Of a stretch of DNA of 48,868 nt, positions 1 to 48,868 are shown piece after piece (positions within the stretch are counted from its first letter, which is position 1; the number at the start of each line of letters is the position of its first letter). Source of the DNA: Chloroflexota bacterium (GTDB lineage: Bacteria; Chloroflexota; Limnocylindria; P2-11E); contig VBJD01000042.1 in assembly GCA_005887995.1 (NCBI GenBank), positions 1 through 48,868 on the forward strand, read 5' to 3'. The position numbers and the translations under genes are program-made. Below the pieces are notes generated by a model that made no database searches, was not told the DNA's origin, and was given only the letters and a program-made list of their open reading frames with translations.

Positions 1-266
1 TCCGAGCGAGCCCAGAAACCCCATTCGAGCACAACCGAGGTTCCCAGCACGAGGAGCCGCTGCGTAAGTTCCCAGAATTCCGCTTCGAGCCTGGCTTGGA
101 AGCCCTCGTCGAACGGATCAACGTCCAACGCCGACTCCCACTCATCCGGGTTGAGCCGCACAGCGCCATAGGCGTCTGCAAGCTCGCGCGCGAGCGTCGT
201 CTTCCCCGATGCAGGCAAGCCGCACAGCAACACCAGCCTCGGTTGCAGCCTGTTGCTCGCCGTCAT
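1..266 (-). CDS. AAA/P-loop kinase-like ATPase, 3' end cut by window edge
   Basis: The first 88 codons of a minus-strand gene start at ATG 266 and run off the left edge. A Walker A motif GLPASGKTT lies at about residues 17-25, followed by a short helix and the segment RLNPDEW, which fits the substrate or lid region of small AAA_33 / zeta-toxin-like kinases. The segment VVLEWGFWARS near the edge is also typical of this family of ATP-binding proteins of unknown substrate. Family knowledge gives ATP-dependent phosphotransfer on a small molecule; the substrate cannot be inferred. There is no stop codon in the window, so length and C-terminus are unknown. Confidence 0.75.
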   Translation of the reverse strand, partial: MTASNRLQPRLVLLCGLPASGKTTLARELADAYGAVRLNPDEWESALDVDPFDEGFQARLEAEFWELTQRLLVLGTSVVLEWGFWARS

Positions 267-497
267 CCTGGCGCTCCTCATTCGCGGCCATTGTTGCCGG
301 ACATCGGCGACGATAGCCCGTGATCGCCTAATCGCCTGTCGATTTCAAGTGGCTTGGGGCCGCTCGCCGCACCGATTCATGCGATTTCTCGCGAATGGTC
401 CGCTAGGCGTGCAGGAAGCTTCTGGATCAGCCGATGGTTCACACCGACGCGAGCGCGGCCAGCGCGGGCCCAGATTCTCAAATTCACTAAGGGACGT
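267..497. other. Intergenic, no gene seen
   Basis: Short overlapping open frames occur on both strands, but none has a plausible ribosome binding site or recognisable domain. The right end abuts the tRNA-like sequence. Confidence 0.5.
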
Positions 498-571
498 GTG
501 CCGTGCCGGACTTGAACCCGCGACACACATGGTTCTTCAGACCATTGCTCTACCGACTGAGCTACCTCGGC
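498..571 (-). pseudogene. tRNA-Phe(GAA)-like pseudogene
   Basis: Read on the minus strand from 571, the 5' acceptor strand GCCGAGG, the D arm GCTC-AGTCGGTA-GAGC and an anticodon arm ATGGT-CTGAAGA-ACCAT (anticodon GAA, Phe) are intact. The 3' half is damaged. The variable region GTGTGTC is two bases too long. The T arm GCGGG-TTCAAGT-CCGGC has a G-G mismatch. Two bases are missing before the acceptor 3' strand, so only the outer CGGC pairs with GCCG. The end reads CACAC instead of CACCA. A -10-like TAGAAT (581-586) lies 9 nt upstream. I read this as a decayed gene, possibly the ancestor of the repeat family; a divergent functional tRNA is less likely. Confidence 0.6.
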
Positions 572-840
572 GGGACCCTCATTCTATTAGCTATTCCGCG
601 AGCAAATGGAATGGTTTAACGCGACATGGTGTAAGCAACCATGTGCGACCTTGAGCAATGGTCTCCGCAGTGCCAAGCACAACGGCGCCGAGACCATTGC
701 TCTTGTTGCCGGTATCAAACGACCGAAACCATTGCTCTCGCTGACCATTGCAGCGGCCGGTCTACACACGAGATTCCGTGTCCGCGCATTCACTCAAACC
801 ATCAGGCGCTGAGACATTGCTGTGCGCAGGCAGCGTAGCC
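498..840 (-). repeat. tRNA-half repeat, copy A
   Basis: This copy contains the tRNA-like pseudogene and is the only one with a tRNA 3' half. Beyond the promoter-like box it carries the right-hand module: an anticodon-arm-like hairpin ATGGT-GTAAGCA-ACCAT (626-642) and a 13-nt inverted repeat GAGCAATGGTCTC (653-665) / GAGACCATTGCTC (690-702). Further ACCATTGCTC words lie near 734 and 752. The right module is closely similar to that of copy C. No coding gene is seen from 572 to 1023. Confidence 0.75.
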
Positions 841-1023
841 AACGAACGCGATGATGAACCAAGCGACTCCGCTACTTTCCAGGTGTCGCGTCCGCGCCTC
901 TAACGGCGCGCGGCGCCAGAATGGTAGGAAGTCGCGCAGTCGTCCGGCCAGCGTGCGCGTCTGGGTAAACGCGCCATGGAATTCGACCGGGAGCGCGATC
1001 CAGGGGCCTCGTCGATGCGCGGA

Positions 1024-4000
1024 TCAGTAGCTGACGGATGCGATGCTGAAGACGGCCTCTCCGCCGGTCGCGCGGCGGATCTCTGTTTCGCCGCTGCCGT
1101 CGCGCTTCCAGACCCGAACCGCCGAGCCGAAGCTCGAACCCGGGTCTTTCACGAGGTAGGCCACGGCCGATCCGTCCCTGGTCCACGTCGCCTCGTACGC
1201 GGAGATCGGGAGCCGCGTGTCCTTTCCGGTCGCGATGTTCACCACATGCGTTTCGAAGTCGTTGCCCCGTGCCATGACGTAGAGGAGCTCGTCGGCGACC
1301 GCCGGATTCCAGCGCGGGTCGCGCAGCTGGACCGCTTCTAGTCGACCATCCCGCTCCGGGCATGGCTCGGCCACATCCACGAGGATCCTCTCGCTTCTGG
1401 TGCGCTCATCGATCCCGACGATCCTCGACACAGGAGTCGCGATCTCTCCGCACACCTCGATCGCGATGGCGAGCTCTGGCGAGCCGGTGCGCCAGTGCGA
1501 GTACGACGGGCCCCCGGAAACAAACGCGAACCGCATGCCGATCCGTCCGGTCGTGACCTCCATCGTGGCATGGACTGGGGGGCAGTCCACACAGTCGACC
1601 ACGGGGATGGGCGAGAGGATCCGCGAACCGTCCGGCGACCACTCGACGGAAGTGTCCTGGGAGCTCGCGACCAGCTCCCTGGGACTTCCTCCGGCCACAG
1701 GCACGACGCCGATCGCATGGGACCTGTTTGCGCCGGCGTCCGCGACGGGCTTCTCGAAGACGAACGCGATCTGCGAGCCATCCCTGCTCCACGAGGGGTA
1801 GAAGCCGCGGACGCCGAGCGGCTTAGCCTGGCCGGTCACGAGGTCGATCACGACGAGCTCCCCGCCGATCGAGAAGACCATTCGCCGACCATCTGGTGAG
1901 AACTGCCGGCGCAAGTACGGCGCGCTGTCGAAGATTCCTACGGTAAAGACACCGTTCGCGCCTCCCCTCGCGGTAGCAGCGTCGAACGCGACCACAATCG
2001 TCGCCGCGCCCCCGCTCGCGGGGACCGCGATGATCTGGATCTCGATGCGGTCGCGCTCGGGCCGCGGGATCTGCACGCCATAGAAGAGCCAGTTGCCAGT
2101 GACCTGACCGAGCGGGGTCGTTCGGATGTTCGGCGGGGGCGCGGCGGCTAACGACGCGGGCGCGGTGGGCGCGGGTGTCGTCGACACCGCAACCGTCGGC
2201 GTGACCTTGCGGATGCGATTGTTGTAAGTGTCCGCGATGTAGAGGTTGCCGGCGGGATCGAGGGCCACGCCTGAGGGTTCCCGGAACCGCGCGGCGGTCG
2301 CGGGGCCGCCGTCGCCTAAGAAGCCACGGCTGCCACTGCCAGCGTAGGTCGAGATGGTGCCCCCGGAGGTGACCTTGCGGATGCGCGCGTTGTCTTTGTC
2401 CGCGATGTAGAGGTTGCCGGCGGGATCGAGGCCCATGCCCCGGGGAAAGTTGAGCTCCGCGGCGGTCGCGGGGCCGCCGTCGCCAGCGAAGCGAAAGTTG
2501 CCGCTGCCGGCATAGGTCGAGATGGTGCCCCCTGTGGTGACTTTGCGGATGCGCCCGCTTTCCGCGATGTAGAGGATGCCGGCGGGATCGACGGCCACGC
2601 CCCAGGGTCCGTTGAGCTGGGCGGCGGTCGCGGGGCCGCCGTCGCCAGAGAAGCCAAAGCTGCCGCTGCCAGCGTAGGTCGAGATGGTGCCGCCGGGGGT
2701 GACCTTGCGGACGCGCGCGTTGCCCAAGTCCGCGATGTAGAGGTTGCCGGCGGGATCGAGGGTCACGCCAACGGGGTTGTTGAGGTACGCGGCGGTCGCG
2801 GGGCCGCCGTCGCCCAAGAAGCCCGGCGTACCACCGCCGCCGCCGGCGTAGGTCGAGATGGTGCCCCCGGGGCCGACCTTGCGGATGCGGCTGCTGCCGC
2901 TGTCCGCGATGTAGAGATTGCCAGCGGGATCGAGGCCCATGCCCCGGGGAAAGTTGAGCTCCGCGGCGGTCGCGGGGCCGCCGTCGCCAGCGAAGCGAAA
3001 GTTGCCGCTGCCGGCATAGGTCGAGATGGTGCCCCCTGTGGTGACTTTGCGGATGCGCCCGCTTTCCGCGATGTAGAGGATGCCGGCGGGATCGACGGCC
3101 ACGCCCCAGGGTCCGTTGAGCTGGGCGGCGGTCGCGGGGCCGCCGTCGCCAGAGAAGCCAAAGCTGCCGCTGCCAGCGTAGGTCGAGATGGTGCCGCCGG
3201 GGGTGACCTTGCGGACGCGCGCGTTGCCCAAGTCCGCGATGTAGAGGTTGCCGGCGGGATCGAGGGTCACGCCAACGGGGTTGTTGAGGTACGCGGCGGT
3301 CGCGGGGCCGCCGTCGCCCAAGAAGCCCGGCGTACCACCGCCGCCGCCGGCGTAGGTCGAGATGGTGCCCCCGGGGCCGACCTTGCGGATGCGGCTGCTG
3401 CCGCTGTCCGCGATGTAGAGATTGCCGGCGGGATCGACGGCCACGCCAACGGGTACGTTGAGCTGCGCGGCGGTGGCGGGGCCGCCGTCGCCAGAGAAGC
3501 CCGGCGTGTCGGTGCCGGCGTAGGTCGAGATGGTGCCCCCAGGGGTGACCTTGCGGATGCGGCTGTTTCCTTGGTCCGCGATGTAGAGGTTGCCGGCGGG
3601 ATCGAGGGCTACGCCAACGGGTACGTTGAGCTGCGCGGCGGTCGCGGGACCGCCGTCGCCCGAGAAGTTAGAGCTGCCGCCGCCGGCGTAGGTCGAGATC
3701 GTGCCCCCGGGGGTGACCTTGCGGATGCGGTAGTTGCCGTCGTCGGCGATGTAGAGGTTGCCGGTGAGATCGAGAGCCACGCCGGCGGGGGAGCTGAGTT
3801 GCGCAGCGGTCGCGGGGCCGCCGTCCCCGGAGAAGGGCCCCGTGCCCGTGCCGGCGTAGGTCGAGATGGTGCCGCCGGGGGTGACCTTGCGGATGCGATT
3901 GCTATCCGCGATGTAGAGGTTGCCGGCGGTATCGAGGGCCACGCCATGGGGGGAGTAGAGCGCCAACGGGTACGCCCAGCTGCGCGTCGGTCGCGGGGCC

Positions 4001-4762
4001 GCCGTCACCCGAGAAGCCAAAGCTGCCGCTGCCGGCGTAGGTCGAGATGGTCCCCCCGGAGGTGACCTTGCGGATGCGATTGTTGGTGATGTCCGCGATG
4101 TAGAGGTTGCCGGCGGGATCGAGGGCCATGCCAACGGGGTTGTTGAGCTGCGCAGCGGCCGCGGGGCCGCCGTCGCCTGAGAAGCCACGGCTGCCACTGC
4201 CGGCGTAGGTCGAGATGGTGCCCCCTGGGCTGACCTTGCGGATGCGGCTGTTGCCGCTGTCCGCGATGTAGAGGTTGCCGGCGGGATCGAGGGCAACGTC
4301 CCGGGGGAAGTTGAGCTCCGCGGCGGTCGCGGGGCCCCCGTCGCCAGAGAAGCCAAAGTTGCCGCTGCCGGCGTAGGTCGAGATGGTGCCCCCGGGCGTG
4401 ACCTTGCGGATGCGGTGGTCGGCGGTGTCCGCGATATACAGGTTGCCGGCGGGATCGAGAGCCACGCCGGCGGGGGCCAAGAGCCGCGCGGCGGTCGCGG
4501 GGCCGCCGTCGCCCGAGAAGTCCCTGCCGGCGTAGGTCGTGATGGCGCCACCGGGCAGGGGCGACGGCGTGGCGAGCGCCAGCGTCGGCGACGGCGTGAC
4601 CGGTAGCGAGTTGACCGGAGACGCCGCGGTGGGAGGCGATACCGACTCCGGACCCGAGGGCGAGCATGCAGAGAGGGCGATGCTGCAAACCAGCACGGCG
4701 ACGGCGACGCGCCGTGTGCGAGTCAGGACGTCCCTGTCATCCGCATTCCCACCCACCGGCAC
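1024..4762 (-). CDS. NHL-repeat lipoprotein with C-terminal PD40-like propeller, frameshifted
   Basis: From GTG 4762 the N-terminus has a basic and hydrophobic segment ending in a lipobox (IALSAC), so an exported lipid-anchored protein is expected; 4756 is an alternative GTG. About 14 NHL units follow, each with a GDGGPATAA-like turn and VALDPAGNLYIAD strands. The C-terminal third has TolB/PD40 words (FSPDGRRMVF, WSRDGSQIAF, WSPDGSRIL). The reading frame breaks near 3950-3985: the signal-peptide part stays open only to about 3902, and the downstream part is open in another frame down to stop 1024. Known relatives are cell-surface beta-propellers with binding roles. The gene is either a pseudogene, phase-variable by repeat recombination, or mis-assembled. 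Direct neighbours suggest no pathway. Confidence 0.75.
2421..3428 (-). repeat. 504-bp in-frame tandem duplication inside the NHL gene
   Basis: Sequence from about 2421 to 2924 is repeated almost perfectly at about 2925-3428, offset exactly 504 bp (168 codons, three NHL units). Checked anchors are the segment at 2521 and its match at 3025, and the segment at 2881 and its match at 3385. The other NHL units are only similar, so this duplication is recent. Confidence 0.85.
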
Positions 4763-5125
4763 GGTATGCGCGCTGGCATGGTCGAAGTCAACGATGATGC
4801 GGCGCGGGCCCCTGCGATCGTCGATCGCGGATCGGTCGATCCGCGCGATGCCGGCAGCGACTGGACCGCGTGGACTCGACGAGGGGGCATCGGGGAACAC
4901 CCCGCTCGTTCTCAGGTCGTCGAGCTCGTCCTAGGCGGACTCCAGCGCGCGTCGCGCCTCGGCGACGATGTTGTTGTTGTTGAGCTCTTCTGCGCGCATC
5001 GTCGCAGAGTCAGAAGGCTCGGAGAAGAAGCGCCGATGATTGGCGCCGACGTTGTGAACGACATGCCTAGATCCGGATGCCGCCGAACTCGCGCCGAGCG
5101 AGCACCGTTCAACGCTACGAAAGGT
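4763..5125. other. Intergenic, no gene supported
   Basis: Several overlapping open frames exist on both strands but lack domains and ribosome binding sites. The sequence upstream of GTG 4762 can be read in frame up to 4900, but that extension looks unlike a signal peptide and is not included in the lipoprotein. Confidence 0.45.
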
Positions 5126-5345
5126 GCGACCTGCCCGCCGCACTCAAGACTATTGGCCGCCTACACCATGGTGTTTTGACTCGAAATTTCGGTATCAGTC
5201 GCGAGTTCCGGAGCGAATTCGCGAATCGCGGTTCTCGCGATTCTTCAGACCATTGCTCTACCGACTGAGCTACCTCGGCGGGACCCTCATTTTACGCGGA
5301 ATCGAAGGTTTGGATGACACATCGTTCAGACAACCATGCCGGGGC
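5126..5345 (-). repeat. tRNA-half repeat, copy B
   Basis: On the minus strand the order is a -10-like TAAAAT (5289-5294), 9 nt, then the tRNA 5' half from 5279 (acceptor, D arm, 5' anticodon strand and loop). The 3' anticodon strand is absent; instead GAATCGCG (5223-5230) pairs with CGCGATTC (5236-5243) around the 5-nt loop 5231-5235. The left module with the conserved words TTCGGTATCAGTCGCGAG and CACTCAAGACTATT follows. Short frames encoding FFRPLLYRLSYLGG here are shadows of the tRNA half. Confidence 0.8.
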
Positions 5346-5429
5346 CGATGGAGGACACATTTCGTCTAAGCGGGATCCGTCGTCCTCGTGATCGTTCGCG
5401 GATACAGCACCGTTCCCTGCGTCGTCGGT

Positions 5430-5834
5430 CTAGTGTCGTTCACGCCCATCAGAAAGTGCCGACGCATTTCCGGGAGTCTGCCGGCCAACTTTTAGGACAC
5501 CACGTGCGAGCGCGAATGACCACATGATGGCAACTGAGAGTTCCGCCGCCTGAATTACCCATGTCGATCGGTCGTCGCGCATGCTCGTGGCCATGACGCC
5601 AACGAGCGCGACTGCGTCTAGAACTAGTAGCGTTCCTCCGAAGAACAGAGCGGCGGCTCGCCGCAGCCCGCGGGGCGATAATTCCTGGCCGGGCCAACCA
5701 AATCGGACCTGATACGCGCGCGCCACGCGCGGGACTGCGGCGTCACCGAACAAGACCTCGACGAGCCCGGTCGCCAAAACCACGAACAGCGCGACTAACG
5801 AGGCATATGCGACGACGTCTATCGCTTGGCTCAA
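5430..5834 (-). CDS. Small integral membrane protein, unknown function
   Basis: I start this 134-residue protein at TTG 5834 because that codon overlaps the stop of the upstream gene as TTGA, which suggests translational coupling; a longer frame to 5891 would invade that gene. Three hydrophobic helices are visible: about residues 5-28 (VVAYASLVALFVVLATG), 56-80 (LFFGGTLLVLDAVALVGV) and 90-112 (AELSVAIMWSFALARG). The C-terminus is polar. I do not recognise the family. It forms a two-gene unit with the soluble protein upstream and lies between repeat copies B and C. Confidence 0.6.
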   Translation of the reverse strand: MSQAIDVVAYASLVALFVVLATGLVEVLFGDAAVPRVARAYQVRFGWPGQELSPRGLRRAAALFFGGTLLVLDAVALVGVMATSMRDDRSTWVIQAAELSVAIMWSFALARGVLKVGRQTPGNASALSDGRERH

Positions 5835-6151
5835 GGTCGCATGGCATTGTGAAGATCGTCCACAGGCTGGTTCCAGCCCTCCTCGAGCCACTTCTCAATT
5901 CCGAATCCGGCCACACCCGCACTCGTGTTAGTCGCGAGGCCCGAGGCCACGGCGTGGGCAACGGCAGAGCCGCCGGGGAACTTCGGCGCCGCCCATGGCA
6001 GCCATCCAGGAACGTCTGCGTCTGAGTAATGGATCAATCCTCGAAGCGCCTCAAAGACAACCTCGCGGTCGCTGCGCCGCAGCTCAGCAATGATGTCGTC
6101 GAGCGTCTCGCCCTCGCCATGAATCGCGGCGGCAATCGCCTTCGAGTCCAC
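5831..6151 (-). CDS. Hypothetical soluble protein, coupled to membrane protein
   Basis: A 106-residue protein from ATG 6151. The first half is charged and probably helical (TLDDIIAELRRSDREVVFEA); the second is Gly/Ala-rich with GWLPWAAPKF and WLEEGWNQPVDDLHN. There is no signal peptide or membrane segment. Its stop overlaps the start of the membrane protein by 4 nt, so both are probably made together. It is divergent from the HEAT-like gene across about 140 bp. I do not recognise the family; a cytosolic partner of the membrane protein is only inference. Confidence 0.55.
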   Translation of the reverse strand: MDSKAIAAAIHGEGETLDDIIAELRRSDREVVFEALRGLIHYSDADVPGWLPWAAPKFPGGSAVAHAVASGLATNTSAGVAGFGIEKWLEEGWNQPVDDLHNAMRP

Positions 6152-6290
6152 CTGGTGAGTATCTGCCGAGCGAGTACCTAACTAGCTGTTGGTGGGACCG
6201 CCCACCGCGCCACTTCATACCCAAATCGATCTTCGCGCACACTCGATCCGGCCACGATCGGGGCGTTTTCCTTCGCTATCGTCTCGACGA

Positions 6291-7664
6291 ATGCCTGACG
6301 TCGTTGTCGCGAGCGCTGACAGCCTGCTTGGTCGAGTCCAGCGCGGGCGCGGTCAGGGCTACGTGGATGCACTTGCTGTGGCGCCTGGCGAGGGCGCTGC
6401 CGCGCTGATCAACTGTCTTACGTCAGATCCACGGACGGATCATCAGGTCGAGAGTCGCGACGAGTACTACGGGCGCATCGCTGTTGACATCGAGCTCGAC
6501 CTCGCTCCGCTCGAGGTCTTCCTTCTCGCTCCGCCGCCAGCCACCGCCAGCAAGGACGACTGGCGTGATGCCCTCGCGCTGTACACGCTCGGCTCGATGG
6601 GACGTTTGGGCCGCGCGGACGCAGTTGCACTGCTGCGCCGCTACGTTGAGATCGGTGAAGACTGGAGTACCGCGCTCGTGGCCTTGAGTTGGCCAACCGT
6701 GCTCAACGTCGAGGGTCTCGATCACGTCGTCGCTGAACGAGCGGCTTCGGTCGACGAGCTCGCGCGCGGCCTGCCATTCGAGCCAGATCGCGAGCCGTGG
6801 CTCTCGTGGCGCCGCACGAACGAGCGCATCGCTGAGGCAGCTGCGCGTAGTCACCTTTGGCGCACGCAAGGCGAACGGCGACGCGCGCAGTTCGCCGAGA
6901 AGTCCGTGATGGAAGTGCTGCGCGAGCGCGAGGTGAGCGCTTTGCGCGGCCGCTCGGATGAAGTAGACAAAGCCGCGCTCCTCGAGGCCGCAACGGGCGA
7001 CGACGAGCAGCTACGCCACGACGCGATCAAGGTGCTTGGTTGGCAACGCGACCAGCGTGTGCTCGACGCGGCGGAGTCCGAGCTTCGCCGGTTCCCTGAT
7101 CGCGAATGGCCGCCGAACGCTGGCTGGTTCGCGATATTCCAGCTGCTCAGGGACGGACCGCTTCCTCGTGTCAGAGGCTGGCTTGGTGAGCCCGGACGCC
7201 TCGGTGAGGTAGCAATGCACGCGGTAGCGGAGTGGCCAGAGCCAGGAGACGAGGCTCTTCTCCGCACGATGGCCGAACACTTCCGCGACGAAGAGTGGCT
7301 ATATCGCGCATGCGACGCAGTCGACGCGCTCGTTCGGCTACGCGATCGCCTATCCACCGCTCTGTTCGAAACGATCTTCAAGGAGACGACCTACTCGTAC
7401 TTGCGGCATCGGGTCGCTCGCGGGCTCGCGCTACTCTCGCCGACCTTCGAGGCCGGCCTGGCGATCGAGTGTCTCTGGGATTGCGAAGATCAAACCATTG
7501 CTGTCGGATGCGCAGCTGTGAGCCTTGCATCGGACGTCGCTCGTGAGCAGCTCTCTAGGATCGCCGCCGACAAACTTGCGGACCGGCGTACTCGTGCGCT
7601 TGCCGCACGACGTGTACGCCCGCTTGAGAAGCACCGTTCGCGTCGACCACGTACCGGATCCTGA
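6291..7664 (+). CDS. HEAT-repeat-like alpha-helical protein
   Basis: I choose ATG 6291 (457 residues). The frame is open upstream to a TTG at 6189, but that part is Arg/Pro-rich and overlaps the divergent promoter region, which holds an inverted repeat GGTGGG-accg-CCCACC (6191-6206). The protein is made of repeated amphipathic helix pairs such as DAIKVLGWQRDQRVLDAAESEL and ALYTLGSMGRLGRADAVALL, as in HEAT or PBS-lyase-like scaffolds. The region around residues 185-235 is Arg/Glu-rich and may be coiled. No catalytic motif is visible. Such proteins usually bind other proteins or nucleic acids; the partner here is unknown. Confidence 0.6.
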   Translation: MPDVVVASADSLLGRVQRGRGQGYVDALAVAPGEGAAALINCLTSDPRTDHQVESRDEYYGRIAVDIELDLAPLEVFLLAPPPATASKDDWRDALALYTLGSMGRLGRADAVALLRRYVEIGEDWSTALVALSWPTVLNVEGLDHVVAERAASVDELARGLPFEPDREPWLSWRRTNERIAEAAARSHLWRTQGERRRAQFAEKSVMEVLREREVSALRGRSDEVDKAALLEAATGDDEQLRHDAIKVLGWQRDQRVLDAAESELRRFPDREWPPNAGWFAIFQLLRDGPLPRVRGWLGEPGRLGEVAMHAVAEWPEPGDEALLRTMAEHFRDEEWLYRACDAVDALVRLRDRLSTALFETIFKETTYSYLRHRVARGLALLSPTFEAGLAIECLWDCEDQTIAVGCAAVSLASDVAREQLSRIAADKLADRRTRALAARRVRPLEKHRSRRPRTGS

Positions 7665-7710
7665 CTCGAGCCGTTTCTGAAGGCCGGATCATGCACGAAC
7701 ACGACGTTCG

Positions 7711-8127
7711 GCGCGGCCTGCCCGCCGCACTCAAGACTATTGATGACCTACACCATTGCTCTTCGAGGCTGAATTTCGGTATCAGTCGCGAGTTCTGCAG
7801 CAAATCCGCGGATCGCATCGCTCGCGATTCTTCAGACCATTGCTCTACCGACTGAGCTACCTCGGCGGGACCCCAATTCTATTAGGAAACTCGCGCGTCG
7901 TTCACATGCTTTAGCGCGACATGGTGTAGGCAACCATGTGTGGCGTAGGCGCAATGGTCTCCGCGCGCCGAGCACGAGGGCGCTAAGACCATTGCTCTTG
8001 CCGCCGGTATCAAACGATCGAAACCATTGCTCTCCTTACACCATTGCGCCGGGTGATCTGCAGGAGACTCGGCCTCCGGCCACGCCGTTCGAACCATGAG
8101 GCAGCAAGACCATTGCGGTGCGCCGCG
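7711..8127 (-). repeat. tRNA-half repeat, copy C
   Basis: This is the longest copy, with both modules. TAGAAT (7876-7881) lies 9 nt from the tRNA 5' half, which begins at 7866. The replacement hairpin is GGATCGCA (7810-7817) / CGCGATTC (7823-7830) with a 5-nt loop and one A-C mismatch. The right module has ATGGT-GTAGGCA-ACCAT (7921-7937) and GCAATGGTCT (7951-7960) / AGACCATTGC (7986-7995), and resembles copy A over at least 200 bp. Confidence 0.8.
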
Positions 8128-8235
8128 CAATTCTCGAACGGGCACGGCGCTGCGAACATGTCTAGGCAGCCCAAGCTGGTCCATGACACGCGCTAACTAG
8201 GCAACCGTTATCGCGCAAACGAGGTCACGCCGACC

Positions 8236-8820
8236 TCAGGGACGGCGACGAACCGCGCGCGCGCGCATTTGCGCTGCATCTATGCGGTCACGGAGCAGCT
8301 GCTCGCCAAACTGTTCCCGCGTCGGCCAGTGATCGGCAACGCGCGCATGCCGTCCGTTCATCCACGCTCCGAACTCGCTGGTCTTGAATGCGATCGCAGC
8401 AAGTTCATTGGTGTGGCCACCACGAGGTCCTACGTGCCCGACCCACGGCGGCGGCGTGTAGTAGGCACGGGGTAGAGAGGCCGACGACGGACCGACGATC
8501 CATTCCTGGCGAAGCTCTCCGTCTCCTGGGCGCGCGGAGATGATGCCTGCGACGAACCGACCCGCTGCGAGTGCCGGCCGCGTAAAGATCGTGTCGACGT
8601 AGGTGTAGTCCGCGTTCGAGAACTTCATCAAGCGAGCATCCACGCCGAGCTCACCGTAGAGACTCACGACGCGCTCGACGAAAGTGCTCGTCGGTGAGGC
8701 AACACACATCGTCGGAACGCTGCTCATCCCAGTCGGCACGGAACCGTTTGCAAAGGTCTCCGACGTGTACTCACGAACGAGGCTGTTGTACGCGATGAAC
8801 CGTGTCTCGAGGTCACTCAC
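8236..8820 (-). CDS. Hypothetical protein
   Basis: A protein of about 194 residues from GTG 8820 (a GTG at 8859 would add 13 residues). It is soluble, with segments TMCVASPTSTFVERVVSLYG, NADYTYVDTIFTRPALAAG, WIVGPSSASLPRAYYTPPPW and a basic C-terminus. The end, ADHWPTREQFGEQLLRDRID, looks helical. There is no signal peptide, membrane helix or known catalytic motif. It stands alone between repeat copy C and the HigB-like toxin. I do not recognise the family. Confidence 0.5.
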   Translation of the reverse strand: MSDLETRFIAYNSLVREYTSETFANGSVPTGMSSVPTMCVASPTSTFVERVVSLYGELGVDARLMKFSNADYTYVDTIFTRPALAAGRFVAGIISARPGDGELRQEWIVGPSSASLPRAYYTPPPWVGHVGPRGGHTNELAAIAFKTSEFGAWMNGRHARVADHWPTREQFGEQLLRDRIDAAQMRARAVRRRP

Positions 8821-8973
8821 ACGGGCAATTCTAGAGAACGGTGCGGGCTGCCAACGCACCTGCTACGAAACGTAGGACCGGTCCGCGCATGGTCTGTGAC
8901 ACGACTGTTCTGAGGGGCTGACTCGCTCATCGCGACTCCAACTCAGTCGTCATCCGCGCCTACGCTCTGTGCG

Positions 8974-9429
8974 ATGACGGAAACTCGTGACCCGGACTAT
9001 CCATATGAAATCGAGTTCTATGACGATCCCGAGACAGGTCGAGCGCCGGTTCTCGAGTGGATCCTTGAACTCGATCCCCTGCTGCGCGGCGCGCTGGGCA
9101 CAGCAATGCGCGAGGTGCTCCAGCGCCACGGCATCGCGGTCTGCCACGGCGAGTGGGGTAAGCAGCTGGGTGAAGGGCTATTCGAATTCCGTGTGCGCCA
9201 CTCGGCGGAGGAGACCGTGGCGATGTTCACCGATCGGCCCCCTCGAAAGGAACCACGGCCGGACAAGATCGCGCTGCGTGTGTTCGGCCACGCACATGGC
9301 GACAAGCTGCTGTTGCTGCTGGCCGGTTACGACAAAGCCGCCGACCCGAGTGACCGCCGCCAGGACCGCGAGATCGAGCTGGCGCGAAAGCGGCTGACGG
9401 AGTACCGCGGTCGACGCACGGGTACTTGA
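8974..9429 (+). CDS. HigB/Gp49-like toxin (RelE superfamily)
   Basis: The 151-residue protein matches phage-derived Gp49-like (DUF891) toxins: an N-terminal strand YEIEFYDDPETG, the segment APVLEWILEL, then HGEWGKQLGEGLFEFRVRHS and a core strand KIALRVFGHAHGDKLLLLLA, ending in a basic helix with ELARKRLTEYRG. These proteins are ribosome-dependent mRNA interferases. It is followed by an XRE antitoxin gene in toxin-first order, as in HigBA. ATG 8974 lies 7 nt after a weak TACGCT box, so a leaderless transcript is possible. At 151 residues it is longer than many HigB toxins. Confidence 0.8.
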   Translation: MTETRDPDYPYEIEFYDDPETGRAPVLEWILELDPLLRGALGTAMREVLQRHGIAVCHGEWGKQLGEGLFEFRVRHSAEETVAMFTDRPPRKEPRPDKIALRVFGHAHGDKLLLLLAGYDKAADPSDRRQDREIELARKRLTEYRGRRTGT

Positions 9430-9454
9430 CGATATGGGCTATAACCCATAGTAT
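9426..9454 (+). promoter_or_regulatory. Putative antitoxin promoter with operator in the spacer
   Basis: TTGACG (9426-9431) and TAGTAT (9449-9454) are separated by 17 nt. The spacer holds the inverted repeat ATGGG (9434-9438) / CCCAT (9445-9449). The antitoxin ATG is at 9462, only 7 nt beyond the -10 box, so the transcript would be leaderless. The boxes are seen in the sequence; repression by the antitoxin is inference. Confidence 0.6.
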
Positions 9455-9461
9455 CCGCCCC

Positions 9462-9782
9462 ATGGCCAAGCCGACGTTCAACGAGCTCTGGCGTCAGATA
9501 CAAGCCGAAGCCAAGGCTGAAGGCCCGGCTGCGGTCGCCGAACTGCGGCGGATGCAACACCGCTACCGGCTCGGCGCCGAGTTCAGCTTGCTCCGCAAGG
9601 ACGCCGGACTCTCCCAAGACGAGCTCGCAAAGCGGACCGGCATCGACCAGGCTGAGATCAGCCGCATCGAGCGAGGCGCAAGCAACGCCACTGAGGACAC
9701 GCTCGCGCGTATCGCGCAGGAACTTGATGCGGAGATCGCATTGGTTCGCCGGGGAGAGCGAGCGGCGGTCGGCGCGAGGTAA
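9462..9782 (+). CDS. XRE-family HTH antitoxin (HigA-like)
   Basis: A 106-residue protein from ATG 9462; the frame extends to 9426 but those residues are promoter sequence. The N-terminal helix (FNELWRQIQAEAKAEG) is followed by a Cro/C1-type HTH: LLRKDAGLSQDELAKRTG, then IDQAEISRIERG as the recognition helix, and ATEDTLARIAQELDAE. It pairs with the Gp49-like toxin 32 bp upstream. Known HigA proteins neutralise the toxin and repress their own promoter, which fits the inverted repeat just before the gene. Confidence 0.85.
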   Translation: MAKPTFNELWRQIQAEAKAEGPAAVAELRRMQHRYRLGAEFSLLRKDAGLSQDELAKRTGIDQAEISRIERGASNATEDTLARIAQELDAEIALVRRGERAAVGAR

Positions 9783-9830
9783 TTCCGCGACCAATAACGC
9801 CCTGCCGACTCACATGAGGAAGGCACTGAC

Positions 9831-10661
9831 CTACCTCGGCACCGGCGAGGGCAACGGATCGCGGGGTCGGCCGCGAATCACCCTCGATAAGACGAATGTT
9901 GCGATGACAAGCACGACCGGACCGGCGAGCGAGAGCCACTGACGAGCGTCTTGTGTGTTGAATCGCAGCGTGAAGACGACCCACGGTACGACCGCTAGTA
10001 GTAGTAGGCCCGCGACGACGAGTGCCGAGCGCATCGGGTTCGAAGCACGTCGCGCCAGAACGTACGCCCCCGCAAGGGGGCCAACCACGATGGTGGTTAC
10101 GTCGAACGCGGACGGGACGGGGTCGCTAAGCATCATCGGCAGCACATAGCCCACCCAGTGCACGAGGGCGATGGGTGCGGATGCTTCCAGCTCGTCACGG
10201 AGCGGGACACGCGCGTGCGTCAGAGCCGCTGTCAACACGCCAATCGCAAAGCCAGGCAGAAGCCAGGCTTGCGGTAGGACGAAATCGAAGTCCGTCGCGG
10301 CCCGGCACGCATCTGTGTTCCCGTGCGAGCAGTCGATCGCGGCGCCGACGGGATACGACAGGAACCGAAGGAACGGGACCGACGCGAATGCGATGACGCC
10401 GAGGAGTCCGCGCCAGCCACCGAGGCGCCACGCTGCGAAGGCGCCTGCTAGGGCGGCCGGAAAGAGCGTCGGCTCAAAGCGCAGCGGGCCTGACTCGTGG
10501 TGGAACACTCCTAGCGACACGAGTGCCACGGCGATCCCTACGAGGATGCCCTGGACCAGCCAGAACGCGCCGATGCCAGCGAGAGCAGCGAACCATGCAT
10601 CAGAGCCAAGAACATCGACGCGGCGAACCGCTCGCGAGTCGCGCGTCCCTTCGACTTGCAT
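9831..10661 (-). CDS. Polytopic membrane protein, unknown function
   Basis: A 276-residue protein from ATG 10661 with about seven hydrophobic helices: near residues 25-55 (AFWLVQGILVGIAVALVSLG), 65-82, 85-105, 132-150 (WLLPGFAIGVLTAALTH), 163-180, 187-205 and two at the C-terminus (SALVVAGLLLLAVVPWVVFT and VVLVIATFVLSRVI). A loop at about 107-125 has two Cys (DCSHGNTDAC) that may form a disulfide. I do not recognise the family. It converges on the antitoxin gene, whose stop is 48 bp away. Confidence 0.6.
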   Translation of the reverse strand: MQVEGTRDSRAVRRVDVLGSDAWFAALAGIGAFWLVQGILVGIAVALVSLGVFHHESGPLRFEPTLFPAALAGAFAAWRLGGWRGLLGVIAFASVPFLRFLSYPVGAAIDCSHGNTDACRAATDFDFVLPQAWLLPGFAIGVLTAALTHARVPLRDELEASAPIALVHWVGYVLPMMLSDPVPSAFDVTTIVVGPLAGAYVLARRASNPMRSALVVAGLLLLAVVPWVVFTLRFNTQDARQWLSLAGPVVLVIATFVLSRVIRGRPRDPLPSPVPR

Positions 10662-10793
10662 GTCGTTACGTTCTAGGTCACGAAGCTATCGAGTCAATGC
10701 AGACACGCGAACGCCGACCGATTTCGTCGTCTCTACCGCTGGGTACTGCGTCGATCAGATCGGCGGCGTTGACTTCACAACCGTCATCGAAGC

Positions 10794-11108
10794 GTGCAGC
10801 CTGCCCGCCGCACTCCAAGACTATTGATCGCGTAGACCATTGCTCTTCGATGCGAAATATCGGTATCAGTCGCGAGTTCCGGAGCACTGTCGCGAATCGC
10901 GATCTCCGCGATTCTTCAGACCATTGCTCTACCGACTGAGCTACCTCGGCGGGGCCCTCATTTTACGCGGTTCTCTCGATGCCACGAGCGAAAAATGGTG
11001 TAGCGAACCATTACGCGGCCGAGGCGATGGTCTCGGCACATTCACTCTCATGCCGACCGAAACCATTGCTCACAGGAGATTGCGCTGACGACCGAAACCA
11101 TTGCTCGA
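10794..11108 (-). repeat. tRNA-half repeat, copy D
   Basis: TAAAAT (10960-10965) lies 9 nt before the tRNA 5' half, which starts at 10950. The replacement hairpin is GAATCGCG (10894-10901) / CGCGATTC (10907-10914) with a 5-nt loop. On the right is ATGGT-GTAGCGA-ACCAT (10995-11011), with closing pairs changed to AATGGT/ACCATT, and two copies of GACCGAAACCATTGCTC. The frames encoding FFRPLLYRLSYLGG are shadows. Confidence 0.8.
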
Positions 11109-11174
11109 CCTGGACCACACGTCGAGACACGGTTCGCCGAGGCTGCAATCGCCTAGTGTTCGACACTCCAGGTC

Positions 11175-12965
11175 TCAAGGACTCACGGGTCGGACACGGG
11201 GCAACGTGAAGCTGAACGTGCTCCCCCGGCCGACTTCGCTCTCGACCCAGATCTTGCCGCCATGCAATTCGACGAACTTCCTGCTCAGGGTCAGACCGAG
11301 GCCGGTCCCTTCCTGTTCGGACGCTCTACTACCGTGTACCTGCTCGAACTCCTCGAAGACCCGTGCCTGATCCGTTGGCGCGATGCCCACGCCGGTGTCG
11401 TGGACCGCGACAGTGATATCGCCGGCTGTGCGCTGGGCGGTGAGCTCGATCCGCCCGCCCGCGGGTGTGAACTTCACGGCATTGGTCAGGAGGTTGAGGA
11501 TGACCTGTTTGACCTTGCGCTCGTCGGCCTCGACCTCGCCAAGGTCCGGGGCGACCGCAACAGCGAGCGCGATCTCGTGATCGGTCGCGCGTCCGCGGAT
11601 CATCGTGACGACCGACGCGATCACCTCGCTGAGTGACAGAGGCGCGAGCTCGAGCTCCATCCGACCCGCCTCGACCTTCGACAGATCGAGGATGTCGTTG
11701 ATCAGCGAGAGCTGATGCTTGCCGGACGAAAGGATGTCGCGTAGATATTCGTCCTGTTTGCCGTTCACCGGGCCGAAGATGCCTTGGAGCAGTACCTCGG
11801 AGAAGCCGATGATCGCGTTGAGCGGTGTGCGTAGCTCATGGCTCATGTTCGCGAGGAACTCGCTCTTGTGGCGGTCGGCACGACCTAGGCGCGCGTTCGC
11901 GTCCGCCAGCGCCCGACGCTGGCGGAGTGTCTGGCGCACGCTGCGTGCGAGGAGGAAAGTGGCGACGAGGAGCAGCCCGATGAGGACGAGCCGCACCACA
12001 CGTTGCTGCAGGAGCGTCGCGTCGACCTCGGTCGTCGCGGCGTCCGGCCGCTGGACCGTGATGACGTGCCAGTCGACCGCGGCGACCCGCGCCGACGCCG
12101 CGAGGCGCTTCCCACGCCCGAACGGATCGTCCAGCTCGCGATCCACGGTCTTCGCTCCGAGGGCCGCCACGACAAGCGGCGCAGCGCTCAACTCCCGAAG
12201 GACCGCATCGTCCTGTGAGAACAACTTTGTCGCTCGGGCGAGGAGTTGGCCGCTCGCGTTGACGACGTAGCTCTCGTCATTCGTCGAGAGCAACGAAAGG
12301 AGTGGCTCTGTGACGAGCGGACTGCGGACGATGACGACCAGGATGCCAAGGGGGTCGGAGCCTCGTCGATCGCCTACGAAACCGGCGACGGCGAGCGATA
12401 GCGTTCGCGACCCGGTCGTCGAGCCGCACCCGCACTCAGTGGCATCGATGCTCGCGAACAGCGGGCTCACCGCGACCGGCGAGCCGACCGACACGATTCC
12501 GACATAGGGACGGCTCGCCCGGGATGCGCCGAGCGCATCCGAGCCCAGGAACGGCTCCAGAGCAATTATCGATCCTCGTCCATCGAGCACGAGGATCTGT
12601 GAGACGCTCTGCGTCGAACCCGCGAACCTCGTGACCATGACCGACCGAAGCACCGCGAGCTGGGCTTGGACCTGTGTGAGGTCTTGTCCTTGCAGCGCGA
12701 GTGCGAGCGGCGCTGGGGCTCCACTCACTGCTGGCTGGGTGACCGTTTGCACCTGGTCAACGAGCGTCTCGATCTTGTCGTTGATCGCGGCCGCGACAGC
12801 GTCTGTGGCTCGGGCTGCAGCATCGAGCTGGGCCGTCCGCAACCGATCCCGCGTGTCTGACGCCGCGACCTCACCGAGACCGAGAACCGGCAGGCCGACG
12901 ACTACAGCGACGATCAGGACAAGTCGGAGTGGACTCGCAAGGATGGCTTCGATCCAGCGCTCCAC
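11175..12965 (-). CDS. Membrane sensor histidine kinase with extracytoplasmic Cache-like domain
   Basis: A 596-residue protein from GTG 12965. One membrane helix lies near 13-35 (LRLVLIVAVVVGLPVLGLG), then an extracytoplasmic sensory region of about 280 residues whose strand pattern suggests a double Cache domain, and a second helix near 323-345 (VVRLVLIGLLLVATFLLARS). The HisKA H-box is FLANMSHELRTPLNAIIGF with phospho-acceptor His about 376. HATPase_c shows the N box NLLTNAVKF, G1 DTGVGIA, the F box VFEEFEQV and G2 GTGLGLTLSRKF. No response regulator is adjacent; the LuxR-type gene upstream lacks a receiver domain, so the partner is unknown. Confidence 0.9.
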   Translation of the reverse strand: MERWIEAILASPLRLVLIVAVVVGLPVLGLGEVAASDTRDRLRTAQLDAAARATDAVAAAINDKIETLVDQVQTVTQPAVSGAPAPLALALQGQDLTQVQAQLAVLRSVMVTRFAGSTQSVSQILVLDGRGSIIALEPFLGSDALGASRASRPYVGIVSVGSPVAVSPLFASIDATECGCGSTTGSRTLSLAVAGFVGDRRGSDPLGILVVIVRSPLVTEPLLSLLSTNDESYVVNASGQLLARATKLFSQDDAVLRELSAAPLVVAALGAKTVDRELDDPFGRGKRLAASARVAAVDWHVITVQRPDAATTEVDATLLQQRVVRLVLIGLLLVATFLLARSVRQTLRQRRALADANARLGRADRHKSEFLANMSHELRTPLNAIIGFSEVLLQGIFGPVNGKQDEYLRDILSSGKHQLSLINDILDLSKVEAGRMELELAPLSLSEVIASVVTMIRGRATDHEIALAVAVAPDLGEVEADERKVKQVILNLLTNAVKFTPAGGRIELTAQRTAGDITVAVHDTGVGIAPTDQARVFEEFEQVHGSRASEQEGTGLGLTLSRKFVELHGGKIWVESEVGRGSTFSFTLPRVRPVSP

Positions 12966-13003
12966 GAGCTGAGGCTAGGACATCAGCCTGGACAGGGAGA
13001 TGA

Positions 13004-13132
13004 GACGCAATAGTTCGTGCTGACGCGGGGCGTGCCTGCCGCCCCGTCCATGTGTGAGATCAGTCGCAAATGTGCACTGGTCCTTACTAATCATGCGTGG
13101 GAAGTTACAAGACAACTGCTCGCTCTTCCTTG
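13004..13132. repeat. Second repeat family, copy G1
   Basis: It matches 15421-15533 with small indels. Shared words are GACGCAAT, TCGTGCTGACGCGGG, CCTGCCGCCC, GTCCATG, AAGTTACAA and ACTGCTC. The segment GGGGC-gtgcctgcc-GCCCC can form a hairpin, and G2 keeps the pairing with a shorter stem. It lies 39 bp upstream of the histidine kinase start. Confidence 0.65.
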
Positions 13133-13201
13133 ATAAGGAAAGAGCTGCAGAGAACCGACCGGGCGAACAAGGAGTCAGGATCGCTCGGCGCGCGCTCGTG
13201 C

Positions 13202-14848
13202 TCAGGCGCGCACGGGCGTAATGCCCGCGAGCCAGGCAGCAATCTGTCCGCGCGAGCGGAACCCAAGCTTTCCGAGGATGCGCTCGACATGCCCCTCCAC
13301 GGTGCGCTCGCTGAGCGTGAGCTCCTCAGCGACTTGAAGGTTGGTCAAGCCTCGAGCGACCAGCGCCGCGACTTCGCGCTCCCGCGGAGTGAGGCCCTCA
13401 GACCCGTCGCGTGTGCGAGCAGGCGGCTGGCTGATGCTCGAGGGAAAGTCGAGACCTCGCGACGCTGCTGACTCGCGGAGTCTGCCGAGGTACCACGTCG
13501 CTTTCGTCTTGCGCCAGAGCGTTTCTATGAACGCGAGGTCGTTTGAAGCAGCCGCGCCGTCGTTGAGCGAGTTGCGCGCCGCGAGTATCTCGGCCCGTCG
13601 GAGTCGCGCCAATGTCTGTCCGACGAGCGATCCCCCGACACCGACGAAGCACGCCGCGGATTCAGCGAAAAGGTCGAGGGCCCGCTGCGTTTCACCGAGG
13701 CGCGCTGCGCGCTCGGCGAGCGCGTATGCCCATCGCCCCTTCTTGCTCCTCGCTGCGTTGCTTCTGCCCGACAGCGCGAGCCGTTCCCAACGCTCGGCGG
13801 CAACGCGTTCGCCAAGCCACACCGCGGCGAACAGCCCACAGACCGCCGCCACGTCCACGTCGGGCCGCCAGTGGCCGTCCCCGAGGAGATCCACGACGCC
13901 TTCGGCGTGGTCAAGCACCGCGTTGAGCTCGCCCGACAACAGCATGACCTGGACTGCTAGAGCGCAATCCGCACGCGCTGTGGCCGACCGCGCGTGGAGG
14001 CGACGTAGCAGCGCATCGATGGACCCCGAGGGCGGAGGATCGCCGCGAGCCGTGCGGATGCACGCGGCGAGCAGCTGCGCCCTCTCTTCTCCGGGCTCGT
14101 CGTGATACGTGCTCAAGAGCTGGAGGGCGCGGTCCCAGTCGCCCTCGTCGAACGCGTATTGGATTTCTTGGTCTGAAGAGCCCCAGACGAAGCCGTGGCG
14201 GTGAGCGATCGCCAGCTGTCTGCGGTGCACCTCGGCGAGCTCAGCGGCGGGTCCCCCGGTCACCAAAAGCGAGCACCACAGCAGTTGATTCGCCCGGCTG
14301 GAGGGCCACGCGAGATCCTGCTCGAGCGCGAGGGCCAGACTCTCGCGGACCCGACCCAGCCCCTCGGGTTCGCCCTGGAGCACCATCGCGAAACCGGAGG
14401 TGGCGCGGCTGTTGACCTCCACGCTGCGCGTATTCGTGCGACGCGCGATCTCGGCCGCCTGATCGCCGAGACGGATTGCATCGGCGAGACGGCAGTCCTG
14501 TAGCGCTTCGCGCGCGACCGCCGCGTACGCGTTCGCCAGGTCTGGGCTGTCGCCATAGGGGCCAAGCACGCGGATCGCCTCGAGCGCGACATCGTTAGCC
14601 GCTGCGGGGTCTCCCATTGCGGAGGAGCAAAGGGCTAGCTGAATCAGCGCCTCGCCGAGGCGCTGTTGATCCCCCGCGGCCTCGAGGTGGCGTCGCGCCT
14701 CCATGGCCGCGTGTAGCGCGGGCTGGTGCTCGCAGGCGACCAACGACGCCCGCGAGAGCCGGAGTTGGAGGTCGGCCAGTCCCAGGTGGTCCTCTATCGG
14801 GCGCGTGCCGGACAACGTGACACCTTCCTCGCCGTCCGCCCTCGGCAT
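13202..14848 (-). CDS. LuxR-type transcriptional regulator with TPR-like region, no ATPase domain
   Basis: A 548-residue protein. Residues about 480-545 form a GerE/LuxR HTH: LTPREREVAALVARGLTNLQ, VAEELTLSERTVEGHVERIL, GKLGFRSRGQIAAWLAG. The first 450 residues are Ala/Leu/Arg-rich helical pairs resembling the TPR-like part of MalT/LAL regulators (for example LGEALIQLALCSSAMGDPAA). LAL proteins usually have an N-terminal ATPase and about 900 residues; no Walker motif is present here, so this is a short variant or a 5'-truncated gene. The ATG at 14848 is the first good start; effector and targets are unknown. Confidence 0.75.
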   Translation of the reverse strand: MPRADGEEGVTLSGTRPIEDHLGLADLQLRLSRASLVACEHQPALHAAMEARRHLEAAGDQQRLGEALIQLALCSSAMGDPAAANDVALEAIRVLGPYGDSPDLANAYAAVAREALQDCRLADAIRLGDQAAEIARRTNTRSVEVNSRATSGFAMVLQGEPEGLGRVRESLALALEQDLAWPSSRANQLLWCSLLVTGGPAAELAEVHRRQLAIAHRHGFVWGSSDQEIQYAFDEGDWDRALQLLSTYHDEPGEERAQLLAACIRTARGDPPPSGSIDALLRRLHARSATARADCALAVQVMLLSGELNAVLDHAEGVVDLLGDGHWRPDVDVAAVCGLFAAVWLGERVAAERWERLALSGRSNAARSKKGRWAYALAERAARLGETQRALDLFAESAACFVGVGGSLVGQTLARLRRAEILAARNSLNDGAAASNDLAFIETLWRKTKATWYLGRLRESAASRGLDFPSSISQPPARTRDGSEGLTPREREVAALVARGLTNLQVAEELTLSERTVEGHVERILGKLGFRSRGQIAAWLAGITPVRA

Positions 14849-14919
14849 CGTCCGAGGGCGGATACACAGCCTACGCTTCGTCGGACTGCCGGCGGACGAC
14901 GAGGACCGCGGGTCGCGGA

Positions 14920-15237
14920 CTAGTGATCACCACGGACCGGATCGGCGTACGTGTCCACTGGCGCCTTTGACATCTGCCAGTACGGATTTTCTGGGTCGCG
15001 GATGATCGTCGCGCGGATGACCGACGGCGCGCTCGCCGCAAGCTCGCTGGCGTCAGCGGCCGAGCCGACCCAGTAAGGGTTACTCAGGTCGCGGACCACG
15101 GATGCGCGCTCTCCGTTCTGGGCAGTATCGGAGAGCGCTTGGCTCGTGCTCCCGCAGGCGGCGAACAACGTAGCGCTGATCGCGAGAGCCGCCAGCTTCT
15201 TGCGCGGTCGGTCCGTTGATGTGTGCTTCGTAGCCAT
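14920..15237 (-). CDS. Small lipoprotein with two RDxxNPYW motifs
   Basis: A 105-residue protein from ATG 15237 with a GGGAG ribosome binding site 7 nt upstream. A basic N-terminus (TDRPRKK) and hydrophobic LAALAISATLFAAC end in a lipobox Cys, so the protein should be exported and lipid-anchored. The mature part has two similar segments, VVRDLSNPYWVGSA and IIRDPENPYWQMSK, separated by about 25 residues. I do not recognise the family. Repeat copy G2 lies about 180 bp upstream. The frame can be read further upstream to 15711, but that part is repeat-rich and has no coding character. Confidence 0.65.
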   Translation of the reverse strand: MATKHTSTDRPRKKLAALAISATLFAACGSTSQALSDTAQNGERASVVRDLSNPYWVGSAADASELAASAPSVIRATIIRDPENPYWQMSKAPVDTYADPVRGDH

Positions 15238-15420
15238 TCGGTTCTCCCTTCGTTGAGATGGGTCCAACGTAGGGATGCAATGGCCTTTTGAAAGCCGTGG
15301 AAACACCCGAAGTCCACCCGCGCCAGTACGCGCGTGCTGCATGCGTCGAGATCCGCCCGATCGACATCGCCGCCAACGCGCGCTGCTCCTGCTGTCGGGA
15401 CTGTCGGCGAGCGGGCTGGC

Positions 15421-15533
15421 GACGCAATCGGTCGTGCTGACGCGGGCGTACCTGCCGCCCGTCCATGCGTGAAATCGCGCAATTGCGCGCCGTCGATCTG
15501 ATCGTGCATGGCAAGTTACAAAACCACTGCTCT
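15421..15533. repeat. Second repeat family, copy G2
   Basis: Partner of copy G1 (13004-13132). Both lie upstream of a minus-strand gene start and both end in ACTGCTC, a word close to the ATTGCTC word of the tRNA-half repeats, so the two families may be related. Confidence 0.6.
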
Positions 15534-15605
15534 GAAAAGTTGAAGAGGAGGTCTTGCGCCGCACTCGCGTGAACTGACTGGCGATCAAATCGACTGCGAA
15601 GAATT

Positions 15606-15955
15606 GCGACCTGCCCGCAGCACTCTCAAGACTATTGATCGCTGAGACCATTGCTCTTCGACGCAGAAAATCGGTATCAGTCGGGAGTTTCCTAGCAATT
15701 CTGCGAATCACGTCGTGCGCGATTCTTCAGACCATTGCTCTACCGACTGAGCTACCTCGGCGGAGTCCTCATTTTACTCGGAAACTCGCGCGCGAATCGA
15801 ACGTCTGCGCGACCAATGGTCTGGAGAACCATCAGCAGTCCGATCGTCAATGGTCGCGCCGTGTGAGCACGACGACGTCGAGACCATGTGTTCAGTGTCG
15901 GCGCATCCAAACGTCGACACCATTGTTCTGGCCAGACCATTGTTCCACTCTGCGC
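15606..15955 (-). repeat. tRNA-half repeat, copy E
   Basis: TAAAAT (15771-15776) lies 9 nt before the tRNA 5' half (from 15761). The replacement hairpin is GAATCACG (15705-15712) / CGCGATTC (15718-15725), loop 5 nt, with one base pair changed to a G-U wobble. The right part has ATGGT-CTGGAGA-ACCAT (15816-15832), almost identical to the tRNA anticodon arm. ACCATTGTTC words follow near 15920 and 15938. Confidence 0.8.
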
Positions 15956-16132
15956 TCGCCGGGGACGCGAGGACAACAGAGCTAGTCTTGCCAAACCTCG
16001 CCAATGTCGGGTCGGGACGTAACTGCCGGAGACGTTCTGTGAAACTTCCCGAATTGCCCTTCATTCGCCGCCAACTCTTTCCCGTGGCGGGCTCCGCGAC
16101 CACGGACGGTCCAACTACATGGAGGTGACGAA

Positions 16133-16489
16133 GTGAACCTGAACGCCGTTCTGATCGGCTCCGAGGACCCGAAGCGTCTGACCGACTACTACACCAAGCT
16201 CTTCGGCAAGCCCGGCATGGAGGACGGCGGCTACGCCGGCTGGCAGATTGGCAACAGCTGGATCACGGTCGGGCCGCACGACCAGGTCAAGGGAAGGAAC
16301 GCCCAGCCAGGGCGGCTCATGCTGAACATCGAGAGCGCAGACGTGAAGGGCGACTTCGCCAAGCTCAAGGCCGCGGGCGCGAACGTCGTGCGCGAGCCGT
16401 ACAACATGGAGGGCTGGCCGCCCAACACGTGGGTCGCCACGCTCGCGGACCCCGACGACAACTATTTCCAGCTCGTCAGTCCGATATAG
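16133..16489 (+). CDS. VOC (glyoxalase/bleomycin resistance) family protein
   Basis: A 118-residue protein from GTG 16133, fixed by a strong GGAGG site (16121-16125) 7 nt upstream. The N-terminal half (NAVLIGSEDPKRLTDYYTKL, then GWQIGNSWITVG) and C-terminal half (VVREPYNMEGW, ATLADPDDNYFQLV) form the paired beta-alpha-beta-beta-beta units of the vicinal oxygen chelate fold. The ending DPDDNYFQL is typical, with a Gln where many members have the metal-binding Glu context EL. Substrate unknown; members include lactoylglutathione lyases, dioxygenases and resistance proteins. It is monocistronic. Confidence 0.85.
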   Translation: MNLNAVLIGSEDPKRLTDYYTKLFGKPGMEDGGYAGWQIGNSWITVGPHDQVKGRNAQPGRLMLNIESADVKGDFAKLKAAGANVVREPYNMEGWPPNTWVATLADPDDNYFQLVSPI

Positions 16490-16642
16490 CGCGCGCCAGC
16501 TTCCTCTGCGACCCAGATCTCCGAAGGTTCGGCGCGGACGGCCGGCAGCAGGTGGTAGGGACGCTATTTAGGATCGGGCAGTGCCGGTCACCACGGCCTT
16601 GGGACTGCGCGTTTCGACTCAACGCCACCAATCGTGGGTCTG

Positions 16643-16660
16643 ATACCCTACGTAGGGTAT
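16643..16660. promoter_or_regulatory. Perfect 18-bp palindrome over the antitoxin start codon
   Basis: ATACCCTACGTAGGGTAT is a perfect palindrome, and its last two bases are the first two of the antitoxin ATG (16659). A TACCCT box (16644-16649) inside it could serve as a -10 element of a leaderless transcript. It is the likely operator for the ribbon-helix-helix antitoxin; binding is inference. Confidence 0.7.
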
Positions 16661-16892
16661 GAAGAAGACATCGGTGTACCTGTCTGAGGATGACGCCGCG
16701 CGGCTCGGTCGTGTCGCTGCGGCAAGCGGACGTCCGCAGTCGGAGCTCATTCGTGAGGGGATCCGGTTCGTCATCGGTGCGCCTGCCGCGCGAAGGCACT
16801 TTCGAAGCCTCGCCAAGGGCCACGGCGGCGGAAAGCCGTACGCCAGGTGGAAGAGCCGCGAGCTGTTTCGGAAGCTCATGGGAAAGCGATAG
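16659..16892 (+). CDS. Ribbon-helix-helix antitoxin (CopG/VapB-like)
   Basis: A 77-residue protein. The N-terminal strand KKTSVYLSEDDAARL and helices RVAAASGRPQSELIREGIRF are the ribbon-helix-helix DNA-binding fold. The basic C-terminus (GGGKPYARWKSRELFRKLMG) should wrap the toxin. It shares one base with the downstream PIN gene (TAG/GTG overlap), as in typical vapBC operons. No Shine-Dalgarno is visible, consistent with a leaderless message starting in the palindrome. Confidence 0.85.
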   Translation: MKKTSVYLSEDDAARLGRVAAASGRPQSELIREGIRFVIGAPAARRHFRSLAKGHGGGKPYARWKSRELFRKLMGKR

Positions 16893-17320
16893 TGGCGCTG
16901 CTGGTCGACGCGGGCGCCCTCTACGCGCAGGCCGACGCTGACGAGCCTCGACACGAAGCGGTCGTCTCAATTCTCAGGAGCGAGCGCGAAGCCTTCGTGA
17001 CCAGCGAGCTGGTCGTCGCCGAGGCGGACTACCTGATCCTCGATCGGCTCGGCACGAAGGTCGAGCTCGCGTTCCTCCAGGATCTCGCCGAAGGAACATT
17101 CGTCAGCGACTGTCTGACTCGGGCGGACATCGCACGCGCGCGCTCGCTCGTTGAAAGGTATTCGAAGCTGGAGATCGGCCTCGCGGACGCGTCACTCGTG
17201 GTCCTTGCCGAGCGTTACGCCACACGGCGGATCCTGACGTTTGATGAGCGCGCATTTCGAACCATCCGTCCCCTTCAAGGCGGACGCTTCACGATCCTAC
17301 CCGCGGAAGTCGAGCTGTAA
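16892..17320 (+). CDS. vapC: PIN-domain ribonuclease toxin (VapC-like)
   Basis: From GTG 16892, 142 residues. The four acidic metal ligands expected for a PIN nuclease are visible: Asp6 (LLVDAG), Glu44 (VVAEADYL), Asp99 (IGLADASLV) and Asp118 (ILTFDERAF). VapC proteins cut tRNA or rRNA and are blocked by the co-expressed antitoxin. A longer frame to 16847 would lie inside the antitoxin gene, and the one-base overlap supports the GTG. All catalytic residues are present, so an active toxin is expected; the RNA target is unknown. Confidence 0.88.
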   Translation: MALLVDAGALYAQADADEPRHEAVVSILRSEREAFVTSELVVAEADYLILDRLGTKVELAFLQDLAEGTFVSDCLTRADIARARSLVERYSKLEIGLADASLVVLAERYATRRILTFDERAFRTIRPLQGGRFTILPAEVEL

Positions 17321-17730
17321 GCGCGGGTCTATGTCGTAAGCAGCGGGCGGAGAAGCAATGCCCGGCGCGAGGGCACCTGATCTGTCAGACCGTTGAACGC
17401 AGACCCATTGGACATGGCGCCATGGTCCTGCAAACCACGTCTCCCGGTTCTCGCCAGCCCATGGATTGATGTTGCTTCGCAGCGATGAACCGCCAACGGT
17501 TCAAAGCATGACCACAAGTCCATCGTCCGTGTCCATGTGCTCACATGAACGCTGTCCATGTTCGGACGCGGGCACAACAGTCAGTGTGACCAGCCGGCGG
17601 AGGGGTGCCCGATTGAACGGGGACCCTCCGCGTCGGCCTAACGCAGCCCGCTCTCGGTCACGGATTCGGATTCGGATGAGACGTACTAACCGCTCTTCTC
17701 AGGTCGGATCGTCGCGCCCGCTCGACCAGG
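17321..17730. other. Intergenic; short hairpins, no gene
   Basis: No convincing frame. It holds an anticodon-arm-like stem-loop TGGT-cctgcaa-ACCA near 17421-17436, a hairpin GAACCG-ccaa-CGGTTC (17487-17502), an inverted GGAGGG/CCCTCC pair between about 17598 and 17630, and a short ATTCGG tandem near 17660. The first may be a relic of the tRNA-half repeats. Confidence 0.4.
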
Positions 17731-18045
17731 TTACTCCGGGGTCGCGCATAAGAAGGTCGACGAGTTTCCGGTGTCGCTGAGATCCGTCCCGGAGAACGTT
17801 CCGCGATCGGCGTTCTCGCAGACTGCGCGTGCTGCATGGACATACGACCCGCTCCCGGCCCCGCGCCCCACGTCTCCCGAAAAGATGCAGCCGTAGGCCG
17901 CACCCCCATAGCCGGGCTGGAAGAAGCCACCTGCGTTCGTACAGAGCCGCTCGGCGGCGGAGAACTGCGTGTCCGCCGCCGCTGAACCGACGGCGACGAG
18001 CGCCCATGAAGAAGCGGCTGCCACTGCAACTAAGATCCTGCGCAT
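17731..18045 (-). CDS. Small secreted protein, unknown function
   Basis: A 104-residue protein from ATG 18045 with GGGGAGGA just upstream as ribosome binding site. The N-terminus RRILVAVAAASSWALVAVGS followed by AAADT is a signal peptide with a probable cleavage after the Ala run. The mature part is Gly- and Tyr-rich (GGFFQPGYGGAAYGC) with four Cys that could form two disulfides and the segment GTFSGTDLSDTGNSST. It has no lipobox, so it should be secreted in soluble form. I do not recognise the family. Confidence 0.65.
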   Translation of the reverse strand: MRRILVAVAAASSWALVAVGSAAADTQFSAAERLCTNAGGFFQPGYGGAAYGCIFSGDVGRGAGSGSYVHAARAVCENADRGTFSGTDLSDTGNSSTFLCATPE

Positions 18046-18326
18046 TTCTGTCCTCCCCGTGGATTACCCTTCGCCGCGAAGCATGGCGGGTCGCGTTGTC
18101 GCGGTCAAAGCTGACGTTGGTTAGCGGTGCTGCAGGTGAATAGACCGTCCCCGTATACGCGACCCGTGAAACGGGGTGGCGCATCGCCGCACTTACGTCT
18201 CACCCAGCGCTACGTCTGTTCTCGTGGGTCCTCGAGCACTGGGCTCGGGGGCTAGCGTTCTGCCAGAGCGAGGCTTGCAACTAAGCAGGTTCGCGTGAGT
18301 CAAGCTTCAGAGGAGATGACACACCC
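18046..18326. other. Intergenic, nothing recognised
   Basis: No frame with coding character. It lies between divergent genes and should hold both promoters; no clear -35/-10 pair stands out. Confidence 0.35.
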
Positions 18327-18545
18327 GTGTCCGACTGTCGTTACGAGTGGGACACTCCCGGCGGATGTCGCCGCGAGCGCAAGGGGTGGTCCCCGCCATT
18401 CGCGATGACTTCGAAGAGGCTTGGCTTTCCGCCAGCGAGGTTTCGCGACACGGGTTTACGTCATGTGTGCGGCAAGCCAGAGAAACACGACGCTGAGCAC
18501 GTCTGCGTCTGCGGGATCGTGCGTCGCGTTACCGCAGCATCGTAG
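18327..18545 (+). CDS. Small Cys/His-rich protein, putative zinc-binding
   Basis: From GTG 18327, 72 residues, with AGGAG at 18311-18315 (11 nt upstream). Metal-type ligands are spaced as CRYEW...GGC near the start and HVCGKPEKHDAEHVCVCG near the end, with five Cys and three His in total. Short proteins with a CGxPxxHxxxHxC segment occur in high-GC bacteria and phages as putative zinc ribbons. I know no function. The Cys/His pattern is the main evidence that the frame is real; the weak start and lack of neighbours keep confidence moderate. Confidence 0.45.
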   Translation: MSDCRYEWDTPGGCRRERKGWSPPFAMTSKRLGFPPARFRDTGLRHVCGKPEKHDAEHVCVCGIVRRVTAAS

Positions 18546-18802
18546 AGATGACGAAATGACCAGCGGCTATGAGCGTGATCGAGTTGGCCCTGTCATCGTC
18601 CACGAGCGGCCGCTGCCGGCATCAGTGCGGACACTGCTATGGGTAGCCGGCGCCCTGGGCGGCAAGACGGCGACGAGATAGCACTGGCGGATGGTGATAC
18701 GAATGCGGAGGCAGAGGCAGTCGGCACTGCTTGCGGCCGTAGCTTCGCCAGTCCGGATTGCCGCATCCAGTAGCGCGGGAAGAACGGATCGCCGGACCGG
18801 AC
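18546..18802. other. Region with one possible 41-residue ORF (18556-18681, +)
   Basis: ATG 18556 opens a frame (TSGYERDRVGPVIVHERPLP near its start) with no good ribosome binding site. It could be a small protein or a gene remnant. The rest shows nothing recognisable. Confidence 0.25.
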
Positions 18803-19315
18803 CTACCGCTCGCGCCGCGTCGTCGTTCGCCGCGCCATCCGAACGGTCCGCCCGGGCCTTCGCGTCCGCGCGCTCAATCGCGCGCGTGCGCTTGCCGGGC
18901 CCGCCTTCGCGAGGTTGTGCGCGACAGCCGACCGGATGAGCGCGGTGAGCGCACGTCGATCGATCTCACCGTCCTGCGAGAAGTCGATCGCGCGTGACTT
19001 CCCCTTGAGCTGGGCATTGAAGAGCTTCGCCGGGTCCGGGAGGCTCGAGCCCGCGAAGAATGAGAGCCTGACGCGCTCCTTCAGGATGATGCCGGCGCAC
19101 ACAATCCCGTCGCGCTCCCAGACGGCGCATCCGTTCGGGTTGCTGGGTCGCCTCCACTTGACGTCCTCGACCATCGCGGGGTCCGCGTCGCGGACGATCT
19201 CGCGCAGCCTCGCCAACGTCGCGCCGCGCCAATCGGGCGTCTTCGCGATGAGCTCGTGGACCGGTCCGGTGCTCTTCATGAACTCTTCCGCCGAAGTGCG
19301 CTCATTCTCGGTCAT
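18803..19315 (-). CDS. DUF1801 (YdhG/YdeI-like) protein
   Basis: A 170-residue protein from ATG 19315 with GGGGAG 5 nt upstream. The core matches DUF1801: an N-terminal helix, LIAKTPDWRGATLARLREIV, VEDVKWRRPSNPNG, VWERDGIVCAGIILKERVRL, FFAGSSLPDPAKLFN and IDFSQDGEIDRRALTALIR. The family has a small alpha/beta fold, and its biochemical role is uncertain. The C-terminal 35 residues are an Arg/Ala/Thr-rich basic tail that may contact nucleic acid. It is monocistronic, next to repeat stub F. Confidence 0.8.
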   Translation of the reverse strand: MTENERTSAEEFMKSTGPVHELIAKTPDWRGATLARLREIVRDADPAMVEDVKWRRPSNPNGCAVWERDGIVCAGIILKERVRLSFFAGSSLPDPAKLFNAQLKGKSRAIDFSQDGEIDRRALTALIRSAVAHNLAKAGPASARARLSARTRRPGRTVRMARRTTTRRER

Positions 19316-19384
19316 GGGCTCCCCTTTTGCGTTGGCCAGAGAGTTCTCCGGGAGTCGTTCGTGATCCAGGTGCGGAAAAAAGAA

Positions 19385-19440
19385 CAGTCGACCGGTCCCG
19401 CGAATCGCGAACTGCGCGATTGTTCAGACCATTACGCTCC
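19385..19440 (-). repeat. tRNA-half repeat, truncated copy F
   Basis: It retains only the replacement hairpin GAATCGCG (19402-19409) / CGCGATTG (19415-19422) with a 5-nt loop, and the adjoining TTCAGACCATT. The sequence diverges before the D arm. This is the last recognisable copy in the window. Confidence 0.6.
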
Positions 19441-19648
19441 CGCCGCTGACGCCGTCACGAAATCGACTGGGAGTTTGGGGTGACCGGTTCTCGCGAGTTC
19501 TCGAATGATTTTGCCACGACAATGAACGAGGGACGGGGGTTGTGAATATTCCCGGTCGACGTGCAGCCAGACTGTTGCCATCACCGATGAGATCCGCGCC
19601 TCGGTGCGGTCAAACGAGAAAGACCACCACGAGAGAAAGGACGAACCC

Positions 19649-20269
19649 ATGAAACTGACGACCGTCACGCACGTCTCCGTCGATGGAGTGATGCAGGGAC
19701 TCGGCGGGGCGGACGAGGACCGCAGAGGCGGATTCGAGCGCGGCGGATGGGCCCCGCCGCTGTTCGTCGACGAGGCCTCGACGTTCCTCAACGGGGTCTT
19801 CCAGCGCGCCGACGCGTTCCTATTAGGCCGGCGGACCTACGAGATCTTCGCCGGCTCCTGGGGAGTGTGGCCAGATCCGGGTGACAGCCCGATCTGGACG
19901 GCATTGAACACGAAGCCCAAGTACGTAGCATCGACCACGCTCACCGAACCGCGCTGGGCGAACACGACCGTCCTCTCCGGTGACAGTGCGGCGGCCGTCG
20001 GCGAGCTGAAAGCCAAGCCGGCGGGTGAGCTGCAGGTGCACGGCAGCGGCAAACTGATCCGCTGGCTCCTCGACAACCAGCTGGTCGAAGAGATCACCCT
20101 GCTCACCTATCCCGTCATCATCGGCCAGGGCACGCGGCTGTTCCCTGACACCGGCCGGGACAGGGCGCTCGAACTGGTCGAATCGCGGGCCACATCAAGC
20201 GGGGTGACGATTCAGGTCTACCGGCCCACCGGGCGCCCGCAGTATGCAAACCCCACCCCGACCACCTGA
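19649..20269 (+). CDS. Dihydrofolate reductase-family (RibD C-terminal) protein
   Basis: A 206-residue protein from ATG 19649, preceded by an AGAAAGGA site. KLTTVTHVSVDGVMQG is the usual N-terminal strand. FLLGRRTYEIFAGSW binds the pyridine nucleotide in this family, and VHGSGKLIRWLLDNQLVEE, TYPVIIGQGTRLF and the last strand complete the RibD_C fold. The family contains NADPH reductases related to DHFR and riboflavin deaminase/reductase; most stand-alone members have no assigned substrate. The gene is single, so context adds nothing. Confidence 0.88.
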   Translation: MKLTTVTHVSVDGVMQGLGGADEDRRGGFERGGWAPPLFVDEASTFLNGVFQRADAFLLGRRTYEIFAGSWGVWPDPGDSPIWTALNTKPKYVASTTLTEPRWANTTVLSGDSAAAVGELKAKPAGELQVHGSGKLIRWLLDNQLVEEITLLTYPVIIGQGTRLFPDTGRDRALELVESRATSSGVTIQVYRPTGRPQYANPTPTT

Positions 20270-20333
20270 CAAGGTGCCCAGTCAGTGAGAGTCGAACATG
20301 GATGGGTGCGGGCTGCGGCGTAGACAGCCGGCG

Positions 20334-21986
20334 CTAGAACGCGTAAGCAAGACCGTCGCGACGTGGGTCGGCGCCTCCTTCTACCACGCCATTGGCGTGA
20401 CGCAGAGCGATCGCTCCCGCACCCACAGCGTGCGACCATTCGCCAAGCAACTGAAGTGCGTGACCTCGACTCGCTAGTTCCGCCTTCAACTCTTCGGGGA
20501 ACCGATCCTCGAGAGCGAGCGCAGTCGGGTCGTAGGTACGGCCGAACTTATCGATGAACGCACGCTTTCCCCAGCTCGTCAGTCGGGGCGCCTCGACCGA
20601 CTGCTGTGGCGACAGCCCGAACTGGGCTACGTTCAGGAACATCTGCACGTTGGTCTGAAGAATCCCCTGCCCGCCGGGACTGCCGACAGCCAGCGTGCGG
20701 CCGTCGCGATGGCGAGCGATAAGTGGCGCCATTGGATCATCGATCTTCTTCCCGGGCGCGAGCTGATTTGGCGAGCCGGGATCGAAGTCGAAGAGGAACA
20801 ACAGCCCGTTCAGGATGAGGCCGGTTCCATCGACGACAACGCCGGAGCCGAAGATCGCGCCGAGCGTCTGCGTGCTCGAGACGACGTTCCCGTTGCGATC
20901 GGCGACGGAGAAGTGCGTCGTATGAGGCGACGTGTACCAGTCGCCCTCGCTCGGCGCGGCGCGGCGCATGTCGATCCGGCGGCGCAGGTCCTGCACATGC
21001 GCGTCTGAGAGGAAGTCAGACACGCGATGCGCGTTGCTTGTGCTGGAGCCTTCGAAGACGCGGTCGTGGCGCGCGAGCTTGATCGCCTCCACGAGAACGT
21101 GGAGGTAGTCGGCGGACAGCGAATTCCACTCCTTTAGGTCGAAGCCTTCGAGGATCCGCAGCGTCTCGAGGATCTGAACGCCGCTGCACGGCGGAGGCGG
21201 TGTCGATACGCGCCATCCGTCGTAGTCGGCCACGAGCGGCTCCTGCCATTCCGCCTGATATGCGGCCAGGTCTTCGGCACTGAGCCATCCACCACGTTCG
21301 GAGACATGGCTCGCGATGGCTCGCGCGATCTCTCCGCGATAGAACACCTCAGCGCCGCCCTTCGCGATCGCGCGGTATGTGTTCGCGAGATGAGGCTGAC
21401 GCACGATCTCGCCGGGCTGGTAGGCGCGTCCGCCAGGCGCGAAAGTCCGCGCTACGTCCGAGTCCTCGCCCTGCAGCGTCTTGAGCATCCGGCCGATGTA
21501 ATAGGTGAGCGTCGGGGACACCGGGTAACCGTCGTCGGCATGACGGATCGCGGGCGCAAAGACCGACTCGCGGTCCATGGTCCCGAAACGCTCGAGCGCC
21601 GCGAGCCAGCCGTCAAGGTTGCCAGGCACAAGCTGCGCGCGCGGACCGAAGTACACGTCACCAGACGTCGCGTTGCCCGCAGCGCGTGGCGTCGTGCCCG
21701 AGAAGTCGAGGCAGTACGTTCGGTCGTCGGCCGCCCAGTAAATCAGCATGTTCCCGTTCCCGCCGGCGCCGTTCATCGCCGGCTCGACGACGCCGAGCGC
21801 GGCAGAGACCGCGACCGCCGCGTCGATCGCGTTGCCGCCCTTCCGCAGAATCTCGAGGCCCGCTTCCGATGCGAGGTAGTGATGCGAGGCCACGACGCCG
21901 TTGCGGCCCATCGGGCGGATGAGCGGATTCGCGAGCGAGTACTCAGGTGTGTACGGGTGCGGATTGATCGTGGTGCTGATCGTCAT
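20334..21986 (-). CDS. ggt: Gamma-glutamyltransferase family protein
   Basis: A 550-residue Ntn-hydrolase precursor. N-terminal features are VVASHHYLASEAGLEILRKG, GGNAIDAAVA and EPAMNGAGGNG. The autoprocessing and nucleophilic Thr is about Thr356, in HTTHFSVADRNGNVVSS; the oxyanion motif GSPGGQG follows. There is no signal peptide, so it is probably cytoplasmic. GGT-type enzymes cleave or transfer gamma-glutamyl groups from glutathione or gamma-glutamyl amides, and many paralogues act on other amides. It is the last gene of the operon led by the peptide-binding lipoprotein, which supports a peptide or amide substrate. A second paralogue is at 32796-34640. Confidence 0.9.
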   Translation of the reverse strand: MTISTTINPHPYTPEYSLANPLIRPMGRNGVVASHHYLASEAGLEILRKGGNAIDAAVAVSAALGVVEPAMNGAGGNGNMLIYWAADDRTYCLDFSGTTPRAAGNATSGDVYFGPRAQLVPGNLDGWLAALERFGTMDRESVFAPAIRHADDGYPVSPTLTYYIGRMLKTLQGEDSDVARTFAPGGRAYQPGEIVRQPHLANTYRAIAKGGAEVFYRGEIARAIASHVSERGGWLSAEDLAAYQAEWQEPLVADYDGWRVSTPPPPCSGVQILETLRILEGFDLKEWNSLSADYLHVLVEAIKLARHDRVFEGSSTSNAHRVSDFLSDAHVQDLRRRIDMRRAAPSEGDWYTSPHTTHFSVADRNGNVVSSTQTLGAIFGSGVVVDGTGLILNGLLFLFDFDPGSPNQLAPGKKIDDPMAPLIARHRDGRTLAVGSPGGQGILQTNVQMFLNVAQFGLSPQQSVEAPRLTSWGKRAFIDKFGRTYDPTALALEDRFPEELKAELASRGHALQLLGEWSHAVGAGAIALRHANGVVEGGADPRRDGLAYAF

Positions 21987-22023
21987 GGTGTTCCCCCCGG
22001 ATCCATCTCCGTGTCAGCCCTCA

Positions 22024-22827
22024 TCAGCGCATGACCGCGCCGGCGTCGACGTTCCACGCTTGACCGGTGATCGCGGCCGCAGCATCACTTGCAAGGAAGA
22101 CCGCGACGTACGCGATCTCAACCGGATCGAGGCGACGCGCCATTGGCGTGAGCCCGCGCTCGAGATCACCAAAGGACACCCCGCGTTCCTCCGCGATCTG
22201 CGACAGGCGCAGGTCGCTCGTGCGCGTGCGCACCGGACCAGGACAGATCGCGTTCGCGGTGATCCCGGTCTTCGCGACCTCGAGCGCGAGACTCTTCGTG
22301 AACGCGACGAGCCCGCCTTTGCTCGCGGCGTACGCCGAGCCGGCCTGCGCGCCGATTGACGCGACGATCGACGCGATGTTGATCACGCGGCCCCAGCGCT
22401 TCGCGATCATCGCCGGCAGCGTCGCCTTACAGAGGAGATACGGCGCCGTGAGGTTCGTGGCGAGCGTGAGATCCCAAGTACGATCCGAGAAGTCCGCGAC
22501 GGGTCGTGGATCGATCGAGCTGCCGACGCCGGCGTTGTTCACGAGGACGTCGATCTGACCGAGGCGCGCCGCGACGTCGGACGCGAGGCGCGCGGGCTCC
22601 GCGCGATCGGCGAGGTCGATCGGGATCGCGAGAGCCTTCACGCCCAGCGCGTTCAGCTCGCCGAGCGTCGACTCGAGCTCGGACGCGGTGCGCGCAGCGA
22701 TCGCGACCGACGCCCCCGCGCGCGCAAGCTCGATCGCGATCGCACGTCCGATACCACGGCCGCCACCGGTCACGAGCGCGACCCTGCCGGTGAGCGACGC
22801 GCCGAAGTCAGTAGCCGGCCGCGCCAT
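22024..22827 (-). CDS. Short-chain dehydrogenase/reductase (SDR)
   Basis: A 267-residue classical SDR. The NAD(P) motif TGGGRGIG is at residues 20-27, NNAG at 97-100, and the catalytic Ser153, Tyr166 and Lys170 (YAASK) are present, followed by CPGPVRT and the C-terminal substrate lid. It is FabG-like in sequence, but the genomic context (peptide transporter, 2-hydroxyacid dehydrogenase, GGT) suggests a catabolic oxidoreductase rather than lipid synthesis. Its start overlaps the upstream dehydrogenase by 20 nt and the GGT gene begins 37 nt downstream, so it is translated from the same message. Confidence 0.9.
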   Translation of the reverse strand: MARPATDFGASLTGRVALVTGGGRGIGRAIAIELARAGASVAIAARTASELESTLGELNALGVKALAIPIDLADRAEPARLASDVAARLGQIDVLVNNAGVGSSIDPRPVADFSDRTWDLTLATNLTAPYLLCKATLPAMIAKRWGRVINIASIVASIGAQAGSAYAASKGGLVAFTKSLALEVAKTGITANAICPGPVRTRTSDLRLSQIAEERGVSFGDLERGLTPMARRLDPVEIAYVAVFLASDAAAAITGQAWNVDAGAVMR

Positions 22828-23830
22828 CGACCACGTTCAGGAGCGGACGGCCGCTCGCATAGCGCGCGAGGTTCTCGCTCATGAGACCCGCAACGAGGTC
22901 CCACCAGCCTTTGGGGTCCTGGATCGCCGAGACGTGCGGCGTGAGGACGAGATTCGGCGTACTCCAGAGCGGCGAATCCGCTGTGACCGGCTCGACCGTC
23001 GCGACATCGAACACCGCGCCGCGGATCGCGCCCTTCTCGAGCGCGGCGCGCAGCGCGTCCTCGTCGACGACGCGACCGCGCGCAACGTTCAAGAGGACGG
23101 CGCGCTTCGGGAGCGCCGCGATCGCGGCCGCGTCGACGATGCGCTCCGTCCGCGGCGTGAGCGGGAGCGTCAGCACGGCAAAATCGCTCTCCGCGAAGAG
23201 CTCCTTGATCTGGCTCGTGCCCGCGAACCGCTCGGGGATGCGACCTTCGGGATCGCCGACGCCCACGGGTGTGTAGCCGCGATCGACGCGGACGCTGGGG
23301 TCAGCCTTGATCGCGAGGACGCGCAAGCCGAAGGCGTGCGCGAGCCGCGCGATCTCACGACCGAGGCTGCCGTACCCAACGATCGTGACGGTCATCCCGC
23401 GCATCGACGTGCCTAGGAGTGCGAGCCACGGGTCCGTCCACACGGACGGCCATGCGCGCTCGGCCTGTGCGCGCTGCCGCTCGGCGACGCGCTGCGCGAA
23501 GAGGAGCATGCCCGTGAGCGCATACTCGGCGATCGCCGTGCCGTGCAGGCCGCTGCCGTTGGTCACGATGAGCCCATGCGACCACGGGTCGGCCTTCTTC
23601 AGGTGCTCGACGCCGGCGCCCACCAGACCAAGCCAACGCAGCTTTGGCAAACGGTCGAGGTTGCCTGGGCAGAAGTTCGAGAGCAGACCGTCCACGGTTG
23701 GATCGGCGAGCGCGTCGACGCCGGCCTGACTGTCCGTTCCCGAGAACGTGAGATCGAGCTCCGGCGACACAGCGCGCAGCCGTGCCTGCGCTGCCGGCTC
23801 GAACGGATAGAGACAAAGGACCTTCTTCAC
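22808..23830 (-). CDS. D-2-hydroxyacid dehydrogenase, NAD-dependent
   Basis: A 340-residue protein. The Rossmann glycine motif GYGSLG is at 152-157 and the catalytic triad is Arg251 (NVARGRVV), Glu280 (DVATVEP) and His299 (LTPHVSA). The family interconverts D-2-hydroxy acids and 2-oxo acids such as glycerate, phosphoglycerate or lactate derivatives. The GTG start overlaps the DppC stop as GTGA, so it is translationally coupled to the transporter. The product 2-oxo acid could feed the E1 dehydrogenase encoded at 41.5 kb; that link is inference. Confidence 0.88.
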   Translation of the reverse strand: MKKVLCLYPFEPAAQARLRAVSPELDLTFSGTDSQAGVDALADPTVDGLLSNFCPGNLDRLPKLRWLGLVGAGVEHLKKADPWSHGLIVTNGSGLHGTAIAEYALTGMLLFAQRVAERQRAQAERAWPSVWTDPWLALLGTSMRGMTVTIVGYGSLGREIARLAHAFGLRVLAIKADPSVRVDRGYTPVGVGDPEGRIPERFAGTSQIKELFAESDFAVLTLPLTPRTERIVDAAAIAALPKRAVLLNVARGRVVDEDALRAALEKGAIRGAVFDVATVEPVTADSPLWSTPNLVLTPHVSAIQDPKGWWDLVAGLMSENLARYASGRPLLNVVDGAAGY

Positions 23831-24732
23831 TGGCCGGAGCGCAGGATCCGTCGCTCGGTGTCGGCGATAACGACGAACGCGATGCTTACCGTCGCGATGA
23901 CGATGCTGGGTATGAACGCGAGGTTCGGCGCCGAGGTGATGTAGCGGGCGCCCTCGGCGACGAGCACGCCCCAGTCGACGTCGGGCGGCTGGACGCCGAG
24001 ACCGATGAAGCTAAGCCCCGCGGTGAGCGTGATCATCAGACCGACATCGGTGCTCGCGACGATGAGAGCGGTCGGGAGTACGTTCGGAAGCAGGTGCCTG
24101 AGGATGATCGGCACCGCGCCCGCCCCGGCGAGGCGCGACGCGACGATGAACTCGCGATTCTTGAGCGACAGCGTCTGCGATCGGATGAGGCGTGCGTTCT
24201 TCGGCAGGATCGACAACGTCACTGCGATCATCGCGTTCTGGAGCGACGCGCCGAGCACGGCCGACACCAGGATCGCCAGCAGGATGAACGGGAAGGTGAG
24301 GAGCACGTCCATGACCGAGACGATCACGCGCTCAACGCGCCCACCCGCGTAGCCGGCCACGAGCCCGATCGCGGCGCCGATGACCATCCCCGCCGCGGCA
24401 GGCACCGCGCCGAAGAGCAGCGAGAACGGGACTCCGGCAAGGAGCCGAGCGAAGAGATCGCGGCCGAGGCCATCGGTGCCGAGCGGACTGCCCGCGGCGC
24501 CGACCGGAAGTAGCGCGCGAAGTGGTCGCACGGCCGACGGGCTGAATTCCGTGAGCGAGTCACGGGCAAGCCACGCCAGCACGAAGAGCGCGATCACGCC
24601 GAGCGCCACGAGCGAAGGCCAGTGCTGCGCGATCCGCGCGAGGCGCGGCGCGCGGTCGAGTCGCACGGGCTCGGCGGGGACCTCGACGGGCACCTGCTCG
24701 AGTTGTTCGGCCGGTGCGGGCACCGTGCTCAT
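23827..24732 (-). CDS. dppC: ABC transporter permease, DppC-like
   Basis: From ATG 24732, 301 residues. The N-terminus is a polar cytoplasmic extension rich in Glu, Pro and Val, then a first membrane helix (SLVALGVIALFVLAWLA). The periplasmic loop has GTDGLGRDLFARLLAG, the signature of OppC/DppC proteins. The permease core includes RLIRSQTLSLKNREFIVASR and the EAA loop around GAGAVPIILRHLLPNVLPT. It forms a heterodimer with DppB in the inner membrane. It starts 8 nt after the dppB stop and overlaps the hydroxyacid dehydrogenase. A longer frame upstream is only a shadow of dppB. Confidence 0.92.
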   Translation of the reverse strand: MSTVPAPAEQLEQVPVEVPAEPVRLDRAPRLARIAQHWPSLVALGVIALFVLAWLARDSLTEFSPSAVRPLRALLPVGAAGSPLGTDGLGRDLFARLLAGVPFSLLFGAVPAAAGMVIGAAIGLVAGYAGGRVERVIVSVMDVLLTFPFILLAILVSAVLGASLQNAMIAVTLSILPKNARLIRSQTLSLKNREFIVASRLAGAGAVPIILRHLLPNVLPTALIVASTDVGLMITLTAGLSFIGLGVQPPDVDWGVLVAEGARYITSAPNLAFIPSIVIATVSIAFVVIADTERRILRSGQ

Positions 24733-24740
24733 AGGTCGCG

Positions 24741-25709
24741 TTACTCCTGCGTCGGCGTCCGGACACGCGGGTCCGCGACGAGGTAGAGCGCATCGACCGC
24801 CAGGCTCGTGAGGACGTAGGCGGTGGCGACGACGAGGATCCCGGCCTGCACGACGGTGTAATCGCGCTGCTGCACCGCGCTGACCATCATCGTCCCGATG
24901 CCCGGCCAGCTGAACACGGTCTCGATGAGCACCGCGTTGGTGATGAGCGCGCTGATGAGCAGACCGCCGGTCGTGATGATCGGCAGGAGAACGTTCGGCA
25001 GGCTGTGCTGTATCGCGATGCGCAGGCGCGGCACTCCGAGAGCCCGCGCCGTCCGGATGAACTCCTCCTGCTCGATCTCGTCGACGGTCGCGTACGTCAG
25101 TCTCGCGACGAGCGACGCCGGCACCAAACAGAGCGCGAGCGACGGGAGGATCAGGTGCGCGATCGCGCTTGGCACGCTGGGCTCGGCGCCCTCGAGGGGG
25201 GACGCAAAACCAGACGCCGGGAGGATGCCAAGCGTCACGGCGAAGACGAATACGAGCAGAAGGCCGATGGAGAACGTCGGGATCACGAGCATGAGCATCG
25301 GCATGTTGCGCAGGACGGCGCGGCCCGCACCCGAGAGATAGCCCGCCGCGATACCCCAGGCAATGCCGACGACGAGGCCGAGGACCGAGGCCGAGAGGCC
25401 GAGGAGCAGGCTCGGGCCGAGACGGCGTCCGACAATGGACGAGACCTGCTCGCCCGTCCACAGCGATCGGCCGAAGTCACCTTGGAGAACGTGACCCAGC
25501 CAGCTGAAGTACTGGAGCGGGAGCGGCGCGTCGAGGTTGTACTCCGCCCGCGTCCTCGCGACGAGCTCGGGGTTCACGATGTTCACCGAGCCAAGCAGGA
25601 TGGTCATCGGATCGCCAGGGATGAGCCGGACGACGGTGAACAGCACTACCGAAGCGCCGAGCAGGACCAGAAGCGAGCTTCCGGCCCTGCTCAGCAGATA
25701 ACGACCCAC
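24741..25709 (-). CDS. dppB: ABC transporter permease, DppB-like
   Basis: A 322-residue protein from GTG 25709. The N-terminal helix SLLVLLGASVVLFTVVRLIP ends in the PGDP motif characteristic of OppB/DppB. Five further membrane segments follow, with the EAA-type loop RTARALGVPRLRIAIQHSLP and the late segment FSWPGIGTMMVSAVQQRDY, which is highly typical. It pairs with DppC for import of peptides or related solutes. The start is 16 nt after the binding-protein stop. The ATPase genes are not downstream but on the divergent strand at 27.6-29.4 kb. Confidence 0.93.
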   Translation of the reverse strand: MGRYLLSRAGSSLLVLLGASVVLFTVVRLIPGDPMTILLGSVNIVNPELVARTRAEYNLDAPLPLQYFSWLGHVLQGDFGRSLWTGEQVSSIVGRRLGPSLLLGLSASVLGLVVGIAWGIAAGYLSGAGRAVLRNMPMLMLVIPTFSIGLLLVFVFAVTLGILPASGFASPLEGAEPSVPSAIAHLILPSLALCLVPASLVARLTYATVDEIEQEEFIRTARALGVPRLRIAIQHSLPNVLLPIITTGGLLISALITNAVLIETVFSWPGIGTMMVSAVQQRDYTVVQAGILVVATAYVLTSLAVDALYLVADPRVRTPTQE

Positions 25710-25725
25710 GAGGGAACGGTGTCCG

Positions 25726-27372
25726 CTACTTCAGCGCGAGGTTGAGAAGGTCGAGGTTGCCCTGGAGGCGGAATGGCGCGGCGGCGACCTTCGCCGGGTT
25801 GTACGCGACGACGTTCTGCTGCTGGAAGACCCAGAGCCACGGGGCGTCGTTCTTCAAGATGACCTGCGCGTCCTTGATCGCTTTGTCATGCGTGGCGTCG
25901 TCGAGCGCCGCCGCCGCGTCCTTCATCTTCGCGTCGAACTGAGGGTTCGAGTAGCCGCCCATGTTCAGGCCGGCCGGACGAAGGTTCGCGGTCTGCCACA
26001 GCGCGAGCATCGCGGTGCCGTCAGGTATCACGGCGGACCAGCCGCCAACCGCGATGTTCCACTTCGACGTGTCGAAGTAGCCCTGATCGGTGTACTGGAG
26101 CGCCTGCTCGACGGTCACGGTCTTCACATCGAAGCCGACGTCCTGCAGGTTGCTGATGATCGCCGGGGTGAGCAGCGTGGTCACGCCGGAGTAACCGGTG
26201 CGCTGGATGACGCTGACTGTGAGCGGCTGGCCGTTCTTCATCCGGACCTTGCCGCCCGCGGGGAGCATCCAGCCCTGCGAATCGAGCAGCTGCCCCGCCT
26301 TAGCCTTGTCGTACTTGTAGCTCTGCGCCTCGGCGTTGTACTCGCGCATGATCTCGGGGATCGCGCCGTACATCGCCTTGGCCGCGCCCTTTGAGAGCGC
26401 CGCGACGGAGTCCTTGTCGATCGCGTAGTTGATCGCCTGGCGCATCGTCACGTTGTCGAACGGCGGCTTCATCACGTTGATCTGCGCGCCGTAGAAGATG
26501 AGCGATGGTGACGAGTCCACGGTGAGATTCTTCGCCTTGATCTGGTCGATCTGCTCGATGGATGGATCACGCATCGCGTCGATCGCGCCAGACAGGAGGT
26601 CGTTCACGAGCGCGGAGGCATCCTGCTTGATCACCAGGACGATCTTCGCGGCCGCGGGCTTGGTACCCCAGTAGTCCTCGTTGCGGTCGAGTTCGATGCG
26701 CGCGTTGTCTTGGTATGCGGTGATCTTGTAGGGACCCGTGCCGATGGCCTTGAACGTGTAGTCCGCCGCGGACATCTTCTGCACCGCGGTCGGGCTCTGG
26801 ATCAGTGCCGGCCAGGTGGTCATGTAGAGCATCGTGTCGGCGCGTGACGTCGTGAAGTTCACCTTCACCGTCTGTTCGTCGATCTTTTCGACGGACTTGA
26901 ACGGGATCGTGGGGGCGTTCGGGAACTTCGCGAGCTTGTTCGCGTCGAACGTCGTGTCCCACACGCGGCGGTAGTTGAAGACGACGGCGTCCGCGTTGAA
27001 GGGCGTTCCATCGTGGAACTTCACGTTCTGGCGGAGCTTGAACGTGGCCGAGAGGCCGTCATAGGTGTAGCTCGTTGCGAGCGCTGGCACGATGGACTTC
27101 GTCTTGTCGTCGTAGCGAATGAGCGCCTCCTGGACGAGGAGCGGGCAGTTCCCCGTCGTGGCGAGGACAAGGGCCTGCGTGCCGTCACAACCGCCGACCG
27201 GATTCTGTGTGAATCCGTAGACGAACGTCTTGTTCGTGGCCGTCGTGGCCGCGCTCGCGGCTCCACTGGGCGCGGCGCTCTGGGTCGGCGTGGCTTGGCC
27301 ACACGCGGTGATGAGAAGCAGTCCCACCAGAGGGATCGCGAGGCCGCGGATGTGCGAGCGCCAGCTAGACAT
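25726..27372 (-). CDS. Peptide ABC transporter substrate-binding lipoprotein (SBP family 5)
   Basis: From ATG 27372, with AAGGAG 8 nt upstream; 548 residues. The signal peptide LAIPLVGLLLITACGQ ends in a lipobox. A Ser/Ala/Thr linker follows and then the family 5 fold: LATSYTYDGLSATFKLRQNV, KFHDGTPFNADAVVFNYRR (close to the family signature), FKAIGTGPYKI, MRQAINYAID and a C-terminal lobe ending FRLQGNLDLLNLAL. Such proteins capture oligopeptides, dipeptides, nickel or opines. It is first in a six-gene operon, so expression of the binding protein is probably highest. Confidence 0.93.
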   Translation of the reverse strand: MSSWRSHIRGLAIPLVGLLLITACGQATPTQSAAPSGAASAATTATNKTFVYGFTQNPVGGCDGTQALVLATTGNCPLLVQEALIRYDDKTKSIVPALATSYTYDGLSATFKLRQNVKFHDGTPFNADAVVFNYRRVWDTTFDANKLAKFPNAPTIPFKSVEKIDEQTVKVNFTTSRADTMLYMTTWPALIQSPTAVQKMSAADYTFKAIGTGPYKITAYQDNARIELDRNEDYWGTKPAAAKIVLVIKQDASALVNDLLSGAIDAMRDPSIEQIDQIKAKNLTVDSSPSLIFYGAQINVMKPPFDNVTMRQAINYAIDKDSVAALSKGAAKAMYGAIPEIMREYNAEAQSYKYDKAKAGQLLDSQGWMLPAGGKVRMKNGQPLTVSVIQRTGYSGVTTLLTPAIISNLQDVGFDVKTVTVEQALQYTDQGYFDTSKWNIAVGGWSAVIPDGTAMLALWQTANLRPAGLNMGGYSNPQFDAKMKDAAAALDDATHDKAIKDAQVILKNDAPWLWVFQQQNVVAYNPAKVAAAPFRLQGNLDLLNLALK

Positions 27373-27499
27373 CGGGTTCTCCTTTGCGTTCCCGCGCTTC
27401 AATCGATATCGCTGAGGAAACGCGCGGCGCGCACATGTCCCTTCCCGCCGTCCCCCAGCTGTGCCGTCGGAACTTTCCCTACCTCACGTAGGCATTCCG

Positions 27500-27527
27500 C
27501 ATCTTAGGCGCATAGGCCAAACCGTCA
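27500..27527 (-). promoter_or_regulatory. Putative promoter of the transporter/GGT operon
   Basis: On the minus strand TTGACG (27527-27522) and TAAGAT (27505-27500) are separated by 16 nt. The spacer contains GTTTGGCCTATG (27521-27510), which is found again at the alpha-oxoamine synthase start. The binding-protein ATG is 128 nt downstream. An operator inside the spacer would block polymerase; that is inference. Confidence 0.5.
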
Positions 27528-27600
27528 AGCGAAACAGGATGCGCAGAGGCACACACAACGGCGTCGGCGCGTGGTCCACTCGGGATGTGAGAATCCGTCG

Positions 27601-28581
27601 ATGGCGGTGATGCTCGACGCCCGTGGCCTCCGGGTCGAGGTTGGACCCGCGCACGCCCGGCGCGACGTGGTGAGAGACGTTTCAGTCCTTCTCTACAGGG
27701 GCGAGATCGTCGCGCTCGTCGGCGAGACGGGCTCGGGCAAGACGATGACCGCGCTCTCGCTGCTCCGGCTGCTGCCGCAGGGCGCGCGAGGTGAAGCGAA
27801 GACCTTGCGCCTCGGCGATGTCGACATCGCCGCACTCTCCGAAGCCGACATGGGGCACATCCGCGGCAGCCGCATCTCGATGATCTTCCAAGATCCGCTC
27901 GCGGCACTCAACCCCGTTCGGACCGTCGGCTTCCAGATCGTCGAGCCGCTGCGCGCCCATCGGCGCATGAAGGCTGGCGATACGAAGAAGCGAGCCGCGG
28001 CGTTGCTCGCGCAGGTCGGCATCCCTGACCCGGCATACAACGCGAAGCGCTATCCACACGAGCTCAGCGGTGGCATGCGTCAGCGAGTACTCATCGCCGC
28101 CGCGCTTGCCTGCGACCCCGAAATCCTCCTTGCCGACGAGCCGACCACCGCACTGGACGTGACGATCCAAGCGCAGATCCTGCGGCTCATCCGCGCGGAG
28201 ACCGAGCGGCGCGGTCTCGCGGTGCTTCTTGTCACGCACGACCTCGCGGTCGCCTCGACCATCGCCGATCGCATCCAGGTGATGTACGGCGGCACCATCG
28301 TCGAGCGAGGGAAGACGCGCGACGTGCTGCGCGAGCCGAACCATCCGTACACGAAGGGTCTGCTCGACTCGGTGCCCACCGTCCGCAGGAAGCTCACGCC
28401 GCTGCGTGCGATCCCGGGGAGTCCCGAGGGCGTCGCCGCGATCCGGCAAGGCTGCCGCTTCGCGCCGCGCTGCGCGTACGCGATCGACCGCTGCGTCGTC
28501 GAGGAGCCGCCGCTCGTCGAGGTGGCGCCGGACCACGAATCGCGGTGCTGGGTCTTCGCGCCGCCGAAGGGCGGCACATGA
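27601..28581 (+). CDS. dppD: Peptide ABC transporter ATP-binding protein, DppD-like
   Basis: From ATG 27601, 326 residues; a GTG at 27571 is the alternative. Walker A is GETGSGKT, the Q loop is in MIFQDPLAALNP, the signature is LSGGMRQR, Walker B is ILLADEPTTALD and the switch His is in LLVTHDLA. The C-terminal oligo_HPY region has the Cys cluster GCRFAPRCAYAIDRC plus a later RCW, as in DppD/OppD. It energises import with DppF. It is divergent from the binding-protein operon across about 230 bp that hold both promoters. It overlaps dppF as ATGA. Confidence 0.93.
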   Translation: MAVMLDARGLRVEVGPAHARRDVVRDVSVLLYRGEIVALVGETGSGKTMTALSLLRLLPQGARGEAKTLRLGDVDIAALSEADMGHIRGSRISMIFQDPLAALNPVRTVGFQIVEPLRAHRRMKAGDTKKRAAALLAQVGIPDPAYNAKRYPHELSGGMRQRVLIAAALACDPEILLADEPTTALDVTIQAQILRLIRAETERRGLAVLLVTHDLAVASTIADRIQVMYGGTIVERGKTRDVLREPNHPYTKGLLDSVPTVRRKLTPLRAIPGSPEGVAAIRQGCRFAPRCAYAIDRCVVEEPPLVEVAPDHESRCWVFAPPKGGT

Positions 28582-29411
28582 GCGACGTCCTCACGATCCG
28601 CGGATTGACGGTCGATTACCCAGTGCGCTCGGGCCTACTGACGTCGCGCAAGCATCGCGCGGTCACGGATGTCGATCTCACCATCAGCGCTGGGCAGACC
28701 GTCGCGCTCGTCGGTGAGAGCGGCAGTGGAAAGACCTCCGTGGCCCGCGCGATCGTCGGGCTCGCGCCGATCAGCGCCGGTTCGATCGCACTGTCGGATC
28801 AGTTGCTCGACCGCCGCGGCAGCCGGCGGCTACGGCAGATCCGGCGGACGGTGCAGATGGTCTTCCAGCAGCCGGGGGGATCCCTCGACCCGCGCATGTC
28901 CGTCGCGGACACGCTCGAGGAACCGCTGCACTACCTCATGCACCTGAACTCACGCGCGATCCGCGCCCGTGTTTCCGAGCTGTTGGGGCTCGTCGGCCTC
29001 GGCCAGCAGCACCTCACCCGCCGCCCGCGCGAGCTGTCCGGTGGTCAGCGCCAACGCGTCGCGATCGCGCGCGCCATCGCCATCTCACCGTCGCTGGTCA
29101 TCTGCGACGAGCCGACGAGCTCGCTCGACGTGTCGGTGCAGGCGCAGATCATCAACCTGCTCTCCCGCCTCCAGCAAGAACTCCACCTCGCCTATCTCTT
29201 CATCTCGCACGACCTCGGCGTCGTGCGGCAGATCGCCGATGTGACGGCGGTGATGCACCTCGGGCGGATCGTGGAGACCGGGCCGACGGAGCGCGTTCTA
29301 GACGCGCCGCGCGACGACTACACCCGCGCGCTTCTGTCCGCGGTACCGTCGATCGAGCGTGAGGCGTCGGCGATGACCGACACAGCGAAGTCGATCTCTG
29401 CCGGCGAGTGA
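28578..29411 (+). CDS. dppF: Peptide ABC transporter ATP-binding protein, DppF-like, short C-terminus
   Basis: A 277-residue protein, coupled to dppD by an ATGA overlap. Walker A GESGSGKT, Q loop MVFQQPGGSLDP, signature LSGGQRQR, Walker B LVICDEPTSSLD and switch FISHDLG are complete. After TRALLSAVPSIE, where DppF and OppF proteins usually continue into an oligo_HPY segment with Cys residues, this protein ends within about 20 residues, so that domain is missing. Its last 94 bp overlap the 3' end of the convergent alpha-oxoamine synthase gene. The ATPase itself should be functional. Confidence 0.9.
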   Translation: MSDVLTIRGLTVDYPVRSGLLTSRKHRAVTDVDLTISAGQTVALVGESGSGKTSVARAIVGLAPISAGSIALSDQLLDRRGSRRLRQIRRTVQMVFQQPGGSLDPRMSVADTLEEPLHYLMHLNSRAIRARVSELLGLVGLGQQHLTRRPRELSGGQRQRVAIARAIAISPSLVICDEPTSSLDVSVQAQIINLLSRLQQELHLAYLFISHDLGVVRQIADVTAVMHLGRIVETGPTERVLDAPRDDYTRALLSAVPSIEREASAMTDTAKSISAGE

Positions 29412-30460
29412 GCCGCGCTGGCTATCAGCCGGAGGCGCGCCTCGTGTGGCGCGACCTTCGGCGGCACGAGGATCCCGGCGATCACACCGCGCGCGCGAAT
29501 TCTCCGCCCGAGCTCGAGCGCGAGCGCGGGGTCCCGAAGGATCACCGGGACGATCGGGGTCTGCGACGGACCGATATCGATCCCGGCCGACGCAAGGCCA
29601 TCCGCCAAACGGTGGCGATTGGCCCACAGCAGATCGTTGCGTTCGGGCTCGGCCTCGATGACATCCAGCGCGGCCAGACATGCGGAGGCGAGATGCGGCG
29701 GGAGAGCGGTCGAATGGGTCATCGGACGGGAGTCCGCGAACCGCGCGGCGATCTCCTCCGAGAACATCGTGACGTAGCCGCCCAGGACGCCCATCGCCTT
29801 CGACGCGGTGCCGACCTGCACGCTGATGCGCTCGACGAGGCCGAAGTGCGCGACCGTGCCGCGCCCGTGGCCGAGCACGCCCGAGCCGTGCGCGTCGTCG
29901 ACCATGACCTCCGCTCCCGCGGCCTCGGCGATCTCGACGATCCGTGGGAGTGGCGCGATGTCCCCGGACATGCCGAAGACGCCGTCAGTCACGATGAGCA
30001 CGCGATGCTTGCCATCGGCGGCGAAGTGCACGGCCTCGGCCAATGCGGCCATGTCCGCGTGCGGATAGGTCAAGACGCGGGCTCCTGAGAGCGTGGCGCC
30101 ATCAGCGCTCGAGCGGTGCGACTGGCGATCGAGGATGACGACGTCGTCCCCCGCGACCAGCACGGGGATGATCCCGATGTTCGCGGCGTATCCCGATTGC
30201 GTGACGCGCACGATCGGCACGCCCTTGTAGAGCGCGAGCCGTTGCTCGAGCTCGTGGACGAGGCCCATACCGACGGCCACGTCGCGCGCGCCCCCGCTGC
30301 CCACGCCGTAGCGCTCGATGGCCCGTATCGCGGCCGCCCGCACGCGCGGGTCGTTTCGCAGGCCGAGGTAGTCGTTCGACGAGAGATCAACGGTGACGGC
30401 GGCCGCGGCGACGATCGGCGAACGTGCGGCCTTCCGCGACACTTGCCTTTCGGTCGTCAT
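29318..30460 (-). CDS. PLP-dependent alpha-oxoamine synthase (BioF/Kbl-like)
   Basis: A 380-residue fold-type I enzyme. SSNDYLGL opens the domain. MVDDAHGSGVLG gives the PLP-contacting Asp189 and His191, and TASKAMG carries the Schiff-base Lys221, followed by GGYVTMF. HSTALPPHLASA and LVPPKVAPHEARLRLIASAAH complete the family. Members condense an acyl-CoA with glycine, alanine or serine (BioF, glycine C-acetyltransferase). No biotin genes and no threonine dehydrogenase are near, so the reaction may be the reverse, glycine or 2-amino-3-oxo acid breakdown, within the peptide locus. The 3' end overlaps dppF by 94 bp on the opposite strand. Confidence 0.85.
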   Translation of the reverse strand: MTTERQVSRKAARSPIVAAAAVTVDLSSNDYLGLRNDPRVRAAAIRAIERYGVGSGGARDVAVGMGLVHELEQRLALYKGVPIVRVTQSGYAANIGIIPVLVAGDDVVILDRQSHRSSADGATLSGARVLTYPHADMAALAEAVHFAADGKHRVLIVTDGVFGMSGDIAPLPRIVEIAEAAGAEVMVDDAHGSGVLGHGRGTVAHFGLVERISVQVGTASKAMGVLGGYVTMFSEEIAARFADSRPMTHSTALPPHLASACLAALDVIEAEPERNDLLWANRHRLADGLASAGIDIGPSQTPIVPVILRDPALALELGRRIRARGVIAGILVPPKVAPHEARLRLIASAAHSPAEIDFAVSVIADASRSIDGTADRSARV

Positions 30461-30544
30461 AGGCCAAACTGCGCTATGCGTACGATTGGCACACTATAGG
30501 CGCGGGCAGTCCCGTTCGAGGCACGTCGTGCGTCGGAGAGAGCA
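30458..30544. promoter_or_regulatory. Divergent control region of alpha-oxoamine synthase and GntR operon
   Basis: CATAGGCCAAAC (30458-30469) includes the complement of the alpha-oxoamine synthase start codon and is identical to 27510-27521 in the transporter control region. GGCCAA near 30463 and TTGGC near 30486 form an inverted pair. An ACTATAGG segment (30493-30500) could be the -10 of the GntR operon. Autoregulation by the GntR protein is a reasonable inference. Confidence 0.45.
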
Positions 30545-31654
30545 GTGAGGAAGACGGCATCCGCGCGCGGCAACGCACATTCGCGCGACGGGATGTCGCG
30601 CCCGCGCCGGCCCGCGGCGCGCCTCTTCGATCTGCGACTCGTGTCCGATGATCCAGCTCCTGTTTATCAGCAGCTCGTCGACCAACTGCGACTTCTTGTA
30701 AGCACGGGTGAGCTGAGTCCCGGCGCTCGACTTCCGTCGGCGCGTCACCTCGCCGCGAACCTTGGGGTCAATCGCAACACTGCGCTTCGCGCGTACATGG
30801 TCCTCGCGCGTGAAGGCGTGTTCGAGGGACGACGCGGCGGAGGCACCGTGGTCATCGGCCCAGGGCCCGACGCGCGTGCGGCGGCGCGTGTCCCACCGCA
30901 GCTGGCGAACCAGGTCGGTCAGCTCGTCGTGGCGGCGAGCGAGCTCGGCGTGAAGACCGGAGACCTGCTCGCGTACATCGCGCGTCAGAGCGACGTCCGC
31001 GCGAGGCGCGCGGACCTGCGGGTCGCGTTCGTCGAGTGCAATCCCGAGAGCCTCGATCACTACGTCGGCCGGATCCGTGATGAGTTTGGTGTGAACGTGA
31101 TCGCGGTGCTGGTGAGTGCCCTCGGCGAGATGGCCAGCACGGGTGCGCTCCGAGGCGTCGACTGCGTCGTCTCAACGTTCTTCCACTTCTCCGAGGTGCG
31201 CCGCCTGCTGCAAGACACCGTCGAGGCGGAGCTCTTCGCGATAGGCGTGCGGCCGCACCTGAGCGTCCTCGAAGCGCTCGAACGGCTCACACGCGGCTCG
31301 TCAGTCGGCGTCATGTACTACGAGCGCCCCGGCGATCAGTTCGCCGCGGAGCGCCTCGCGCGCATGACCGACGCGGTCACGCACGCGGGCGTGCGACAGC
31401 TCCGCGTCCGGCCGGTGCTCGTGGGTGGCGCGCTGAAGCCGCGTGACATCGCGGGCCTCGACGCGCTCGTCGTCCGTCCCGAAAACGTCGCGCCGATCCG
31501 TCAAAAGCTCCCGCCGACGATCCCGATCATCGAGTTCGTGAACGATCTCGACGTCGCGTCCAGGCAGTTCCTCGCCGAGGTGTTCGACGACCTCGCAATG
31601 CGACACGCGCGCGATCGCGTCTCCACGCGCACCGCGTCCGAGCGGACGAGGTGA
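30545..31654 (+). CDS. GntR-family transcriptional regulator
   Basis: From GTG 30545, chosen for the GGAG 6 nt upstream; ATG 30593 is the alternative. 369 residues. The winged HTH is at about 38-105: PVYQQLVDQLRLLVSTGELS, GARLPSARHLAANLGVNRNT, ALRAYMVLAREGVFEGRRGG. The remaining 260 residues lack an aminotransferase Lys and alternate strands and helices (DLRVAFVECNPESLDHYVG, SVGVMYYERPGDQ), suggesting a periplasmic-binding-like sensor. It heads a plus-strand operon with an M19 dipeptidase and a GGT and is the best local candidate to control the peptide locus. The effector is unknown. Confidence 0.85.
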   Translation: MRKTASARGNAHSRDGMSRPRRPAARLFDLRLVSDDPAPVYQQLVDQLRLLVSTGELSPGARLPSARHLAANLGVNRNTALRAYMVLAREGVFEGRRGGGTVVIGPGPDARAAARVPPQLANQVGQLVVAASELGVKTGDLLAYIARQSDVRARRADLRVAFVECNPESLDHYVGRIRDEFGVNVIAVLVSALGEMASTGALRGVDCVVSTFFHFSEVRRLLQDTVEAELFAIGVRPHLSVLEALERLTRGSSVGVMYYERPGDQFAAERLARMTDAVTHAGVRQLRVRPVLVGGALKPRDIAGLDALVVRPENVAPIRQKLPPTIPIIEFVNDLDVASRQFLAEVFDDLAMRHARDRVSTRTASERTR

Positions 31655-32877
31655 CGCCCGCACCACTCGTGCTCGACGAGCAGCAGGAGGAGCGCGCGCG
31701 ACGCCTGCATCGCGACTCGCTCGTGTTCGTGTCACACGACCACGAGATCCGCGCCGAGGACATCGCACTGATGAAGCCCGGCGGCGTCACCGCGAAGCAG
31801 TTGCAGATCGCGCTGGACGGACAGATCTGGGCGGATCTGGATACGTTCGTCTCATCCGCGCCGCGCGAGAGCCTGCGGCGCGAGTATCAGCGCAAAGTCG
31901 ATGAGGGCAGCGCCTCCGAGCACTACGCGAAGCTGCTGGAAGTGGCGCCCGAGGAGTCGTCGTCCGCGGGATTCCTCCGCCGATCCCTGATCGCGCTCGA
32001 CTACGTGATGTGGCAGGTCGAGACCTCGAAGGGCCAGCTGCGCATCGCCTTCGAGCCCGCCGACATCGTAAAGGCCAAGAAGGACGGAGCGAGCATCCTC
32101 GTGCTCGGCTCCGAAGGCGCGCGCCTCATCGAGGAGCGCCTCGAGGTGCTGCGCGTGCTCGTCCGTTTCGGCCTCCGCCACCTCGCGATCTCATGGGCCT
32201 GGGACACGCCGATCGGCGCGCCGCAGAGCGACCGCAGCGGGAAAGGCCTGACCGAATTCGGGAAGGATCTCGTGCGCGAGCTCAATGCCCTCGGCGTGAT
32301 CGTCGACGTTGCGCACCTCGCGCGCCAGTCCATCTGGGACGTCCTCGCGACATCGACAGCGCCGATCCACATGGCGCACTCCGGCGCCGAGGCGCTCAAC
32401 CCGCGCGAGGGCAGAACGGTGTTGCTGCCCGACGACATGCTCAAGGCGATCGCCGCGCAGGGCGGCGTGGTCGGCGTGCACTTCATGTCGCACTTCGTGA
32501 AGCCCGGGCGCGATCAGGCGTCGGTGATGGATCTCGTTCGGCAGCTCTCTTACCTCACCGAGCTGATCGGCTCCGATCACGTCGCGTGTTCGCCCGATTA
32601 CCTCAAGCTCGATCCGCGCACCTGGGAGAACCAGGGCCTCGCGGGTCCGTCGCCGTTCTCGTATCCGCCTGGGCTCGCGGACATCAGCGGATTCCTCAAC
32701 GTGACGCGCGGCATGGTCGCCGGCGGGCTTAGCGACAAGGACATCACGAACATCCTCGGTGCGAGCCTCCTGAGGCTCTTCGGGGACGCTCGCAAATGCG
32801 CGACGGGTACACCCGCGACGTACTCGCCGCGGCCGAAGCGCATCGGCGACGCGACCGAGGGGATCACTCCCTGGTAG
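31651..32877 (+). CDS. Membrane dipeptidase-like protein (peptidase family M19)
   Basis: A 408-residue protein starting with a GTGA overlap on the GntR gene. Family features: VLGSEGARLIEE (the bridging Glu), LRHLAISWAWDTP, GLTEFGKDLVRELNALG followed by VIVDVAHLA (metal His), PIHMAHSGA (second His), and GLSDKDITNILGASLLRLF as the C-terminal family signature. The usual N-terminal DGHND metal motif is replaced by SHDHEI, so metal binding may differ. M19 enzymes hydrolyse dipeptides, often with a D-residue at the C-terminus. There is no signal peptide or anchor, so it should act in the cytoplasm on imported peptides. Confidence 0.82.
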   Translation: MTPAPLVLDEQQEERARRLHRDSLVFVSHDHEIRAEDIALMKPGGVTAKQLQIALDGQIWADLDTFVSSAPRESLRREYQRKVDEGSASEHYAKLLEVAPEESSSAGFLRRSLIALDYVMWQVETSKGQLRIAFEPADIVKAKKDGASILVLGSEGARLIEERLEVLRVLVRFGLRHLAISWAWDTPIGAPQSDRSGKGLTEFGKDLVRELNALGVIVDVAHLARQSIWDVLATSTAPIHMAHSGAEALNPREGRTVLLPDDMLKAIAAQGGVVGVHFMSHFVKPGRDQASVMDLVRQLSYLTELIGSDHVACSPDYLKLDPRTWENQGLAGPSPFSYPPGLADISGFLNVTRGMVAGGLSDKDITNILGASLLRLFGDARKCATGTPATYSPRPKRIGDATEGITPW

Positions 32878-34640
32878 GCGCGATCCAGACCTTCGGCACG
32901 TTCGGAGGCGTCGCGAGCACGAACTGGCTCGCGACCGCGAGCGCGATGTCCGTTCTCGAGCGAGGCGGGAACGCGTTCGACGCGGTGATCGCAGGCGCGC
33001 TCGTCCTCATCGTCGCCGAACCGGATCAGAACGGGCTCGGCGGAGAGGTCCCGATCCTCCTGCGCACGCGGAACGGTGAGCTGCGCGTGATCTGCGGCCA
33101 GGGCCGCGCGCCCGCAGCCGCGACGCCTGAGCGCTTCGCGCAACTCGGGCTCGATCTCATTCCCGGGAGCGGCGTGCTGCCCGCGTGCGTGCCAGGGTCG
33201 TTCGATGCATGGATGTTGCTCGCGCGCGAATACGGCACCTGGCCGGTGCGCGAGCTGCTCGCGTACGCCGCGCATTACGCCCGGGATGGCGTCCCCGTGT
33301 CGGCCGGCCTCGCCAAGCGTCTCGGTCGCGCCGCGGAGAGCTTCCGGGATCACTGGCCATCGTCAGCCGAGATCTATCTGGCCGATGGCGTGCCGCGCGT
33401 CGGTTCACTGCTGCGCAACCGTGCGCTCGCGGCGCTCCTCGAGCGCATCGTGCGCGAGGCCGAGGCCGCGTCGAGCGATCGCGTGCGGCAGATCGAGGCC
33501 GCGCGACGAGCATGGCGCAGCGGTTTCGTCGCGGAGGGCGTGTTCAGCTGGCTGCGCGACCGCGCGGTGCGCGATCTTCAGGGCCGCAGCGACGTCGCGC
33601 TGCTCGCGCCCGACGACTGGGCGGCGTTCGAGGCCACGATCGAGGAGCCGATATCCGGCCGCTTCGCCGACGCGACGATCTACAAGGCCGGGCCGTGGTC
33701 GCAGGGCGGCGTCCTCATCGAGACGCTTGCGCTCTTCGAGGGAACGGACGTCGCGCGCGAGACGCGCGAGAGCGGCGCGTACGCGCATGCGCTTATCGAG
33801 GCAGTGAAGCTGGCGATGGCCGACCGGGAAGCGTGGTACGGCGACCCTGAATTCTCAGACGTACCGATCGCAGATCTTCTAAGCGCCGCGTACGCGCGCG
33901 GGCGGGCCGGGCTCGTCGGTGATCGAGCGTCTACCGAGCTGCGTCCCGGAACGCCTCCGGGCAAGCCGGCCCCGCGACTGCCCGCGCACGTGACGGACCC
34001 GCCGACCGCCGAGCTCGCCGTGGCGAACAAGCTCGCGGCGAGCGCGATCCCCACGCACGGCGACACGGCTCATATCGACGTCGCCGACCGCGACGGGAAC
34101 GTCGTGTCCGCGACGCCGAGCGGCGGGTGGGTGCAGTCGTCGCCGGTGATACCCGAGCTCGGTTTTCCTCTCGGCACGCGCGCGCAGATGTTCTGGCTCG
34201 AGCAGGGCCTGCCGAATTCCCTAGCGCCGCGCAAGCGTCCACGCACGACGCTCACGCCGACGATCGTCGTGTCCGATGACGGCACGATCCTCGGCTGCGG
34301 CTCGCCCGGTGGTGACGCCCAGGATCAGTGGACGGCGCAGCTGCTCGTGCGTCATCTCGCACTGGGCATGTCGATACACGACGCGGTCGAAGCGCCGACG
34401 TTCAACAGCCTTGACATGCCGCTCTCGTTCTGGCCGCGTGCACGACGACCCGGCGTCGTCCAGATGGAAGAGGACTGGGACCACGACGTGATCGCGGACC
34501 TGCGGCGGCGCGGACACGTAGTCGAGCTGGTACCCGCCCGCACACAGGGCTGGCCGTGCGCGGTGCGCGTCACGCGCGATGGGATCTATTCAGCCGCGGC
34601 GAGCGCGCGGGGGCGCGCATGCGCCGCAGCTGTGCGGTAG
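32796..34640 (+). CDS. Gamma-glutamyltransferase family protein, second paralogue
   Basis: A 614-residue frame from ATG 32796. It contains SVLERGGNAFDAVIAGAL, EPDQNGLGGE, the nucleophile about Thr424 in HGDTAHIDVADRDGNVVS, and CGSPGGDAQDQW. There is no signal peptide. It overlaps the dipeptidase end by 82 nt; the first 30 residues are polar and may not be translated, but no good later start lies before the conserved VASTNWLATASA. It differs clearly from the paralogue at 20.3 kb (SGGW after the GNVVSATP strand instead of QTLG). It probably cleaves gamma-glutamyl or related amide bonds. Confidence 0.87.
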   Translation: MRDGYTRDVLAAAEAHRRRDRGDHSLVGAIQTFGTFGGVASTNWLATASAMSVLERGGNAFDAVIAGALVLIVAEPDQNGLGGEVPILLRTRNGELRVICGQGRAPAAATPERFAQLGLDLIPGSGVLPACVPGSFDAWMLLAREYGTWPVRELLAYAAHYARDGVPVSAGLAKRLGRAAESFRDHWPSSAEIYLADGVPRVGSLLRNRALAALLERIVREAEAASSDRVRQIEAARRAWRSGFVAEGVFSWLRDRAVRDLQGRSDVALLAPDDWAAFEATIEEPISGRFADATIYKAGPWSQGGVLIETLALFEGTDVARETRESGAYAHALIEAVKLAMADREAWYGDPEFSDVPIADLLSAAYARGRAGLVGDRASTELRPGTPPGKPAPRLPAHVTDPPTAELAVANKLAASAIPTHGDTAHIDVADRDGNVVSATPSGGWVQSSPVIPELGFPLGTRAQMFWLEQGLPNSLAPRKRPRTTLTPTIVVSDDGTILGCGSPGGDAQDQWTAQLLVRHLALGMSIHDAVEAPTFNSLDMPLSFWPRARRPGVVQMEEDWDHDVIADLRRRGHVVELVPARTQGWPCAVRVTRDGIYSAAASARGRACAAAVR

Positions 34641-34702
34641 TTCCGACTGACGGCTCGCCGCTAGCAACGCGCGATATGCCGGTGCTGTTCCACGCGATGA
34701 GG

Positions 34703-35014
34703 TCAATAGATTTCGTCGCGCTGCATCGCTACGAACTCCGCTCTACGCGTCGCCAGATCCGAATCGGATACGACGTTGGGTTCGACGACCAGGCGCTCGA
34801 GCGCGGCTACCCAGGATGCGTAGTACTCACGCTCGGGCGCGGCCGCGATCTCCGCGATCAACAGGCTACGGAATGTCTCCCATTGAAAGCGCTCGGCGGT
34901 CAGCGCGATGGCCATCCCGAACACGCGTCCCTGCCACGGCGCCGAAAACACCAGCTCGCCGTTCTTCCTGGGGATCCCTTCGAGATAGGCGATCTCGCTC
35001 CGGATATCCGTCAT
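34703..35014 (-). CDS. Nitrile hydratase accessory (activator) protein
   Basis: A 103-residue protein whose ATG overlaps the alpha-subunit stop as ATGA. The start IAYLEGIPRKNGELVFSAPW followed by GRVFGMAIALTA is the hallmark of the small P14K/NhlE-type accessory proteins, which resemble the N-terminal part of the beta subunit and insert cobalt into alpha. EYYASWVAALERLVV is the second conserved block. The frame is intact, although the alpha and beta genes upstream are broken, so it may be left over from a complete operon. The order beta-alpha-accessory is as in Rhodococcus rhodochrous J1. Confidence 0.85.
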   Translation of the reverse strand: MTDIRSEIAYLEGIPRKNGELVFSAPWQGRVFGMAIALTAERFQWETFRSLLIAEIAAAPEREYYASWVAALERLVVEPNVVSDSDLATRRAEFVAMQRDEIY

Positions 35015-35541
35015 CCGACGCTCGCCGGTACCCGAGGGACGGCGACACCGATCATGCAGTCACGTGTCACGACCGCCGCGAGCTCATCCTCGGTCCAATT
35101 GTCGGTGCCGCGTGGCCGCATGGGCAGGACCATGTAGCGGATGTCCGCGCTCGAGTCCCAAACGCGTACGTCGATCTGCTGCGGCAGCTCCAGACCCATT
35201 TCGCGGAGCACCGTGCGCGGCTCGAGGACCGCGCGCGAACGGTACGGCGCCGACTTGTACCAGGTCGGCGGCAAGCCGAGGACCATCCACGGATAACACG
35301 AGCAGAGAGTGCACACGATCACGTTATGGACGCTCGAAGTGTTCTCGACGACGATGAGCTCTTCGGCCTGATGCTCGGTGATCCCTATCTCGGTCAGAGC
35401 CGACTTCGCGTCGCTGAGTAGACGCCGTTTGTAGTCGGGTGAGACCCAGGCATGTGCGACCGCACGTGCGCCCAGGGTGGGGCCGATGTCCTGCTCGAAT
35501 TTGGCGACGACTGAGTCGACCGCCGCTGTGGTGAGAGCTCT
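35011..35541 (-). pseudogene. Nitrile hydratase alpha subunit, cobalt-type, N-terminus missing
   Basis: The alpha frame is open from about 35541 to stop 35011 and aligns with alpha subunits from AAVDSVVAKFEQDIGP to RYMVLPMRPRGTDNW and SRD-like VTRDCMIGV. The metal-binding claw is CTLCSC, the cobalt type, followed by YPWMVLGLPPTWYKSAPYRS. The first 25-30 residues and the start codon are absent; the only in-frame start is GTG 35322, directly before the metal site, giving 103 residues. The frame meets the beta frame out of phase. I read this as a deletion of roughly 150 bp joining beta and alpha; an assembly error would look the same. Confidence 0.8.
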
Positions 35542-36016
35542 CGAACACGACGGTGTAGACGGGCTCCCAGTCCGCGCTGATCAGATGCGCACGCGTATCG
35601 GGCAAAAGGAACGGACCGTGTACAGACTCGACAATGCCTCGCCTTCCCGCGACGTAGCGCGCGAGACGCGTATGACGCTTGGTGTAAACGTTTCGAACAA
35701 TGACCGGATCGCCCGGTGCGAAACGCGCTTCGCGCCTGTGCTCCACTAGCGCGATCGTCTCGTCCCGCGATTCGCGCGTGAGCGCTTCGAGCGCTGTAAG
35801 CCAGCGCTCGTAGTACGCGCTCGCAAGGTACTCCGACGCGGGAATACGTTCGACCGCGTGACGGAACTGATCCAAATTGAAAAGGCCGCGTGCGAGAAGC
35901 AACCGCATCATCGCGTTGACGCGGCCCTCCCATGAATGGTGCACGGCGCGTTCATCTCGCCCCGCGTCGAGCCCGCCGTGGCCGATCACTCCACCCATGT
36001 CATGCGCGCCATTCAC
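35324..36016 (-). CDS. Nitrile hydratase beta subunit, C-terminus replaced
   Basis: The GTG start gives NGAHDMGGVIGHGG, the diagnostic beta N-terminus. FNLDQFRHAVERIPASEYLA with the following YYERWLTALEALT, and RFAPGDPVIVRNV followed by HTRLARYVAGRRGIVESVHG, match family blocks. After EPVYTVVFES (about residue 160) the frame continues for about 70 residues as an out-of-frame reading of the alpha gene, Arg/His-rich and unrelated to the normal ending. The last 25 or so beta residues are therefore lost. Nitrile hydratase converts nitriles to amides, which would feed the amidase at 38.5 kb, but this copy is probably inactive. Confidence 0.8.
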   Translation of the reverse strand: MNGAHDMGGVIGHGGLDAGRDERAVHHSWEGRVNAMMRLLLARGLFNLDQFRHAVERIPASEYLASAYYERWLTALEALTRESRDETIALVEHRREARFAPGDPVIVRNVYTKRHTRLARYVAGRRGIVESVHGPFLLPDTRAHLISADWEPVYTVVFESSHHSGGRLSRRQIRAGHRPHPGRTCGRTCLGLTRLQTASTQRREVGSDRDRDHRASGRRAHRRREHFERP

Positions 36017-36047
36017 GATCCACCAACTCCTAAGTGCTGCGGAACAA

Positions 36048-37340
36048 TTACGCGATCGTCGTCGTAACGATCTCGCTGCCCGAGATGCGTCTCACGATCC
36101 GGCCTTTCTTCATGACGACACGGATGTTCGCATCATCCTCGAGAAGCTCGACACGGCGGACGAGATCGCCCGCGACGACCACGAGGTCGGCATCGTGGTC
36201 CGCGCCGATGACGCCAGCACCGCCGAGCCAGGCCGCGCGAGCCGCGTGAGACGTGGCCGCACGCACGGCGCGCTCGACGGGGATCCCGCACACGCGAACC
36301 AGTAGCACGATCTCCCGCGCGTAGCGACCATGCGGGTGGACCGCGCCACCGGCGTCGGAGCCCACCGCGAACGGCACACCGCGCTCGTACGCGAGGCGCA
36401 CGGCGGCGACCATCCGCTCCCATACGTCGCGGACCCGCTGACTGCCCTCGCTCGGGTAGCCGATCGACGGGCCGATGTGGATGATGTCGTCGTAAACGCC
36501 GAGCGTGAACACGAGCCGCGCGTCTGGATGCGCTGAGAGGAGCTCGATCGTCGGATCGTCGATGAACGATGCGTGCTGCACCGTGTCGACGCCTGCGCGG
36601 ATCGCGGCGCTGATCGCCTCTGGTCCCTCGGCGTGCGCAGCGGTCGAGAGGCCGAGGTCGTGCGCCTGCCCGACGGCGGCCCGCAGCTCCTCGTCGCTGA
36701 AGAACGACGCGCGCCCACGTCGCTTTGATTGAACGGTCGACCCGGAGATCTGGAACTTGATGTTGTCGACGCCGTCCTTGGCCTGCTCGCGAATGACGCG
36801 CCGCGCGTCTTCGACGCCCGAGACGAGTGCCGCGAGCCGCGTCGCGGGATCGAGGCGCATGCTCGACGGCCAGAGATCGAGCGGGCCGCCGACCGGGCTG
36901 ATGATCTGGCCGCTCACGCGCAGTGTCGGTCCCTCGATCGTGCCCTCCGCGATCGCGGCCTTCGTCGCGACTCCGATCTTGCCGCGACAGCCGACGTCGA
37001 GCCCGCCCGTGTAGCCGAAGCGCAGAGCCTTCGTCGCATTGGCGCCGGCGCTTACGGCCGCGAGTTCAAGCGAGCGCGGCCACTCGAGCTGCTGCATCCC
37101 GAGGTGCCCCGAATACGTGAGATGGAGGTGCGCGTCGATCAACCCAGGCATGAGCGTGTCCTGCGACGCGTCGATGCGCGTCACCTCGTCGGCCACGCGC
37201 GGCGCTGAACCCGCGGGTCCGACGTGGACGATCTTCTCGCCGTGGACGAGCACCTCGACGTGATGCGCGACATTCCCCTCGCCGTCGATCAGCGTGCCGG
37301 CGCGGATGAGTACCCAGTGCCCGGCGTCGCCGCTCACCAT
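36048..37340 (-). CDS. Amidohydrolase family protein (imidazolonepropionase/prolidase-like)
   Basis: From ATG 37340, 430 residues, overlapping the M24-like gene stop by 7 nt. N-terminal small domain LIRAGTLIDGEGN, then the metal site LIDAHLHLTY (HxH). Further ligands are the likely carboxylated Lys in VDNIKFQISGS, His in STAAHAEG, His in VQHASF and Asp in VGSDAGG. The C-terminal A-TSHAARAAWLG and GADHDADLVVVAGD segments are typical of Xaa-Pro-dipeptidase-like amidohydrolases. It should hydrolyse a cyclic amide or a dipeptide. Metal ligands are complete, so the enzyme should be active. Confidence 0.87.
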   Translation of the reverse strand: MVSGDAGHWVLIRAGTLIDGEGNVAHHVEVLVHGEKIVHVGPAGSAPRVADEVTRIDASQDTLMPGLIDAHLHLTYSGHLGMQQLEWPRSLELAAVSAGANATKALRFGYTGGLDVGCRGKIGVATKAAIAEGTIEGPTLRVSGQIISPVGGPLDLWPSSMRLDPATRLAALVSGVEDARRVIREQAKDGVDNIKFQISGSTVQSKRRGRASFFSDEELRAAVGQAHDLGLSTAAHAEGPEAISAAIRAGVDTVQHASFIDDPTIELLSAHPDARLVFTLGVYDDIIHIGPSIGYPSEGSQRVRDVWERMVAAVRLAYERGVPFAVGSDAGGAVHPHGRYAREIVLLVRVCGIPVERAVRAATSHAARAAWLGGAGVIGADHDADLVVVAGDLVRRVELLEDDANIRVVMKKGRIVRRISGSEIVTTTIA

Positions 37341-38485
37341 GTCCGGTACTCCGTGCACGACAGACGCTCGCACCCGTCAGCGGTGACGAGCACCGGATCG
37401 GTGAGCGTCGCGCCGCCGTGCCCGACGCGACCGAGACGCGCTTCGAGCACGAGGACCGTTCCCTCAGCGAGCATGCCGGGCTCGCCGGTCCGAAGACGCG
37501 GCGGCTCGTCCAGCCAACAGCCGATGCCGTGACCGACGTAGCCCGCGACCCCGAAGCGGTACGACCACTCGCTCATGTCCTGCTCGGTTGTGACTCGCAT
37601 CGCGGCATCCGACAGCGCTGCGACCGGTGCACCGGCGCGGACCGCGGCGAGCATCGCGTCGAGCATGAGCGCCGCCGTCTCCATCACCCGCCTGTGCTCG
37701 GCGGATGGACGGCCGATAGCCGTGACCCGGCCGATATCCATCTTGTAGCCGCGATATGCGGCACCGACGACGATGTTCAACTGCTCACGATCCGCGAGCC
37801 GGCGACGCTGCGGGAAGCCGATCCCGGTCTCGACCCGCGGACCGCTGAACACCAGCGGCGGGAACGCGGCGCGGTCGGCGCCCGCGCGGATCATCGCGGA
37901 CTCGACCGCGATCGCGACGTCGCGCTCGTCGGCGCCCTCGCTCGCCAGCGCATGGAACGCGTCGACGCCAGCGTCAGTCATCCGCGCGGTCTCGCGCAGG
38001 ATGGCGATCTCCGCTTTGCTCTTGTGGACCGCGAGGTCGAGGAGGAGCGACGGCGCGTCAACAAGACGCGCGCCGGGTCGCAGCTCGCTGATGAGCGCCG
38101 CGAATAACGCCGGGAAGAGCGCGTAGCCCGCCACGCCGACGCGCGTCTCACCACCCGGCAGGCGCTCGGCGACGATCCGCGCCATCTCGGGCAGATTCGG
38201 CTTGACGATCTGCTCGTCCAGCCACGGCATCGCGGGCAGCTCATCCCAGTAGGCGTAGTTGACGAATGTTGCGCGGCCGCCCGGCACGAGCAGGACGACG
38301 TTGACGTCGCGCGGGCCGAAGTGCGGCTCGTATCCGCTGAGGAAAGCGCTTGGGCCGAGCAGATTCGTGGCCGTGAAGGCGATGAGCGCATCCAGACCCG
38401 CAGCACGCGTGGCGGCCTCGACATGACGGCGGCGCTCTGCGAACTCCGCGGCGTCGATGACCTCGGCCTGCTGCAGCGTCGTCAT
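37334..38485 (-). CDS. M24 (aminopeptidase P/creatinase) homologue with incomplete metal site
   Basis: From ATG 38485 (ATGA overlap with the amidase), 383 residues. The N-terminal creatinase-like domain and C-terminal pita-bread fold are present: KSKAEIAILRETARMTDAG, RGYKMDIGR, VGHGIGCWLDEPP. Compared with the two intact M24 proteins in this window, the first metal Asp is Val239 (NIVVG instead of the xIDxxG pattern) and the last Glu is Thr (TLTDPV instead of xIEDxV). The second Asp, the His and the first Glu remain. It may be a metal-independent hydrolase like creatinase, or a non-catalytic partner. Confidence 0.82.
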   Translation of the reverse strand: MTTLQQAEVIDAAEFAERRRHVEAATRAAGLDALIAFTATNLLGPSAFLSGYEPHFGPRDVNVVLLVPGGRATFVNYAYWDELPAMPWLDEQIVKPNLPEMARIVAERLPGGETRVGVAGYALFPALFAALISELRPGARLVDAPSLLLDLAVHKSKAEIAILRETARMTDAGVDAFHALASEGADERDVAIAVESAMIRAGADRAAFPPLVFSGPRVETGIGFPQRRRLADREQLNIVVGAAYRGYKMDIGRVTAIGRPSAEHRRVMETAALMLDAMLAAVRAGAPVAALSDAAMRVTTEQDMSEWSYRFGVAGYVGHGIGCWLDEPPRLRTGEPGMLAEGTVLVLEARLGRVGHGGATLTDPVLVTADGCERLSCTEYRTW

Positions 38486-39867
38486 GCCGCGTCCTCGAAC
38501 GCGACGCCCGCGTGCAACACGTCGCGGTCGGCGTGCCAGCCACCGACGATCTGCAGACCGATGGGGAGTCCCGCGCGCGACGCGCCGCACGGCAGCGCCA
38601 GCGCGGGCAGACCGGCGATGGTGACCGCGTATGTGGCGAGGATCGCCTCGATGACACCGCTCATTCGCCGGCCGCCGACGATCTCCGGGAAGTCGCGCTC
38701 CTTCGGGAACGCGGTCCACGCCGTCGCCGGGAGCAATAGCAGTCGGTAGCGGGCGAAGAACGCCGCGGTCCGCTCCAGATAGCGCGACCGTTGTGCTTCA
38801 GCCGCGCCGGCGTCTTTCGCGAGCAAGCGATCGGCGCGCTCGATGTACTCGCGAAGCCACGCGTTGCCGCTGGCTGCGGCCTGCGCGCGCAGCTCGCTCA
38901 TCACGATGGTCGTGCGGTACGCGCGCACGACTTCGATGATCTCGCGAGCGTCGCGCCAATCCGGCGCGGCCTCCTCGACGTCGCATCCGAGCTCGGCGAA
39001 GCGCCGCGCAGCACGCTCGACGGCCGCGCCGACCTCATCGTCGACCGCAAACAGTCCCATCAGGTCACGCGTCCAAGCGATGCGCCAGCCGCGTACGTCC
39101 GGATCAAGCTCCGGTCCAGGTGCGGGCTCGTCGATCGAGATGGGCACGCGAGGATCAGGTCCCGCCATGACAGACATCATGAGCGCGACGTCGCGAACGC
39201 TTCGCGCGAGCGGGCCCGGGACGCTGAACGGATCGGCGACCCAGGCCGAGGGGAACAGCGGGATCCGCCCCGGCGAGGGACGCAGGCCGACAACGCCGAC
39301 GAGCGAAGCCGGGATACGCACCGATCCGCCGTGGTCGGTGCCATCCGCAAGCGCGCACATGCCGGCCGCGAGCGCGACCGCCGATCCGCCGCTCGACCCG
39401 CCGCATCCGAGCCTCGCGTCGCGCGGGTGGACCGTTTGCCCGAAGAGCGGATTGCGCGTATTGATGCCGACCTCGAACTCCGGGGTATTCGTCTTCCCGA
39501 CGATGATCGCGCCCGCGGCGCGGAGCCGCGCGATGTGAAGCGCGTCCTCCACTGGAACGCTGTCGCGGAACGTCGGCGAGCCGTATGTGGTGCGGACGCC
39601 GGCGGTCGGGATGCTGTCTTTGACCGCGAGCGGAAGGCCCTCGAGGGGTCGGGGTCGCGCGCCGCGCGCCAAGCGCTGCTCGGCCTCGCGCGCTTCGGCG
39701 TTCGCCCGGTCGAAGATCGGCGTCACGATCGCGTTGAGCTCGCCGTTGCGGCGCTCGTACGCCCGACGCGCGGTGTTGACGAGCTCCACGGGCGAGATCT
39801 CCCGCGCCGCGACCTTCGCGACGACCTCGTGCGCAGGAGCGAGCGAAACGTCCAGCGTGGCGCTCAT
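38482..39867 (-). CDS. Amidase signature family amidohydrolase
   Basis: A 461-residue protein with the complete Ser-cisSer-Lys triad: Lys83 (PLAVKDSIPTAG), Ser158 in CGGSSGGSAVALA and nucleophile Ser182 in DGTDHGGSVRIPA. The family also includes GatA-like proteins, but neither gatB nor gatC is near. It hydrolyses carboxamides to acid and ammonia. In the same operon as nitrile hydratase remnants it would complete the route nitrile to amide to acid. The stop overlaps the next gene start, and the enolase-family gene ends 19 nt upstream of its start. Confidence 0.9.
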   Translation of the reverse strand: MSATLDVSLAPAHEVVAKVAAREISPVELVNTARRAYERRNGELNAIVTPIFDRANAEAREAEQRLARGARPRPLEGLPLAVKDSIPTAGVRTTYGSPTFRDSVPVEDALHIARLRAAGAIIVGKTNTPEFEVGINTRNPLFGQTVHPRDARLGCGGSSGGSAVALAAGMCALADGTDHGGSVRIPASLVGVVGLRPSPGRIPLFPSAWVADPFSVPGPLARSVRDVALMMSVMAGPDPRVPISIDEPAPGPELDPDVRGWRIAWTRDLMGLFAVDDEVGAAVERAARRFAELGCDVEEAAPDWRDAREIIEVVRAYRTTIVMSELRAQAAASGNAWLREYIERADRLLAKDAGAAEAQRSRYLERTAAFFARYRLLLLPATAWTAFPKERDFPEIVGGRRMSGVIEAILATYAVTIAGLPALALPCGASRAGLPIGLQIVGGWHADRDVLHAGVAFEDAA

Positions 39868-39886
39868 CGACGCCCGAGCGTCGTGC

Positions 39887-40975
39887 TCATCGTCGGAATT
39901 CCTTCAGCGCGGCGCGATCGGGCTCAAAGCCGAGACCGGGACGGTCGGGTGCGTCGGCCATCCCATCGCGGATCTCGAGCGTGCTCGCCATGAGGCGATG
40001 CATCGCTTCGATGCCCTGCGGCGGGTCGGTCATCTCCACATGCGCGACGATCGGAAGCGCCGCCGCGAGGTGCACGTGGATCTCCGGATACACGTGCGGA
40101 CTCACGGGTACGCCTCGCGCGGCGGCGAGAGCGCAGATCTTCAACGCTTCGGTGAACCCGCCGCAGTTCGTGACGTCCACGCGCAGCGTGTCGGCGAGGT
40201 CGTCGTCGAGGATCCGCTGGAACGCCCAGCGGCCGGTGATGTCCTCACCGATCGCAAGTGGGATCGTCGAGCGCTGGCGGAAGCGCGCGAGCTGCGCGAG
40301 ATGCTCGGACGGGAACGGGTCCTCGATCCACGCAAGGTCGAGATCCGCCCAGCCGCGCACCACGCGAAGCGCCGCCTGCGGATCGCGCCATCCCCAGTGG
40401 GCGTCATACATGAGCTTTGCGTCACCGGCCGCCTCGCGTGCCACGCGAAGACGCTCGGTGTCCGTCGCCAGCTCGCCCGCGGCGATCTTGATCAGGCGAA
40501 AGCCGCGTTTCGCGTAATTCGCGACCTCGTCGCGCAGGGCACGCACGTCGCGGTCGGCGGCGACGTAGCCGCCCGCCATGAGCACGGGCATGCGCCGACG
40601 ATGCCCGCCGAGGAGCTTCCACACCGGAAGCCCGGCGGCCTTGCCTTTCAGATCCCAGAGGGCGATGTCGACCACGCTGAGCGCGCGCATGTAGATGCCA
40701 CGCTGCGCGATCAGCAGGTTGAGGTAGTAGAGCCGATCCCAGAGATGCTCATTGAGGAGCGGATCCTCGCCGATGAGAAGCGGCTTCAGATTCCGTTCGA
40801 TGACCTCGGCGACAGGGGCGTACCGCGCCATGCCCCATCCGAATCCGCTCAGGCCCTCATCTGTCGTGATCTCCACAACGACGTAGTCGCGGGTGTTGTA
40901 CCGGAGGTCGCCCATGATGATCGGGCGCGGAACGGGCACGTCACAGGTCATCGCGCGCACGTCGACGATCTTCAC
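39887..40975 (-). CDS. Mandelate racemase/muconate lactonizing enzyme family (enolase superfamily)
   Basis: A 362-residue protein. Residues 1-125 form the capping domain with SGFGWGMARY and SVVDIALWDLKGKAAGLPVW. In the barrel, Lys163 (RLIKIA) and His294 (SPHVYPEIH, paired with Asp267) are the general bases, and Asp191 (MYDAHWG), Glu218 (WIEDPF) and Glu244 (AIGED) bind magnesium. The combination is that of the mandelate racemase subgroup, so racemisation or dehydration of an alpha-hydroxy or sugar acid is likely. It lies 4 nt after the cupin gene. The exact substrate cannot be told. Confidence 0.9.
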   Translation of the reverse strand: MKIVDVRAMTCDVPVPRPIIMGDLRYNTRDYVVVEITTDEGLSGFGWGMARYAPVAEVIERNLKPLLIGEDPLLNEHLWDRLYYLNLLIAQRGIYMRALSVVDIALWDLKGKAAGLPVWKLLGGHRRRMPVLMAGGYVAADRDVRALRDEVANYAKRGFRLIKIAAGELATDTERLRVAREAAGDAKLMYDAHWGWRDPQAALRVVRGWADLDLAWIEDPFPSEHLAQLARFRQRSTIPLAIGEDITGRWAFQRILDDDLADTLRVDVTNCGGFTEALKICALAAARGVPVSPHVYPEIHVHLAAALPIVAHVEMTDPPQGIEAMHRLMASTLEIRDGMADAPDRPGLGFEPDRAALKEFRR

Positions 40976-40979
40976 GGCT

Positions 40980-41411
40980 TCACGATGTCCACGGCTGATG
41001 CTTCAAACGCGCGAGCCACGGACGCTTTCCGCGTGGTGAGCCGTACAGAAAGAGGATCGCGAGCGGAGCACGTCCGGTGGCGCGGAATCCGTGCGCGCCG
41101 GTGCGCCCCGCCGGGCTGAACACGGCGCTGCGCGCCCTGACCGCGGTCTCGCGGCCATCCGGATGGAGAAGGAACCCAACGCCGGACAGGACGAACTGGA
41201 GCTCGCCCCGACGATGCCAGTGCAAAGGGACGGTGCGGCCAGGCGCGATCTGGATGATCCCGCCGTAGAGATCGGCGCCGTGCACTCGCTCGTGCACGAG
41301 CAGATCGACGCGCGTGCCGGGGACCGCGTCGGGACGCCGAGGCCACGACCGCGGCGGAAGATGCACCGTCACTGGGGCTCGTCGCGCGCGCGTTGCGGTC
41401 CCCTTCCTCAC
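40980..41411 (-). CDS. Cupin-domain protein
   Basis: A 143-residue protein from GTG 41411 (another GTG about 36 nt downstream is possible). The cupin core shows PLHWHRRGELQFVLSGVGF (motif 1 with two His and a Glu) and a weaker motif 2 around FSPAGRTGAHGFRATG. The N-terminal 30 residues are basic and Pro-rich. Single-domain cupins may be isomerases, dioxygenases or ligand-binding proteins. As first gene of the enolase, amidase and amidohydrolase operon it may act on a pathway intermediate. It is divergent from the E1 gene, with only 56 bp between starts. Confidence 0.8.
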   Translation of the reverse strand: MRKGTATRARRAPVTVHLPPRSWPRRPDAVPGTRVDLLVHERVHGADLYGGIIQIAPGRTVPLHWHRRGELQFVLSGVGFLLHPDGRETAVRARSAVFSPAGRTGAHGFRATGRAPLAILFLYGSPRGKRPWLARLKHQPWTS

Positions 41412-41467
41412 GGCGGCGAAGCGTACGACAGGGCACCGTTGTATGTTCCTGCGAAGTGGAGCTCACG

Positions 41468-43462
41468 ATGCGCGAAGCCATCAAGCTCGCGATCGCGGAT
41501 GAGATGAAACGCGATCCGTCCGTCGTCGTCTTCGGTGAGGACGTCGCGGAGGCGGGCGGTGTCTTCAAAGTGACCGCCGGTCTACTCGAGGAGTTCGGGC
41601 CGGACCGCGTGCGCGACACGCCTATCGCCGAGACCGCGATCATCGGCGCCGCCATCGGCGCCGCGGCGAAGGGGCTGCGGCCCGTTGTGGAGATCATGTT
41701 CGCGGAGTTCTTCGGGGTCGCGCTCGATCAGATCGTCACCGAGGCCGCGAAGATGCGTTACCTCTCGGCCGGCAAGATCACCATGCCGATCGTGCTGCGC
41801 GCGTCCGCCGCGGGCGGCCTCGGCTTCGGGGCACAGCATTCGCAGTCGCTCGAGTCTTGGTTCATGAACACGCCCGGCCTGGTCATCATCTCGCCGTCCG
41901 GCCCGGCCGCCGCGTACGGCCTCCTCCGGTGCGCGATCCAAGACGACGATCCCGTGATCTTCCTAGAGCCCCGCAGCCTCTACAACACGAAAGGCGAAGT
42001 TCGAAATGGCGAAGATGGGTTGTGGCCCATCGGCACGGCGCGAATCGCGCGCGCCGGGACCGACGTCACCGTTGTCGCGCTCGGCCAGATGGTCGGGGTC
42101 GCGCTCGCCGCCGCGGAGAAGCTCACCGACGTGTCGTGCGAGGTGATCGACCTCGGCACGGTGCGACCTTGGGATCGCCGGACCGTCCTCGGGAGTCTCG
42201 AACGCACGGGCCGCATCGCCATCGTCGAGGAGAACCCGTTCACCGGCGGATGGGGTGCGGACATCGCGAGCGCCGCGGCGAGTGAGGGATTCGAGTACCT
42301 CGACGCGCCACCGGCACGCATCACCTGCCCCGACGTTCCGGTGCCGTTCGGCGCGCTCGAGCGTCACTACCTGCCTTCCGCCGACCGCACCGCCGAAGCG
42401 ATCACCGCTCTCGTGCGGAGCTCGACACCGCCGCAGCGCGCGACGGCGTCGGGGCGGCCAGGCGCGCCGGCGCCGAAGGCAGCAGATACAAGCCGCCGCG
42501 CTGCACTCGCCGAACCCCTCGGCCGGTACGCGCGCATGATCGAGATCCGCCAGATCGAGGACGAGTCGATGAACCTCTATCTCGAAGGCCTCATCGCCGG
42601 CTCGATGCACACCGGACAGGGGCAGGAGGCGGTGGCCGTCGGCGTCGCCGCGAGCCTCCGCCCGACCGACATGGTGACCTGCACGTACCGTGGCCACGGG
42701 CTCGCGCTCGCGCTCGGCCTCACGCCGCTCGCGCTCATCGCCGAAATGCTGGGTCGCAAGGACGGCGCGCTCGGCGGGAAGGGCGGATCGATGCATCTGT
42801 CGGCTCCAGAGGTCGGGCTGCTTCCGACGTTCGCGATCGTCGGCGGAGGTATTCCCGTGGCCGTCGGCGCGGCGTACGCGTCTCAGATCGCGAAGGACGG
42901 CGGCGTCGCGGTCGCGGTCTTCGGCGACGGCGCCGCGAACATCGGTGCGTTCCACGAAGCATTGAACATGGCGGCCGTGTGGAAGCTCCCGGTCGTGTTC
43001 GTGTGCGAGAACAACCTCTACGGTGAGTACTCGCGCATTGACAAGACGACGCCGCTAAAAGACATCGCGTCACGCGCCTCCGCCTACGCGATGCCCGGTG
43101 AGGTCGTCGATGGACAGGACATCGACGTCGTCATGCAGGCGATGACTCGCGCCGTCGAGCGTGCGCGCGCCGGCGGCGGCCCGACGCTCCTGGAGATGAA
43201 GACCTACCGCTACGCGGGACACTCGCGTGGCGATCCTGCGAAGTACCGGCCCGCGGGCGAGCTTGAGCGCTGGAAAGAGCGCGACCCGATCACGCTGTAC
43301 GGCAAGGCGCTCCAGAGCCGTGGCGTCGCTGACGACGCCCGGCTGGCCGCTGTGCGCGACGACGTGACGCGTAGCGTCGCGGCCGCTGTCGCCGCGGCAA
43401 AGGTGAGCCCAGTACCGGACGCCTCGAGCATCTTCGAGCACGTGTCGTCACGTGGGCAGTAA
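41468..43462 (+). CDS. 2-oxoacid dehydrogenase E1, beta-alpha fusion
   Basis: From ATG 41468 (GGAG 6 nt upstream), 664 residues. Residues 1-317 are an E1 beta: IADEMKRDPSVVVFGEDVAE, the PIAETAIIGAAIGAA region and GTVRPWD. A Pro/Ala linker (about 318-350) leads to a complete E1 alpha: RYARMIEIRQIEDESMNLYL, GKGGSMHLS, and the TPP motif from GDG about 485 to ENN about 514, then YRYAGHSRGDPAKYR. Known single-chain E1 proteins usually have alpha first; here the order is reversed. It decarboxylates 2-oxo acids (pyruvate, acetoin or branched-chain type). No E2 or E3 gene is in the window, so partners must be elsewhere. Confidence 0.9.
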   Translation: MREAIKLAIADEMKRDPSVVVFGEDVAEAGGVFKVTAGLLEEFGPDRVRDTPIAETAIIGAAIGAAAKGLRPVVEIMFAEFFGVALDQIVTEAAKMRYLSAGKITMPIVLRASAAGGLGFGAQHSQSLESWFMNTPGLVIISPSGPAAAYGLLRCAIQDDDPVIFLEPRSLYNTKGEVRNGEDGLWPIGTARIARAGTDVTVVALGQMVGVALAAAEKLTDVSCEVIDLGTVRPWDRRTVLGSLERTGRIAIVEENPFTGGWGADIASAAASEGFEYLDAPPARITCPDVPVPFGALERHYLPSADRTAEAITALVRSSTPPQRATASGRPGAPAPKAADTSRRAALAEPLGRYARMIEIRQIEDESMNLYLEGLIAGSMHTGQGQEAVAVGVAASLRPTDMVTCTYRGHGLALALGLTPLALIAEMLGRKDGALGGKGGSMHLSAPEVGLLPTFAIVGGGIPVAVGAAYASQIAKDGGVAVAVFGDGAANIGAFHEALNMAAVWKLPVVFVCENNLYGEYSRIDKTTPLKDIASRASAYAMPGEVVDGQDIDVVMQAMTRAVERARAGGGPTLLEMKTYRYAGHSRGDPAKYRPAGELERWKERDPITLYGKALQSRGVADDARLAAVRDDVTRSVAAAVAAAKVSPVPDASSIFEHVSSRGQ

Positions 43463-43565
43463 GTCGATCACCGCGCTGCTGCGTGGGATGCGCAAACGCA
43501 TCCTGGCGGCCCCCGACCTTCTGGTCGAACTCGAAGCGGTCGCCCACGCTGGTGACTCCCGATGA
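43452..43565 (+). CDS. Possible 37-residue linking protein
   Basis: GTG 43452 overlaps the E1 3' end by 11 nt, and the stop overlaps the next ATG as ATGA (43562-43565). The peptide (SKSITALLRGMRKRILAAPD, then an acidic LVELEAV stretch) is amphipathic. The tight junctions on both sides favour a translated frame that couples E1 to the M24 gene, but such frames arise by chance in GC-rich DNA. I recognise no family. Confidence 0.3.
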   Translation: MGSKSITALLRGMRKRILAAPDLLVELEAVAHAGDSR

Positions 43566-44788
43566 GCGCATCACAGGCGGCCGTCCAGCACGCGCGCTCG
43601 AAATCTGAGCCGCCGTTCGATCGCGCCCGCGCGTCCGCGCTCATGGAAGAGCAGGGGGTCGATCTTATCGTCGCGTGCTCGCGCGCCAACGTCGGCTATC
43701 TCGCCGACTACACGTACTACGTTGCGCAAGGGTTGCCGTACGTCCTCGAGGACGGGCGCCAGTGGAGCATCACGTTCGTCGGCGTGCCGCGCGACTCCAA
43801 ACTCGAACCGTTCATCACGCCCGTCAGCAGCGAGCACGGCAGCATCTCGTACGCGGATCCGTGGATCGGCGAGCGACGTTTCTGGGGACCGAAGTGGACG
43901 TATGCGGGGCAGGCGAGCCCGACGGCTGCGGGCGCGCCCGGAGATGTGGCCAGTTGTGTGGCCGATGCGATCACGGAACGAGGTCTCGCATCGGGGCGCG
44001 TCGCCATCGAGCTCGAAGGAACGCCGGCGCCGCGCTATCTGCGACTGCGCGAACTGCTCCCCAAGGCGGAGTTCGTCGACGCGGCGCGGATCCTCGACGC
44101 GCTGCGGATCGTGAAGACGCCGACGGAGATCGCGCGACTGCGCGAGGTCGCGCGCGTTACGGATCTTGCCATCAGGGCCGGATATGAAGCGCTGTCCGAA
44201 ACACCCACGGAGCTGCAGGTGCAGTCCGCGATGGCACGAGTCTTCGTCGAGCACGGAATGTCGTTCGGCTGGTGTTCGGTCGCGTACGGACCCAAGGGCG
44301 TGACACTCATCGAGCCCACCGAGCTCCATCCCACTGTTGGCGAGATCGTGCGGATCGACGTCGTGGGCATCCATCACGGCTACTACAGCGACATGTCGCG
44401 TGTGAACTCGTTCCGCCGACGTCCGAACGACGACTGCTCGCGCGCGCACGCGGCGATTCTGGAAACGAATTCGGTGATGCTGCGCGAGACCGGACCCGGG
44501 GTACGCGTCGCGGACCTCGCGCGGATCGCACACGAGACCCTCGGGAGCCACGGATACCCGATGCTCGCGCCGCAGGCCGGGCATGGCATCGGCCGCGACG
44601 TGCATGAACCCCCATACCTGGCGGATTGGGACCCGACCGTACTGCGGCCGGGCATGGTCCTCGACCTCGAACCTGCGATGCGCGTGGCGGGCGTCGGCTC
44701 GGTGAATATCGAGGACATGGTCCTAGTCACGGACTCGGGCTGTGAGGTGCTCACGCAGTTCCCGCGCGAGCTCGAGACGTTCGGCTAG
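43562..44788 (+). CDS. M24 family metallopeptidase (Xaa-Pro aminopeptidase-like)
   Basis: A 408-residue protein. The N-terminal creatinase-type domain has RARASALMEEQGVDLIVACS. The metal ligands of M24 enzymes are all present: two Asp in VRIDVVGIHHGYYSDMSR, His in QAGHGIGRDVHEPPYL, Glu in VLDLEPAMRV and Glu in VNIEDMVLVT. It should remove N-terminal residues before proline or split Xaa-Pro dipeptides in the cytoplasm. It follows the E1 gene without a gap, and the next M24 gene is 29 bp downstream, so the three form an operon. Confidence 0.92.
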   Translation: MSASQAAVQHARSKSEPPFDRARASALMEEQGVDLIVACSRANVGYLADYTYYVAQGLPYVLEDGRQWSITFVGVPRDSKLEPFITPVSSEHGSISYADPWIGERRFWGPKWTYAGQASPTAAGAPGDVASCVADAITERGLASGRVAIELEGTPAPRYLRLRELLPKAEFVDAARILDALRIVKTPTEIARLREVARVTDLAIRAGYEALSETPTELQVQSAMARVFVEHGMSFGWCSVAYGPKGVTLIEPTELHPTVGEIVRIDVVGIHHGYYSDMSRVNSFRRRPNDDCSRAHAAILETNSVMLRETGPGVRVADLARIAHETLGSHGYPMLAPQAGHGIGRDVHEPPYLADWDPTVLRPGMVLDLEPAMRVAGVGSVNIEDMVLVTDSGCEVLTQFPRELETFG

Positions 44789-44817
44789 GTTTCCTAAACG
44801 AGCTCGAGGGAGGCGTC

Positions 44818-45990
44818 ATGCGCATCACAGTCGATGAGTTCCGCGATCGCGTCGCTCGCTGCACGCGGCTCATGGAGGAAGAGCGCTTCGATGCGCTCGT
44901 CGCCTACGGGAGCCGCGTCACGTATGGGAGCGTGCGCTATCTCACCGGTTACGAACCGTGGCTCGCGCCAGAAGAGTGGGCATTCGCCGTTCTCACACCC
45001 GGCCACGGAGCCGGCCTGAGCCTTCTTAGCAACAGCCCTTGGGACTTTTGGGAGTTCAACCGCACACAGGCGACGTGGGTCTCAGATGTCACGGTCGGAA
45101 GCAAGTGGGTGGAGCAGATCGCCGCGCGGCTGCCACGCACTGCGCAGCGTGTGGGACTCGGTGGCTGGGCGGGTTTCCCGGCGCGGGTTCTCGACGGACT
45201 GCGCGAGCGCTTTCCGCACGCGGAGTTCGTCGACGCCACGGCGCTGATCCACAAACTACGCGCGATCAAGAGCTCGGCCGAGATCGCACTACTGCGGCGC
45301 GCCGGAGAGCTCGGCGACCTCGGCGCGGCGGCGCTCTATGAATCCGCACGCCCCGGAGCGACAGAGCGTGAGGTCGTGGCGCAGATCGACGGCGCGATGA
45401 TGCGCGGGGGCACCGAGCAGATGGCGTACTGGACCATCCTCGGCAGTGGCCGCAAGACCATTGCCTCGTGCTTCCTGCCGACCGATCGCGTGCTCGAGGA
45501 GGGCGACCTCGTACAGCTCGACTGTGGACCAATGGTCGACGGTTACAAGGCTGACTTCTCTCGAGTCGTGATCGTCGGCAAGGAGCGTCCCGCGGCGACG
45601 GTGCGTCTGGTCGAGACAGTCGCGGAGGTGCACGAGAGGTGTGCCGCGAAGCTACGCGCGGGCGTGCGCTGCAGCGAGATCGCGCGTACCGGGCTCGACG
45701 TCATCGAGCGCCGGGGATACACGCGGGAGAACCTGTTCAGATCGGCGAACTATCCGGACATGGTGTTCATGGCCCACGGGATCGGCCTCGAGAACCCGGA
45801 TCCTCCAGGCATGCTGACGCTCACCAACGATGCTGTCTTGGAGGAAGGCATGTGCATCAATCTCGAGCCCATCCTTCTCGACCAACAGGTCGGTGGCGCG
45901 CGAATAGAGACGTCGTTCGCGGTGACATCGGGTGATCCCGTTCGACTGTCGGACGCACCGATCAGGCCGTGGCTCGCCTCCGCGACCTAG
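44818..45990 (+). CDS. M24 family metallopeptidase (Xaa-Pro aminopeptidase-like)
   Basis: A 390-residue protein from ATG 44818 with a clear GGGAGG site upstream. Ligands: two Asp in VQLDCGPMVDGYKADFSR, His in FMAHGIGLENPDPP, Glu in INLEPILL and Glu in ARIETSFAVT; the set is complete. SSAEIALLRRAGELGDLGAA marks the start of the catalytic domain. It differs strongly from the preceding M24 protein, so this is not a recent duplication; two specificities are likely. The last gene of the operon: no further gene follows for 232 bp. Confidence 0.92.
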   Translation: MRITVDEFRDRVARCTRLMEEERFDALVAYGSRVTYGSVRYLTGYEPWLAPEEWAFAVLTPGHGAGLSLLSNSPWDFWEFNRTQATWVSDVTVGSKWVEQIAARLPRTAQRVGLGGWAGFPARVLDGLRERFPHAEFVDATALIHKLRAIKSSAEIALLRRAGELGDLGAAALYESARPGATEREVVAQIDGAMMRGGTEQMAYWTILGSGRKTIASCFLPTDRVLEEGDLVQLDCGPMVDGYKADFSRVVIVGKERPAATVRLVETVAEVHERCAAKLRAGVRCSEIARTGLDVIERRGYTRENLFRSANYPDMVFMAHGIGLENPDPPGMLTLTNDAVLEEGMCINLEPILLDQQVGGARIETSFAVTSGDPVRLSDAPIRPWLASAT

Positions 45991-46222
45991 CGCCGATCGG
46001 GTACGCGGTCACGCAAACACAAGAGGGCGGCCCGGCTATTCGGTTACGCGGACGCTCCGCGCACGGACCGGCATGCGGCAGTCTGGGAAGTGGGAACGAG
46101 CGGGCCCTGTCCATTTCGTTCGGCGTAAGCGATGATTCGCGCGGGGAAGGGGTTCTGATGCGTAGCTATCCGACTGCATCTGTGTGCGGCCTCGGTCTGG
46201 TCGCACATCTTGAGAGGCGGGC
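45991..46222. other. Intergenic, no gene seen
   Basis: No convincing frame. It should hold the end of the peptidase operon and the promoter of the surface protein gene; GAGAGGCGGGC just before 46223 may be the ribosome binding site. Confidence 0.4.
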
Positions 46223-48868
46223 ATGAGGGCTCTGGCCAAGATCCTCTCGCGCCAGCTGCCCTCATACACCCTCGTCGGGCCGTTGCGTCGATCGCTGGCC
46301 GTGGCTGCCGTTCTTCTGCTGACCCTCGGTAGTTACAGCGCGTCGCTCGCCGCCGTGTCCATATCAACGAGCTTCATCGGCGTCAGGCTCGCCGAGTCCG
46401 GCTACATACCGCCCAACCCCTCGGGAGCAGTCGGCCCTACGCAGTATCTGGTCGCCACAAACGGACGCATTCGCACATTCACGAAATTCGGCGTGCTCGA
46501 CGGTGCTCTGAACACCGACACCGATACGTTCTTCGACACGGTTCGAAACAACTCCTCAACGACATATCCGCGCGTGGCCTACGACCAGCTCTCGTCGCGC
46601 TGGTTCGTCGTGATGACGAACGTGAGCACGCCGAACCGCATCCTCGTCGCGGTAAGCTCCGGGTCGACCATCGCTGCCGCTTCGTCATTCACGTTCTTCC
46701 AATTCCAGCACGATCTCGTCGGGACGACGCCGAATGCCGACACCGGTGGACTCGCCGACTTCCCGACGCTGGGTGTTGACGCCAACGCGCTCTATATCGG
46801 CGTCAACGTCTTCAACGCCAGTGGGACGACTCTCCTTGGCACGACGGGGTTCGTCATTAAGAAGAGCTCGCTTCTTTCGGGTCAACTCGTCGTGGCCGCA
46901 TTCCGGCAACTTGCGGCTGGGTCTGGCGCCGGACCGTTCGCGCCACAGGGCGTGACGAACCTGGACCCCGGCGCGACCGAGGGTTACTTCATTGGCGCCG
47001 ATAGCGCGTCGTTTGGCACGCTGATGCTGCGCCGAGTCACCGACCCGGGCGGCACTCCTTCTATTTCCGGGAACCTGATCGTCACGGTGCCCTCGACGAG
47101 GTATCCCGCAAACGTTCCCGCGAAAGGGAGCACTCGACCCCTTGATGGACTGGACGACCGTTTGAGCCAGGCCACGATCGTGAACGGTTCCTTGTGGACG
47201 GCGCATGCGATCGGGCTCGATAACAACGGCGTAGCCTCGACTACCCCGACACGCGACGGCGTTCGCTGGTATCAGATCTCGAATCTCGGGTCTACGCCGA
47301 CCCTGCAAAGCTCCGGGACGATCTTCGATCCAGCGGCCACCGCGCCCAAGTTCTACTGGGTGCCGTCCATCATGGTCAGCAGGCAGGGGCATGCGGCACT
47401 CGGGATGAGTTTTGCCGGCACCCTCGACAACGCCGGCGCGGCGGTTTCGTCCAAACTGAGCACCGAGGTCGGCTTCGGCAACCCGACGTATCTACCTTCT
47501 ACGAGCGCGTACAACGTCCAAACCAGCAGTACGCAGCGATGGGGGGCGTATTCGTCGACCAGCCTCGACCCGTGCGACGGTCAGACGATGTGGACCGCGC
47601 AGGAGATCGCCGACGCGACGAACAGCTGGGGCGTCCTGATCGTGAAGTTGCAGGCGCCTCCTCCCGCGACTCCGGCCTCGCTCAACGTGGCATCGATCAC
47701 GATTGGCACCTCCGCCACTGCCGTTCTCACCGGCACGTCAGCGAGCGGCTCGGGGTTCTTCGATCCGGGTCCGGGCTTCGCCTGCCGCCTGAGCGTCTCC
47801 ATGAGCCATGGAGTCACGGCCAGTGCCGTGTTCGTCAACCCGACGACTTTGCAATTGCAGCTTGACGCGACCAACGCCACTCCCGGCCCCACCACGATCA
47901 CTGTCATCAACCCCGATGGTCAGAGCGCGACTTCGGCCAGCACGTTGCTCAACGTCGTCGCCGGTACCGTATCGCCAACGGTGACCGCGGTCACGCCCGC
48001 CAACGGGGCGACAGCGGTGAGCCGCGCGGTCGCCCCGACCGCCACCTTCTCGCGGGCGATGGACGCGACAACGATCACCGCCTCCTCGTTCACGCTCAGC
48101 CCCGCCAGCGGTAACACTGTCGCCGCCACCGTGGGCTACGACGGCAGCACGAACATCGCGACGGTCACCCCCGCGAGCATGCTCGCAGTGGGCACGACCT
48201 ACACCGCCAGCCTCGCCACGACGATCAAGGCCGACGACGGTATGGCGCTGGCGAGTCCATTCAGCTGGTCGTTCACCACGGAGGCCGACGCAATTCCGCC
48301 GACGATCACCGCTCCCGCCGATGTCGCCGTGACCACCTCGTCCGGGACTTGCGCCGCATCGCCCGGACTCGGCACGGCGACCGCCTCGGACAACTCGGGC
48401 ACGGTGACGGTGACGAACAACGCACCGGCCATCTTCCCGGAGGGCACGACGTCTGTGACGTGGACCGCGACTGATCCCGCGGGCAACACGGCCACCGCCA
48501 TACAGCAGGTCACCGTCGTCGACGCCGAGTCGCCGGCGCTGAGCGCGCCACCGAGCCTCAGCCGTGTTACCGGTCCCGCTTCGACGCAGGCGGGAGTCGT
48601 CATCGCCGAGGCCGATCTCGGGACAGGGACCGCCACGGACAACTGCCCGGGGACCGTGAGCATCGTGCGCAGCGGCGTGCCGACCGGCAACCTCTTCCCG
48701 ATTGGCGTCACCACGCTCACCTACACGGCGTTCGACGCCACGGGGAACACCGCGACTGCGACGCAGCAGGTCACGGTGCTCGACAACACGCCGCCGGTGT
48801 TCACCGCGGTCCCCGCGGACATCACTGTCTCGACGGGTCCGGGCGCGACGGTCTGCGGCGCCGTGGTC
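46223..48868 (+). CDS. Exported multidomain surface protein with SbsA-like and HYR domains, 3' end cut
   Basis: ATG 46223 opens 882 codons with no stop before the window ends. Signal peptide: SLAVAAVLLLTLGSYSASLA. Residues about 40-480 have no recognised domain but show strand-rich repeats (FVVMTNVSTPNRILVAVSS, SLWTAHAIGLDNNGV) as in propeller-like surface proteins. About 480-580 looks like an IPT/Ig fold. About 585-690 is an SbsA Ig-like domain (VTAVTPANGATAVSRA to SFTTE). From about 692 on there are two HYR domains (TWTATDPAGNTATAIQQVTV, TYTAFDATGNTATATQQVTV) and the start of a third. An adhesion or cell-wall role is likely; it cannot be defined further. Confidence 0.85.
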   Translation, partial: MRALAKILSRQLPSYTLVGPLRRSLAVAAVLLLTLGSYSASLAAVSISTSFIGVRLAESGYIPPNPSGAVGPTQYLVATNGRIRTFTKFGVLDGALNTDTDTFFDTVRNNSSTTYPRVAYDQLSSRWFVVMTNVSTPNRILVAVSSGSTIAAASSFTFFQFQHDLVGTTPNADTGGLADFPTLGVDANALYIGVNVFNASGTTLLGTTGFVIKKSSLLSGQLVVAAFRQLAAGSGAGPFAPQGVTNLDPGATEGYFIGADSASFGTLMLRRVTDPGGTPSISGNLIVTVPSTRYPANVPAKGSTRPLDGLDDRLSQATIVNGSLWTAHAIGLDNNGVASTTPTRDGVRWYQISNLGSTPTLQSSGTIFDPAATAPKFYWVPSIMVSRQGHAALGMSFAGTLDNAGAAVSSKLSTEVGFGNPTYLPSTSAYNVQTSSTQRWGAYSSTSLDPCDGQTMWTAQEIADATNSWGVLIVKLQAPPPATPASLNVASITIGTSATAVLTGTSASGSGFFDPGPGFACRLSVSMSHGVTASAVFVNPTTLQLQLDATNATPGPTTITVINPDGQSATSASTLLNVVAGTVSPTVTAVTPANGATAVSRAVAPTATFSRAMDATTITASSFTLSPASGNTVAATVGYDGSTNIATVTPASMLAVGTTYTASLATTIKADDGMALASPFSWSFTTEADAIPPTITAPADVAVTTSSGTCAASPGLGTATASDNSGTVTVTNNAPAIFPEGTTSVTWTATDPAGNTATAIQQVTVVDAESPALSAPPSLSRVTGPASTQAGVVIAEADLGTGTATDNCPGTVSIVRSGVPTGNLFPIGVTTLTYTAFDATGNTATATQQVTVLDNTPPVFTAVPADITVSTGPGATVCGAVV

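Follow-up and report, generated by a model that had tools for sequence, protein, structure and literature searches.

Additive genomic islands, such as fGI1 of Alteromonas, fGI1 of Ca. Actinomarinales and fGI-2 of Ca. Methylopumilus, consist of variable cassettes located at a tRNA gene, which are accompanied by direct repeats of a part of the tRNA, as described in the relevant passages of PMC4119200, PMC7771536 and PMC10872708. The 20-bp tRNA-Lys repeat given in a passage of PMC10872708 reads as the 5' end of the tRNA; the paper itself refers to the last 20 bp. Tycheposons are likewise cargo-carrying elements at tRNA genes; according to passages of PMC10872708, they range from 4 to 200 kb and possess a tyrosine recombinase in Methylophilaceae. 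The tyrosine-recombinase islands collected by Islander use sites in the anticodon loop, restore the gene, leave a displaced fragment at the far end and can form tandem arrays. As stated in parts of PMC4383910, the Islander candidates were tested for an integrase gene, 3760 islands carry a 3' fragment of the target gene compared to 159 with a 5' fragment, and four tandems of three or more islands were recorded. Integrons are arrays of small cassettes with a recombination site beside each, one fixed anchor and toxin-antitoxin cargo. Xer-exploiting elements (IMEX) use the host Xer at a dif-like core. To our knowledge, no mechanism has been established by which additive tRNA islands expand when they have no evident integrase.

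The 48,868-nt stretch of chloroflexotal DNA analysed here (the window) is best explained as a tRNA-Phe gene beside which about five small elements (2.6-4.8 kb) stand in tandem (Table 1). The array works like an additive tRNA island, with a conserved tRNA target and cassettes that vary among relatives; however, the repeated piece is a 43-bp 5' half of the tRNA, usually with a -10-like box, and it is framed by two conserved arms made of copies of a word from the core. Arms of this kind are not described in the additive-island passages of PMC4119200, PMC7771536 and PMC10872708. The locus shares with Islander islands the anticodon-loop site, the restored gene, the displaced fragment and the tandem arrangement, but the fragment is the 5' one, about five elements stand in tandem in the window, and no integrase was found on the array contigs of 28 genomes of the family, apart from one on G001:C8 that seems to be part of another element. 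The small-cassette array, the sites beside the cassettes, the single fixed anchor and the toxin-antitoxin cargo are reminiscent of integrons, whereas no intI-type gene was detected with PF00589 in the window genome, the fixed site is a tRNA gene and one interval reaches 15 kb. In contrast to tycheposons, no tyrosine recombinase was found in these cassettes. A description of this array was not found in the PMC literature searched, which mostly lacks subscription papers, and the 5' half with promoter, the conserved two-arm site of core words and the lack of a recombinase look new.

Architecture of the junctions and of the tRNA-Phe gene

The first-pass annotation had drawn attention to a perfect 13-bp inverted repeat made of the word found at the junction of the D stem and the anticodon stem, and had suggested that this word recurs in both orientations more often than drift would produce. 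The inverted repeat was confirmed at its coordinates: in copy A, GAGCAATGGTCTC at 653-665 and GAGACCATTGCTC at 690-702 are perfect complements with a spacer of 24 bp, and in copy C the arms are 10 bp long (7951-7960 and 7986-7995). It is the sole perfect 13-bp inverted repeat with a spacer of up to 60 bp in the window; however, dinucleotide shuffles of the window contain on average 0.33 such repeats, and at least one is present in 9 of 60 shuffles. The inverted repeat by itself is thus within chance and not significant. The assignment of the word to the D-stem/anticodon-stem junction of tRNA-Phe was correct, and its excess was borne out: with up to one mismatch, 24 matches are found in the window, compared to 1.74 expected and a shuffle maximum of 5 (n = 100), and the 3.02-Mb genome contains 21 exact copies as compared with one copy of a reversed-pattern control. 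Fifteen of these lie on the window contig, four on C204 and one each on C13 and C64. According to home-made gene calls, 20 of the 21 copies are located outside predicted genes, the exception being C204:8197; hence, the word is not equally frequent in coding sequence. The remaining 20 copies are parts of a single repeated structure, and it is the comparison with relatives, described below, that points to serial integration of cassettes at tRNA-Phe. The proposal that each element contains several copies of one tRNA fragment did not hold, since every junction has one true piece of the tRNA, the 43-bp 5' half; the other words are matches of 8-12 bp, which are found at near-fixed spacing in the flanking arms.

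A typical junction consists of a P arm of ~117 bp, a copy of the 43-bp 5' half of tRNA-Phe and a P' arm. On the plus strand, the P arm starts with CCTGCCCGCCGCACT and ends with CGCGATT in most copies, followed by the reverse complement of the 5' half (43 bp, CTTCAGACC...). Across the window genome and its relatives, 27 P arms align over ~117 bp and tRNA-half sequence follows 24 of them, in one case with a deletion; at least five P-arm-like stretches lacking a full half (L010, L054 near 10397, L061 and two on L062) were left out of this alignment. A wider scan yielded 37 matches, from which two duplicates of the same DNA and three matches judged to be due to chance were set aside; a full half follows in 24 of the 32 that were kept and in none of the other eight, several of which retain CTTCAGACCA before they diverge.

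In the P' arm, words are located near offsets 47 (-), 80 (-), 115 (+), 150 (+) and 167 (+), counted from the end of the half; these positions vary by a few bases, and in some arms by more. The reported inverted repeat is formed by the sites at offsets 80 and 115. Many P' arms also contain a core-like ATGGT-N7-ACCAT or a close variant at offset ~49, a pattern that is present in tRNA-Phe itself. At least three words per 300 nt occur in 18 of 29 flanks beside halves, compared to none of six native tRNA-Phe flanks, which have at most one word each, and 11 of 2000 random 300-nt segments taken from 20-48.9 kb of the window. The 11 flanks with fewer than three words include those of three outermost halves and the window's arm at 5286, in which no word is present. 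Words are also found in the P arm, at the opposite end of the cassette. Additional ATGGT-N7-ACCAT patterns on C204 (L009 927-943 and 1888-1904) lie away from tRNA halves and are possibly decayed junctions.

The scored set of 29 halves includes five that lie inside intact tRNA genes and leaves out g13b (placed at a wrong offset and with part of its half deleted), CF140a (which has an insertion of 1 nt) and six native tRNAs; 26 of the 29 are identical to the tRNA at 35 positions, and the surrounding arms differ more. A TA(A/G)AAT box is found 4-5 bases beyond the half in 24 of 29 cases; all three outermost halves, those of G006, G016 and G027, lack it, and two of six native tRNA-Phe flanks also have it. 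The incoming element seems to supply both the tRNA 5' half and this -10-like box, a putative promoter. The D-loop letters of the halves correspond to those of the host tRNA-Phe wherever this gene was found (GA in the window genome, G000, and in G001; AA in G002, G003 and G016; AG in G006), and this agreement holds even for the S51 cassette common to G000 and CF140. It could be due to concerted evolution or to circulation within lineages. The tRNA-Phe gene of the window is the sole exact match in G000; its Rfam score of 40.3 bits and broken acceptor stem, as compared with 70.4-72.8 bits in CF140, G001, G002, G003, G006, G016 and G018, suggest that it may be a dead copy or pseudogene, with the working gene unassembled. 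The genes for tRNA-Val and tRNA-Leu, neighbours of tRNA-Phe in several relatives, are absent from the window.

Four junctions of the window are complete, with different cargo between them. The P' arm of each one starts at the 5' end of the tRNA sequence and carries a -10-like box there. The Gp49-like match in cassette 3 reaches 23.0 bits, which is below the Pfam cut-off of 23.9. Much of cassette 1 is occupied by a gene with at least 12 repeats of ~168 bp (2164-4541; NHL/teneurin-like). Elsewhere in the window genome, two junctions are found on C204 and one on C64, and C13 carries a P arm without a half.

Table 1. Features of the tRNA-Phe array in the window.
Feature	Position	Strand	Basis or remark
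tRNA-Phe (GAA), integration target, 3' half degenerate	498-572	-	ARAGORN; Rfam tRNA 40.3 bits, acceptor-stem mismatches
tRNA-Phe 5' half, putatively from newest element (copy A)	535-577	-	identical at 35/35 positions
-10-like box TAGAAT, just upstream of tRNA 5' end	581-586	-	motif match only
Core-like ATGGT-N7-ACCAT in P' arm, offset 49	626-642	.	sequence pattern
Word at offset 80, left arm of inverted repeat	653-665	-	
Word at offset 115, right arm of inverted repeat	690-702	+	
Word at offset 150	725-737	+	
Weaker word at offset 167	741-753	+	
Cassette 1, NHL-repeat protein (1024-4008, minus)	578-5242	.	junctions; Pfam
P arm, cassette 1	5126-5242	+	27-P-arm alignment
Displaced tRNA-Phe 5' half	5243-5285	-	0 mismatches at 35 positions; next arm without words
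Cassette 2, 457-aa protein without Pfam match	5286-7829	.	
P arm, cassette 2, one word at 7751-7761	7713-7829	+	P-arm alignment
Displaced tRNA-Phe 5' half (copy C)	7830-7872	-	half scoring
Copy C word, offset 80	7949-7961	-	
Copy C word, offset 115	7985-7997	+	
Cassette 3, toxin-antitoxin-like pair (8974-9429 and 9462-9782); two proteins without Pfam match	7873-10913	.	
P arm, cassette 3	10796-10913	+	P-arm alignment
Displaced tRNA-Phe 5' half	10914-10956	-	half scoring
P' arm words after the 10914 half	11022-11034, 11059-11071, 11094-11106	-, +, +	
Cassette 4, histidine kinase and LuxR-type regulator	10957-15724	.	Pfam
P arm, cassette 4	15606-15724	+	P-arm alignment
Displaced tRNA-Phe 5' half	15725-15767	-	half scoring
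P' arm, five words, some weak, from 15811, 15845, 15880, 15916 and 15933	15811-15945		
Cassette 5, glyoxalase-like, PIN and RHH pair, DUF1801; outer boundary uncertain	15768-19398	.	
Outer end, P-arm terminus and decayed core only	19399-19442	+	repeat family D6

Related arrays and common cassettes

A search of 301 genomes, in which two candidates per genome were scored, showed that, among the matches listed, all those covering the P arm belong to the genus and family of the window genome, and that most of the others are tRNA-Phe halves. G001, G002, G003, G004, G006, G013, G016 and CF140 carry either an array, a single element or a P' arm beside the tRNA; tandem halves were found in G002, G003, G004 and G016, and a single element in G006. 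A P' arm lies directly next to tRNA-Phe in the window, G001, G002, G003, G006, G016 and CF140, and carries words at the tRNA-Phe of G002 and G003 as well. Halves are spaced 1.0 to 15.2 kb apart, and on contigs with at least two of them all have the same orientation. An exact-pattern scan of a species-genome collection returned eight stretches on seven contigs, six of which are recorded as Chloroflexi bacterium and one as Candidatus Eisenbacteria. The latter contig, L101 (VBOY01000126.1), carries two P arms and a BrnT/CopG pair and points to either misbinning or cross-phylum transfer.

CF140 and G018 share ~94% identity through tRNA-Phe, and similarity is lost within ~10 bp of the 5' end of the gene; the tRNA-Phe of G018 is without P' words. 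Beyond their outermost halves, G016 and G027 have a flank in common; it contains no words at the threshold used and is absent at the tRNA-Phe of G018 and G022. This flank could be the original chromosomal sequence or, given its absence from G018 and G022, an old arm. In L057 (~1333), L101 (~4241), L063 (~5740), L062 (~2196) and L054 (~10265), the sequence behind the P arm departs from that of the half at the core or shortly beyond it, and these five are possible secondary-site insertions or products of decay. An age gradient of the halves is not claimed, since the more decayed half of CF140 sits nearer the tRNA.

The cargo comprises BrnT with a CopG antitoxin, PIN with RHH, AbiEii with an AbiEi-like partner, as well as glyoxalase, Peptidase S51, ABM, luciferase-like and regulator genes. 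Among the pairs that passed the length and identity filter, common cargo shows nucleotide identities of 92.8% over 795 bp for G000 and G027 and 96.0% over 495 bp for G000 and G013 (across genera), 87.0% over 924 bp including the junction for CF140 and G000, and 95.4-99.0% for CF140 and G016, a pair which may simply be close relatives. By comparison, the two contigs of G000 and G013 are 72.2% identical in a different stretch, and the backbone of G001 is 72-75% identical to those of G018 and G027. These identities indicate that some cassettes have been exchanged between genera. A dihydrofolate-reductase-like gene, named by eye, lies near the array ends in two genera (window 19649-20269 and L062 5575-6228) with 83% nucleotide identity, which is above the backbone level.

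Candidate recombinases

On the array contigs of the 28 family genomes, a set to which CF140 and the Eisenbacteria contig L101 do not belong, PF00589 gave no match except on G001:C8. This tyrosine recombinase, P0001, is encoded ~4 kb from tRNA-Phe; however, it was rejected as the array enzyme because its closest homologue (G016:C49, 52%) adjoins an apparent tRNA-Thr 3' fragment, read by eye, with no P arm or half near, and also because the G001 copy lies between tRNA-Gly and tRNA-Phe. It seems to be part of another element. In L118 10500-13500 (G016:C49) and L052 9664-11608, a partner gene lies upstream of a divergent tyrosine recombinase; the two loci probably represent a separate integrative element family.

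G000, G002, G004 and G013 have one PF00589 match each, which is Xer-like in all four; in G002, G004 and G013 it is the sole match to PF00589 or PF00239, and G000 has a serine recombinase in addition. The single PF00589 protein of G000 scores 44.9 bits with the integron-integrase model (cut-off 265), and PF00589 reveals no intI-type gene in this genome, which is 86.7% complete. The 351-aa Xer form (P0002) scores 145 bits with the XerD model (cut-off 330). Among 151 genomes of the class, its matches of at least 57% identity are all in the family of the window genome, with weaker relatives elsewhere. Among the 28 family genomes, this form never co-occurs with a second form of ~324 aa, save for a C-terminal remnant in G002, and the flank downstream of the 324-aa gene in G018 matches that of the 351-aa gene in G013, G020 and G022 (79-91% nt). 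As they are mutually exclusive and have a common downstream flank, both forms look like housekeeping enzymes, and the 351-aa Xer was rejected as a dedicated array enzyme; any link between an Xer form and the arrays is confounded by genus. In G002 (C50:92705-94498), the 324-aa Xer gene is followed ~0.7 kb later by the C-terminal remnant of the 351-aa form, which looks like an Xer replacement.

A serine recombinase was rejected as well, since PF00239 had no match in five of the eight array genomes and, in the other three, only matches off the array contigs. Searches of phages, plasmids and IMG/VR with the junction, the P arm, the core or the tRNA half found nothing. A two-word pattern was found in at least 120 IMG/VR stretches; none of 80 loci checked has a tRNA half, and seven have at least five words per 250 nt, most of these seven resembling simple tandem repeats.

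Proposed integration at the anticodon loop and alternative readings

We consider it very likely that the arrays arise through serial site-specific integration at the anticodon loop, and that the elements bring in a new tRNA 5' half together with a promoter. Each element would be a circle in which a single tRNA 5' half separates the two arms. Recombination of this circle with the anticodon loop of tRNA-Phe would rebuild the tRNA with the half and promoter that arrive, and the old half would be pushed outward to become the next junction. According to a review passage (PMC8371274), the 7-bp anticodon loop with its palindromic stem corresponds to the classic overlap and core. Here, core inverted repeats around a 7-bp overlap, together with an array of arm words, are present as a sequence pattern only. 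The word AGACCATTGCTC also forms one side of the core within the tRNA and would be a site for the recombinase or a partner protein; the words in general are probably such recombinase or accessory-protein sites. The recombinase would act in trans and be either helper-borne or the host Xer; we lean towards the helper. That the system amounts to an integron-like capture without a recombinase of its own, in which a single-copy tRNA-Phe serves as the site, each cassette brings a spare 5' half and promoter, many copies of the anticodon-stem word make up the sites and the host Xer or a helper acts in trans, is a tentative proposal, which we regard as rather doubtful.

The alignment of the P arms, the word offsets as compared with the native flanks, the tandem halves of relatives, the breakpoint between CF140 and G018, the cross-genus cargo, the 26 of 29 perfect halves and the -10-like box in 24 of 29 argue for integration. 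On the other side stand the 11 of 29 flanks with fewer than three words, the eight of 32 P-arm stretches without a full half, the degenerate tRNA-Phe of the window, its missing tRNA-Val and tRNA-Leu neighbours, the common flank of G016 and G027 that may be an old arm, and the lack of a candidate enzyme on the array contigs searched, G001:C8 apart; in addition, the outer end of the window array is partial, and repeats may lead to assembly errors in contigs of metagenome-assembled genomes.

Ordinary homologous recombination between the conserved junctions of ~350 bp, for instance after DNA uptake and with no current site-specific recombinase, would fit the length of the junction units, the lack of a recombinase on the arrays searched and the D-loop letters, which follow the host tRNA-Phe as gene conversion would give. 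On its own, however, it explains neither the first insertion at the tRNA nor the loss of similarity at the tRNA 5' end relative to G018 nor the near-fixed spacing of the words, and we judge it improbable. The words could also be regulatory sites, either operators or tRNA promoter elements, with no tie to recombination, as they are located upstream of the tRNA and the P' arm contains a -10-like box; this is very improbable given that each of the six native tRNA-Phe flanks has at most one such word and that words occur in the P arm, too.

It has also been considered that the words pair as a hairpin, in RNA or in single-stranded DNA, so that the structure rather than the sequence would matter. 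attC sites function as folded single strands and thus provide a precedent, and the inverted repeat of copy A is perfect. However, a pairing count of the words at offsets 80 and 115 over 208 positions, in 16 of the 29 P' arms (g16c, eisA and 11 arms with fewer than three words were omitted) that had been found by their likeness to the word, which favours the word, gave 160 positions with the consensus on both sides, 40 changed on one side, five changed on both sides and unpaired and three changed on both sides and still paired; 12 of the 45 unpaired positions would be G-T. On these counts, the word and not the pairing is conserved, and the inverted repeat is not a selected hairpin; the reading was rejected as extremely improbable. 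A SINE- or MITE-like repeat derived from tRNA-Phe and copying itself round the genome would likewise place a repeated tRNA-derived unit between genes, but the 21 copies of the word are confined to four of 231 contigs, multiple halves on one contig share their orientation, the P' arm abuts tRNA-Phe in the window and the relatives named above, and the cargo between the units differs, which leaves this explanation with a next to negligible probability.

Serial integration at tRNA-Phe, if true, would mean that an essential tRNA gene has its promoter and 5' half replaced time and again by a family of elements whose arm sites are copies of the word in the core. As the sites are well preserved and some cassettes appear to have moved between genera, the arrays offer an explicit and testable site architecture, consisting of two arms, a core and a near-fixed spacing of words.
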